64,000 bases of DNA. Source: Eunapius fragilis. Lineage: Eukaryota; Porifera; Demospongiae; Spongillida; Spongillidae. The stretch lies in assembly GCA_963681505.1 (NCBI GenBank), contig OY811971.1:22826962-22890961 (forward strand). Reading direction: 5' to 3'. The position numbers and the translations under genes are program-made. The notes under the pieces were generated by a model. That model made no database searches. It saw only the letters and a program-made list of their open reading frames with translations, and was not told the DNA's origin. Shown in pieces: positions 1 through 64,000 of the stretch; the stretch's first letter is position 1; every line of letters starts with the position of its first letter.

Positions 1-179
1 TTAATATTATCATAAAACATATCATTAATATTATCATAAAACACTGAGGAGCTATATGTAAAACACTGAGAAGCTATATGTAGACCAGCACTTCAAATCT
101 AAACAAACACCATTAATAAAGTTTAACTTGAAACTAAAGTTTAACTTGAAACTATTCTTCTACTCAGGATGGCCCTAGC

Positions 180-540
180 TACCGATCTCACTGTAGAGGT
201 ATTCTAGCGGCCATAAATCTCCGACATCACCTTAGCTTTTGGGCAGTGCTGGAAGATTGAGATAATGGAGGCTAGTCTTACAAGAGCATTCTGGGCCTCT
301 TTGCCCCAGCTCCTGTAACTCTCTACTGAGAAACACATAGCCACCCTAGCTCCTGACACCTTGGGTCATTGAAAGAGTGCTTCCTGCACCATTAGAATTA
401 CAAGTATTATGCTAAGTGGCAGGAGTGAGTGGAAATGTTACTGCAACATCAATAACTCTTTCCCAAGCATCAACTAGCACATCATCCAGACGGGAATTGT
501 TATAGACTATTGCAAGGCCGTTACCAACCGTTGTTCATAC
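180..540 (-). repeat. Relic of retroelement C-terminal domain (intron 9, copy A)
   Basis: Read on the minus strand, this stretch keeps broken pieces of a domain found at the C-terminus of a reverse-transcriptase-like protein family. Visible phrases are 'EFCQHDHLSV', 'DDVLVDAWERV', 'FPLTPAT' and 'LGQRGPECSCKTSL', interrupted by stops. It matches 52561-53106 in copy B almost base for base, so it was already in the intron before the host gene duplicated. The family assignment rests on remembered motif order (RPADVLV..W, then a DVTVTSPL-like block, then WGKEAQ), not on a search. It lies in the intron between the ATPase and membrane-domain exons of copy A. Confidence 0.5.
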
Positions 541-546
541 TGACAG

Positions 547-1170
547 GTGATCATGTTGACAGAACTCTGCGAAGGTATTCCAGTGGACCAAGGCCAAAGT
601 TGCCCTCACTGTCCTTCCTGTGTGATAGATGACTTTGGCCATCACTCCCTCACTTGCAAACATGGAGGGGATGTGGTTTCGCGACATAATAAGCTCAGGG
701 ATGTGTTTTATGACTTCTGCCAACGTGCTTGCTTGGGTCCACGTCTGGAAATGGATTGTGGGGCGGGATCCGATTCTCAATCCCGCCCAGCAGATGTTCT
801 TGTTCCTAACTGGGACCTTGGCAAGCCGGCCACCTTTGACTTGTCCGTCACGTCTACGCTACAATCAAGTATTCTGCTAGAAGCGAGCGTGACGGCTGGT
901 TCGGCAGCCCTGTTGGCTGAGAACAGAAAACACAACAGCAGCGACAAAAAGTGTGATGAATTGGGTTGGGCTTGTATCCCACTTGTTGTTGAGACCTACG
1001 GGTGTTGGGGGCTGAAGCAGTGGCAGAATTATCAAAGCTTGCAGGTCGTCTCTCTATCAGGAATAATGAACTAAAGTCCAAGACCATTTTTAGCCTGTAC
1101 AGCCGCCTAGGGTTGATATTAGTAAGGGCGAACTGTAGAGCTATCCTATCTAGGTTAACATGACTGTTAA
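547..1170 (+). pseudogene. Retroelement C-terminal domain fragment (RT-associated, nuclease-like)
   Basis: An open frame of 175 codons (547-1074) carries a Cys/His cluster (CPHCP...DDFGHHSLTCKHGGD), then RHNKLRDVF, RPADVLVPNW, a FDLSVTS block, and LGWACIPLVVETYG. After the stop at 1072-1074 the same frame continues with 'TKSKTIFSLYSRLGL' and 'RAILSR', the usual tail of this family. I know this layout as the C-terminal part of large reverse-transcriptase-containing ORFs common in sponge and cnidarian genomes. The D..FD-V-T pattern resembles a PD-(D/E)XK nuclease core, but that is inference. No RT domain is present here, so it is a fragment. It is on the opposite strand to the flanking relics and absent from copy B. 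Confidence 0.55.
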
Positions 1171-1299
1171 AGGACATATTTTAGTGTATATAATAATAAA
1201 TGTGCATTTATTCCTTTTTATAATCCTCATTAATATGACATTGTTTATTATTAATAACATTTATTAAAAAAAAATTCTAATCAATCTACAGTTCTACTT

Positions 1300-1690
1300 A
1301 CAAATACATAAAATCACCACTAACATTCCACTAACCTACCCTTGGTCAGCCTCCCTTACCATGATGGCCTTTGCTACAGACCTCACCAATGACATATTGC
1401 AGTGGTCATAGATTACATTGAGCATTTTGTGTTTGGGGATGGCCTGGCTGATGGAAACCAGAAAGGTAAGCAGGAAAAAACACTCAGAGCCTCCTTCCCC
1501 AATTGCCATGCATTTCTGCAGCTAACAATGTATGCATCCTGGCACCTGGTATGTCGTTGGCAGCATGCTTTCAACGTTATCAGCATAAGCTGCTGCCCCC
1601 ACTGATGCACTGGCATTATGGGAGTAAGAGGAAAAGTGACTGTAACGCTGGCTGCTGACTTTCCCCTGTCAGGATATCAGCAGAATGGGA
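1300..1690 (-). repeat. Second RT C-terminal relic in intron 9 of copy A
   Basis: Minus-strand frames show a decayed version of the same C-terminal tail (a VxSCRNxWQLGKEAL block followed by PSPNTK and a degenerate SLVRSVAKAIM-like end). It is colinear with 55500-55860 in copy B with only scattered differences, including the downstream sequence up to the ATPase exon. It therefore belongs to the duplicated host locus, not to a later insertion. Confidence 0.45.
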
Positions 1691-4579
1691 GTTGATATGG
1701 TCCCCTAAGCCTTAAATCCCACTTCAACCCTCACAGAAAAATGAACCCGATGACAAAAGATATTATTTTATCATTTATCATCTTTCTTGTTATAACTGTC
1801 CAATATCACGCATCTACTGCCATCACTCACCTTGCCATCCGCAAGTAGCACTAGGCGATTGAACATGTGGAATATCTCTAGCCTTGGTTGGTGAATAGTT
1901 AGGATGACTGTTCTTTTCGAATCAGCCAGTCTGTTGAGGTGTGTCAGCAGTTCACGCGATGACGTGGCATCCAGTCCTGAGGTGGGCTCATCCAAGAATA
2001 GCACACTTGGAAGTTTAAGTAGCTGTAGGGCTATTACAAGTCGCCTTTTCTATTAAATACATTGTTAAAGTAAACATGTTCCATAGTCAGGCATACACCA
2101 AAGGCTATTTGCTTAATAGTCATACTTAAACGAGTACAGCCGTGACTACATACCTGGCCTCCACTCAGTCCTGCACCAGTGGCACCTCCTACAACTGTAT
2201 CAGCAAGCTGTTGCAACTCACTCTGAGGTGGTGTGAGAAGTGAACAAAGTTTATCATTTCCCCCATAAAAAAGTAAACCAACATCAATACAAAAATGAGG
2301 TGGGAACAGAAATCAAAAAATAAACATACCACTGCCAAAACTTGTTCAATTCGTTGGAATTTGTCCTCAATTGAAAAAACATTTGGTAGTTTGACCTGGG
2401 CAGCCAAGGTGAGGTTCTCCCTCACTGTCAGCTCCTCATAGTAGGGTGTGGCCAACTGGAGGACGTAGCCAGTATTGGCAGTGTACCATGCCCTGACTTG
2501 GTGCACCGGTTGCCCGTTGACAAAGATATGACCCTACATGTACATTGCACACACAGCATATAGTTAGCTTTAACATATGTGCTATGCACAACACATATAG
2601 TGATTGCATTTTGTGACAAATATTCTTTCCTCTTCCACCCTATTTACTCCATTCAACATGGAAACTCATATTGTTGCTTACTATGCCATTTGCCTTCAAA
2701 CGCATGTCTCATATATCTCAGCCAACACCTCATACTAAATACAATACTACAAATTGGATGGAGCATTCACCACATACCTCCACATTCCCAGTACGCCTTC
2801 CAGTTAAAAGATCAAGAAGTGTTGTTTTTCCACAACCTTAAATACAGCGATTACATTGGAAATGGCAGTCAAGTATACATCTTGCAGTGCTTGCACAGAC
2901 ATACACACACATACCTGATGGTCCCATGATAGCACATAAGTCTCCTGGGTTGAAGTAGATGGAAACACCTTTCAAGATCTCTTTGGTGGTGTAATAATGT
3001 TTTTTATTTGATGGTGTCTGTCGGCTTTTGCGCTGCATTGTACGGAATAGAAAGAAATTTATTGTGGAACATTTGGGAATAAAATTAATGCTGACTATTG
3101 TGCTCTTTTTCTTGGCAATGTGTGCCAGATATTCATGGATAGAGTTGAATGTTGCTGGATCTGAGAAATAGAATTAGCTGATCTCTTAATAGCCGAGTAT
3201 AAAATGCACTAACCAGAACCAAGATCCGTAGTGTTATCTACATGCCACTGGTGATGCAATGCAGTTGCAATATGCCCTTATGCGTCTCAGACTAATTCTG
3301 GCTAAATCATCACGGGTCAAAACTTATTATACAGAGTTCTCTCCCCTCATACGGGTATGCTCTGCACCTCACGACTGTGTTGGTAATGTGTCAGAACATG
3401 AGGCTAGTGTCTCTTATCATCCTAAGTCCTGCACAATATCTAGCGTACCATGTAGCTATTCTAACATATTTCACCAACAATCTCCTCTAAGCCACTTACC
3501 AGTTAGAAGTGGAGCACTATCTGTGTCATCACGGTTCTCGAGCCTCTTCAGGACAAGTGGTAAAGAGTCATCTTTTTTCTCGTCTTTGACTTGGGTGGTT
3601 CTCACAGTGACAGAATAGTGGAGGTCCAGACATGACACTGAAACACCTGCTTCATCAGCACAGAGGGGAAACTGTGTTGTGGAATTAATGAGATAGCATG
3701 AATTATATACTTTCCGTTCCGAAAAATTCTTTATCAATGTTTGTCACATGAACCACTATAGGGCAAGTTTCAAACTCGAGTTCTACCTCCAAATCCTTTT
3801 CGTCCATTTGCTGCTTCAAATGTGCCAGGTAACCCTTCTGCTTCTGATTCAAATTTAGCAACCACAACCAGAAGACTCCCTTGGCCAGCAGGCAGCTGAG
3901 GGCAATGACCACAACAATCGTCAGCAGCACGATCTTGACATGTGCACTCCAAATGTTTGATGGGGGAGAGCCCAGAATTATCCTGTCCGGACACATGGTG
4001 CTGCAGTGAGGCCCAGAGCAGTTGTCCCTGATAGCCACAACCGAACTGTAGCGATCGGGGTACCACTGGCCGAGGGCATCACGAATGGTAGTCTTATTGG
4101 CTCCCGCCTGCATTGTAATCCATGCGTATGGTTCCATGAATTGACTGTTTCAAGAGGAGCCGGGGTCACATGTAATATTTAAATCACAATTGTTCATTAC
4201 ATACATGCAATTCAGCGTTCTTGGGAATCACGATAGGCAAGTACCGTATATATAGAGCTCCTCAAACCAGATGTAGTCCATGCAGCTTAATTTACTCTTT
4301 AGATACATAACGGTATCACCATGATACGCATCAAACGGGAAATAGAACTGAGGTTTATTTAAAATACAGTAGTTTAAAAACACCATGCAGGTTTAAAATA
4401 AAATAAAAAAACACTAGGCAATTAATGTAACCATGTTGCTTTAAGATATCCAAATTTGTTCCCCAGCATTGTGTGCCACTACCCAAAACATTTACTGTTT
4501 TACAAGAAATTATGTGTAGACTTTTTTCTAGGGCATGTGTTGTTTGTGTGCTAAATATAGGACTATGACATTTTCCCTT

Positions 4580-4679
4580 CTGATAAGACCTTGTTTCCTT
4601 GCTTTTTACACCACCAATGTCATAATCAAATCCTATATCCCACCAACTTTCTCGTAGAGAATGTTTTTATTTACTTGTA
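4580..4679 (-). repeat. Half copy of a foldback MITE
   Basis: About 100 bp in intron 1 of copy A match one arm of the foldback elements at 34570-34838 and 55149-55432 (GCTTTTTACACCACCA ... TAGAGAATG ... ACTTGT). The other arm is missing. It is absent from the corresponding intron of copy B, so it arrived after the duplication or was lost from B. Just right of it the run GCTAGCTAGCTAGC sits in a small imperfect palindrome (4720-4745). A ~45-bp direct repeat (about 4469-4515 and 4768-4812, GTGCCACTACCCAAAACATT) flanks the whole insertion. Confidence 0.6.
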
Positions 4680-5337
4680 TATATTGCTCTAAGCTAGCTA
4701 AGTAACCCACACTAGTTATATAGCAGGCTAGCTAGCTAGCTAGGCTAACGTACTAGTTAATTAATTATGTGTGCCACTACCCAAAACATTTACTGTTTTG
4801 CAGGAAATTAATGCTATATATTCAGTCTTTCTAACATTCTGTTTACCAAACTGTGACCGCTACGTGCAAGCGGACCACATTTTCCAATGCATGACAAACC
4901 TGAAAGCCCCAAATGATACGGACACATCCACAGCCTGGCTACCAAGCAGGTTCCCCTCCCCCCACAGTGTGGAGGTCACCAGGTAGATGTGTTGGAAGCA
5001 CTCGGTCACGTAATAGCTCAATTTCTTTACACCATCGCTGATCACCGACAGGCTGCCGTTCATGGCTCCACCGTACTCAGAAACAGTCTGTAAAAACCTT
5101 ACGGCCAGTCCTGCGCCAGCATTCTTTGACCTTCCAACTTCTGTTGTATTCAGACCAATAAGAGAATTAGCCAATAGGTACACGTCGTACAAACCAAATA
5201 TGACAAACGTCGGGACGTCTTTTAATGGGTAGTACTGTGGAGTACTTAGCATACAGAAGGCAGAGAAGCAGCAAGGAGAGCCGCGGGACATGTCCCCGCA
5301 CGTGACATTTGTCGTATCTGTCGCCTTCATGATACTG

Positions 5338-5545
5338 CACTGTTAAAAAAAAGGTGTTACCGCAACACACTTCGGGGTGTTCGTATGGATATTTAAAAAT
5401 GACACCCCCTGGGGTGTAGTGGTAACCGCTTAGGAGTGTTACAGCTAACACCTCTGAAGTGTAGCCAGTACACTCTATTGGGTGTTGACAGAGGTAACAA
5501 TATCTCGTATATTTACCGTAAATTGATGATCCCAACATAAATTGA
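5338..5545. repeat. Subterminal AACACC-type repeats, left end
   Basis: At least eight copies of GGTGTT/AACACC or close variants (GGGGTGTT, GACACCCC, GAGTGTT, TAACACC, GGGTGTT) lie in the first 200 bp, in both orientations. A matching cluster occupies 10440-10679 at the other end. Such arrays are known transposase-binding sites in CACTA elements; binding here is inferred. Confidence 0.55.
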
Positions 5546-5820
5546 TATTAATAAACTATACAACAGGTCCAATTGATTTTAATAAAATGATGATAAATAA
5601 ATACAACATGAAGAACACATATATATACGAAAGTTAGAAGTCTTTGCACGCCATGACGCTCGAGCAGGTTATTTCTCTGGTTCAGACACTAAACAAAATA
5701 AGAGAACACATAAAGGTCAGGTTACAGTACAAGACATGTCTGACCTTAAATCTTGGCCTTCGCGAAGGAGTATACTGTAACAACGCCGTCGACCGCACTG
5801 ACAGCGAAATACATTGTTCT

Positions 5821-6022
5821 GGCTTACCTCGATAGCTTGGTAGGGCGTGTCCTTTTAGTCTTGCGAACTTTGTAAAATAAAATAGGGCGTATTTGAACGC
5901 GTGAAAGGGAACTGACGTGTATGGCTTACCCCGATAGCTTGGTAAGGCATGTCCTTTTAGTCTTGCGGACTTTGTAAAATAAAATAGGGCGTATTTGAAC
6001 GCGTGAAAAGGAACTTACATGT
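5821..6022. repeat. Two-copy 102-bp tandem repeat
   Basis: Units 5821-5922 and 5923-6022 both begin GGCTTACC.CGATAGCTTGG and contain AATAGGGCGTATTTGAACGC. They differ at only a handful of positions. The repeat lies inside the CACTA-like insertion and is non-coding as far as I can see. Confidence 0.8.
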
Positions 6023-6362
6023 ACCTCGATTCCTCACGCGTATAGTGAGGTAGCGTGCGCTGTAGTAGCTGGGTAGCACGGTAGTAGAATTTTCCTTAGC
6101 GTATATAGCCGAGAAGTGGATTTGTACAGGCATTCCGAACTGCTGTACTAGTATCCCTACCAAGAACAACTCGATGCACTCTCTTCAAGGCACCCAACTG
6201 TTGTTAATTGAACGACGCATCGCTAAATGTTTGAAGAAAACAACTGGGTTTAAACCAAGCAAAACATCACCATGCCTATTACCTTTCACGAACACTTTAT
6301 ATTTTAAAAAGGTCACGGAGAACGTGCTATTAAGGGTCACGCATGCGCAATGAAAAATACCC

Positions 6363-6613
6363 TGGGGTCGAGGCAGCGAAAAGGGACCTAGCGCATATTT
6401 TTTCAAGTTTTCAAAATATTTCATATTCAGAGAGACACCTATGTCCTCTACAACTTCTTTCATACACACTGGAAATTAGCCTGTCCATCATGGGGTTACA
6501 GGGTCCCGAATTTTTAATTACGCGTACATTTTTATTACACATGTGGACTTTGATGCTCCTTCCTGGAAATTTTTATAATATGCGCTAGGTCCCTTTTTGC
6601 TGCCTCGACCCCA
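6363..6613. mobile_element. 251-bp MITE with ~37-bp terminal inverted repeats
   Basis: The left end TGGGGTCGAGGCAGCGAAAA and the reverse complement of the right end agree for about 37 bp with one mismatch, running through AGGGACCTAGCGCATATT. The core is AT-rich with no coding potential. I could not identify a clear target-site duplication, so the superfamily is unknown. It is nested inside the larger insertion at 5338-10679. Confidence 0.7.
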
Positions 6614-7443
6614 TTTACTCACTAGAAGTTCAATGTTTTTATCAACATGAACACAAAACATGGATACATATTAATACTGATAAAAAGTTGATCCAATTAT
6701 GACATCATGCTGGTGCCAAGCTTAAGCATGCATGATATGCCAAATGTGGCACCATTTCAGATATTCATACAATATGGCACATGTGGAATCAAAATGCTAC
6801 CCTGCTATTGACTGACCCATCACATGATCTTCATGGCAACCAGTCTGGTCCAAGTCACATGATCCCCTCTATGGCAACCTTTGGTAATGGTCCCCACAGC
6901 CATTTCCTCCTCACTCGCTAAAACCTTGTCTGCATCAGGAGTCTTCTCAGTTGTCTCTTCCTTTACAAACATGTCTTCCTTACCCTCAGTTCATCCTACA
7001 TGTATACCTCAGACTACTTGCCTCTCACTATAGTTACTTAATTGCCTCTCCCTACTTGTCAACACGCTATGTAGTGCTACACATCGATAATAATTATATT
7101 CTCATCCATAAAAATAAACAATAGATGGAGCAACAGAAAACTAAGGGCAACCCAGATGCGCTTTTATAAGAGTTACAAGGAAGAGCAGATAAAGAAGTGG
7201 CTAGCAACTACGCACTAACGACCAACATATGCAATCAATCTGTGTACATACTTTCACATTACCACGACTCAAAAAGCTTTTGGCAGTGTGGTATAACCTC
7301 AAAGTTTGATACACATGTATTTGTTCAGCAGTTACAATAGTAACATGAATCAAAATGACAAAAAGGAATAAGCACTTAGTCAGAGTACAGAAAAAAATGA
7401 TTAGTTACTATAGTCAATCCAGGCATACAGCAAAAATGATCAG

Positions 7444-7722
7444 TTACAATAGTCGATCCAGTGTTGACTTGACACAAACAGCTAGGGTAGGTATTTTCTG
7501 ACTATCCTGGATGTCTAGAATATAGAATTGTCCAAATGTAAGGAATGCTAGACTGGATTTTGGATACTCTATATTAAAGGCAAAGTATGCTCCATACAGA
7601 GACTTGATAGCCTCCCAGCAAGTTGGCTTCTCTACCAGGATCTCTTGTTCGGTAACAACAAAGATTTGTGGGGCAGTAGAGTCATGATTCACTATAAGTA
7701 TGTAGGGCCAGTTTTGTCCCAC
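7444..7722 (-). pseudogene. Transposon-associated protein fragment (fish/invertebrate 'SAMD3-like' type tail)
   Basis: This 92-codon ORF reads PYILIVN, then FVVTEQEIL, then a YGAYFAFNIEYPKSSLAF-like block and ends in stop. The layout (a short 'PYIL..' segment, a helix with 'YFAFNI.YPK', then 'LTFGQFYIL') resembles the C-terminus of transposon-borne proteins often labelled SAM-domain-containing-3-like. That comparison is from memory. A second minus-strand coding piece at 8340-8576 (WRELVAIVGTDNEE, SKKEAESRE) may be an upstream exon of the same gene, with the CA repeat in the intron. Both lie within the CACTA-like element. Confidence 0.35.
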
Positions 7723-7955
7723 AGTTTGTACAGCCTGTTCCAGTTGGGTACAAATCTGTCAGGAAAATGTTTTTTGACACCTACAGATGTTTGCTCACTC
7801 CCCTCCTCCTCCACCTCTAAGCCCCTCAGTATTTAGAAAACTCACAGACATTCAGAGCACAACGTTGATACTTTTGCTCGCATATTTCTTGGGCGTAAGT
7901 AAGGCATTGAGTAGCTCCAAAGAGTGCAGTTCGCTCAGTGTATTTGCTGTCCAAA

Positions 7956-7956
<1 letters not shown>

Positions 7957-8011
<55 letters not shown>

Positions 8012-8056
8012 TACACACACACATGCACACACACATGTGCGCACACACACACAAAT
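7957..8056. repeat. CA microsatellite
   Basis: A run of about 25 CA units is followed by interrupted CACATG/CACACA units. It is inside the insertion at 5338-10679 and produces spurious His/Thr or Cys/Val ORFs on both strands. Confidence 0.95.
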
Positions 8057-8339
8057 TTGAACATGTGTAAACAAACAGAAACAGTCACTACTTGTAAATC
8101 ACAAGTGTTTATGTGCATGCATTGTTATTTATACTGAAAAGTTTAGCTGGCATTTAGAAAAATTCTAAATCATTTTATCAAGACCCTATATAATTTTAAA
8201 GATGGTGTTTATTATATGCCAATATACCAGAGCTATCTAACTTTAATAAAATGAAATGTGTCAAAGCCATAATATCTTTTCGTATCTGTACATAACTACA
8301 ACTACCCCTTTTCACAGTCATTATTCACAGCAAAGATTA

Positions 8340-8576
8340 TCTGTATAAACATGTAAAAATAGCCTCTTTACAATTACCTTCCTCATTTGTGCAATTCTGT
8401 ATCTCACTGAGCTGAGCTTTAAGTATAGCAGAAATATTCTCCCGACTTTCAGCTTCCTTCTTTGACAGTCTGTACACTTTAGGAATCATCATTTTCCATC
8501 TCTCACTAGCCACTTCCTCATTGTCAGTGCCAACTATAGCCACCAGTTCCCTCCAAAGCTGAAGGGTACAAAACAC
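8340..8576 (-). pseudogene. Possible upstream exon of the transposon-borne gene
   Basis: A charged ORF (WRELVAIVGTDNEEVASERW, then SKKEAESRENISAIL and QNCTNEEG) precedes the fragment at 7444-7722 on the same strand. It is followed on the minus strand by the sequence running into the CA repeat. I do not recognise a domain. Its helical, acidic-basic composition looks coding and not random. No start codon context or splice site was decisive. Confidence 0.3.
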
Positions 8577-9049
8577 TAAATGAAGCTAAAGACTGTCCAT
8601 CATTAATATTTAATGCATGTTCAGAACTCGTTTTGAATGACAAATACATGTATGTGCATGAACATAAAATATTTGTAAATTCATTACTACTATCACCCGG
8701 TCCGCATCTTCCTAATCAGATTGTGAAGGGAGGATCCTCTCCCACCTTTGATTACCATACCCCCCCCCTCCCCATTTTCTTACACCTCCCCAATCCAATT
8801 CTCCTACACTGTACCTCCCTAATCAAAACTATCATCCTCCTCACCCTCCTTCCCCCAGCCTCCTCCCCCTTACACTTCCTGTATCATCCTCACAAGCATC
8901 TCCATCATCCTTATAGTACACGCTCTCTTGTCCTCCCCCTGCTTACACAACAAAACTAGGTAACCCCAATTGAGTTAATGAGACGTGTTTTTCATGAGTG
9001 AAAAAAAAAAAACGATGTCATCGTTATATAAACACATATATTTTTAATT

Positions 9050-9260
9050 GCAGGGCTAAATGGGTCACCTTTGCTGGTCAGAAGTATCAAACTATGTGTA
9101 TTGTTATTCTAGGAGTGGATGAAGACTACCCTATGTTTGGGCAAGTTAAGGAACTGTACATGATTGATACCACAAAACCTATGGCAATTGTGACTGTAAT
9201 GTCAACGCTTGCATTCAACGAGCACTACCATGGCTATACATTGAGTTATTCAACCTCTAC
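9050..9260 (+). pseudogene. C-terminal fragment of a transposon-encoded protein
   Basis: After a run of A residues and an acceptor-like TTTTTAATTGCAG at about 9042-9054, the frame reads AKWVTFAGQKYQ, CIVILGVDEDYPMFGQV and FNEHYHGYTLS. The pattern W-V-x-Y, V-x-DED-x-P-x-FG-x-V and F-x-x-HYHGY is characteristic of the C-terminal segment of proteins carried by several animal DNA transposons, including CACTA-like ones (from memory). The frame runs into the hAT insertion that starts at 9266, which supplies the present stop. Confidence 0.45.
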
Positions 9261-9265
9261 CAGGG

Positions 9266-9839
9266 CAGGGCCGTAGAGAGGGGGGGGTAAGCAGGGTATG
9301 TTACCCCGGGCCTCAGGGTGTAAAGGGGCCTCCGGGTCCAGAAAATATTATTCCTACAATTGGGGGGTTGAAGGAATCATCATCAAATGTGATGCTTCAG
9401 CGGCGGATCCGGAGGGGGGGGGGGGGGGGGGGTAACTCAGTGCACGTGTCTCCCCCCCCCCCCCCCCCCCCCCCTTCCAAATATAAATTCATAACTTTTT
9501 GGGCTGCATTTTATAATAATAGCCGCATGCTTGCGCCACCTATTGATACCCGTACGCATTAACTCTACTAGTGTACTATATCCTGGGCCCCCTGATATGC
9601 GATCATACCCCCCTTCCCCCACTTTTTATATTGGGCTAGAAACCGACAGCACCCACCACCCCCCCCCCCCCCCCGCTTTTCGTATCGGGCCAGAAGCCAA
9701 AAGCACCCCCCTCCCCAGCCACACCCACCATCCGTGCCCCACCCCCCCTATAACCTGGATCCGCGGCTATGCTTGGCATGGGTGAGGGGCCTCATTAACT
9801 TAAATACCCCGGGCCTCCGTGCCGCTCTCAACGGGCCTC
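9266..9839. mobile_element. hAT-like MITE, 574 bp, with 8-bp target duplication
   Basis: The element starts CAGGGCCGTAGAGAGG and ends with the near-inverted ...CTCTCAACGGGCCTC. It is flanked by the exact 8-bp direct repeat TACCAGGG (9258-9265 and 9840-9847). An 8-bp duplication and CAGGGCC-type tips are diagnostic of the hAT superfamily. The interior has no ORF and holds unusually long homopolymers: G runs near 9280 and 9412-9432, and C runs at 9451-9474 and about 9659-9674. It is nested in the CACTA-like insertion. Confidence 0.8.
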
Positions 9840-10439
9840 TACCAGGGTAATATCTCTCAAAACATTGTACAGTCCTTTTCCACTCCATGCTAGAAGATGT
9901 CCAAATGGCGACAGATTGGTGGTAATGAAGCACCATATATCTGGAACAGTTCAAAGTTAAAGCGTACATATACTATCCTGTATGAACTGTATTGACTGTA
10001 ACAGGTGATAGACATGATTTTATTGTGTTGGTACCAGATGATTACTATGCTCCTCCTTGAGCTACATGTGATAACATATGAAAAACTTGTGTCCAACAAT
10101 ATATATATGTTCCCATGTAATTTTACTATTAGGGTGTGGTCTAACTAGAATCCAGATGGAGTTTTAACACTGTGACGTGGTGCGCATACATGAACCACTG
10201 CACGCAAGCCTTCTTAAACACAGCTTTGTTGTATACCGTTATTGCACGTTGTAAAAGCGACGCTAACGTGTACAAACGCACTACCCACACCGACGAACGC
10301 CCGCCAAGGCCAGCGTTTAGTACTGTAAGTCGTGTGCGTGCGTACATACCTTAAAGATAACGTTCGGCTTTAAAGTTCAATCCAACTACGAAGTCTGTCA
10401 CAGCTGCCATAGCATCTTGCCAACCACGCCCTCAATCCG

Positions 10440-10679
10440 TCAAACAAACAAGGCTGGGAACGCGTTCACTGGGGTGTAATGCGGTAAATCAGTGCTATGA
10501 CAACACACCTTTTAAATGTCTTAACACTCCATTATTGGTGGGATACGGTGCTAACACTCTCGCGTAGTCTGCCAACACCCATAGGTGTAAGCTGAACACC
10601 CTAGTGTGTTATCATAGCACCCCATGGGCTGTAACACCCCTCAGACCTAACACCCCTCGGGCCTTTTTTTTTAACAGTG
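10440..10679. repeat. Subterminal AACACC-type repeats, right end
   Basis: About ten copies of AACAC(C/T)/GGTGT motifs lie within 240 bp and end at the CAGTG tip. They mirror the left-end cluster. On the host's minus strand the opposite tip reads TTTTTTTTAACAG just before the resumed exon, which resembles a splice acceptor. Confidence 0.55.
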
Positions 10680-11837
10680 TGAATACTCCATTTTGCGCCA
10701 TACTCTCTCCATCGGCTATGCCTACGAATAGGCTCTTAACGCTGTCCTGGAAGTTAATGAACCACGCCGAGTCGGCAATGACGCTAAGATTAGCTCCTCG
10801 CGTCGAGTTCCTGAGCAACTGCAGAGTCCAATTGGCGTGGTTGATCACACCCACGCCTCCGGCGCTAGATCCGACAAGTGTCAACGTTGAGCTGTTGGTA
10901 AGACCCTCGTTCAGTAACTGGCGAAGAGCACCGCGGTAAATCGTTTGTCCGCGAAACACGAATGGCAACTGATCAGAAGAATTCAGAAAACATTCAGTAA
11001 AATACGATTTCCCGATAGAAGTGCACGAGTCGTAGTCGTTCCCATAGCACCGATCATAGAGGTCCGTGGAAATGTTGCAGCTTACGGAGGGACTGTTGGC
11101 TAGCCAGAGGTCGCTGCTGCAGTATGGTACGACGACCCGTGTGTGGTTGCAAAAGGTTGGGTTATTGTTGCAGTTGTCGTCAAGGATACCCTGCCCTCGG
11201 ACAGAGATGCCTGTTTCAAAATAGCTCGTGTTCACGAACGTGAGTATGGATGTCACCAGCGGGGATACGAAGGAATTCAGAGGTTCATTTAAGGACATCA
11301 CGGTTCTCTGAGCTTCAAACACGTCATAATTCACCAACGGACCTATGGACGGAGTACCGCTTCTTCTGAGCCGCGTCCTGACCGAGGCACTAAAGTATCG
11401 CTTGTTGCAGGTATCTGGTGAGTAGCATCCTCCGCCACTCTCGAGGAATACGATCCAGTGTTCGGGTGAGCGCCCTCGTGCCATGAAGTAGCCGGCAGGA
11501 GTGTGGTCGTTGCATAACGCACTCCTGTCGCTAATGACCTTCCAAATGAGATTTTCTGCATTGGCAGCTCTTAGGAGAATGCCTGTTAAGAGAAGTAGAC
11601 TTCTCATCGCACAGTACCAGAAGTCAGAAACTGTGCTGGTATTATTTGATGCGGTTTTTATTCGAAATGGAAGTTCATTGGAATTTGAAATATACGTGCT
11701 GTCTAACAAAAAAAACGGGCCAAAAAAAATTCTAACGATGCGTGCATGTATACGGGCATGGTAATCTAAATTTAAAATCTCGAGCGCCATATTGCACCTT
11801 CGCAATCTGACGATGATGCGTATTGCTACATCTATAG

Positions 11838-12045
11838 GGTGTAGAGTACTAGTGTGGCGCCGCAGGCGCCTCCCCAGAGCTAAGATGTCGTTATTAAAGA
11901 GAGGCGCCGTTATTGAGTTTCACTGAAGAGTGTCGGGAGGGAGGGACGGGTGCAATTTTAGGGCGGATTCGGAGAGGGGGTGAAAGTTGAAGGGCGTAGC
12001 GGGCCTTCGGCCCCACCAAAGCCCTAAACCCTAACCTTTATCCCT
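11838..12045 (+). repeat. ~200-bp GC-rich interspersed repeat, copy 1
   Basis: This segment (GTGGCGCCGCAGGCGCCTCC at its start, GTAGCGGGCCTTCGGCCCC near its end) is absent from the corresponding place upstream of copy B. Copy B runs continuously from GCATCCATATTTCGTTGAAA. A second copy lies in inverted orientation at 61850-62042. It is therefore a mobile repeat of unknown class. No TIR or poly-A tail was found. Confidence 0.7.
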
Positions 12046-12079
12046 CTCGCTAGCATTCCTCCGGACTGCTGGCTACATT

Positions 12080-12845
12080 TCGTTCAATTAACAATATGAA
12101 ATGTGGTGATGAAACCAATCGATCTTCTTGGAAATATTTGAGATTTTAACTATTCCTGGTATAGTCATCAGCAATGCATACCGCAATTCGCATGTTGAAA
12201 TATAGATATTAGAGTAGTGGATTGGAAACATCTCACGTGATCCATTTTTACGTTCAATAGAAGTCGTACGTACAATCCGTGTTTCGACTATTTGGGGCGT
12301 GACCGTAGAGAAGTTAACGAGTTTGACACTTATTCGTACTCTTTGGTCGTGTTTAACCGGTGAGAAACGTAGGTTACGATGGGTTTAACCATTTTAAACA
12401 TTTAAACAATTTTAAAAAAATTGTATAGCTGCTATCAACTGCAAAAGCTTCGTGGGACCCTGCGCTTTACCGCAGGCTACCGTAGAGTCTTCTATACGTT
12501 TTCTGGTAGCCCGTGTGACAATACATTTGATTGTGTATCATATAGCTAGCGTAAAACTCGGGCAATACAGGGCGTGTACTGTGTATATAAAACAGCCGAA
12601 TTCGTGGGACTGGACCACATCTTCTAGTAGGTTTACACATCGCAACATAGAGAAAAATCATCGAGTTATTTGATGATGTCGAGGTGATGATATTTGGTTC
12701 GCCCGTACCACACACTGTGGAAAATGTCTGCGGGGACTGTATGGTCGTTGTTGTACTATTCTTGTGTATATACAAGCGTATAACTCCAGCCACTGTTATA
12801 CCCAATGCGTATACGGGGTATGTTTCATAATCTAATCGGAAGTAT
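12080..12845. repeat. Upstream flank shared with copy B (segmental duplication)
   Basis: Sequence from AATGTGGTGATGAAACCAAT at about 12100 and from TTTGGTTCGCCCG to the TATGTTTCATAATC region near 12830 matches 60533-60915 upstream of copy B, with gaps. This sets the right limit of the duplicated host segment at about 12.84 kb here. No gene is visible. Confidence 0.7.
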
Positions 12846-14566
12846 CGCTATAGATGCTTCCATATAGGATTTGACCCCGAGTCGGCGACTATGATCTCAC
12901 CTGTCTCTAACAAGACTCCCGACGATCGCTTGTTATAACAATCGAACTAGAAGTCAAAAATGAGCAGTTTCGTCTTCGTAGAACCGCGCGGTTGTAGGCT
13001 TGTAACAGGGCTGGCGGAAGCTTTTAAGTATTGGACCGGCGAGGGGGCGGTAAAAGGTCCTCCATCGGGCCGGGGTCTGGGGCGGAGCCCAAGCCGCTTT
13101 GCTAAATTTCGCACTTTTTAAGTCACAAAACATAGCAGGATTGCATAGAAATATAGTAGAAAGTAAATACAGGGCCGTAGCAATGAAAGACAAAGCGGTC
13201 CAGCTAGTGCTTAAGATGTAGTTCACTGCAAAATAGGTTGGTTGCTATGTCAACCCAAAATTTGGTCCGAGGTGTCGACTACATAGTGTAAACCAAGTTT
13301 GGTTAAACTGTTTTATGTGCACACTAGATTGGTTTAAGGTTTAGTTTACTGGTTAAGCTAGCGATATAGTATGAAGATTATAGCAGCCTGTCATGCAGAG
13401 CATCAATGCACCATTTAAATATCTATCTTAACCCCTTGCAAAGGTATTTTGTGTGATGTCTATTGATGCAGCTCATTCCTTGGAAACAGGCAAAGGCTTA
13501 AGGATTAAAAACCAACCTAAAGGCATTATTCAATCTCATCAACTCTATATAGATTCGCGTCAAATAGGTGTTTACATTCATTTGGGGCATGACCAAGGTA
13601 TTTTTATTGGGATCTACCATTATACTAATCAGTACCCATGGACGTATCGTACTTGTGGCTGTGCATGCTTGTAGCTTTGCAATTTGCTCTTCTATGTGGA
13701 CATGCATTCAAACTCGCCAACCCATCCAAGAGTTGTGTCAATATAGGTGTTTATACTAACCAAAGTATTTTGTTTGGAACCTGACCACGTACCTTTGAAA
13801 CGTTATACCAATTTGTGGCTATGTAGTTTTAAAATACTATACCAATCTCTGACCATGTATGTAGCTTTGATACATTATGCCAATTTGTGGGCACGTAGCT
13901 TTGCAGTTTTCTCTTCTTCATGAACATGGCTTCAGTTTGTTTTGTAAGAAGTTCTTTCTTGCCATGAAATATTCTTCCTTGCCACACTGAACTGTGCTGC
14001 TGCAGTGGCTGCTCTAAACCATAGAGATTGTGCATATGGCATTTTGAGGTGTCATGTCCCAAACTGCTGGGTTTAAACAGGATTTATACGATTTGGCGTA
14101 CACACGTCACATGCAAATTTATCCGATTGATAACTTATGCTCGCTGTATAGGCCGTACGGTTGCTACGGTCCTGAAATACGACAAGAAATACATGTATAT
14201 ACCGCCTCGATGACAATATCATATCTTGGTTGATGTTACTGAAACGAACTTGGATGCAAATAAATTTGAACTGGTCGCGCGTTTGATACTGCTCAAGAAG
14301 CTTTGTTTAAAACTGAGCTTTTAAAACACACGTGGAAAAATGCCAAATTGTAATGCAAACATGGGTATCTACTGTGAAGACACCAATCTGCCCTAAAGAA
14401 CCTTTCTTCTTTCTTTGCACTACCAAATACACGCTTTGGAAAGGCAAATTCCATGGTAGGAGGAAACCAATTATTACAATAAATAGAAGACTCAATACTA
14501 TTGCAGCTGTCAGAAATAGAACGGTATTGTGGCTACATTACAAAACTACTAGACTATAGTACATAT
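12846..14566. other. Unassigned sequence
   Basis: I see no convincing gene. Around 13570-13910 a loose motif (CCAATTTGTGG..., GTAGCTTTGCA/GATAC) recurs at irregular spacing, suggesting a degraded tandem array. Around 13230-13360 a GGTTGGTT/TTGGTTTAA motif recalls 26470-26560 on the far side of the large inverted-repeat element. ORFs here are short and have biased, random-looking composition. Confidence 0.4.
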
Positions 14567-15478
14567 GGGACAGTTTCCGAGAAAATGGCCCTTCACTATA
14601 TGTTATAAACGTTATAAAAATGACTCACGTTTGAATCGCTATAACTTCGGAACTGTAAACGCTATTAACTTCCTATTTTCAACACTTCATACTACTCCAT
14701 TTTCATATGGTAAAATAGATTTTGGGGTCTTGCATTAGCTTTGTGTCAGTGTTGCAACGTCTGATACCCCTTGGGGTTCAAACTGGCCATATCTTTCGAC
14801 AGGACATCTCATTTAACTTCAGATTCGGTTTATACGCAGAGGGGTCCTGTGCCTATTGATTTATCCTATTCGTTAATCTTTACTTGATCCGTTACGGAGA
14901 TTCAGCTGTGCAAAGTAATTGCACATTTCTAGTTCATTTCGCGCCATTAACCGATTACAACCTGGTTCCCGCTACTCCGAGCACATGAATATACAATACC
15001 TCCCGTGCCCATGCCACTATATTAATATGTACCAGCTTCTTACAAACGTCAGTGGTTCTCTTCTATAACGAACAAGATTCGTTAAGCGATCGAAATGTGT
15101 GGGATTCAGCTACCATCACGATACAAAACACGGTACGTACTACCAGTACCGATACCGCGCGCACAACATTATGTGTCCCTGTCGATTCGGTATACTCTTT
15201 GGGTGCCACTCATTGCCTGGCCGGCGCACAACCTATAACAGTACGTCAGAGCCATGATATACATGTATAGTGCACAGTGCATCAGCAAGGCTATGAGAAA
15301 GGCGTGGTAGAGTTAAAGACACATGCAGCGCAGCTAGGCTGGAACACATGTAACCCTTCCTTATTGTCGGGATTTGCGTTCTGCTGGCACATATATTTTA
15401 AACGCCCACCGTTTTTATATATTTAGATGTATTGCTTATTTCTTGTTCACGTCCCACAAGATCTCTACATGCCAATAC

Positions 15479-15606
15479 ATGCACACCCATACACCATACA
15501 CACACATGCACACACATATACACACATGCTTGCCCCTACATGCACACACACACATGCACACCCATACACCGTATGCACACACATTGCACATACACATGCA
15601 CACCCA
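15479..15606. repeat. Imperfect CACACA/CATGCACA array
   Basis: Interrupted CA repeats with period-like CATGCACACCCATACACC units. It lies in the segment that interrupts the left arm of element 1. Confidence 0.8.
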
Positions 15607-16479
15607 TAGAGGGATCATATGTACTCATATGGACTTGGATTTGGGGGAGTTGTATGTGAAGGGCTGTGCTTAATACCACCCTGCACATTCCTATGGTACT
15701 ACCTAAACTGTTAACACAACACTCCCTTTGGTTTGCACATTTTCTATTGGAGGAGGAGAGGTAACATGTTGGCTTAATGCATGGATGTATGCATAGGTGT
15801 GAGCATTCGTTCTAAATAATGCACTACTGAGTACTTGGAGTCCCACAGGGCCACTTGCATGAGACATGGGAACCATCCCATTCCAGGGACCACTCCTTGG
15901 AGGCCTGGGCACTAGGATAACACCAGGGGACTGCTCAAGGGATCTCTAGGCCCAATTGGTCATCACCCTCTTGATGTAGCCACAGATGCCGAACACATGG
16001 ATATATTTAGATACCATTAGTCAGCAACTTCAAGGCTATTTACAGTTTGATTGGCACACTATACGGAGTTATATGGATACTCATGTGGCATCCAAAGGGT
16101 TAACTACTAAACAGCAGTAATGTGACCCCTCTCAGCCCCTCCCCTCTTCCCATGTAGGTCTGTGTATGTACATGTGACCCCTCTTTGGCCCCTCCCCTCT
16201 TCCTCTGTGAGAAATGCCTTAGCTTTGCTTTGACAATTAGGTACACCAACAGATGTAATCTGTAAAATCTATTAACCTTTATTGTAGAAATAACTTTCGG
16301 TGAATCATGCACGTTTAAATCGGCCCTCAATACTAGTACTATCTCTGTCTATATGCCCATGCAGACCAAATACTCCTTAGTTGTGAAGTTTTTAGCTAGG
16401 GCCTGGTCCATGAGAAATGGAATAAATCGCTAAGGGCGAAATTTTCATACGTCATGTAGCCTCGAGACGTTTTGACCAC

Positions 16480-16800
16480 AGAAGCGAGAATGCCAACGAA
16501 TTCTGAAGCCATTGGTGTGATTTTCATTTCTTAAAAGTGTTCTAATCCCGAGTTAAGCGTGGTCAAGAATACGAAGAGAAATAAGTGGGACTGGGTACGA
16601 GTTTGGAAAATAGATTTGTTCTCTACAACCACGCGGTGTTGTGGCATCAAACAAACACGAAACTGCTTGTTGTTGCCTTCTTGTACGATGACGACAACAA
16701 GGTAAGCCATCCGCTCGTCAGGAGTCTTGTTAGAAGTGGGTCGCGTTTTTTAATGACATTCATAATCGGGGTCAAAGCCAGTAACGTAACTCTCGATATT
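16480..16800 (+). repeat. ~300-bp dispersed repeat, copy 1 of 3
   Basis: Segments such as GTGGGTCGCGTTTTTTAATG with ACATTCATAAT and the AAGTGGGACTGGGTACGAG block recur at 34960-35270 (plus) and 54090-54400 (minus). All three copies are diverged. No coding potential or terminal structure is evident. Confidence 0.45.
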
Positions 16801-17252
16801 CTTTTACGCCTATTTTTTTTCTGCACCTAGCTGTATACGGCCATGTCAGCCAGCCCGATCACCATCTAATAATGTTTTTCTCAGCATATCGATATTACAT
16901 ATTCGACACACATGTGATTTCTGGGCACGAGATAGCTGCTCTGTCGTTGCGCTGCGCGTGACCGACTTTTGGCACTAATCACATCCCATACAATTCATTT
17001 ATGCGTGCACAACGCAATAGAGCATGAAAGTCTTAATCTGAAACGCAACCCTTCCTTTTTGACTTCTGCACACGCACAGATAGGCCTACATTGTATATCA
17101 AACATGCACTCCGCTTGTAGCTACATGTATTTACCAACATGTCTCTCATTGGCCTACTAAAACCTCGTTCTTGTTTAATTTATCTTCATTGGTGAACCAA
17201 TTATATTAGGTTCTACAAAATAAAATCCATGCAAAATAAAATCCATAAGTCA

Positions 17253-17256
17253 CACG

Positions 17257-17301
<45 letters not shown>

Positions 17302-17365
17302 ACACACACACACACTTACACACACACATACACATACACACACACACACAAGCACACACACATAC
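17253..17365. repeat. CA microsatellite in left arm of element 1
   Basis: Long interrupted CA tract. It is at the position homologous to the CA tract of the element-2 arms (28871-28960 and 32896-32970), so it is part of the element. Confidence 0.9.
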
Positions 17366-17895
17366 ACAACCACAGATCAGAGCAATTGGTGTCATTTAAT
17401 GCTCTCTCATGCTTAGCTTGCAATTGGTGTTTGCTTGGCATAGTTGATTGTTTGCCCAAAAGGGGTCAGGCGACAGTGGGTGTGCTGTCCCCCTACCCTG
17501 AGTACACCTTGACCCTGATCAAGGTAAGGTGGTTAGGTCAGGGTAGAAGCCCAAAGGGTGCTGCCTGCTATTGATGTATAAACAATAACACCAGTAGCAA
17601 TACATTTATAAGTACAGCCAATGCACAGGTGGTAAGCAATGCAGCTGTCATTTAGCTGTAAACTGAGTGATTGCATCCCACCCTACCATCCTTTATATAT
17701 ACATGTGTGACCTGGAACCATAGCAGGTGTCAATATTTTGGGGACAGTGAGTTAGATGGGGTATGACTGAAAGGGAGGGAATTAGTTAAATGGAGGCAAG
17801 GCTTTCCCAGACTTTTAGGCTCACGGTAGAATGGAAGTGAGGTTTTCCCAGGGGATACTCCAGGCTACAATTTAGGTGGGAATTTAGTGTATTAC

Positions 17896-17896
<1 letters not shown>

Positions 17897-17972
<76 letters not shown>
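17897..17972. repeat. Pure CA microsatellite
   Basis: About 38 uninterrupted CA units. It is homologous in position to 29571-29640 of element 2. Confidence 0.95.
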
Positions 17973-17973
<1 letters not shown>

Positions 17974-18380
17974 ATGGGCAGTCAGTCATTCACACATCAA
18001 CATCAATGCTTTGCTATTGCAATTTATTTTATTTCCTAATTGTCCACCCACACACAAACATAAAACTGCCTTTAGCATGCATCACATGCTTCACTTTGTA
18101 TCTAAATTTGTATTTCTATTGGAGCCTTTGCCTTTTCTGAATTGTCTTTTGTATCAATGTGCACGTTTATGCATGCACACACATACACACCACACACAAG
18201 CACTAGCATACACTTGCAACTGCAGTCACATGTTTATTGTTTGTGTAAATTTGTGTTTCTTTGCTCTGGCAATTTTATTACCAATTACCAACAGGACTCT
18301 TGTTGCCTTTTGCACTTTTAGACATGCATCACATGCACACCCACCCACACATGCACACCCACACACCCACATGCATATGC

Positions 18381-19052
18381 ACAAACTTAATGCTGTCTGG
18401 ATGCTCCCTCATGCTTGGTATACAACATGCGCTCTAATCGTGATACCCATTGCGCTTGGCATAATTTATAGTTTGCCCAAAAGGGGGGTAGGCGACAGCT
18501 GGCCAGTCGGGTGTGCGTAAGGGTGCTGACCCCCTACCCTGAGCCTGACTGGAACCAAGGGAAACGCTGGTCCCCATTAGGTCAGCCCCACCCCTTGACG
18601 CTGGTCAAGGTAAGGTGGTTAGGTCAGGGTAGAAGCCCGAAGGGTGCCGCCTACCATCGATGTGCAAGTAAGAACACAGCAAAACATGTGTACAAGTACA
18701 GTCAATGCACAGGTGGAGTGGTGGGTGGGTAAACAATGCAGCTGGCAGACTTGGCTTTGGTCTGAGTGATTGCTGCCCACCTTACCATCCTTTATATACA
18801 TGTGTGTGACCTGGAACCATATCAGGTGTCAATATCTTTGGGATAATGTGTTAGATTGGCTGAGGGGATTTATTGAATGTAAGTGAGACTTATCCCAGAC
18901 TTTAAGGGCTTTAGGTTTGAATGGAGGCGAGGCTTTCCCTAGGCTCAGGGTTGAACGGAAGTAAGGCTTTCCCAGGGGGTACAACCCTGGGGATTTTAGC
19001 ATATTGCTCGCATACCCCCAAAACATTAAACAAAGTTTAGTACCTAAACCAA
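18381..19052 (+). repeat. First unit of a ~670-bp tandem duplication
   Basis: The segment from CTTAATGCTGTCTGGATGCT to GTACCTAAACCAACAC is repeated immediately downstream (19054-23446), where the retroelement at 19321-23104 splits it. The two units look almost identical, so the duplication is recent. The unit is itself a diverged copy of the ~500-bp module found at 17390-17890, 24890-25440, 28975-29550 and 32305-32890. Confidence 0.85.
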
Positions 19053-19053
19053 C

Positions 19054-22000
19054 ACTTAATGCTGTCTGGATGCTCCCTCATGCTTGGTATACAACATGCG
19101 CTCTAATCGTGATACCCATTGCGCTTGGCATAATTTATAGTTTGCCCAAAAGGGGGGTAGGCGACAGCTGGCCAGTCGGGTGTGCGTAAGGGTGCTGACC
19201 CCCTACCCTGAGCCTGACTGGAACCAAGGGAAACGCTGGTCCCCATTAGGTCAGCCCCACCCCTTGACGCTGGTCAAGGTAAGGTGGTTAGGTCAGGGTA
19301 GAAGCCCGAAGGGTGCCGCCCAAGTGAAACCCCCAAATGGATTGACTAAGGGTGATTTGGTTCCAGGTGAAGTGTGAGTACACATGAAGTGTGTGAATGT
19401 GTGTGCAGTGGAGTCATGGTGCTGATGCTAGAGTTGCTGTGTCTGAAGGGTTTGTCAGTGGATGCTGGGTGTAGGTGGTGTAGGCAGTGCTGCTCCATCC
19501 TCCCAGCCGCTGGATGGTGGATGGTGGAAGCCCTGCTTGTGCTGCTGCAGTTGCTACCCCAATCCGGAGACTGTGGGTATTGTATTTGGAGGTGTCGTAC
19601 CCACCCCTGAGCAGTAGATCTTTCAAGATGGCTCTCATAGCTCTGGAGGTGAGTGGGCGGCCAGTGTGGAAGTGAAATAGGGCTGCTTTTGGTGGTGCTG
19701 TGCAGTTTTCGAAGTATGCTCGCAGTGCCATGACTGGGCATGATGCACGATGAGTGTAACCCATGGATATTATGGTGCCTCTCCCGGTTTGGTCCGTTTT
19801 CGACTTCTTGATGAGGAAGTGAAGGCCCTCCTTGACCCAGGTGACATCGCTTCTGGTGGGGTGGAGTCTGGGGTCGAATCTGCCTCTGGTAGTCAGGGTG
19901 TACTCACTAACCCTCAGGAACCCCAAAAAAAAAAAACCGATAGTGAGGGCTGCTTTCAGCATCAGCTTGTCATGATTGCTCAGTGGATCGCTGTTCAGTA
20001 ACCTCAGCAGTTGCTCCAGCATCCCAATGGTGAGAGGCAGTCTCTTGGAGATAGGCAGCAAAGAGATTGATGGTGTGCTTGGACCCTGGACGAGGGTTCA
20101 GATTGAACTGGGTGCAGAAGGCGTAGTACTTCCTGATCCCTGCCCCGTAGGTGGTTGATGTTGAGGGGACCACGGCTCTGTGCAGGAGGTGTCTGAGGCG
20201 GCCTTCTAGAGCTCTGCCAGCTCCTGAGGTGCGGGAGTGGGAAGCTGGTTGGCCTGGGGGGGCAAGGGAAAAAAAGCGTCACGTTTGATTGCGGGGAAGT
20301 GCATCTGCAATGCAGTTTAGTCTGCCTGGGAGGTGCACCAGGGAAACTGTAAAGTTGTTTCTGGCTGCAATAAAGAACAGGGTTCTTAGGAGATCCATTA
20401 TGCCAGGGTGCCTTGAGGACTGGTTGGTCCATGCCTGGACTATGGGCAGGTTGTCGCAATGAAACCTGATGTGGTGTCCAGCCAGGAGGTGGCCCCAAGT
20501 GAGAGCTGCTGCCACTATGGCGAATAGTTCCTGCCACTGTATGGAGCGCTTGGGTAGCTGCTGGTGTGGCTGCCAGTCGCCTCTGAACCAGGCACCGTCC
20601 AGGTAACCGCCAAATCCGAAGGAGCCGGAGGCATCAGTGTACAGCTGGAAGGAATCTGCATCCTTCCACTCGGGTGCTATGAACATCGAGATGCCATTCC
20701 AAGATGGTAGGAAGCTGTTCCATCATCGTAGGTCAGCTCTGGCTTCGGGGTTGAGGTGGATGTGGTGGTGTAGCTTCCTCACTGTTGTTGAGAGCTGGAT
20801 GAGACGACGCAGGAACAGGCGGCCTGCTGGGACTACCTTGGCTGCAAAGGATAGTTTCCCGATGAGAGATAGGAGCTCCCTCTTGGTAGCTCTGCGTTTG
20901 CCAAGCCATGATTTGATCAGGGATGAGATGTCCTGCAGCTTCTCTGGTGGCAATCTGAGCTGCTGCAGTGAGGAGTCCAGGACACTGCCGAGGAAGGTGA
21001 TGCAGGTCGCTGGACCTTCACACTTTTCGGTGGCCACTGGGATCCCCATCACCTCACATACCTGGAGCATGATTGACATGGACTCCTGGCAGGTAGGTTG
21101 GTCTGGGGGGTCGACTAGGAGAAAATCGTCAAGGTACTGGAGTAGGATTGCCCCGTGATTGTTCTCTAGGACCCAGTGAAGTGCGCTTGCAAAGTTGTCG
21201 AAGATGCTTGGGGCAGAGCGGAGACCAAAGGGGAGGCAGGTGTCAATGTAGTACTGCCCTCGCCAGTACATACCAAGGAGTTCACACTCAGATGCCTGGA
21301 TTGGAACCATTCTGAAGGCGGATTTCAGATCGACCTTTGCCATCCTGGCTCCTTTGCTGAATCTGCTAAGGAGGGCCACTGCATCATCAATGGTGGAGTA
21401 GTGGATGGAGAATTCTTCCTTGGCAATGAAGTCGTTGATGCTACGACCCTCTGGTGCCGACAAATGAAGGATAACTCTCCATTTCCCGTTCTTTTTCGGA
21501 ACTGCTCCCAGGCGGGATGTGCGGAGGTGCTCTAGGGGCCGTTGTGAGAAGGGGCCGAGGATGCGTCCCAGCTCCACCTCTTTTTGTAGCTCAGCGTCCA
21601 CGATGTCGGGGTGCTGTAGTGCAGAGGTCAGGTTGCGTGCAGTGAAGGGGAAGTGAGGACCCTTGTAGCCGGTGGAAACACCGTTGTCAATGCCATTGAG
21701 CAGCCAGGAGACCCAGGCCTTGTCAGGATGTCCCTTTAGTTCTCGCTCAAAGGCTGAGCGTCGTAGAGGAGTGTGAGCCCGCTGGAGCTCACTTAACCCC
21801 TGGAGTGCTGGTGCGGGGGCAGGACTTGGAAGAGTGCTCTCCACCGCAGCTAGTGGCCCAGCACCTGATGCTGTATGTGTGGCGTGCTCACCATGGTGAA
21901 GACTGCCAGTAGTGGCTGCTGGGTGCTGTGCTGGTATCCCTGATGCCCCGATCCGTGGGTATGAAGACTGCTGTCTTGTCCGAAGTGCCGGGTTTGTGAC

Positions 22001-23446
22001 GCACCATACCAGCAAGTCCTCCTTCAGTACATCCCAGCGGAGGGCCTGTTGGTCGTTTCTGGCTGCAGCTTGCCTGAACAGCTTTGTCATACCTCAGGGA
22101 AGCAGCTCAAGTGCGGTGTTGGGGGCGATCTGGACCCGGATGGCAATGAATAAATTCCAGGCCTCGAACCAGCTGCCAAGGTCGCATACTTGGCGTCTGT
22201 CCTTCCCTTTGCGCTTTCCCACAGGGAGCGAGAAAGGGTCGTCTATGGGGGAAAGGAGTTTATCAAAATGGGCGTACTTACCCTTCTTGATCCTCTTCAC
22301 TTCGCGCCTCGAAGGAGTAGGGACCATGGTGGTGAAGGGAGCGTTCAGGGAGCTGCGGTCCCGCGACTTCGAGTGATGGTGCCTTTTGTGCCGCTTGGAC
22401 TTCGACTTCCGCTTCTTCCTCCGTGCGTCAGAGTCGCTGGACTCGGACGACGAACTTCCGGAGCTGCTGGAGCTGTCCAAGCTGCTGGAAGTGGAGCTGC
22501 TAGCGGATGACATAGATCGTCTACGGCGTCGTTTCCTGGCGGGGGATTTGCTCTTTGAAGGGTGCTGGCGAGCCCCTTATGAGGTGGCTGGCTCGGTGCT
22601 TATTGCACTGTCGTCGGGAGAGTGCGCTTTCCCGTGGGCGGTGACGCTGTGCATTCGGCTTATCCGCGCTGCACCCGCTGGGGAGCAGCGGAGGGTTCGC
22701 CGAGCTCGAGAGACTGCTGGTCGTTGAGGTCTCTGATGCTTTCGCCGAGTGCCGCGTGGAGGAGCAACGTCCTCGCATGCTGTCTGGTCGCCGAGGCTGT
22801 CCTCCGACGTTTCGCTGGAACCGTCGGGTGTGGGCGTGCCGATGGCCAGGTTCGATGCGGCAAGCGAGTAGCGACTGGTGGTCTCGTCCTGATCCGCATC
22901 GTCCGTACCGTCCGTGGAGTCGGAGACGGTCGATTCGGAACCTCCTGACCTCGCGGGGAGACCAGACGATCCTTGTACGTAGCTTGCCTCGTGCTGGAGA
23001 AGTCGCTCCACGAGGTCCGCTTTGTTGCCGGTGGTGGCGAGGTGAGCCTGCATCAGTTTGAGGCGGAGTGCCTCGCATGTGAGGCGCATTAGGCTTTCTC
23101 GTGACTAAACAATGCAGCTGGAAACAATGCAGCTGGCAGACTTGGCTTTGGTCTGAGTGATTGCTGCCCACCTTACCATCCTTTATATACATGTGTGTGA
23201 CCTGGAACCATATCAGGTGTCAATATCTTTGGGATAATGTGTTAGATTGGCTGAGGGGATTTATTGAATGTAAGTGAGACTTATCCCAGACTTTAAGGGC
23301 TTTAGGTTTGAATGGAGGCGAGGCTTTCCCTAGGCTCAGGGTTGAACGGAAGTAAGGCTTTCCCAGGGGGTACAACCCTGGGGATTTTAGCATATTGCTC
23401 GCATACCCCCAAAACATTAAACAAAGTTTAGTACCTAAACCAACAC
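19054..23446 (+). repeat. Second tandem unit, split by a retroelement
   Basis: 19054-19320 and 23105-23446 together match the unit at 18381-19052. About 79 bp present in the first unit (18651-18729) are missing at the junction, and AAACAATGCAGCTGG is duplicated on the right side. The insertion was therefore accompanied by a small deletion and a 15-bp repeat. Confidence 0.8.
19321..23104 (-). mobile_element. DIRS/Ngaro-like tyrosine-recombinase retroelement (fossil)
   Basis: In minus-strand order: a Gag-like region (23089-22094) with an N-terminal SAP-type DNA-binding motif and an Arg/Ser/Lys-rich stretch; a reverse transcriptase (22090-20723) with the YLDDF active-site box; an RNase H domain (20686-20279) with YTDASGSFG; and a tyrosine recombinase (about 20173-19414) with the HSLRIG box and the LGGWSS..Y tail. 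RT, RNase H and a tyrosine recombinase without integrase define the DIRS/Ngaro group. No methylase domain is seen, which favours Ngaro-like over classic DIRS. No terminal repeats are recognisable at either edge. The copy looks fairly young but broken, with a few breaks, and probably 5'-incomplete. It interrupts a recent tandem duplication. Confidence 0.85.
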
Positions 23447-23770
23447 ATATGTGCATATGCACACATAAAAATGGCTTTGGCAGTCATCCCTCAAACACAC
23501 ACTCACACACACAACACACACACATATACCTCTGCTTTTTAAATTTGTGTTTGAATTATTATCTGTTGTCTCTTGTTGCTATGTGTACATTTAGATGTGA
23601 GCCACCACTATACACAGCATGGCTGCTCAGGCCACAAATATCATATTAATGACACCAATTATTATGATGTGGAGTGAGTGTTTCCACTTGTTGGCCAGTT
23701 CTATGGCCTCTGCTTGTCACCACCTCTTTACACATAGTTAATGTGTCATTTAGAGATTGTGTATGCGTGC

Positions 23771-23771
23771 C

Positions 23772-23817
<46 letters not shown>

Positions 23818-23850
23818 CGCATGCGTGTGTGTGTGTGTGTGTGTGTGAGC
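23771..23850. repeat. TG microsatellite in element 1 interior
   Basis: Interrupted TG tract with GCGTGCGC in the middle. It lies in the internal region shared with 31107-31300 of element 2. Confidence 0.9.
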
Positions 23851-24352
23851 CTCTGTGGTGTGTGATTGATATGGGTGGTTCTTGAACTCTGTGAACTCTG
23901 GAAAAGGCTTAAATGTATGGGTTGGAAGCCTTGCATGTCTGGCAGTGAAATCTTTGCTACCATATCACTACTGATAGTGGCTGGACTGGGCCTCCGTAAA
24001 GTTTGTATTGGATTGAGTGTAATAGTATTCACATCCAACTGCTCCTGTGTACCCATGAGTTCTAGCAATACACTGGAGTACAAAACACTGTACACACACA
24101 ACACACACAACACACACAACACACACACACTCATGCACATACACACAACACGTTCATAAACATACGTATATACACGCTCTCACACACTAGGTCCAAATGT
24201 ATAAAACGCATGGAGTACATGGAATTTAGATTTCTGAGGGGTGGTGACCAGCTTATAGCTGATGCCTCTGTACCATAGCAACAAGTGGAAAATTGGTGTC
24301 ATTGAACAGGTTCATTCTTGGCATGCCAGCCCTGCTGTAGGGTCATGGCATG

Positions 24353-24357
24353 AGTGT

Positions 24358-24424
<67 letters not shown>
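24353..24424. repeat. Pure TG microsatellite
   Basis: About 36 TG units. It is homologous in position to 31795-31877 in element 2, preceded in both by GGCATGAGTGTGTG. Confidence 0.95.
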
Positions 24425-24425
<1 letters not shown>

Positions 24426-24889
24426 ATGAACTGCACCTGGCAACACCAGACAATTTAGTAACCAGATGTTTGAAAAATTGGCTCTAGACCTGTTCATCAT
24501 CACTCGACTTAACCCCTTACAGGGGCTACCCAGGCCACAAAGATCTGAAGATGTACTTTTAAGCACATGCACACACTCTCACACTGTACCAGAAATAATA
24601 CACCCACACAACACACTTGCATGGTGTGTGTGTATGTGTGCGCATGATAAAAGTGCACAAGACGATTTAGAAGAAGCAATGGCTCCAATAGAATTATACA
24701 AAAGAGAAACATGTGATGAATAGGCTGACTGAGGTAGTTTTATGTTTGTATTTGGGTGGACAATTAGGAAATAAATGTGCAATAGCAAAGCACAGACGTT
24801 GATGTGATGCCTAACAGTGTGGCTACCCAGGCCACAAAGGTCCAAATATGTACTTGTACTTTTAGTGTTTTTTTTTACCTACATGTAGA

Positions 24890-26431
24890 TGTATGTTTTG
24901 GTGAATGGGAACAATTGCAATGCGCTTAATTCAGCTAATTCCCACCTAAAATCCCTCACTTCCATTTATTCCTGAACCTAAAAGTCTGGCTGACCTCCAT
25001 TTTAAACTAATTCCCTCACTTTCAGTCAAACCCAATCTAACACACTGTCCCCAAAATATTTACATGTACACCTGATATGTTTCCAGGTCACACATACATA
25101 TAGGATGGTAGGGGTGGGCTGCAATCACTCAGTTTACAGCTAAATGCCAGCTACATTGCTTACCCACCCACCTCTCCACCTGGGCATTGGACTGAACTTG
25201 TACAGGTGTTCTTATTTATACATCAATGGCAGGCAGCACACACTCTGGGCTTCTACCTTGACCTAACCACCTTAGCTTGACCAGCGTCAAGGTGTGGGCT
25301 AATCATATGGTAACCTTGGTTCCAATCATACTCAGGGTAGGGGACAGCACACCCACTGTCGCCTGATCCACAATCAACTCACATACTAATTGCAAACTAA
25401 GCATGAGGGAGCATTCTGACAGAATTAAATGACACCAATTGCTCTGATCTGAGTTGTGTGTATGTGTGTGTGCAAGTGTGTGTGTGTGTGTATGTGTGTG
25501 TGTGTGCGTGTGTTCGTGCGTGTGACTTATGGATTGGATTTTGTATGGATTTTATTTTGTAGAATTGGTTTACCAATGAAGATAAATTAAACAAGAAAGA
25601 TGTTTTAGTAGGCCAATGAGAGGCATGTTGGTAAATACATGTAGCTACAAGGGGGTCATGCATGATTGATATATCTGTGCGTGTGCAGAAGTCAAAAAGG
25701 AAGGGTTGCGTTTCAGCTTAAGCTAGCCCTAAACACCGTGCACGTTCATGCTCTATGGCGTTGTGCACGCATAAATGAATTGGAACTCAATCAGTCTGAC
25801 CGAGCCAACGCTCGATTTCTACTTGTGCGCATTATGTACCGTCCAGTACCGCGCGCGTTGCGCATGCTGATGGCAGCTGAATCCACGTATTACGAATCTT
25901 TAGCTTCTGTTCGCTATGTTGAAGAAGCCAAGAAGAGGAACAGAACCAGACGTTTGCAAGAAGCGAAAGTGCCGTACTTGTTGTATAGTGAGATGGGCGA
26001 TGATATATGGGCGGTCACATAGTTATTTAACAGGAAGAAATGTCCTCGTAATAGGTAAATGGCGCGAAACGACCGGGAAATATACAATTACTTTGCACAG
26101 TTGTATCCCCGTAATGGATAAGGAAAAAAATTAATGAACAGAACAAATCAATAGCGACAGGACCCTTGTACGTATGTTCCGAATTTGAACCTATTTGGAC
26201 GCTCCTACCTGGAGATATGGCCGTTTTGAACCCTACGGGGTATCGGACCTTGTAACGTCGGTACCCCACATGTGTAAGACACGAAAATGGATTTTCACAT
26301 ATAGTAATGGTGTGGTATGTTGTGTTAAAAATAGAAACCCGATAGCGTTAATATTTCGGAATATATATATCGATTTGAATTTTATGTTATAAAATAAAAT
26401 CCATACGACCCATTTTCCTATAGAACGTTCC
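24890..26431 (-). repeat. Right arm of element 1
   Basis: Reads in reverse the same order of modules as 27978-29555: end module with GAACGTTC, the AGGACCCTTGTACGTATG block, the GTGCACGCATAAATG block, a TG tract at 25452-25530, then the ~500-bp module. It contains an open frame of 118 codons at 25666-26022 that is not preserved in the element-2 arms, so I do not call it a gene. Confidence 0.65.
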
Positions 26432-27977
26432 TATATAATAATAATTATATATATCTATAATAAATTTTGGTTGATATGCCAAACAAACCGACGGTTTAAA
26501 ATCTGGTTGGTTGAACCAATAGCGCTATATTTCAAACCAATACTAAATTTTGATTTAAAAACAAGTCAGCGGTTTGTGATTCAATCTATAATCTGTTGCA
26601 CAATTTATGCTTAGATAAGTTACAGTTAAATGTGGCCATGAAGACTTAATTCTGAGAAAAACAACTGAAGCCACGTTTATAAAATAAAAATGGTATAATG
26701 TTTCAAAGGTATATTATGTAGCAAAGTCCCTTTGTTAACATAGTGAGCACCTATTTGACGCCACGAATTCCTACAGGAAATTCTCCATGCATGAATTAAG
26801 GAGCATCGAATTTGCCACATGCTGGTTTAGAGACCAGGCAAGATTAAAAACTAATCTTTGTGGTTCATTATCAAACAGCATTTTGGTTTAAACACAAGTG
26901 ATTTGCGGTCCAAACCATGCAGAGTACCAATTTATTTGGTACATTATACAAACTTATTTAAGACAAGTCAAACCAATCTGTTGTAGCTTTTCTCCTAAAC
27001 TAGAGCGTGGCGTTAAATGTGACCAAAAGGAATGGTAAGAGAGATTTCTGTTTAAAAAAACTGAAGCCGCGTTTATAAATTGGTATAATATTTCAAACGT
27101 ATATATGATCTCGTTCCTGGAATACTTTGCTAACGCAGTAAACAACCTCTTTGACGCCACAAATGATATAGGATATTGTACCAATTTTCATTGCGTTAGA
27201 AAAAAGGTGCAGACGACCTAGGCATCTCTTAGATTTGACATATGTTAAGCCCATTTTCAAGGCAATGATCCCATAACATGAATGCGAATATGGACGCTGG
27301 GGTTTTTAGAAAGCACCAAATTTTTGTTTGACATACCTTATAACTTATTCGCAGTGTGATATGCTTAATAATGTGTTTAACAAAATCGACCCACCTGAAT
27401 GTTATGATGCGGGGGGCAAGAATTAAGCAATCACACTCTTGCCACAGCTACTCCCGCCCTGGTGACATCCTGGTTCCTGCATATAGCTACCTCATATTTA
27501 TATTCAGAAAACCTAGGTAACGCTATCGATCTGCATGCATGCATGTAGCAGGACCAAGTCATCGCGGGTAATGTGCAGCGAAGTTTGGGTGCCGAAAGAA
27601 AAAGTATCGTCTCACTGTAGTAGTGACACACTACGAGAAGAGAATTGTACCTGCTAAGAACAACGACAACCTCAAGGTCCTATGGGTTCCTTCTTACTGG
27701 AGTAAGGCCGCTGACATGCAACCGATAGACGTGGGCGTACAGCCTACACGACCGTTGTGAAATTCCAGTGCTGTTTGATGAGTGCACGCACAGCGCCTGT
27801 TCCCTAAAGGAGGGCGGAGGTACCTATGCTGAACACTGTGTTCGCATCCAAGCAAGCACCCAGTTTTATGCGGTGTCTCTGGTGTGAACGTAAACGTTAC
27901 TAGTAGGTTATTTCTTGGACATGTAATACTCCGTTGGGATGAGTGGCTAATACACCTTAATATATATATATATATAT
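26432..27977. other. Spacer between the two long-arm elements
   Basis: AT-rich, no convincing gene. A ~120-bp direct repeat is visible (about 26675-26790 and 27055-27180; shared phrases GTTTATAAA, GGTATAAT, TTTGACGCCAC). A short peptide-like phrase on the plus strand near 27650-27750 (KVLWVPSYWS, DMQPIDVGVQ) recalls a DDE-transposase segment. It is too short and too broken to call. Confidence 0.4.
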
Positions 27978-28870
27978 GGAACGTTGCATGGGAAAATGGG
28001 TCTTGTGGATTTTATTTTATAACATAAAATTCAAATCGATATATCTTCCGAAATATTAACGCTATCGGGTTCCTATTTTTAATACAACATACCACACCAT
28101 TACTATATGTGAAAATCCATTTTGGTGCATTGCACATATGGGGTACCGACGTTACAAGGTTCGATACCCCGGAGGGTTCAAAACAGCTATATCTCCAGGT
28201 AGGAACCTCAAAATCGGTTCAAATTCGATACATACGTAGTAGGGTCCTGTCGCTATTGATTTGTTCTGTTCGTTAATTTTTTCTTTATCCGTTACGGGGA
28301 TACAACTGTGCAAAGTAATCGCATATTTCCCGGTCGTTTCGCGCCATTAACCTATTACGACTGGCATCGAGGACATGAATATGCAATTACTTCCTGTTAA
28401 ATAACTATGTCTCCGCCTATATGTCACCGCCCATATATACACTGTACAACAAGTACGGTGTTTTCGCTTCTTGCAAACATCTCCTTCTTGGCTTCTTCAA
28501 TATAGCGAACAGAAGCTAAAGATTGGCACTACGTGGATTCAGCTGCCACAACACGGTACGTAGGCCTATTAATACGTGCACGTAGAAATCGAGCGTGTTG
28601 GCTCGGTCAAACTGCTTGAGTTCCAATCCATTTATGCGTGCACAACGGTATAGTGCACGGTGTCTGGGGCTAGCTTAATCTGAAAACGCAACCCTTCCTT
28701 TTTGATTTCTGCACACGCGCAGATGTATCAAACATGCACCCCCGTTGTAGCTACATGTATTTACCATCATGCAGTACTCTCATTGGCCTACTAAAACTTA
28801 ATTTATCTTCATTGGTGAACCAATTATAAATACATGTATATTTTGGTTCTACAAAATTAAATCCATAGGT

Positions 28871-28871
28871 C

Positions 28872-28960
<89 letters not shown>
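28871..28960. repeat. CA microsatellite, left arm of element 2
   Basis: CA tract with one TA interruption, followed by a short (TA)n. It is mirrored by the TG tract at 32896-32970 in the right arm. Confidence 0.95.
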
Positions 28961-28964
<4 letters not shown>

Positions 28965-29570
28965 CACAACCCCAGATCAGAGCAACTGGTGTCATTTAAT
29001 TCTGTCAGAATGCTCCCTCATGCTTAGCTTGCAATCGATATGTGCTTGGCATAGTTGGTTGTTTGCCCAAAACGGGGTCAGGCGATAGTGGATGTGCTGT
29101 CCTGCTACCCTGAGTGTGACTGGAACCAAGGTTACTATTTGGTTAGCCCACACCTTGATGCTGGTCAAGGTAAGGTGGTTAGGCCAGGGTAGAAGCCAAA
29201 AGGGTGCTACCTGCCATTGATGCATAAACAATAACACCTGTAGCAATGCTTGTATAAGTACAGCCAATGCACAAGTGGTAAGCTATGCAGCTGGCATTTA
29301 GCTGTAAACTGAGTTATTGCAGCCCACCCCTACCATCCTTTATATATACATGCGTGACCTGGAACAATACCAGGGGTCAATATTTTGGGGACAGTGTGTT
29401 GGATTGGGTATGACTGAAAGTGAGGGAATTAGTTAAATGGAGGGGGGGCTTTCCCAGACTTTTAGGCTCAGGGTTAAATGGAAGTGAGGCTTTCCCAGGG
29501 GATACTCCAGGCTAAAATCTAGGTGGGAATTAGCTAAATTTAATGTATTGCAATGTTGCAATGTGCACTT

Positions 29571-29640
29571 ACACACACACACACACACACACACAACACA
29601 CACACACAACACACACACACAACACACACACACACACCCC
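29571..29640. repeat. CA/ACAACA microsatellite
   Basis: CA repeats punctuated by AACAC, just inside the left arm of element 2. Further interrupted CA arrays follow at 29985-30085, 30150-30178 and about 30300-30335. Confidence 0.9.
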
Positions 29641-30147
29641 ATGGGCAATCATTCACACATCGCTATGGTATTAATTTATTTCCTAATTGTCCACCAACTT
29701 ACAAACACAAAACTGACTTTAGCAGTCATCCTATTCATCACATGTTTCACTTTGTATCTAAATTTGTATTTCTGTTGGAGCCTTTGCTTTTTCTAAATTG
29801 TCTTGTGTTTCAATGTGCACATTTATGCTTGCACACACATACACACCACACACCAGCACTACCATACACCTGCAACCGCAGTCACATGTTTATTGTTTGT
29901 GTAAATTTGTGTTTCCTTGCTCTGGCAATTACCAACAGGTTTTCTTGTTGCCTTTTGCACTTTTAAACATAGGCATGCTCATGCACACACACCCACACAT
30001 GCACCGGCACAAACCCACATGCACATGCACACACACCCACATGCACATGCACACACATTCATGTACACACACACTGGAGTATGCTTCAATCACAAACATA
30101 TGTGCATATGCACGTATAAAAATAGTTTTGGCAGTCATCCATCATAC

Positions 30148-30179
<32 letters not shown>

Positions 30180-31104
30180 TAAATTTGTGTTTGAATTATT
30201 ATCTGTTGTCATTTGTTGCTATGTGCACATTTAGATGTGAGCCTGTAGTAATACAAGAATGCACACTTATGCACACAGGCATGCATGCACAAGCACGCAC
30301 ACTCACACAAACAAACAAACACACACACACACACAAGTACAAACCACCCACTCTTGTTGACACCATTCTGCTCACACTTGTACCTCCAGCATAATTCACC
30401 TCATTTGCAATTTCCGTTTATTTATTTTTCTACTGCTCCTGTTTGGCTTCCACTAATGTACCCATGGCCTCCACTAAAAGCTCATGTCCCGGATTCTAAG
30501 TACTAATTTATCAGGTTGAGTAACACCAGCAGCTAGGTACGTGCACAACCATAGGCCATCACCCACAGCTGTTGAGGTTTTCAATATACAGCACATGAAT
30601 CCAGGCTAGGAATCTCCTATGGTATGGATAGTCTATAGATCCTGAACTGGCTTTCTGTGATTCCATTATAATTAATTGCCCTTCACCTTGACCTATCGAT
30701 GTTGCGACTTGGCTCGTGGATTCATCTTATGCCATAGGTTGACTACCCCCTCCACAATAAGCTCAGTGATTTCCACCACTTAAACTCACCTCAGCATATT
30801 GCTGGAAACTTTGGTAAGGCCCATGGCTCTAGAACCGTCCACCTGTGACCTATCGAAACCCCTAATACTATACACAGTATGCCTGCCCAGGCCACAAGAT
30901 CGAAACTATGCCTGTTTTATGACACCTATTATTATGATCCGGGTCACACACACATAGGCACACACACATGTGCACACACACACAATCAATCTCTAAATGA
31001 CATCAGAAAATTCCATTAGCTACACGTAAGGAGGTGGTGACAAGCAGAGGCCAGGCTATAGCTGATGCCTCTGTCCATAGGACTCAGCAACTGGAAACAC
31101 TCTG

Positions 31105-31106
<2 letters not shown>

Positions 31107-31176
<70 letters not shown>

Positions 31177-31250
31177 TGTGTATGTGTGTGTGTGTGTGTG
31201 TGTATGTGTGTGTGTATGTGTGTATGTGTGTGAGTACCTGTGTGTCCTGT
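31107..31250. repeat. Long TG microsatellite
   Basis: About 70 TG units with sporadic TA substitutions in the centre of element 2. It corresponds to the shorter tract at 23771-23850 in element 1, so the tract has expanded or contracted since the copies separated. Confidence 0.95.
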
Positions 31251-31544
31251 GTGTGTGAGTGAGCTGTGCATGTGTGTCTGTGTGTGCCTGTGTGTGTGTT
31301 GTACCTGGTAAGGTGTGATTTACATGTGTGGTTCTTGTACTCTGGAAAAAGGCTTACTGCCTACTTTTTCACTGGGGTTGGAAGCCTTGCATACCTGGCA
31401 GTGAATATCATTGCTACCCTATCACTACTGATAGTGGTTAGACTGGGCCTCTGTAAAGTTTAGATTGGATTGAGTGGTAATAGTATTCATATCCAACTGC
31501 AGCCATGGGCTCCCATATACCCAAGAATTCTAGCAATACAGTGG

Positions 31545-31546
<2 letters not shown>

Positions 31547-31603
<57 letters not shown>
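31547..31603. repeat. CA microsatellite
   Basis: Pure CA tract of about 28 units following TGGAGTACA. The homologous site in element 1 (24090-24130) has ACACAACACAC instead. Confidence 0.95.
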
Positions 31604-31793
31604 CACGTACAAAACAAATACATACATACATACATACACACTCACACAATAGGTCCAAATGTATAAAAGGCATGGAGTACATGGAATTTAGAGAGGTGGT
31701 GACCAGCTTATAGCTGATGCCTCTACCTTAGCAACAAGTGTCTTTGAACAGATTCATTTTTGGCAAACCAGCCCTGGTGTAGGATCATGGCAT

Positions 31794-31794
<1 letters not shown>

Positions 31795-31877
<83 letters not shown>
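31795..31877. repeat. TG microsatellite
   Basis: About 41 pure TG units after GGCATGAG. It is the counterpart of 24353-24424. Confidence 0.95.
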
Positions 31878-31878
<1 letters not shown>

Positions 31879-32064
31879 GTGCACATGGCAACACCAGACA
31901 TTCATAACCAGATGTTTAAAAAATTGGTTCTAGACCTGCTCATTATCTCTTGATTTAACTCCCTACCAGTGGGGCTGCACAGGCCACAACAGTCCAAATG
32001 AGCACTTTTAGTGTTTATTTATGTAGATGTAATGTTTTGGTGTACGGGAACAATAGCAATGCGC

Positions 32065-32580
32065 TAAATTCAGCTAATTCCCACCTAAAGCCTCCGAAAA
32101 TCCCCTGGGAAAGCCTCACTTCTATTCATTCCTGAGCCTAAGTCTGGGAAATGCCTCACTTCCATTGAACTAATTCCCTCACTTTCAATCTAACACACTG
32201 TCCCCAAAATATTTACACCTGATATGGTTCTGGGTCACACATGTATATATAAAGGATGGTAGGGTGGGCTGAAATCACTCAGTTTACAGCCAAATTCCAG
32301 CTACATTGCAATACACTAAATTTAGCTAATTCCCACCTAGATTTTAGCCTGGAGTATCCCCTGGGAAAGCCTCACTTCCATTCAACCCTGAGCCTAAAAG
32401 TCTGGGAAAGCCTCCCCTCCATTTAACTAATTCCCTCACTTTCAGTCATACCCAATCCAACACACTGTCCCCAAAATATTGACACATGGTATGGTTCCAG
32501 GTCACACATGTATATGTAAAGGATGGTAGGGGTGGGCTGCAAACACTCAGTTTACAGCTAAATGCCAGCTGCATAGCTTA
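32065..32580 (-). repeat. Tandem pair of the ~250-bp internal module
   Basis: 32065-32305 and 32310-32580 share GCTAATTCCCACCTA, CCCTGGGAAAGCCTCACTTC, CACACTGTCCCCAAAATATT and AAAGGATGGTAGG in the same order and orientation. The second unit belongs to the right arm of element 2; the first is extra. Within each unit the phrase GGGAAAGCCTC recurs two to three times at about 37-bp spacing. Confidence 0.7.
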
Positions 32581-32895
32581 CCACTTGTGCATTGGCTGTA
32601 CTTATACAAGCATTGCTACAGGTGTTATTGTTTATGCATCAATGGCAGGCAGCACCCTTTGGGTATTTACCCTAACCTAACCACCTTACCTTGACCAGCG
32701 TCAAGGTGTGGGCTAACCAAATAGTAACCTTGGTTCCAGTCACACTCAGGGTAGCGGGACAACACACCCACTGTCGCCTGACCCCGTTTTGGGCAAACAA
32801 CCAACTATGCCAAGCACATATCGATTGCAAGCTAAGCATGAGGGAGCATTCTGACAGAATTAGATGACACCAGTTGCTCTGATCTGGGGTTGTGT

Positions 32896-32905
32896 ATATG
32901 TGTGT

Positions 32906-32970
<65 letters not shown>
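32896..32970. repeat. TG microsatellite, right arm of element 2
   Basis: Inverted counterpart of 28871-28960. Confidence 0.95.
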
Positions 32971-32972
<2 letters not shown>

Positions 32973-33902
32973 TGTGACCTATGGATTTAATTTTGTAGAA
33001 CCAAAATATACATGTATTTATAATTGGTTCACCAATGAAGATAAATTAAACAAGAAACAGGTTTTAGTAGGCCAATGAGAGTACTGCATGATGGTAAATA
33101 CATGTAGCTACAACGGGGGTGCATGTTTGATACATCTGCGCGTGTGCAGAAATCAAAAAGGAAGGGTTGCGTTTTCAGATTAAGCTAGCCCCAGACACCG
33201 TGCACTATACCGTTGTGCACGCATAAATGGATTGGAACTCAAGCAGTTTGACCGAGCCAACACGCTCGATTTCTACGTGCATGTATTAGTAGGCCTACGT
33301 ACCGTGTTGTGGCAGCTGAATCCACGTAGTGCGAATCTTTAGCTTCTGTTCGCTATATTGAAGAAGCCAAGAAGGAGATGTTTGCAAGAAGCGAAAACGC
33401 CGTACTTGTTGTACAGTGTATATATGGGCGGTGACATATAGGCGGAGACATAGTTATTTAACAGGAAGTAATTGCATATTCATGTCCTCGATGCCAGTCG
33501 TAATAGGTTAATGGCGCGAAACGACCGGGAAATATGCGACTACTTTGCACAGTTGTATCCCCGTAACGGATAAAGTAAAAATTAACGAACAGAACAAATC
33601 AATAGCGACAGGACCCTACTACGTATGTATCGAATTTGAACCGATTTTGAGGTTCCTACCTGGAGATATAGCCATTTTGAACCCTACGGGGTATCGAACC
33701 TTGTAATGTCGGTACCCCATATGTGTAATGCACCAAAATGGATTTTCACATATAGTAATGGTGTGGTATGTTGTGTTAAAAATAGGAACCCGATAGCGTT
33801 AATATTTCGGAAGATATATTGATTTGAATTTTATGTTATAAAATAAAATCCACAAGACCCATTTTCCCATGCAACGTTCCAATATATATATATATATATA
33901 TA

Positions 33903-34569
33903 TCCTTGTGTACGGGCAAAAAAATGGCAGCATTATGTTGTTATGAAGTCTTGATTGGCTTCTTTCCACTGAAACACGCACCACCAGAATGCTTCGAAGA
34001 AATTCGCTCACAGTAATAAGTATAACCTGCACATAGATTGAATGGATTGAATAGCCAAGTATGATATTATTCGGGACATTCTCTTGCCTTTATCATTTTT
34101 CTCTATTTTCATCTTCCCACTCCCTTGCCCTATTTATCACTCTCTCCGTTCTTCCCACATGTACCTCCTTACCTCCTCTCATTTGTCACGTCTCCCATTG
34201 TCCCTCATGCGTGTCTTCTTTCCTCTATTTCCCTCATTTCCAGATTCTAATGACCATGCACACAAGCGTATATCAAGTTCGTAATGGAGATAAAATCGTC
34301 CCAATGTAATTATGCTTCATCCATGGCTTTGTCTAGGCAATAACTAACTCATCTGTACATTTGCAGGATTAGCCTACATTACGGAATACCAGGAGGTATG
34401 TGGATTTATTTATTTTATGGACACCATGAAGCTTACCCTTTCCATACAGGGAACATGGTAATTCATTAATGTGTATGTGTGCATGCCATTAATGATTCCA
34501 TGGTGACAAGCAGCCAATACAATCATAGTAATTTTATGCATGCAGATATGGTGCTATTTAGATCAAGTT
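33903..34569. other. Unassigned spacer
   Basis: No convincing gene. 34075-34250 is strongly pyrimidine-rich on the plus strand (CTCTCTCCGTTCTTCCC-type), which creates Ser/Leu/Pro-rich false ORFs. The rest is AT-rich. Confidence 0.4.
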
Positions 34570-34838
34570 ACAAGTAATAAATAACATTCTCTATACGAGG
34601 ATCAAAAAAGGTGATGGTGATGTAAAAAGCAAGGGAACAAGGTTTATGATTGACAAGGAAAAATGAAATAGACCTATATTAGCAACATGTTGTCATATAT
34701 AAATGTGCTTGCTAATATAGGTTTATTTCATTTTTCATTTTCAACCAGAAACCGTGTTCCCTAGCTTTTTACACCACCATCACCTTTGGTACCTATATAC
34801 CACCACAATTCTCGTGTAGAGAATGGTTTATTACTTGT
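34570..34838. mobile_element. Foldback MITE, copy 2
   Basis: Begins ACAAGTAATAAATAACATTC and ends with the inverse ...TTTATTACTTGT. The two halves pair through AATAGACCTATATTAGCA near the centre. It is about 85-90% like the better preserved copy at 55149-55432 by eye. Non-coding. Confidence 0.75.
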
Positions 34839-34959
34839 TTCCTAAATTTTTGTCGCCATGGGAACGGTTAAATATAGCACTCCATATTACGTAATGATTA
34901 CGTATGTCAGTTTTATGCTATATCTGATATCTGAAGCTGTCCTTCCAGGAGATTCTAAA

Positions 34960-35270
34960 GCGATTGGTATAACTTGCGCTCTTTAAAACCATTCCTATAC
35001 CGAGTTGTACTTGGGCGAGAAGAATTAGACGAGGAGAAAAATTGGCCTGGGACGAGGAAAAACGCGAGCATTTTTGTTCTCTTAAAGCAAACAGTTTGAA
35101 GACTGGAACAAAACATTAAAATGACCGTCTTTGCCTTCTGTTTCGATAGCAACAAAGAGCTAAACTATCCGTTTCTTGGTACGCATTGTGGGTCGCGTTA
35201 TTTAATGACATTCATGATACGGCAGGATTCCTATCTGGAACTTACTCGCGCAAGTTCCGATATGTGCACT
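34960..35270 (+). repeat. ~300-bp dispersed repeat, copy 2 of 3
   Basis: Shares GTGGGTCGCGTTATTTAATG and the following GATACGGCAGGATTCCTAT with the reverse complement of 54100-54180, and the first phrase with 16738-16765. Boundaries are approximate. Confidence 0.45.
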
Positions 35271-35332
35271 CTCCTCTGCAAGTAGGATGGTACATGTGTC
35301 ATAAGGATGGACAGAATGTATGATCATATCTG

Positions 35333-35446
35333 ATGGCAAAGTCCTCTTTGCGAAGCGTAACCAAAGATGGTGATGTACTTGAGTTTCCAGGGAGCCTTCC
35401 GAATTCTACCAGTCATCAGAATGGTAGTGAGTCTGCATTTGGAAAG
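35333..35446 (+). CDS. Candidate short first exon, function unknown
   Basis: An ATG opens a 38-codon frame (MAKSSLRSVTKDGDVLEF..., ending ...SESAFGK) that runs straight into GTAATG, a plausible splice donor in phase 0. Composition is soluble and Ser-rich and contains no repeat sequence. Upstream there is no in-frame extension of note. I cannot find a following exon: the next 400 bp lead into the palindrome and the piggyBac element, which may have separated it from the rest. It could be chance. Confidence 0.25.
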
Positions 35447-35577
35447 GTAATGCAAATATTATATTATATGGGATAGTTTACGATAGAATAGTAAATCCTC
35501 GCGTTAGTATAATTTGAGCAACAGACGAATTATTGATGCCATAATACACCTTTTACATATTTAAAAATAATTCTTTA

Positions 35578-35655
35578 TCCCTTGCGCCTTTTTACCTTAT
35601 AGGCAACGTATGACGAACGTCATACGTTGCCTATAAGGTAAAAAGGCGCAAGGGA
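35578..35655. repeat. Perfect 78-bp palindrome (38-bp arms, 2-bp loop)
   Basis: The left arm TCCCTTGCGCCTTTTTACCT...ATGACG (35578-35615) is the exact reverse complement of 35618-35655, separated only by AA. It would form a cruciform or hairpin. It stands 160 bp left of the first piggyBac element and is not part of its ends. Confidence 0.95.
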
Positions 35656-35816
35656 TTAAACGGTCTGGACGTTCCTAGATATTTCAAGTTGAACCTATGG
35701 ATGTGTGACGGCCTTATTATGTTCCCAAGGGAATAGATGTGACAACGAAATTTAAAAATAGGCGTAATAACGTAATTGATGATGAAAAAGTGAACAATGG
35801 CCCATAGCGATTTTAA

Positions 35817-37031
35817 TCATAGATTGACCAATTGTGACTTAAGTCACAAAATTGTGACTTAAGTCACAATTTTTTTCAATGAGGAAATCTCACATTAAAA
35901 AACTGCTAACTAACTTTTTGAAACTTACCACATATACATGGATGCATGTGTATTCTAGGTATGTTTTTTGCAACACTTGGATGCGCTTAACATTGACAAT
36001 ACAAGGCCTTCTCTGTACGCAATCTCGCAAAAAATGTATAATACCGCGTCATTGTGACTTAAGTCACAATACTTTTCTAATTAATACACCAAGAGGATTC
36101 TATCAACTAGGATGCTTTTAAAATATGTATAATGATGATGGAGGCATGTGCTCTCATAATATAGCATTTAAACAGCTTGGAAACACGTTGTGTAGAAGTT
36201 GCATAACGTTTTCCCTACCAATTCTCTAGTGCGTATCGAGGATCAATAAAATTGTGACTTAAGTCACAAAGCTTTGAACGGGTAAAGTAGCAGTATTTTC
36301 TACGAGTACCTATGACGTTTTATGCATTAGATTGAACGCCGAAGCTTGTAGAATTATATTTTGCAGATAGAACTACTTAGTTCTTTTTGTGGTGTGGTCA
36401 AACTGAAAGCAAACATGGTGATAATTCGATTTTTCCACGCCTCCCCTACGATACGCACGCGATAGCGATGGTCGGGTTCTCTGTTGGTGATCGGGTAGTT
36501 TGTGGAGCAGACAAAGTTCTAGGCAATAAGCCAGCGAAACAAAGGTACGGGAGGCTTTTCCGAAAGGAACTACAAGGTGTTGTAAAAGGGTGGGAAGCGG
36601 ACGTAGCAAAAAGTATGTGGTTTATTTTGACGAGGTTACAACTACGAAGGCTTTTTCCACTCGAAGCTTGAAGCCGCTAGTAGTTGTAGAGAATGGCGAA
36701 GCTGGACCAAGCTTTACTTCACCAGATGAAGCACTAATTGATTCTTCCGTTGGCGATGGGCGGCTACCTACCGATGACGACGAGTAAGTCAGAGAATGGT
36801 AGTAGCTGCATGCATAACTAAGCATATGCTGAATGGCCTACAATAGGCTAACATTGCATGACTTCATTTACAATTATTTATTCAAATATATTCATCAAAT
36901 TTGTACGCTTGTAATCTATGTACACAATCAGCCACATCAATGGAATAGAGTTTATATAAGGTTTTGAATTTGATTATAAAATTGTGACTTAAGTCACAAT
37001 TCTAAGTCACAATTTCTTGGTCAATCTATGA
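35817..37031 (+). mobile_element. piggyBac-like element 1 (internally deleted, 1.2 kb)
   Basis: Tips TCATAGATTGACC and its inverse GGTCAATCTATGA are bounded by TTAA on both sides (35813-35816 and 37032-37035), the piggyBac signature. The palindrome GTGACTTAAGTCAC occurs five times within it. On the plus strand the first part of a transposase remains at about 36467-36786: MVGFSVGDRVVCGAD, KPAKQRYGRLF, then KKYVVYFDEVTTTKAFS and an acidic end LPTDDDE. It matches the N-terminus of the second element's transposase. The catalytic domain is absent, so it is non-autonomous. Confidence 0.85.
36467..36786 (+). pseudogene. N-terminal piece of piggyBac-type transposase
   Basis: Starts at MVGFSVGDRVVCG (ATG at 36467) and reads to about 36606 (WEADVA). 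It resumes in another frame with SKKYVVYFDEVTTTKAFSTRSLK and ends LPTDDDE at 36786, followed by a GTAAG-like donor (36784-36790, GAGTAAGTC). The frame change near 36608 is a small indel. No DDE core is present. A similar N-terminus (FLVGDRVTCNA, then VKYIVYFDEVATSKAFSARS) is seen in element 2, confirming the relationship. Confidence 0.6.
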
Positions 37032-37666
37032 TTAAGGATATCAGTGTTATAATCATTTGTTACAACCTAATAGTCTTAATGTGGGATGGAAAACATCAAT
37101 TCCTGTAGTGTACTGTTGGTATCATCTATTGTAGGTAAAAGGGAAATTGGATTTTCTTTTAATGGAAACATATTAGCTGACTGCTGAAATGAATGTGAAA
37201 GAAGCTCTTCAACATCTGCGACTGTACAATCACCACATTTCTGTGATTGTAGGCCTATTCTGGACAGAGCATCTGCATTACCGTGACATCTACCTGGCTT
37301 GTACTGGAATTCAATGTCAAACTGTTGAAGAAAAAGCAGCCATCTCGTGAGACGTCCACCAACATCCTTAAGACTGTTCAAGTTCGTGAGTGGATTGTGA
37401 TCAGTTATCAGCTTGCATGGAAATCCATAACATATGGAATTCTTTCAAAGCAGCTACTGCAGCTAGAGCTTCTTTCTCGATGGTCGAATAATTCCTCTCT
37501 GCCTTTTGCAGTTTCCTACTCCAATATGCTATCACTCGCTCTGTGCCCTGCTGAATCTGACAAAGAACTGCTCCAATAGCATAATCAGAAGCATCAGTAT
37601 GCAACAAAAATGGCTGTTTGAAATCAGGATAGGCAAGGATAAGAGGAGAGACCAGCCTCTTTGTAA

Positions 37667-40144
37667 TCATAGATTGACTGAAACGGGAGTGACTTAAGTC
37701 AGTGACTTAAGTCACTACCCTGGGATACAGTGAAATGAGATTTATACCTAGCTATTCAAACAAATTCTTTACATGTGGTTGATTGTTAATACAGATAACA
37801 GCAGGTTCATATATATGAATTTCATTTAAGCTACACATGATCACTTGGGAGTAAAAATGGTATGCATGCTTGCCACATTGTGTATCACTGATTATATATA
37901 TATGCTTTACTATACAGGCACTTCCATGCCTAGACTTCAGCCCACATAAGGCAACAATGCTGCCATTTGCCATTTCAGAGCACACAGTACAATAGTTCTT
38001 GCATGGGCTTTTGCTTACACTGCAAGCTCTACTAGCATAGGTAGCTAGCTACTCAAGAAGCAGAGTTTTTATCGTACAATGGATGCAGGCTCAATGGGGC
38101 AATGTTGTGGGGAAATGTTTCATGTGAATCCTGTTGCTGAGTTGCGTGAGTACGTTTACGTTTATTGGTACTTGTAAGTAAAGCTTCAGCAACAGCTTCC
38201 GTGAAATCCGAGTGGCTCATTTTCGTACTCCCTGGGTGAAATCGTTTGAACAGAAGGTACGCATCGGTCTCAACCATTCCAAGAACGGTTGAAATAACAC
38301 GGCATGCCCAGGACTGTGTGCGCCATGCTGTCTCCAAAGCTAATCCACTTTGGCGCAAATGGTTGTTAATATCAATGATGGATGCTGCATCAAAATATGA
38401 TTCAACCACTTTCCTACGCTTCAATGTTTTGTTAAAAACTTCTGTTTGTCCTATCTCATCACCGTCTTCATTTAGCATATCTCTCCAGCGACGTTTATTG
38501 GAGGGCTTCCCAGGCAAAGTTGTAGAGTGAGTTGAAATATAGCACTTTCGTACCTTATCTCCCCATGCATGGGCCATAATGTTGTGACCTTCAACATTAG
38601 CCACTATAGTGTTACATCATCTCCAAGTTCTGGAAACTCCACTTCATCCATGTACTTTTTTTGGATACATCCGTGTTGCTGTCTTGACAAGCCCTGTGAA
38701 GTGCATACCATTCTTTCTACATGCAATGGCTGTAGTTACACTAGCGAAAGCAGAATCAGCACTTAAAGCCCTCCCAGATCAATGCCAAGGTTTTGTGAGT
38801 CGAAGAAGTTGGGCAGTTCCTGCTAACTTGTATTCAGCAACGTACTCTTTGTTGGCCATGATTGATGCATGCACCTTCCTGGATTTCCAATTGCAGGATG
38901 ATCTTGGTATCAGCATCTGCACAATTATTCAGTTCACAGCCTACTCCTTTGGGCTTTCTCTCAATGCAAGTTACATGGGGCATCCCATCGGAACAAAAAT
39001 CTCCATCTTACCTCGCCATGAAGATACAGATTCATCAACGCAGAGCTGCCATCCAGGAAATATTTTCTGTATTCTTCGTTCATTAAAACCATCAACAAGA
39101 CGTCTAACAGGGGCCCACTTGTCACCTGTGGCCTCAAGTGCAGGGCAGAAAGAAAGATGTCGCAAGAGGATTTCAAAGCGGTCCCTTGACAAGCCGTACC
39201 GCGCTCACCAAAGCGAGGGGCAGGAAACAGACCATCTTTCGTTGACCACAAATCCCTCCTAGCTTCTGATGTCCTTGTTAAGGAATACAGCACACCAAAA
39301 ACTGCCAAGATTTCTTCTTCAGTGGCCTTAGGGCATCCTACAGGCAATTGGTCTGAAGTCCAAGAAATCACATCTGGCAGCATTTGTGATGGAAAAGATA
39401 ATTTCCAGTAGTCCAGAGGCGTCCTGTGTACCTCTTCTACATCATTGCCCCACAATATGTGTGTACCAAACTGAGGTGAGGATCTCCAATCTTCAACAAT
39501 GCCATCTACTGCCTTCCATTGTACACCGTGACAAGATAAACTACTGCCATCACCAACGTCATTGCTTTCTTGATCATGTGGTTCTTCAACCGGCGGATTT
39601 GGAGAACTGCTTGATATGGAAATGGCTGTGGGAATGGATGCTTCAGCATTGCCGCCTGCTGCAGTGCTGTGCCGCCTAATGCTGCGTGCGGAAAACGCCT
39701 TCGAAGTAGCGACTTCATCAAAATAAACAATGTATTTTACACTACACCCTTTACCATCAATTCTCTGCACATCCCCAAGCAGTTCTTTTTCCTTAAAAAG
39801 CATTCCTACCTCTGCTTTGCATGTTTTTTGCCTAATATCTTAGCTGCATTGCATGTAACACGATCGCCAACAAGGAAAGGCATCGCGGTTTGAACACAAA
39901 AAAGGAGCGTATTTTGTAATGTTTGCCGTCAAACATCTATAAAAGCTGCCCTGTTTGCTACGCTCCTCTGGCTTAAAATACAACCATTTTAGAATAGTTT
40001 AAAGCTGCATGCCACATAGCATGTGTACAATTAAAAAAAAAAAGAAGCTAGCGTCACCAACTCGAGTGTTTTATCGTTCCAAAAGTTCAGTGACTTAAGT
40101 CACTAATTAATGACTTAATTAAGTCACGATCCGTCAATCTATGA
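37667..40144 (-). mobile_element. piggyBac-like element 2 (2.5 kb, transposase decayed)
   Basis: Tips TCATAGATTGAC and GTCAATCTATGA are the same as in element 1. The right target is TTAA (40145-40148), while the left is GTAA (37663-37666), one change from TTAA. Subterminal palindromes AGTGACTTAAGTCACT lie at both ends (37688-37718 and 40088-40128). The length matches autonomous piggyBac elements. It sits inside the gypsy fossil, so it is younger than that copy. The transposase gene (next entry) is frameshifted, so the copy is probably inactive. Confidence 0.85.
38053..39886 (-). pseudogene. piggyBac-family transposase (PGBD type), frameshifted
   Basis: The start is probably MPFLVGDRVTCNA (ATG near 39882). 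The frame breaks about 25 codons in and resumes at 39803 (MLFKEKELLGDVQRIDGKG, VKYIVYFDEVATSKAFSARS). It continues through DYWKLSFP, EEEILAVFGVLYSLT and then an overlapping frame 39192-38971 with MSRDRFEILLRHLSF, RRLVDGFNE and LCVDES, the first catalytic Asp region. The middle (38960-38610) is badly decayed. The C-terminal ORF 38604-38053 holds AHAWGDKVRK, YFDAASIIDINNHLRQ and SLALETAW-like blocks and the TVLGMVETDAYLLFK segment, typical of the DDE_Tnp_1_7 C-terminal half. At least three frame breaks are visible, so there is no functional protein. Confidence 0.75.
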
Positions 40145-41239
40145 TTAAGATCTTCAAATGCACTCTGACATGAAGAGCTCCATGAGAAATTCTTGATACC
40201 TTCCTTAGAAAGCAGTTTAAACAGAGGCTCTGCAATCTTTGAGTAGTCCTTTACAAATCTCCTATAATAGTTGCTGAGTCCCAACAATTGCTTTAATTCT
40301 TTTGCATTTCTCGGTACTGGGTAGTTTGACACTGCCTCTGTTTTAATCAAGGTGAATTCCATCTGCCGAGACTTCATGACCCAGATATCGAACTACCTTT
40401 CGTGCAAAATGGCACTTACTGGTTCGCAGCCTCCTCCAATTTGGAGAACACCTCAGTTGTGCAAACGATCCAGGTGTTCAGGAAAGGTATGACTAAAGCC
40501 TATGATGTCGTCTATATAGATTTACCATTGCTCCCCTGTAAGTCCTGCCAGAACACACTCCATCAACCTTTGGAATGTGGCGGGTGCATTCGTGAGGCCA
40601 AACGGCATCACATTAAACTCGAAATGTCCCTTTTCTGTTGAAAGTGCCGTCTTTTCTTTGTCTCTCTCCTCTATTTCAACTTGCCAATAGCCAGGCGCAA
40701 GGTCAAGAGTGGTGAACAAAGTTGAACCTGCTAAGGACTCAAGGGTAGCATCAATCCTAGGAAGAGGATAGGCATCTAGATATGTTGCGGTATTCAATTT
40801 ACGATAGTCTATACAAAACCGCCATGACCCGTTTTTCTTTTTCACCATCACTACAGGCGATGACCACGGACTATTACTTTGACGAATGACCCCTTTTGAC
40901 AGCATCTTCTCCACTTCACTATTTACTGCAGATTTCAAACTTTCTGCTTGGCGTCGTATGGGTTGTCGGATCGGATTTCCTGAAGTGTTAATACCATGCT
41001 TCACCACACTTGTTCTTCCAAGAGATCCATCCTCTGATACGAAAATGTTACCAAATGACTTCAGAAGACTCTGCAACTCTTTCTTTTCCCCTTCAGTAAT
41101 GTCAGGTGAATTCAGATTTGGTTCCAGCACATTTGAGTTGGAGTTGACAGATAGAGACACTGAGTCATTCACTAAATAAAGCGATGTTCCTGTGTGGGAT
41201 AAATTCAGCCTGTGTAGTTCCTTTGTACACTATAACAGC

Positions 41240-41868
41240 TGTAGGACTGACATTCATCACCTGTATTGCTGCGTATATGCTGTTTGTATATGGAATTTGT
41301 CGATGCTATAAGGGAAGGAGATAGTGGACGTGTTTTGCGGTGCTGGAAATACATACTGCCAATAACAAAAACTATGCTTGTGAGGCTGCAAACTTTCTCT
41401 TGCAGCACACCTTCACACTCTCCCCTCGGCAGTCAGCACAGCTTTTATGGAGTCGTTTTGTTAATGTTCATGGACAACCAGGAAGAAACATGCCTGTGGA
41501 TCTTCATATGGAACACCTTAACAAGATAGCAAAGGATGTTTTGAATATAGGGTCAAATAAATCACAGAAATCCATTCAACGGATAGATCGTGCCATAGGC
41601 ACTCTTTCACCAGTGATGGATAACTTTGATGCAATCAACAATGTGACAAGGGATTCCAGTAATCAGAAGAAACCATAGGCTAAAAAAGACATTCAGATTG
41701 TGATAAAAGAGTTAGTCACTGCTAAATCATTTGTTGTAGTGAACAAAGGAAGAAAACATCGAAGATTTGCAAAACCAAAAAATCTACTTCAATCTAAAGG
41801 GAAAGAAGATATAACTGAGTGGCTTGTTAGTAAACTACCTTGCTCCTTACATTTATCCATGCAGTAAG
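41240..41868 (+). pseudogene. DUF6589-type transposon gene, C-terminal remnant
   Basis: The frame at about 41280-41340 reads YMEFVDAIREGDSGRVLRCWKY. After a frame change near 41345 it continues KNYACEAANFLLQH, LSPRQSAQLLWSRFVNVHG, GRNMPVDLHMEHLNK and AIGTLSPVMDNFD, with a stop at about 41676. The same frame then reads FVVVNKGRKHRRF and DITEWLVSKLP. This is the conserved C-terminal layout of DUF6589 proteins, which I know as repeat-borne genes in many invertebrates and fish. Only the C-terminus is present, with at least one frameshift and one premature stop. It converges on the RecQ relic, whose end lies about 50-60 bp away, suggesting the two came as one unit. Confidence 0.6.
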
Positions 41869-41924
41869 CATTGTGTATGTGCTTTATACCTGTATTCACT
41901 AACTAATACATGCAAATCAAAATT

Positions 41925-42765
41925 CATCAGATATCAAATAATACAAAAAGCTTAAGCATCTCTTTACACATTCCACAAACACAGGACTTTGCACACACAT
42001 CACAGCACAAACACATTTTTTTCAAAATCAGTATGGGTGTAGTTGTCCATGTATCAAAAAGAATGTCACACTTGCACTTATTGCTGTTCGTGACATACTG
42101 TTTGATGTCATCATCAATTTGGTGATATGTTCTTGATTTCATCAATGTGGCCATTGATAAAGCTGCATCCCTTCCTGCTCGTCCTGTCTCTTGTATATAA
42201 CTCCAGACATCACCAGGTATCCCTACATGAATTATCTGCCTAACATTCTGGCAATCAATGCCCATCCCATAAGCCATTGTGGCAATGACAACTCGAAGTT
42301 TGCTCTCACTTTTAAACAGTATAAGGATTTGAGATTTGTGATTATGCTGGTGAAAATTCTGGGATGTCTAGTGCATCCTGGGGGTTGACAAAAGCTGGCC
42401 CCACGCAATATGAAAAGATAATTTTCAGCACACATTGAAAATGATGTGCTGTAAATAATTGTCTTAGGGAAGGCAGCTCTCTCAAACCTAAGTCTGTCAG
42501 CAAATTTTTGAAAGGTATCTGGTACTGCCTTGAAAGACCCAATATGATACACTATGTTAGGCTTCGATGGGGTCTGTTTGAGGGTATATGGGTTTTGTAG
42601 CCTTATCATTTGCGTCACTGCTATGCGATCACTAGAAGTAGCTGTTGCTGTAAGTGCCATAACATGTACGGATGATGGGATCAAGCTGCGTACTTCACCG
42701 ACCCTTGCCAACACATGCCTGAAGGTTGTTCCCCTAATAAAAATTGTAACATGGCAGGACAATGG
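41925..42765 (-). pseudogene. RecQ-like DNA helicase fragment
   Basis: On the minus strand a frame beginning near 42762 has FRHVLARVGEVRSLIP and the motif III sequence HVMALTATAT, then SKPNIVYHI and FPKTIIYS. After a frame change it continues GPAFVNPQDALDIPEF (42420-42345). The ORF 42277-41927 then contains MAYGMGIDCQNV, the QIIHVGIPGDVWSYIQETG stretch leading to GRAGRD (motif VI), and a Cys-rich end (CKCDILF, CLCCDVC). This is the C-terminal half of a superfamily-2 RecQ helicase; motifs I and II (Walker boxes) are missing. It has at least two breaks. Such truncated RecQ genes occur in high copy in several early-branching animals, probably carried by transposons; that last point is inference. 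Confidence 0.7.
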
Positions 42766-42934
42766 CTATAATACCTACCATTTCTTAGCATTGAATGAAT
42801 AAACACTTGCGTATGTTGATTAGGTGATAATTGCTCGCATCGAAATGCTGCATTCTGATTGGACTGCAATCCCCATTGCAGCTTGTACAAAAACTGTGCG
42901 GGTTTGGTACCCGCCAATACGCGAAGGTCGGGCT
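42766..42934. other. Flank of RecQ relic up to the CACTA insertion
   Basis: No clear coding. A small palindromic stretch (GGTTTGGTACCCGCC) precedes the insertion point at 42934/42935. The sequence to the right of the inserted element (48592 onward) is likely its original continuation. Confidence 0.4.
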
Positions 42935-43290
42935 CACAGGGAAAAAACGCGTCAAATCCAAAAAAGATTTATCACAAGATTTGTTCATACAAATCATGCA
43001 TTAAATCATATCGGATTGAATAGACTTCCAGATGATAAATCGTTCGTGAATCCAATAATGAATCCGTATTTGATTTTATATCTGATAAATACTCAAAATC
43101 ATTAATCTAATCCATTGATAAATCAAATAGGATATTTCATAGGGTTTTATATATGATTTCATGCAAAATTCATCTGAAAAATCTAACGACCAATCAGCGA
43201 CCGATTTCGCATGCGATTCTAACTTTAAATCCAATAGCAAATCAAATCAATTTTCAATAATGGATTTATACCAGATTTGGGCTCAAATCT
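42935..43290. repeat. Left subterminal AAATC array
   Basis: More than 20 copies of AATC/GATT-core motifs (AAATCAAAT, GATTTG, AAATCC) are spread over about 340 bp. The right-end counterpart is 48250-48591. In known CACTA elements such arrays bind the accessory (TnpA-like) protein; the coiled-coil gene here is the natural candidate, by inference. Confidence 0.7.
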
Positions 43291-43518
43291 CATGCGCGTG
43301 CACAACAGTTACAGTTTCAACTTTGCATTGTCCAAGCATTTCATCCTTCAGCTAGTTCTCCGAGTCATCTGATTCGCCTTCCGAGAAGCGTTCCGCCAAG
43401 TCCACGTTACAACTGAGCTGCTCGCGATTGAGATGTGGATCTGGATCAGGAAGCTGGGCCGCTCGTGCTGTCCTCTTTGCACCTGCACCACACGCAGCGC
43501 GTGCGATTGCAATGTTGT

Positions 43519-44462
43519 TCAGTCGCGCTTTTTGGATATAGAAGCTTGCAAAGTTTCTTCATCCACATCCTCTGCATGTGGATCCCTATCTTGTACGTTG
43601 TCTAGTAGTGCTGGCTTGACAGCAGCCCTCAGCTTTTTTATTCCTTCTGTATCTTGCGGTAGTACGTCTCCTTTGTGCAAGGTCTCTTTGACTGCTTTGT
43701 CGCGTGCAGCCTGCAGAGGAATTTCATTTTATATCATGTATCAAAAAACCACTGAATATAACTTACGTGAGTCAATCGGCTTCTTTTTAACTCAGAGCGG
43801 CGTTTTCTTACTTTGGAACTGTCGGCCTTCATAAGGACAGTAGATCGTCTGTTAGAATAGTAGTCCTATATATATAATAATAAATAAATAAGCGTAATCA
43901 TAATCTATTTACTAAACTTGACACACCTTAACTCTTTTCATTATCTTCTTCTCGGGTGGTACAGTGTACTTGCTGTGCCTGAGGTGGCCCCGCACTGACT
44001 CAAGAAGCTTGGACATTAACGTAGTACTCACGTCTGACCACACAAATGAGGGCAGAACCTCTGCCAATTCATCACTGTTCTCGTGGAACGCGTCCTGTAA
44101 AATTGTCTGCACAAGAACGCAGAAGATGCGTATGTGCATGTCAGCTCATTGCCGGCATGTATTATTTGTACACTAACCAAGGGTACAACGTCTTTCGCTC
44201 GAGATGAGTCACTTCGCCCGCGATCCGAGTTAGATGCGCTGACTATAAAAAGCATGAATTCGTCTATGTATACCGCTTTAAAAACAACTAGCTTACATGT
44301 ACAATCCCTCATTGTAGTTTTGAGTTCATTCACGGTCTTATCGATCTCATCAATACGGTCGACGACGTTCTCGAGCAAGGCGAGCCTATCTTCCAATTCC
44401 CTTACTTGCGTCCTTAATGCAGACCAATCCCCAGCCGGTTTTCGAGACTGTTGGGTAGACAT
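43519..44462 (-). CDS. CACTA accessory protein (coiled coil), spliced
   Basis: The start is ATG at 44462 (MSTQQSRKPAGDW). Exon 1 encodes a strong heptad coiled coil (VRELEDRLALLENVVDRIDE, IDKTVNELKTTM) and ends at a GTAAGC donor near 44297. A short exon follows (about 44246-44180; SASNSDRGRSDSSRAKDVV). The next spans about 44108-43925 (LQDAFHENSDELAEVLP, SDVSTTLMSKLLESVRGHL, PEKKIMKRVK), and another about 43865-43770 ends KVRKRRSELKRSRLT. The last starts AARDKAVKETLHKGD (about 43715) and ends with a stop at 43519-43521 (ASISKKRD). I recognise no named domain. Its position, small size and coiled coil parallel the DNA-binding accessory proteins of CACTA elements. Exon borders are approximate apart from the first donor. 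Confidence 0.55.
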
Positions 44463-44587
44463 TGCACACGTGCATGCGTTGCAAAAACTATGAGTCAGCA
44501 TACACGTGTCAGTCACGTTTCACAATGCATAAATGCACATTTAATGAGCTTGCAATCCCGCCTTTTTCAATGCGATACCCAAGCAAA
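44463..44587. promoter_or_regulatory. Divergent promoter region between the two CACTA genes
   Basis: Only about 125 bp separate the two start codons, so both promoters must lie here or overlap the first exons. No TATA box stands out. Short upstream starts (ATGCATAAATG at about 44526) precede the chosen transposase start. Confidence 0.4.
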
Positions 44588-47500
44588 ATGCCTAAGAAAA
44601 ACTATCTCCATTCGTGCGATTGTGCAAGGTGCAAGCGAAGGTATACCTTTTCGTACTCGACTGTACGAAGACATCGGACGATTTACGGTGTGGAAAGTGG
44701 GGCTACAGTACCAGAAACAGCATCGACAACTGCATGCGCTAATTATAACGCAACGGTGGATTCTAATTCAAGCACTTCTGTGATTACTGATCGTAAAGTT
44801 TTATGAGCGCGCTTGCGTGTGATAATCACTGCTCTTCTATCGTGCATGCATTCTTTAGACAACAGTGGACTTGTATTGGATGTTGATAATGAAAGTGGTT
44901 CAAAAACACAACTGCAGGCAAATGCATCATGTGGGGATGACGGCTGCAGACATGATCTGGACATATGCTCAGATTCAGGTACATGAATGGAAACGTACCA
45001 AATTACTAAATTGATTTTCATGTAGAGAATGAAGATGATTTTGCTGGTACTGGATTAGAAAAATTCCCACAGAATTGCTGTGAGGCAGAAGAATCAGGTA
45101 CAATAGCATGTATATGTATATAGGTATGGTTCTTTCAGAACAAGCATAATGAGCGCTAGCCATTGCAACATATAAGTTCATGCTCATATAAAATGTAGAA
45201 CTAAAGATTGAGCAACTTAATATAGTGCAGGTTAATGTTATGCAAGGAGGATTGAACAAAAAATGAATACATCACTGAATGAGTTGCTTTACTTTTTAAG
45301 GAATGGGCTGTGTGGTTGATACTGAAAATGTCTCTACATATGCTGGGGACTGTGCAATGGATTGTACAGAGGAGGAAGTGATTGAAGAAGGTGAGCATGC
45401 AGGTAATTTTATAACAATGAACAATGACAATATATATGTGTTCAAATATGCTGCATGCATACGTGAACTATTCATGTCAATTATAGTGTATATGTCATAT
45501 CATGCATTTCAATTAGATTGTGGTGAAAATGATGATGAATCTGTTCTGTATTCATGCCAACGACAATTACTTCAAGGTATGTGAGTATATCGTAGTAAAC
45601 AAAAATTATTAATAAAATGCATGACAGTTGATGACACTGCAACTTCGGCCAGTATTTCTGAATCTGCAAATCCTTCCAAAAGCAGTAATGAGAGTCAAGG
45701 CAACTTACAACACATCACACCTCCATCCATGATGTTAAGATGGATTTGTACCTTGCTCTTAAGGATATCTATAATTTTCAGATTGACACAACCAGTTATT
45801 GCATGCATCTGTGGCCTAATATCAGTAGTACTGAAGCTTACCTCACATCCTTTACATGCTGTATTTCCCACGTCACTGTATGCATTACAGAAAGTGGTTG
45901 CATTGCCTAAAATAGAGAAAACAGTTTATGTTGTTTGCCCTAATGACATTTGTAACTGTCTTTACAATCTGGAAGAAGCTCAAAGGGTTGCACATTGCAA
46001 AGCAGTACATTTTGGGAAAAAATGTGGTTATGAACTAGGATACTTCAGAAATTTGGCATTTGCCCAGAAGAAATGGTCCTATCACAAAGCATTTCACTTT
46101 ATACCACCTTCTGTTTGGTTAAAAGCTATGTTCAGTGATGAACCATTTCGTACGCTATTGGCTACATCACAAAACAGAGAAGTAGCATCTGATGAAAAAC
46201 AAGATGTGTATGATGGTGAAATTTGGAAGGAGTTTCTTGAAAATCCTCTCGACACATCAGTGCCATTTCTATCAAATCAAAACAACATTGGTTTAATGTT
46301 GAATGTTGATTGGTTTAAGCCATTCAAAAGATCTGAATATAAAGTGGCTGCTTTGATGATGACAGTGCTGAACTTACCACGAGCAGAGAGATTTAAGGAA
46401 AGATGGACAATGGTTTTAGGCATAATACCTGGGCCAACAGAACCAAAAGGAAATATTAACACATTTCTTAAGCCACTGGTGGATGATTTGCTGCTCTTGT
46501 GGGATGGCTTGCCTTTACATCCTGAAGGCAAAACTGTAAAAGCTGCACTTATTGCATTGTCTGCAGATATGCCTGCATTACGAAAAGTCTCCCAGTTTGT
46601 TAGCCACAAAGCAGATTATGGTTGCTCACGATGCAAGTTCAAAGCTGAGAGGGAACCTTCAATGAGAGGGTCATCAGGGAACATGAGTTACTTGACATCA
46701 ATTATGGCACCTAACAGAACAAAGGAGGAGACAAATTTACAATCCAAAGAATATCTGCTTGCCAAATCCAAAACTGAAGCCCTTTCTATTCAAAAAAAGA
46801 ATGGGGTTCGGTATAGTGAACTTATAAGGCTACCATACTTTGATATTGTACGAATGTCTATAACGGACCCTATGCATACATTCTTATTGGGTATGGCACA
46901 CAACGAAATCAAACTGTGCCTTTCTTCTCTACCTAAAGACAAGAAGTTACAGTTCCAGGATCGCTTCAAACATGTCAAAGTACCATATGATGTAGGACGA
47001 ATTCCCACTGGCATTAAAGATGAGGATGATCTTCCTGGCATGACTGCACAACAGTGGAAAAACTTTCTGTGTATTTATGCCAGGCCTTGCTTTGCAGGGC
47101 TGCTACCTGTGAGCCAGTATCAGTGTCTCTGCTTGCTCTGTGAAATTGTAGAGATTATTATCAAGCCGTCATTACTCCAAGATGACATATGCATGTTATA
47201 TACAAAGCTTTACCAACATCACAAACTGTTTGAGAAGGTCTATGGAAAGTGGAAGGTTTCAGTTAACTACCATCTAGCACTGCACCTTCCTGATGTTGTT
47301 GCTGATTATGGCCCCCCACATGGGTACTGGTGTTTTGGGTATGAGCGTATGAATGGAGTGCTTGCAGACATTCCAAACAGTAACAGAAACATTGAAATAC
47401 AAATATTAAACAAAATAATACAGCAGTTCTGTTTCAACTGTTATACTGATCCTCTAACACCAATGGATGAAAAATTTATGTCTAAGGCTTTAATAGAACT

Positions 47501-48209
47501 TACTAGTGTGGACAGAAATATTTCCACTAAGTATAATGAACTGAAACACTTGAAAGAACTTACCCAAATAAGGGAGGACATGTTTGAGTATTATAGAGCA
47601 ATTGATCGTGGTGACGTTATTGACTGGCCAATTGAATTGTTGCATCCCAGCAAGATTAAAGTTAAAGTTGATGACAGTTTCTACCAGGAGATCACACTAT
47701 TTTGTACCAACTCGTTCAACAATGAAGTACATGCATTTCCAAGAATTGATAAATTTGGAAGGTGCCGGGTAAATGGACAATTATTTTCATCTGATTATAA
47801 TTCAACTGATAGAGGTGCATTGATACAAGCAATGTTTGTAATGAATGACAGCAATGAACTGCACCCTTACTTTGGGATTGTGAGATTCTACTTCCAAATA
47901 TGCATCAAGCATAAAAGTGACACTGGAAACCTCCAAAATGTAACACTGGCTTATGTAACTTGGATGGTGTTTAAGACACCTGAGAAAGATAAATTCTCAA
48001 ACCTATATTTAGTGAGTGATACATTTTATCAACGCGATAAGATCATTAGTCCTCGAAGGTTTATCAGTCGCTGTACCCTGGTACGTGGTGAGAAGAAATC
48101 TTCATATTATGTTGCCAATCTACCAGAGATGAAACTGAACAATGTACTTCAATGTATGAATGTGTGCAGTTATGTTGAACTGTTGTGTATGCAGCATGTA
48201 TATTGTTGA
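44588..48209 (+). CDS. CACTA (tnp2-type) transposase, spliced
   Basis: I chose ATG at 44588 because MPKKNYLHSCDCARCKRRYT followed by STVRRHR is the usual Cys-rich N-terminus of animal CACTA transposases. Small acidic exons follow: about 44852-44981 (DNSGLVLDVDNESGS, ending before GTACATG), 45026-45095 (ENEDDFAGTGLEKF), 45302-45400 (GCVVDTENVSTYAGD, EEEVIEEGEH) and 45518-45575 (CGENDDESVLYSCQRQL). The long last exon (about 45628-48209) is uninterrupted. It contains CICGLISVVLKL, a zinc-like CPNDICNCLYN, then the tnp2 core: NVDWFKPFKRSEYKVAAL, NLPRAERFKERW, GIIPGPTEPKGNINTFLKPL, KADYGCSRC, DPMHTFLLGMAHNE, and YGPPHGYWCFGYERMNGVL. These correspond to Transposase_21 (tnp2) blocks. The protein would catalyse cut-and-paste transposition. 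The gene looks intact; splice borders of the small exons are estimates. Confidence 0.8.
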
Positions 48210-48249
48210 AAGCCATAACTACAATGACTGGCTAAATGTACTAATAATA

Positions 48250-48591
48250 ATATATTAAATCATATGTATTGTTGGATTTCTTAAAATCACTCATTGATTC
48301 CCAATCTGAAGCCAATCATGTGAAAAATCCAGCGCATAATCAAACAGGATTTGGTGCACATTTTCCAAGCATAATCTAGTAGAAAATCTTTTCAAAATCT
48401 ACACTAGATTTGTCAAAGGATTAAAAATCTATGGGAAATCAAAAACAGATAAAAAATCAAACACGAAATCATTCGTGTGATTTAGAATCTAAATAAATCT
48501 TCATTTGATTTCAAATCATAAGTAAATCAAATAAATCAATTGTAAAATCGTTCTCACAATCAAATAAGATTCGACGCGTTTTTTCCCTGTG
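48250..48591. repeat. Right subterminal AAATC array
   Basis: Dense AAATC/GATTT motifs (AAATCAAACACGAAATC, AAATCAAATAAATC) lead into the terminal GACGCGTTTTTTCCCTGTG. It mirrors 42935-43290. Confidence 0.7.
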
Positions 48592-49252
48592 GCGCTACGC
48601 CCAATTAGTAGTGACGGTGATTTCGAAAGCACTTCGTTGGGACGCGTCAAGAGCAGGTGTTACTCATGCAATGGGGTCAATGCCAGGTGTAAGTCTTGCA
48701 GTTAAATCAAAGCGTGTTTGTTCTTGTTGCCTCCCAATAATGAAGCGAAATCGCTGTGCTAATTCCAATCCAATTTCGGCCATCACCTTAGCAGAATCGA
48801 CTTTGGACGATTATAGTAAGCCTTCTAAGCACTTCACCTACTGCAATTGGTCTGACATCAGGAGGACAATTGGGTTTATTCTTTGATAGAGCTGTTAAAG
48901 TGGCTCCAGAAAGATAACGGACAACTCCTTTGGTGCCTTGCCAGCAGCAAGAAGATAATATTCCGCAAGGATGATAATATGGAAGTATATGCTATGACCT
49001 GTCATTCACTCAGTTCAATTTATTGGTAGCAGCAAACATAAATGTACTCCTCTCGGGATGTGATTTTATAAATTACACTTTCATTTGATTTAAAATTGCA
49101 TTACCAGTATTACATTTGGCATTTAATGATAGTAGAGCAAATACAAATGTTTCATTCATACAATTGAAAGTACTAAAAATGGTTCCCACAAGTAATGCAC
49201 AATTTTCAAGGCACATTTCCTTTATACACGCATATCATTGATGGCAGCCAGT
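48592..49252. other. Unassigned sequence between CACTA element and host gene
   Basis: A plus-strand open frame at 48611-48886 (SRAGVTHAMGSMPG, KSKRVCSCCLPIMKRNRC, ending SDIRRTIGFIL) has a Cys cluster but no family I recognise. It may be a relic related to the DUF6589/RecQ unit on the other side of the insertion. 49000-49250 should include the 3' end of the host gene; AATAAA-like signals on the minus strand are not clear. Confidence 0.35.
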
Positions 49253-50192
49253 CTACGATGGCCTAAGTTCCAAAGACGGGTCTGGACATGCTTCTGACAT
49301 GTGGTCATCATGTTCTCCAGTGCTTGTATGGCCGTCATCATGTAAGTCCATGAAGAGACCACAATCACCAAGGCTCAGTGCTGAGTCATTCGATATGACT
49401 TGATTGGTAGCCCCTATGTCGTCCACAACAGTTGATGCTGCCATGTTCCTTTTGTCAACCAGTGATGTGTTTTCACTGGGTCCAACAAAAGGAGCATCAC
49501 TTCCATGGACATCTGCCAGAGTGATTTGGTTTTGTGCTGAGCTTGTTTCTGCTGACATGGTGTGTGACTGTGGACCATTGGCCGTGCGGTTGACAGCTTG
49601 CACATACCGGCTAACCACATCATGGAATTTGTAGTGCTCATTGGGATGCAGCTGATCTCTAACCTTGCAGGCGGCGTCCTTAAACGTCATGTGAAGTCCA
49701 TCTGATGGATTGTCTACATCAATTACTTGCTTTGTGTTGGCCCTGAGAACAGCCCTGGTGGCGTGCACTCTATTCTCGAGGTTCTTTCTCCTCTCAGAGA
49801 GGCTTAGGTGGACCTCCTGTCCCTGATCCCTTATGTCCATCGCACTCTGGGTGGATCCCCTCATCTGAGGTTTCCACACAAAGTGACCCTCCCCTTCATT
49901 CAGGAATGGGCTGTTGATTTCATTGATCTCTGGCTCACAGGATTTTGTATCCGTCTTCAAGTGATCGAATTCCAAGCCTAACCTTTGCAAGTTCCCCTGT
50001 TTCATATTTTTGCTCATATCTGCAGGCCTTTTATCACTCTGGTTGTTCCTCTGCCACTGTTCATCTATGACTGATGAGCTTCCTGACATATCAATGCTAG
50101 TAGTGATGTGCTGACTTTCGATCACAATAGCACTGTCTTTTTCACATTGATCTGCACTGACATTTTGAATTTTGCTTGAGACCTTCTGATGG
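49253..50192 (-). other. Exon 17 of copy B: long hydrophilic C-terminal tail
   Basis: An open frame of 313 codons with no domain I know, rich in Ser, Asn, Asp, Glu and His. A charged helical stretch (LSLSERRKNLENRVHATRAV) and CKVRDQLHPNEHYKFHDVVS stand out. It ends HDDHMSEACPDPSLELRPS. The acceptor (ATTAAG, after a 65-bp intron) keeps the frame from exon 16. ABCG half-transporters normally end soon after TM6, so this tail is unusual. It could instead be a separate gene starting at ATG 50209, though its close spacing and frame agreement argue for the fusion. Confidence 0.6.
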
Positions 50193-53100
50193 CTTAATAG
50201 CATGTACATTTAACAATGTCATCAGTATAGCCACATGTGCTATATATAAATACATACCTCAATAAATGTGCAATGCGTTTAAAGTTGGAGACAGGGTTAG
50301 AATATCGAATGGAGTTACTCATCGTTGCAAGAAGGAGGTAGAATATCGTAAAGGATAGAAGTACCTGTGGAGTGTTTGTTATTCAAGGGGTAGATGGAAT
50401 TTAGTTTAGAGAAATAGATATTGCTTTATCATCACTTGCCCATTAGAATGCATGTAATAACATTAATCTTACAGTGAGGTGAAGGTAAGGATTGACATCA
50501 TCAAAGTTGAAGTACTTTAGGTAGTACTGTGGTGAGGATGGAAAGCATTCAATGATAGATCCTAAACAACCTGTCTGGAAGTCATTGAGGAGAAGGCTTG
50601 CAGAGGCTGAAAACCCATAGTAGTTAGGATTGATATAGAAAAGCCATCGATAGCTAGTCAAGGGTAATGTGGAATGTGAGGGCACAGAGTAGGGTACATA
50701 TCATTTCTCGCTTACACCATAGGCATGGACTCTCTGGGAACAAAAAATCCACTGGTGAAACCTGCCACACTGGATATGATCGGGGATAGACGGAATGCGA
50801 TGTTTGGAAATCCACAGATGACAAATATCAGCAGGGCCACCCATGTTTGGTTAAGAGCAAGGTTGACGAGCAGCACTTGAACAAAGACCTTGATGCTGTA
50901 CGAATCCCTGTTCACCAACTGAGCAGAAAAGAAAGGTGCCTTTTATTCAAAAAGTTAGTATCTTTTAATACAATCACACTAACCAATAGATATAGAACTG
51001 AAGCACAAATGATGACAGGGAAAAATCCAAGGGTAACACCCCTGATGAAACCTTGAATGACAATATCCCAAGACCTCCCTGCACCATCCACACGTTCATA
51101 ACCAGTCACCTCCAGGGCCCTCTGGTAGTAGATGTAGAGGGCTGGGAACATGAAGAGAGCACTGGCCACTGAGTAGACACAGAACCCTGACATCACCAGG
51201 AGTGGGTTGTAGGACTGGTAGTATACAGTACCTGTTTTTGTGGTAAAGAAAAGGGCTATGAACATAGTGGTAGTGGTTAGACATGTAGTTCACCTCATGT
51301 TGCTAAGGGAAAATTTTAGCCATCATTCAATTATTTCGACATAATATTAAAAAGCCATTGTATGAAGAGAATAAAATTGAATTTCGTTGAATAAAGCAGT
51401 ACCACGTATTCATTACTAGAATAATCGATTGTTCAGATTGGCAGCATTTGTTTATTTTACCAAATTTTTTTAAAAATCAGTTCCCTTTATTTCTTTTGTC
51501 ATTTTTATCTGGTAACACAAGGAATTCTCACCAACTACCACACAAAATACGGACAAATACATTCATGAACCACTGCACAGCATGAGGTTATGAATGCAGG
51601 ATGGGACTGGCATTAAGTTCAATTAGTGAACCTGTGCAGTTACATGTTTCCAGTAACATAACATAAATATTCTATGATGCTTCAGAAAGGCTATTTAAAA
51701 CTACTGTAGCAACTGTCAGATAATTCACACCTAATAATATCCCATAGAAAAAGAAAATAACTGGTAAGTATAGCATTTGGCCAACTGATGCCCTCAGAGC
51801 TCCTCTTGCCTCCAAGGCAGCCAACCTGTTCAGTGTTCCACCATGATGGTCATCCAACCTATGAGAGCCATAAGATGGAAGTATTGAAGTATACAGTCTA
51901 CCTAGGATTATCTAATATAACAAGTAATACCTTTTTGCCCCATATACCGCGTACTGAACTTTCTGGGAAAATGTGCCAAGTATGTCACGGGACATACTCT
52001 GATAGCAAGCTGTCTCAATGGCAGACTGTACAAGCTTTGGATCAGGGCTCTTCTCATAATAGTCGGTTATGATTGCACGCAGCCTATGGTTACCAGCCAT
52101 GTCCATAATAACATCTGCAAAGATTGAATGTACAAATATATAAGTAGTTTAACACTTAGTAGTTTAAAGAATAATGTTTCCACAAAAAATGTGTCTTCTA
52201 AGTTAGTACAAGCTAATCAAGACTCATGTAGAAATTTATACATCAATGCTATAATACATGCATGGGATTTAGACATGCCCACCTGCTGGGTTTTCATTTG
52301 CAAGCTGTGGGGCACTTTTCCAGTACTTTGTTTGTAAAGCTTTAATGAAGACCTCATAAGCCTTGTCAGGGACCCCATGGTATGCAACCTAAGTAGTTTT
52401 GGAATGGTAAAGTTGCCTTTATTGTTGTTGTTATTATTGGATGTTGACAATAATTTATTGAATTTCAAATACATAGGAGCAGTATTAATATGACCATAAA
52501 ACACTGAGGAGCTACATGTAGACCAGCAGTTCAAATCTAAACAAACAGCATTAATGAAGTTTAACTTGAAACTATTCTTCTACTCATGATGGCCCTAGCA
52601 ACCGACCTCACTGTAGAGGTATTTAACCGCCCATAAATCTTAGCTTTTGGGCAGTGCTGGAAGTTTGAGAAAATGCAGGCTAGTCTTACAAGAGCATTCT
52701 GGGCCTCTTTGCCCCAGCTCCTATAACTCTCTACTGAGGAACACATAGCCACCCTAGCTCCTGACACCTTGGGTCATTGGAGGAGTGCTTCCTGCACCAT
52801 TAGAATTACAAGTATTATGCTAAGTGGCAGGATTGAGTGACTGTGATCTTTCCCAAGCATCAACTAGCACATCATCCAGACGGGATTGTTATAGACTATT
52901 GTAAGGCCCCCTTTACCAATCTCTGCCCATACAGACAGGTGATTATGCTGACAGAACTCTGAAAAGAGGTTATACAGGTGATTGTGTATGATAACAACAT
53001 CACCACCATGTCTGTAAGACACTGCGTGATGTCTAAGAGGATCCAAAGTGATATCGGGGCAGAATGGCATATTGATTGTATTGAGGAGTTCATATCTAGC

Positions 53101-56100
53101 CACCACATCGCTGCAATCTGGAAATCAGCAGGATCAAAATGCACATGATGCCAAAAAAGTAAAATCGCTTTATTTCTCTCCTATCTCCCAGCATGTCTTG
53201 TGTAAGACGATGTTGGATGTCATCTTTTTCAGTCAATCTTAATGACTTCCTTCCCTGTCAGTAAGGCTCAAATTATTTCTGCCTTTGCTCCTCATACTGC
53301 TTGGTTGGCTTTTGGTTGTCCCTTCAGAGATTGGAGAGAACAAAACTGACTCGACTGTTATGACATCAGTAGAGGGGACACATGATCATTGAACTCTAAA
53401 ATGGCACTTATTAAATGGTGACTGTTAGCGTGAAGAACACGGAGATGAGATGAACATAGCACATGAGTAGTAAGTGAAAGCCATGCCCTCCAAAGATGAG
53501 GCTAATTTGTGCTTGCCGGCAGTGATCATCCAGAATGTCAACTGCTATGCATATAGAGTTCCTCCTCATCAAAGAACTGCAGGGACTCAAATGAAAGTCT
53601 AGGAGGAGTTATTCAAGCTAGATGAAGCAATTTCAATTATTGCCATAGATGCTAAGAAGAGAAGGTAGGCTGCAACATGAAGATCTACTAAAGCCGAGAG
53701 CAAAACATTTGCCTTGGAACATGACATGGGCGCAATGCAAATAGTCACCTATTGGTACCGCAAGAATCTCTAAATAGATGACTTCATAGCAGGTGGAACA
53801 AATGGTTGCCTTGGGGACTGAAAACTTCACACTAAGACAAATTGATGAAAAGTCCCATGTAATAGGATATTATTATTATTGGAAGGACAAATGTGTACAA
53901 AACAGACACATAATAATAATATTAAATCCATCGGCTTGTCCTCTCCCAAACCTTCCATCTTGGTGGACATTTACAGTGAGCTGAACATCACCTTGGTCAG
54001 GTCTATTGCCAGAGCCATCTTGGCAAGGGAGTTCCTGCCCTCGTGACTTAACTTTATTTGCGGGTGTATGATTATGTAATTATTATTATCGGAACCTACG
54101 CGAGTAGGTTCCATATAGGAATCCTGCAGTATCATGAATGTCATTAAAAAAACGTCACTCTCATCTAGCGGGACAGCCAAGAGTCGGGTCACGTCGTTTT
54201 TAGTGGCAATCGAGCAATATCAAAAAGGAGAACAGTTCTGCGTTATATCTGTGTCATAAGACGGTGTACTTTTAGAGAACAAACATACTCGTCCCCATCG
54301 TCCGTACCCAGTCCCACCTAAACTTTCTCCTCCGTCGTCTTCTTCTTCTTCTTATTCTTCTTCTTCTTCCTTCGGGATAGCATAACTCACGACAGGAACG
54401 TTTGTAGAGCACGCCATGTGTACCAATCGCTTCAGGATGTGTCCGCATGTTATCTTCGGGTATCTGTTAGACGCCTAACCGATCGGGCAATTAGCTGAAG
54501 CTAGTTGTCTACAAATAGCACATTACATCAGCTATCGCAATGTTCATGACGCACCAGTATAATATAACCAGCGTTATCAAATTCGATGGTTTTACCATAC
54601 AATCTCAAGGACAAGTCTGATTCCACTCGAGCATCTAAAATCCAGATACTGCCAGATCTGCGTATGTCAAGCGCGGTACCGAAAGGAACAACAAAACGAC
54701 CACCCAAAGGTACGTTACGGCATCGATAAATGTTGGATCGATAAATGATGAGCATGCGTGGTACATCGCTAAAATGGAACGAATAGTTTAGTTGCAGCGG
54801 TAGATACTGCGTCTCTCTGTTTTATAGTAATATGCGCTGTGTGTATAACGCCAAAGTTGCTTACGTCAATTTGGTCATGTATTGTGGTGCATGGTTTATC
54901 TGATTATACCGTGAGATCAGTTTACTTAGAGTACATTTATCCTATGTATTACATGGCTTCGCTTTTAACCGTTATCAATCCTTTGCTCCTCAATGGAGAT
55001 AGTCTGGGGACTAGTGTAATATTTGGCAACAGAATTGCGGATTCTAAAATAAACCTGTCATGATCGCGCAAGTTGACGTTTATGCTACCTGATTCTATGC
55101 GTTTCAAGAACTAAATACAATACTAAATCCACCAGAAAAATTTAGGAAACAAGTAATAAAAACATTCTCTACACGAGAAGGTTGGTGGTATATAGGAATC
55201 AAAGGTGATGATGGTGTAAAAAGCAAGGGAACAAGACTTCTGATTGAAAAGGAAAAATGAAATAGACCTATATTAGCACGTACATTTAAATATGACAACA
55301 TGCTGCTAATATAGGTCTATTTCATTTTTTCTTTTCAATCAGAAGTCTTGTTCCCGTGCTTTTTACACCACCATCACCTTTGATTCCTATATACCACCAA
55401 CCTTCTCGTGTAGAGAATGTTTTCATTACTTGTAATAAATATTAACGGTGTCGAAAAAAAATCTAATGAATCTACAGTTCTACTTACAATTACATAAAAT
55501 CACCACTGACATTCCACTAACCTACCCTTGGTCAGCCTCCCTTCCCATGATGGCCTTTGCTACAGACCTCACCAATGACATATTGAGGCGGCCATAAATT
55601 TCATTGAGCATTTTGTGTTTGGGGATGGCCTGGCTGATGGAAACCAGAGAGACAAGCCGGAAATAAAAAACTCTGAGCCTCCTTCCCCCAATTGCCATAC
55701 ATTTCTACAGCTAACGATACACACATCCTGGCACCTGGTGTGTCGTTGGCAGCATGCTTTCGACTTTATCAGCATAAGCTGCTGCCCCCACAGATGTACC
55801 AGCATTATGAGAGTAAGAGGAAAAGTGACTGTAACACTGGCTGCTGGCTTATATGGTCCCCTAGCTAAGCCTTATCTCACTTTGACCCTCACAGAAAGTT
55901 GAGCCAGATGACAAAAGTTGGAAAGATATTATTGTATCATTTATCATCTTTCTTGTAATAAATATCACGCATCTACTGCCATCACTGACCTTGCCATCCG
56001 CAAGAAGCACTAGGCGATTGAACATGTGGAATATCTCCAGCCTAGGTTGGTGGATAGTTAGGACGACTGTTCTTTTTGAAGCAGCCAGTCTGTTGAGGTG

Positions 56101-59100
56101 TGCCAGCAGTTCATACGATGAAGTGGCATCCAGTCCTGAGGTGGGCTCATCCAAGAATAGCACACTTGGAAGTTTAAGTAGCTGTAGGGCTATTACCAGT
56201 CGCCTTTTCTATGAAATACATTGTTAAAGTAAATATGTTCCATAGTCAGGCATACACCAAAGGCTATGAGCATAATAGTCTTATATAAACGAGTACAGCC
56301 ATGACTATATACCTGCCCTCCACTCAGTCCTGCACCAGTGGCACCTCCTACAACTGTATCAGCAAATTGTCGCAGCTCACTCTGAGGTGGTGTGAGAAGT
56401 GAACAAATTTTATCATGTTACCCATAAAACCAACATCAATACAAAAATGAGGTGGGAACAGAAATCACAAAGTTAACATACCACTGCCAAAACTTGTTCA
56501 ATTCGTTGGAACTTGTCCAAAACGTTTGGTAGTTTGACCTGGGCAGCCAAGGTGAGGTTCTCTCTCACTGTCAGCTCCTCATAGTAGGGTGTGGCCAACT
56601 GGAGGACGTAGCCAGTATTTGCAGTGTACCATGCCCTGACTTGGTGCACCGGTTGCCCGTTGACAAAGATATGACCCTACATGTACATTGCAAACACAGC
56701 ATGCAGTTAGTTTTAACATACATATATGTGCTATGCACACCACATATAGTGGTTTGCTGGTTATTCTTTCCTCTTCCCCCATATTTACTCCATTCAAGAG
56801 GAATGGAAACTTGTATTGTTTGTCACTATGCCGTTTGCCTTCAATGGCATGTATCATATAATATCTCAGCCAACACCTCATACTAAGTAAAATACTACAA
56901 ATTGGATGGAGCATTCACCACAAACCTCCACATTCCCAGTACGCCTTCCAGTTAAAAGATCAAGAAGTGTTGTTTTTCCACAACCTTGAATGCAGCATTT
57001 ACATTGGAAATGGCAGTCAAGTATACATCTTGCAGTGCTTGCACAGACATACACACACATACCTGATGGTCCCATGATAGCACATAAGTCTCCTGGGTTG
57101 AAGTAGATGGAAACACCTTTCAAGATCTCTTTGGTGGTGTAATAATGTTTTTTATTTGATGGTGTCTGTTGGCTTTTGCGCTGCATTGTACAGAATAGAA
57201 AGAAATTTATTGTGGAACATTTGGGAATAAAATTAATACTAACTATTGTGCTCTTTTTCTTGGCAACGTGTGCCAGATATTCATGGATGGAGTTGAATGT
57301 TGCTGGAGTGGTTGCCACTTCTGAAGAATAGAATTAGCTTCAACACAATTGGTCTCTTAAGAGCTGAGTATAAAATGCACAAACCTAGACCAAGATTCTT
57401 AGCATTACCTACATGCCACTGCTGATACAATACTGGTTTATTCCAGTTGCAATATGCCCTTATTCGTCTCAGACTAAATCTGGCTAAATCCTAATGGGTC
57501 AGAACTTAATTTACTGTGTTCTCTCCCCTGTTTTTGTAATGTGTCAGAACATAAGGCTATTGTCTCTCATCATCCTATGTCCTGCACTATATCTAGTGCA
57601 CCATGTAGCTATTCTAACATATTTCACCAACAATGTCCTCTACGCCATTTACCAGTTAGTAGTGGAGCACTATCTGTGTCATCACGGTTCTCGAGCCTCT
57701 TCAGGACAAGAGGTAAAGAGTCATCTTTTTTCTCGTCTTTGACTTGGGTGGTTCTCACAGTGACAGAATAGTGGAGGTCCAGACATGACACTGAAACACC
57801 TGCTTCATCAGCACAGAGGGGAAACTGTTGTGGAAAGAGATAGCATGACCTACATTCTGTTACAAAAAGACATGCTACATGTTTATCATGACAATGTTTG
57901 CACATCACCAATAGCAGACAATTGCATGTCTCTTCCTACTAACATATCCCATATTAAATTCATTTTAAAATTCATTTCAACCACTATAGGACAAAGGCCA
58001 AATTCGAGTACTGTTTACACATACGCGCAATGTTCTACCTCTAAATCCTTTTCGTCCATTTGCTGCTTCAAACGTGCCAGGTAACCCTTCTGGTTCATAT
58101 TCAAATTTAGCAACCATAACCAGAAGACTCCCTTGGCCAGCAGGCAGCTGAGGGCAATGACCACAACAATCGTCAGCAGCACGATCTTGACATGTGCACT
58201 CCAAATGTTTGATGGGGGAGAGCCCAGAATTATCCTGTCCGGACACATGGTGCTGCAGTGAGGCCCAGAGCAGTTGTCCCTGATAGCCACAACCGAACTG
58301 TAGCGATCGGGGTACCACTGGCCGAGGGCATCACGAATGGTAGTCTTATTGGCTCCCGCCTGCATTGTACTCCATGCGTCTGGTTCCATGAATTGACTGT
58401 TTCAAGAGGAGCCGAGGTCACACGATTCATATGTATAAACATAATATAGTTAAATCACAACTGTTCATTATATACAAACTAATTCAGCGTTCGCGGGATC
58501 ACGATAAGACAAGTTGACAAGTATGGGGCACCTCAATATGATTTATTCCAATTGGCAGCATTACTCCTTAGATATTTTTTACAGTACATACACCATGATA
58601 CGGAACCGGAACTGAGGTATAAGGAAGGATGACGAAGGGGAATGGGGAAGGCATGAGGAGGGGAAGGGTTAAGGAGGTTTATTTCAAAAATAGTTTGGAA
58701 ACACCAGGTTAAAAAAAAATCCCACTAGGCAATGAATGTAACCATGCTGATTTACGATATCCAAATTGTTCCCCAACAGTGTGCCACTACCAATCATAAT
58801 GCAATGTTTTGCAAGAAATGTTATATTCTAAGAAATATTTACTCTTAACAATCTGTTTACCAACTTGTGACCGCTACACGTGCAAGCGGACCACATTTTC
58901 CAATGCATGACAAACCTGAAAGCCCCAAATGATGTGGACACATCCACAGCCTGGCTACCAAGCAGGTTTCCCTCCCCCCACAGTGTGGAGGTCACCAGGT
59001 AGATATGTTGGAAGCACTCGGTCACGTAATAGCTCAATTTCTCTACACCATCGCTAATCATCGACAGGCTGCCGTTCATGGCTCCACCGTACTCAGAAAC

Positions 59101-60279
59101 AGTCTGTAAAAACCTTACGGCTAGTCCTGCGCCAGCATTCTTTGACCTTCCAACTTCTGTTGTACTCAGACCAATAAGAGAATTAGCCAATAGATACACG
59201 TCATACAAACCAAATATGACAAACGTCGGGACGTCTTTTAATGGGTAGTACTGTGGAGTGCTTAGCATACAGAAGGCAGAGAAGCAGCAAGGAGAGCCGC
59301 GGGACATGTCCCCGCACGTGACATTTGTCGTATCTGTCGCCTTCATGATACTGAATACTCCATTTTGCGCCGTACTCTCTCCATCGGCTATGCCTACGAA
59401 TAGGCTCTTAACGCTGTCCTGGAAGTTAATGAACCACGCCGAGTCGGCAATGACGCTAAGATTAGCTCCTCGCGTCGAGTTCCTGAGCAAATGCAGAGTC
59501 CAATTGGCGTGGTTGATCACACCCACGCCTCCGGCGCTAGATCCGACAAGTGTCAACGTTGAGCTGTTGGTAAGACCCTCGTTCAGTAACTGGCGAAGAG
59601 CACCGCGGTAAATCGTTTGTCCGCGAAACACGAATGGCAACTGATCAGAAGAATTCAGAAAACATTCAGTAAAATACGATTTCCCGATAGAAGTGCACGA
59701 GTCGTAGTCGTTCCCATAGCACCGATCATAGAGGTCCGTGGAAATGTTGCAGCTTACGGAGGGACTGTTGGCTAGCCAGAGGTCGCTGCTGCAGTATGGT
59801 ACGACGACCCGTGTGTGGTTGCAAAAGGTTGGGTTAATGTTGCAGTTGTCGTCAAGGATACCCTGCCCTCGGACAGAGATGCCTGTTTTAAAATAGCTCG
59901 TGTTCACGAACGTGAGTATGGATGTCACCAGCGGGGATACGAAGGAATTCAGAGGTTCATTTAAGGACATCACGGTTCTCTGAGCTTCAAACACGTCGTA
60001 ATTCACCAACGGACCTATGGACGGAGAACCGCTTCTTCTGAGCCGCGTCCTGACCGAGGCACTAAAGTACCGCTTGTTGCAGGTATCCGGGGAGTAGCAT
60101 CCTCCGCCACTCTCGAGGAATACGATCCAGTGTTCGGGTGAGCGCCCTCGTGCCATGAAGTAGCCGGCAGGAGTGTGGTCGTTGCATAACGCTCTCCTGT
60201 CGCTAATGACCTTCCAAAATAGATTGTCTGCATTGGCAGCTCTTAGGAGAATGCTTGTTAAGAGAAGTAGACTTCTCAT
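49253..60279 (-). CDS. Fusion gene: Notum/pectin-acetylesterase-like ectodomain + ABCG half-transporter (copy B, complete)
   Basis: Seventeen exons: 60279-58880, 58396-58039, 57824-57653, 57320-57244, 57180-57063, 56984-56926, 56676-56482, 56381-56313, 56208-55990, 52388-52283, 52114-51931, 51858-51731, 51231-50984, 50918-50716, 50653-50473, 50364-50258, 50192-49253. All introns are GT-AG, phases agree at every junction, and the total is 4764 nt, or 1587 residues plus stop. Domain order: signal peptide 1-16; PAE/Notum-like hydrolase to about 520 (S248, D360, H425); TM helix about 536-563; linker; ABC ATPase about 670-890 (Walker A 706-714, LSGGQ 812-816, Walker B ending D836-E837, H-loop H869); ABCG coupling region and six-helix domain to about 1275; hydrophilic tail to 1587. 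The ectodomain would face outside or the lumen, and the ATPase would be cytosolic. The start gives a clean signal peptide. Substrate is unknown. The fusion is predicted from splice logic, not transcripts. Confidence 0.85.
50258..52388 (-). other. Exons 10-16 of copy B: ABCG coupling region and membrane domain
   Basis: Exon 10 ends ENPA and exon 11 starts DVIMDMA, together the ABCG NPAD motif. Exon 12 carries QMLYLPVIFFFYGILLGV (TM1). Exon 13 carries MSGFCVYSVASALFMFPALY, ERVDGAGRSWDIV and FFPVIICASVLYLLV. Exon 14 has FVQVLLVNLALNQTWVALL, IFVICGFPNIAFRLSPI and the SGFFVPRESMPMV segment. Exon 15 has YRWLFYINPNYYGFSASAS and an extracellular Cys-containing loop (TGCLGSIIECFP), and exon 16 the last helix VLLSFTIFYLLLATM. 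These are the ABC2-type (ABCG) landmarks. Donors at exons 14 (GTAAGC) and 15 (GTAAGA) are near consensus. Confidence 0.85.
52430..53240 (-). repeat. RT C-terminal relic in intron 9 of copy B
   Basis: Minus-strand frames carry HHAVSYRHGGDVV, LYNLFSEFCQHNH, then (52767-52561) VESYRSWGKEAQNALVRLA, PKAKIYGRLNTSTVRSVARA and IMSRR. This is the tail of the same RT-associated protein as at 180-1170. It is matched by 1-540 in copy A. It is a partial, broken copy with no RT core. Confidence 0.55.
54090..54400 (-). repeat. ~300-bp dispersed repeat, copy 3 of 3, with TTC microsatellite
   Basis: The reverse complement shares ATCATGAATGTCATTA and CAGGATTCCTATATGG-type phrases with 35190-35240. A (TTC)n tract of about 30 bp lies at 54338-54375. 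It sits in intron 9 of copy B and is absent from the copy A intron. Confidence 0.4.
55149..55432. mobile_element. Foldback MITE, best-preserved copy
   Basis: About 284 bp made almost entirely of two inverted arms of roughly 130 bp: ACAAGTAATAAAAACATTCT at the left and its near-exact inverse at the right, pairing through GGTTGGTGGTATATAGGAAT and AATAGACCTATATTAGCA. The loop is about 25 bp. It is non-coding and lies within intron 9 of copy B. It is absent from the copy A intron. Confidence 0.85.
55500..55860 (-). repeat. Second RT C-terminal relic in intron 9 of copy B
   Basis: Colinear with 1300-1690 in copy A. Decayed minus-strand phrases include CRNVWQLGEGG and SARPSPNTKCSM. It is part of the duplicated intron. 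Confidence 0.45.
55990..57320 (-). other. Exons 4-9 of copy B: ABCG-type ATPase domain
   Basis: Short exons encode KEILKGVSIYFNPGDLCAIM, the Walker A GPSGCGKTT (split between exons 5 and 6), GHIFVNGQPV, the Q-loop region TGYVLQ followed by YYEELTVRENL, the signature GAGLSGGQ with KRRLVIALQLL, Walker B SVLFLDEPTSGLDATSS and the H-loop LTIHQPR, ending LLADGKV. The order and the SGLDATSS D-loop are those of ABCG/White transporters. One NBD is present, so the product would work as a dimer. The join to exon 10 gives LADGKVAYHG, the canonical ABCG sequence, supporting the long intron between them. Confidence 0.92.
58039..58396 (-). other. Exon 2 of copy B: end of hydrolase fold and single transmembrane helix
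   Basis: Residues 468-586. QFMEPDAW, TIRDALGQWYPDR and NCSGPHCSTMC are the usual PAE-family C-terminal block (helix ending ALxxWY, then Cys-rich stretch). They are followed by a short stalk and the helix VKIVLLTIVVVIALSCLLAK with FWLWLL. A basic-acidic segment (LKQQMDEKDLE) follows on the presumed cytosolic side. The exon joins a normal PAE ending directly to a membrane anchor, the physical point of the fusion. Confidence 0.85.
58880..60279 (-). other. Exon 1 of copy B: signal peptide and alpha/beta-hydrolase (PAE/Notum family) domain
   Basis: The ATG at 60279 begins MRSLLLLTSILLRAANA, a typical signal peptide with cleavage near residue 16-17. In-frame sequence continues upstream without a better start. 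Family landmarks: HWIVFLESGGGCYSPDTC (oxyanion region), RVVVPYCSSDLWLA, YRGALRQLL, TLVGSSAGGVGV (nucleophile S248), VIADSAWF, FVIFGLYD (D360) and CFQHIYLV (H425). Cys residues and about ten N-glycosylation sequons fit secretion. Notum removes palmitoleate from Wnt, and plant PAEs deacetylate pectin. The closest substrate cannot be told from sequence alone. The exon ends in phase 2 at the GT after ...WSAC. Confidence 0.88.
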
Positions 60280-60960
60280 CGCACAGTACCAGAAGTCAGA
60301 AACAGAGCTGGTATTATTTGATGCGGTTTTTATTCGAAATGGAAGTTCATTGGAATTTGAAATATACGTGCTGGTTACAATGTCCAACAAAAAACTTGGC
60401 CAACGATTTAAAATTCTAACGATGCGTGCATGTATACGGGCGTGGTATCTAAATTTAAACAACTTGAACGCCACATTGCACCTTCGCAATTCAACCTGAC
60501 GATAATGCGTATTGCTGCATCCATATTTCGTTGAAATGTGGCGATGAAACCAATCGATCTTCTTGGAAATCATCTGCAATGCATACCGCAAATTCGCATT
60601 TTTGAACATAAGCCAGATGGTGTAGTTAGTTAAGTATGCCAAGCCTCACGCATGAGTTGTCATAGAAGTTTTGATACGCCGAAATATTTGGTTCGCCCGG
60701 ACCACACACTGGAAAATGCATTGTTATGCCACGGGGACTGTATAGTCGTTGTTATACACGGGCCTGTATACAGAACGTATGCAATTGCGTATATTAACTA
60801 TAGGATATGCACTGTTATACTATTTTTGTGTATACTACAAGTGTATCCCTCCTGCCACTGTTATACACAATGGGTATATCTCATAATCCAATTTAAACAT
60901 AAGTACCGTATATTGTCTCGTCACATGATACGAGAATTTCAAAATACCGATCTCCTATAA
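60280..60960. other. Upstream flank of copy B (promoter region, not resolved)
   Basis: Matches the flank of copy A up to about 60915. It should hold the promoter and 5' leader. The frame upstream of the start stays open to 60642, but nothing in it is family-like, so I treat it as leader. No TATA box or initiator is clear. Confidence 0.4.
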
Positions 60961-61076
60961 GTCACCATGCAGTATAAGTGTAAGAGCCTGAGGGCTGAAG
61001 TAAGCAGCACGTGACGGTGTGCAAGTGGCTGTGCGCACGCGTGACAGTGCATGTGTAGGACGCCCATATGTGTGAG

Positions 61077-61138
61077 TGAGTGTGTGCGTGTGTGTGTGCG
61101 TGCGTGTGTCTGTGTGTGTTTGTGTGTGTGTGTGGGGG
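61077..61138. repeat. TG microsatellite
   Basis: Interrupted TG/CGTG tract ending in GTGTGGGGGG. Confidence 0.9.
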
Positions 61139-61264
61139 GACTAGGCTAAACCTGTAATTTCGTATGTTCCTCCACACACATGACAGATAACGTAATCTGG
61201 CTAAATTCCTACATGCAGGCGAGTGACGTGTTTAAATGGGTGTGATTAGATGTTGTGTTTGTAC

Positions 61265-61600
61265 TATCCTGGTATTTGTTAGGAATGTCCATGAACCTTG
61301 AGACTTGCACATCACTTAAAGGTCACCCCTCTCATAGGTGGTGTGTCAAAGGGTGTGTGGTTACGTCATGGGAGCCACAATTGTGGGTGCATATATTTTA
61401 ATTTCGTTGTGTAAAACCTGGTGTTTGTTAGAAATGTACATGGACCTTGAGACTTGCAAGTCACCTCACTCATAGGGGTGTGTCAAAGTGAGTGTGGTTC
61501 CATCATGTGAGGTGCAGTTGTGGGTGAGTATTTGAAAATTTGCATTAATTCTCTGACCCAGTTTCCAATAGGAATATCTATGGATCGTGAGACCTTCTTG
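61265..61600 (+). repeat. Imperfect ~145-bp tandem repeat (about 2.3 units)
   Basis: Units start near 61265, 61410 and 61555 with CCTGGT(A/G)TTTGTTAG, then ATG..CCATG(A/G)(A/C)CCTTGAGAC and GGTGTGTCAAAG. Divergence between units is about 20%. Non-coding. Confidence 0.55.
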
Positions 61601-61849
61601 AGTCTCCTTAAGTGTTAGGTATAAATCTGCCATTTGGATTATTCAGTTATTTTTAAAGTGTGAATGTAACTGATATCATATTATCATCATGACATGTTTT
61701 GTTATAATTGGTCATTATAATGTTTTCTGCTCAAATAATCTTACTGGTTAGATTTCCAGGTAGAAAAAAATTCATTACTATAAGCTAAGCCTTTATTTTC
61801 CTAAAAGGTGCAGAGATGAGACGGTTACGATATATTATTTGGACTTCTG

Positions 61850-62042
61850 GCTTTGGGTTTTGGGGGGGCCGAAGGCCCGCTATGCCCTTCAACTTTTCAC
61901 CCCCTCTCCGAATCCGACCTCAAATTGCACCCGTCCCTCCCTCCCGACACTCTTCATTGAAACTCACTTACCTCCACACTCTTTATTAACGCCATCTTGG
62001 CTATGGGGAGGTGCCTGCGGCGCCACACTCTCTACTCCTAGA
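61850..62042 (-). repeat. ~200-bp GC-rich interspersed repeat, copy 2 (inverted)
   Basis: Reverse complement of 11841-12035: GGCCGAAGGCCCGCTATGCC, CCCCCTCTCCGAATCC, CCGTCCCTCCCTCCCGACAC, GTGCCTGCGGCGCC. It shares no terminal inverted repeat and no obvious target duplication. Confidence 0.7.
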
Positions 62043-62496
62043 AATAACGTATGTTCCTCCACACACATGACCGATCAAGTAATCTGGCTAAATTCCTACA
62101 TGCAGGGGAGTGACGTGTTTAAATTAATTACAGCAGGCAGTATTTGTCTGTTGTATGTTTATGGATTTGCTGATAATCTCATGCATTCATCTCACCAGCA
62201 CTGTACATACAGAAATTTTGTATATGAAAGAATTAATTTCTTAATTCATACATGGACCATTTGACCAGGTATCTTTATTTAAAACTTATACTTACAAAAA
62301 TAATTAATCACGCATGCACAAAATCGGATACGTGCACATTTTTCATTGTGAACTGCTGTGCTGTGATGTCTGGTAATAGCACACCTCGCAGCCGCAGATC
62401 TAGAATTGTTCTATCAGACCGCTTTTCGAATGGTCCATACAACTCCACCACCAGACAGCTGGTCGCAGCATGCTTCAATTAACAGCCGGAATCATT

Positions 62497-62868
62497 CTAT
62501 GGATCAAGGCCTCGAAGTAATCGTCTGCATCGTGCAACCACAACGTCGCCGAGAGAGCGAAACGTGGTTGCCTGGGCAAATGTTTCACACTCCTGATCGA
62601 TAGCTGCTGAACTGGCGAAGACTTCATTTTTGCGTGTTTGAGAGACCACAAAGGGCAAGGGGAGGGGGGCACCTGTTGTGGGGTCAACACCTCCGGCAAC
62701 AACATGCAGAAGGTCTGCCGATAGCCTGGCCGGACCTGCTGTCTTCGGCGCGATAGTTGTACCTTTTCTTTGAACCACCGAGGTGCTCGTCGCCTGGACC
62801 GGCCGGGATACATTCCCCGCGGCCTGTGCTAGTTTCTGGTGAACGCCCGGATACTTCCTAGCTGCCAA
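62497..62868 (-). CDS. Unassigned ORF, 123 codons
   Basis: A non-repetitive, balanced ORF: MAARKYPGVHQKLAQAAGNV, VQRKGTTIAPKTAGPARLS, VAGGVDPTTGAPLPLPFVVS, then QTRKNEVFASSAAIDQECE. It is GC-richer than its surroundings and looks like real coding sequence. The last 30 residues (TFRSLGDVVVARCRRLLRGL) look out of frame. An overlapping frame (62600-62475) instead gives a more protein-like ending, DYFEALIHRMIPAVN, so a small indel near 62590 is likely. I do not recognise the family. It may be a host gene fragment or a transposon-borne reading frame. Confidence 0.35.
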   Translation of the reverse strand: MAARKYPGVHQKLAQAAGNVSRPVQATSTSVVQRKGTTIAPKTAGPARLSADLLHVVAGGVDPTTGAPLPLPFVVSQTRKNEVFASSAAIDQECETFAQATTFRSLGDVVVARCRRLLRGLDP

Positions 62869-62869
62869 G

Positions 62870-64000
62870 GCATGCGAAAGTGTTCAGTGACCGCACTGAC
62901 TGCCTCCATGCAGGGCCGGCGCACACGGTCCGGTTGGTCCGGTTTGGCCGACCAACGTTTGTCCCGAAATGAAGACGTGTCTGACCACGCCCACAAATAA
63001 ATCAATATCAATGAAATTTATCAGCTGCTCATGGCGAATCTGCTCATGGCGAATCTCGTCACTTATACAAATGTCACCAACATATCGAGAAATTGGCGGT
63101 CAAAAGGATTACGCGGTATTCGGTCATTGCCTAATTCTATGTCCATAGAAAACGTATGGACGCATTCAGAAAACTGCATCTAACTGCAGAAAAAAAAAAT
63201 TATATTGACTAGATGCTCTCGGATTTGCAATGTGGGGACTATTTGGCATATTTTGAGTACTTTCACGCACCGTAGGTACCTATATCCGCACTTCCACATT
63301 AATTATGCAAGGTTTCCAATGTCCATTCATTTTATCTCATTTACTTATTCAGTCATCAATAGTTTCCCAACCAAATTATATTTTCCTTAGGTGCCACCGG
63401 ATTATATGAGAGTAATCAATGCACTTATTTATCATTATTTTTTCAGAGCTTAGGGCCTTCAAATCGCGCTTCCCTTGAATGGTTAGTGAGACACACCCCA
63501 CATACAAAACACATAATATCACGTGCTACCCTTTCGTCAGTTAGCCGTACCCAGACCGAACTGTTTTTAAAATATGTGTTGACGTCTATAACTACGACCC
63601 CACCCACCACTATAATGACACAACAACTTAACGTGCATGCGATTTATTAACCGTTATTTACGGTACTAGTGGCTCTTCGCTTTTGGTTCGGTACTTTCTA
63701 ATCCACAGACGATTTCGAACGGTACAAAGACGACGATATCTGAGATCAATCCCACGAGGTTTAAGACCTGGAAGTCTACCTGTGGGACCCTCCATTGAAT
63801 ACCGGTATATACGTACATATATATGGAATACCTCACAGCTAACAGTTACAGTACAGTATGGAGTGGACCCTATGGCGACATATGGCGAGACAGCGCTACG
63901 GAATACCCGACAGCTAGCAAACAAGTACTGTATGTGTATGTGTGACTGTATGCATGTGTTGTGTGAGTGGCTATGAATCCTCTCTCCCCCTCTCTGTGCA
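62870..64000. other. Unassigned sequence at the right edge
   Basis: No gene supported. The frames at 63683-63976 and 63658-63924 are Arg/Tyr-rich products of a GTACGG/ATATAC-rich stretch. Nothing repeat-like was recognised apart from GGCGAATCT(G/C) doubled at about 63032-63056. Confidence 0.4.

Follow-up and report, generated by a model that had tools for sequence, protein, structure and literature searches.

The described systems that come closest to the gene reported here are Notum, a palmitoleoyl-protein carboxylesterase of the CE13/PAE family, and the ABCG half-transporters (ABCG1, ABCG2, ABCG5/8 and the plant ABCG25/16). The gene lies in the window, by which we mean the whole 64,000-nucleotide stretch of Eunapius fragilis DNA that was analysed (G000:C1:22826962-22890961 in our genome search), and its product shares with Notum a predicted alpha/beta hydrolase fold, a putative Ser-Asp-His triad, a signal peptide, and the YCSSD.W and C-terminal DxC..xHC..CP motifs. 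Notum, however, is a free secreted enzyme, whereas the window hydrolase is continued by a membrane helix and then by an ABC transporter, and lacks the Trp128 that Notum has. With the half-transporters the product shares an ATPase placed before the membrane domain and the nucleotide-binding motifs, but it adds to them some 620 N-terminal residues, which hold the hydrolase ectodomain and an extra helix, and a long tail. A third layout, seen in P0047 (Puccinia) and P0048 (Glomus), and which we take to be that of fungal Adp1 and of plant ABCG24/28, also has a hydrophobic N-terminus, an ectodomain and one helix ahead of the ABCG core, yet without the hydrolase motif. We know of no description of a catalytic ectodomain on an ABCG transporter, and no published account of the PAE-helix-ABCG architecture was found in the literature searched, which mostly lay outside subscription journals. 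The statement of the initial annotation that no such protein had been described holds for that literature, but not for the databases, where proteins with the same three domains have been deposited under generic names: "ABC transporter G family member 8" of Geodia barretti, EMCRGX_G026851 of Ephydatia, LOD99_50 of Oopsacas, and ACROYT_G036176 and G036177 of Oculina, with 38-71% identity to the window protein (best local alignment).

Gene model and layout of the window protein

The fused PAE and ABCG gene is on the minus strand, from an ATG at 60279 to a stop at 49253, and its 17 exons form one open frame. Our reconstruction from splice signals gave GT..AG at every intron and exon phases that agree throughout, in line with the 17 phase-matched exons initially placed here. 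The figure of exactly 1588 codons given with them was slightly wrong, since after the acceptor of exon 13 had been reset from 51255 to 51231 by alignment to the Ephydatia muelleri protein the coding length is 4,728 bases, or 1,576 codons (1,575 residues and the stop). For exon 10, a frame ending in KTQQ was tried and dropped; the YHGVPDKAYEVFIKALQ..NENPA frame fitted ABCG, and then Ephydatia. Pfam searches, run on a first spliced model of 1,583 aa that was 8 residues too long at the exon 13 acceptor, found PAE (E=1.5e-33, best stretch residues 212-456), ABC_tran (E=3e-28, residues 677-828) and ABC2_membrane (E=1.8e-9, residues 1014-1195), so that the in-frame fusion of hydrolase and ABCG proposed earlier was recovered as one open frame with all three domains.

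Exon 1 (58916..60279; this and all the exons below are on the minus strand) encodes residues 1-454/455, which hold the signal peptide and the greater part of the PAE/Notum-type hydrolase, and exon 2 (58039..58396) its Cys-rich C-terminal end (DNC..PHC..CPD) together with a membrane helix at about residues 524-542. The PAE / CE13 profile (PF03283) scored 116.8 bits on the window protein against a cut-off of 26.6, and the putative catalytic triad, Ser248, Asp360 and His425, was present in all 64 aligned rows. When solved structures were searched by sequence only Notum was found (8 of 8 distinct chains), and Notum also led the fold comparison, with 25% identity across 290 structurally aligned residues; Foldseek alone gave a moderate likeness to Notum (query TM-score 0.48-0.55 and rmsd 4.6-7.3, among the matches listed). 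A Notum fold is predicted for the hydrolase half, and the kinship with Notum claimed at the outset is borne out by the PAE profile, by the YCSSD.W and C-terminal motif matches, and by the fold comparison.

At the site of Notum Trp128 the window protein has E-S-G-G-G-C, and no Trp was seen at this position in any of the 141 motif-bearing sequences among 146 hydrolase-type proteins (the other 5 are without the motif). PMC8172013 describes Trp128 as giving its backbone amide to the oxyanion hole, while its side chain stacks on ligands. Because Trp128 is missing, the acyl pocket of the fused hydrolases probably differs from that of Notum. In one alternative the protein would be a tethered Notum-like deacylase of lipidated (Wnt-type) signals at the producing cell, with the ABCG half acting as an anchor or managing local lipids. 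That Notum is the sole solved sequence relative of the hydrolase, and leads the fold comparison, speaks for this role, and the loss of Trp128 speaks against it, although the oxyanion contribution of that residue, in the same account, is made by the backbone; we consider a deacylase of this kind quite improbable, yet an alternative to be taken seriously.

Beyond the helix, exon 3 (57653..57824) encodes a cytosolic linker, continued in exon 4 (57244..57320). The ATPase starts in exon 5 (57063..57180), which runs through the GPSG of Walker A, and proceeds with the remainder of Walker A (CGKTT) in exon 6 (56926..56984), the Q-loop region in exon 7 (56482..56676), the LSGGQ signature in exon 8 (56313..56381), Walker B, D-loop and H-loop in exon 9 (55990..56208), and the end of the domain, terminating in NPA, in exon 10 (52283..52388). 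Exon 11 (51931..52114) is a linker leading into the ABCG membrane domain, whose helix 1 is in exon 12 (51731..51858) and which extends through exon 13 (50984..51231, acceptor as corrected above) and exon 14 (50716..50918) to an extracellular loop in exon 15 (50473..50653) and the last membrane helix in exon 16 (50258..50364); exon 17 (49253..50192) carries a tail of about 313 aa and the stop.

Hydropathy analysis of the window protein gave a strong helix at residues 524-542 and more helices from about residue 1002, and a hydrophobic helix follows the hydrolase in all 22 sequences compared. The first 523 residues hold 12 of the 19 N-glycosylation sequons and 18 cysteines, a distribution as expected of an ectodomain; followed by the helix and then the ATPase, it supports the topology proposed initially, with the hydrolase outside and the ATPase inside. 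In the transporter half the ATPase is N-terminal to the membrane domain, and Walker A and B, the signature and the H-loop are present. The predicted structure of a relative, P0006 (mean pLDDT 78.3, pTM 0.66), matched ABCG5, ABCG2 and ABCG1 with target TM-scores of 0.70-0.83 among the half-transporter matches listed, and an ABCG-type membrane fold is predicted on this model of the relative, rather than on one of the window protein itself. Among solved structures, the one that the ABC half matches best on sequence alone is that of a fungal PDR transporter rather than of a half-transporter. The ABCG kinship asserted before finds its backing in the ABC_tran and ABC2_membrane domains, the nucleotide-binding motifs and the structural matches of P0006. 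In the exon 17 tail no Pfam family was found at E 0.01; compared with the tails of nine relatives (a set of 10 sequences), it clearly resembles only two from Ephydatia (E 4.8e-34 and 6.4e-16), with a weak match to P0005 (E 0.0027) and none of significance to the other six, and we rejected the idea of the tail as a conserved module.

Relatives of the fused protein and age of the fusion

A whole-protein search returned 109 matches, in 17 of which PAE, ABC_tran and ABC2_membrane occur together, the very combination that the initial annotation had suggested looking for, while PAE with one or both of the other domains occurs in 21; the named fused relatives come from Ephydatia muelleri, Geodia barretti, Oopsacas minuta, Oscarella lobularis and the coral Oculina patagonica. 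A profile search added 7 further PAE+ABC_tran proteins (P0110-P0116) among 27 matches, and among the best 120 of 417 matches in the hydrolase search there were at least two more fused proteins, P0158 and P0187, and no named Notum. P0017, which bears a EukProt name, comes from a transcript, has a complete frame of 1,778 residues and stands beside Oscarella in the ATPase tree. Several relatives lie on contigs that barely exceed their frame (e.g. 1,464 aa on 4,550 bases), a feature that points to spliced cDNA.

Splice signals are all that defines the junction in the window itself, which would leave room for two neighbouring genes wrongly joined by our splicing model. In relatives, however, a homologous transcript (the complete frame of P0017) and intron-free frames cross the junction, where the initial annotation had regarded separate transcripts as the sign of two genes; the transcript-like contigs agree with this, in P0158 and P0187 the hydrolase-ABC junction sits inside a single frame, as it does at a locus of the same genome on C22, and eight loci of that genome are collinear. 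On these grounds we rejected the two-gene model, which we judge extremely unlikely, and it is virtually certain that the hydrolase and the ABCG half are encoded as one fused polypeptide. As fused relatives occur in a stony coral as well as in several groups of sponges, we take the fusion to be real and old.

The ATPase tree has 56 rows, and all 17 that are fused fall on a single branch (99/94); ordinary half-transporters of about 650 aa were left out of this tree by the length limit of the search, and for this reason it cannot name the sister group. Also on the fused branch are P0027 and P0030, whose kinship to the other PAE-helix-ABCG proteins is very remote; they matter for dating the fusion and, if non-animal, would place it before animals. 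The ATPases of P0047 and P0048 fall outside the branch in this sampled tree, but each sits on a long terminal branch of uncertain placement. These two proteins, where by hydropathy a non-hydrolase N-terminal ectodomain precedes a single helix in an ABCG protein, favour the view that the window protein is bifunctional but uncoupled, in that its ectodomain would digest or sense environmental esters (food, xenobiotics), its ABCG half would pump unrelated lipids, and fusion would set location and stoichiometry only. Environmental roles would also fit a tandem expansion, but the single fused-ATPase branch in the sampled tree and the constant presence of the post-hydrolase helix suggest that the combination was kept, and we hold such an uncoupled arrangement to be rather unlikely.

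Many of the short PAE-only database ORFs look like first exons, judging from where they stop, and were not accepted as stand-alone genes. Among 43 such rows, 29 stop no more than 2 residues from the exon 1 border, 24 of them in the Arg given by the AG|G donor, 8 stop 3-10 residues past it, and 6 stop further on, including the fused P0158 and P0187. Some short hydrolase rows resemble the coral sequences by eye (e.g. P0129 and P0014); with this and the rows that end at the border, the exon 1 border seems shared, and annotation may understate how common the fusion is. The altered motifs of P0110 of Oculina make it doubtful that all members are active by themselves; P0110 has GSSAGA for GSSAGG and is without LSGGQ and without the HQP of the H-loop, a state that suggests a degenerate partner subunit; P0203, a first-exon-like ORF, also has GSSAGA where others have GSSAGG. 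In the deposited Ephydatia protein P0001 the H-loop is followed, at residues about 890-1010, by a lengthy GVVWDGVVWD repeat, perhaps a mis-annotated intron.

Tandem copies and other loci in the genome

Searching the genome with PF03283 gave 20 matches that resolve into nine loci, in eight of which the hydrolase, the helix and the ABCG parts are collinear on the same strand: four in tandem on C1 (including an interrupted copy), two on C16, one on C2 and one on C22. On C22 one open frame of 620 codons spans the hydrolase, the triad and the membrane helix and reaches Walker A, so that the fusion there is independent of the splicing argument. The ninth locus (L022, on C15 at about 381-383 kb) has YCDGASF in place of the YCSSD.W of Notum and of the fusions, and the fused protein matched nothing in 26 kb there at E 1e-3, neither ABC parts nor even the locus's own PAE exons; this search was blind to the C15 hydrolase, yet ATPase exons should have shown. 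With eight of nine PAE loci fused and the C15 locus so different in its motif, no stand-alone Notum-type gene was seen in the genome search, which scores the best candidates only. Such finding would favour the deacylation of Wnt-type signals, whereas a signalling regulator sensitive to dosage would not be expected to have multiplied in tandem, and a fused member is present in the glass sponge Oopsacas, in which, according to PMC5684314, polarity is found without Wnt signalling.

The second tandem copy in the window (1831..11607, minus strand) comprises exons 1-9, exons 10-17 lying to the left of the window. Its exon 1 is split by an insertion of about 5.3 kb (5338..10679) with inverted-repeat ends, CACTGTTAAAAAAAA and TTTTTTTTAACAGTG, and a 2-base duplication as judged from the junctions. 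For this reason the two-copy agreement invoked initially stands only in part, as the second copy backs the exon structure but was rejected as an intact second gene. Elsewhere in the cluster, copy C1b aligned across all 17 exons, with stop-free aligned codons and every intron GT/AG, and copy C1a aligned except where exons 4 and 14 begin. Between the tandem copies in the window, RVT_1 reverse transcriptase matches at 20726-22093 and 40525-41229 and a phage-integrase-type domain at 19417-20097, all on the minus strand, are by their sequence mobile-element remains (19417-22093 and 40525-41229), and an 874-codon open frame on the plus strand at 45585-48206 matches Transposase_21 (tnp2; E=1.2e-16). 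Adjoining the cluster on the opposite strand is L009 (C1:22775206-22776493, plus strand), with weak matches of 28-31% to the fused protein in its membrane domain and its tail part.

The tandem copies differ less at protein-changing than at silent sites. Estimates of dN/dS, which come from few changes and a rough method with gapped codons excluded, were 0.14 for the hydrolase, 0.31 for the ABC and membrane part and 0.37 for the tail between the window gene and C1b, and 0.22, 0.42 and 0.54, respectively, against C1a; for the interrupted copy they were 0.63 (hydrolase), 0.20 (ABC part) and 0.50 (tail).

Proposed mechanism and significance

In the mechanism that we propose, a Notum/PAE-type ecto-esterase anchored by one helix and an ABCG half-transporter form a single chain, and two such chains would work as a dimer, either a homodimer or a heterodimer of paralogues; the altered motifs of P0110 hint at heterodimers, by analogy with ABCG5/8. 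The ABCG half would carry to the outer face a lipophilic compound, probably an acyl ester, and there the tethered esterase would hydrolyse ester bonds of the exported compound, or of surface lipids and ligands, and the cutting of a membrane-permeable ester outside into acid and alcohol would make export effectively one-way. The fusion, the intact putative catalytic residues of both halves, the topology signals and the conservation can be read from the sequences themselves; we infer dimerisation, export direction (taken from animal ABCGs), substrate class, and coupling between halves which could instead be independent activities sharing one anchor. The explanation as a whole, that of a functional gene of a conserved family in which a tethered ecto-esterase and an ABCG half-transporter export and cut, seems to us about as probable as its opposite, and the mechanism of export plus ester cleavage, taken by itself, is plausible though slightly on the doubtful side. 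Eight fused loci would suit the handling of substrates, such as defensive metabolites, xenobiotics or food lipids, more readily than a single fixed signalling role.

Somewhat unlikely, but worth stating, is the idea that these proteins are ancient one-chain machines, in which an acyl ester would be delivered to the outer leaflet right beside a tethered Notum-type site and hydrolysed there, which would bar its return, and that the fusions have replaced stand-alone Notum in this sponge; if true, any deacylation of lipidated signals in this organism would be a transporter's task. More generally, "Notum" matches in sponge or coral surveys may be first exons of transporters. Substrates of ABCG transporters are hard to find, and a fixed pair of enzyme and pump gives a direct lead on substrate chemistry. 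The fused family occurs in sponges and a coral, and for these animals both the lipophilic metabolites and the way in which Wnt control first evolved are live questions.
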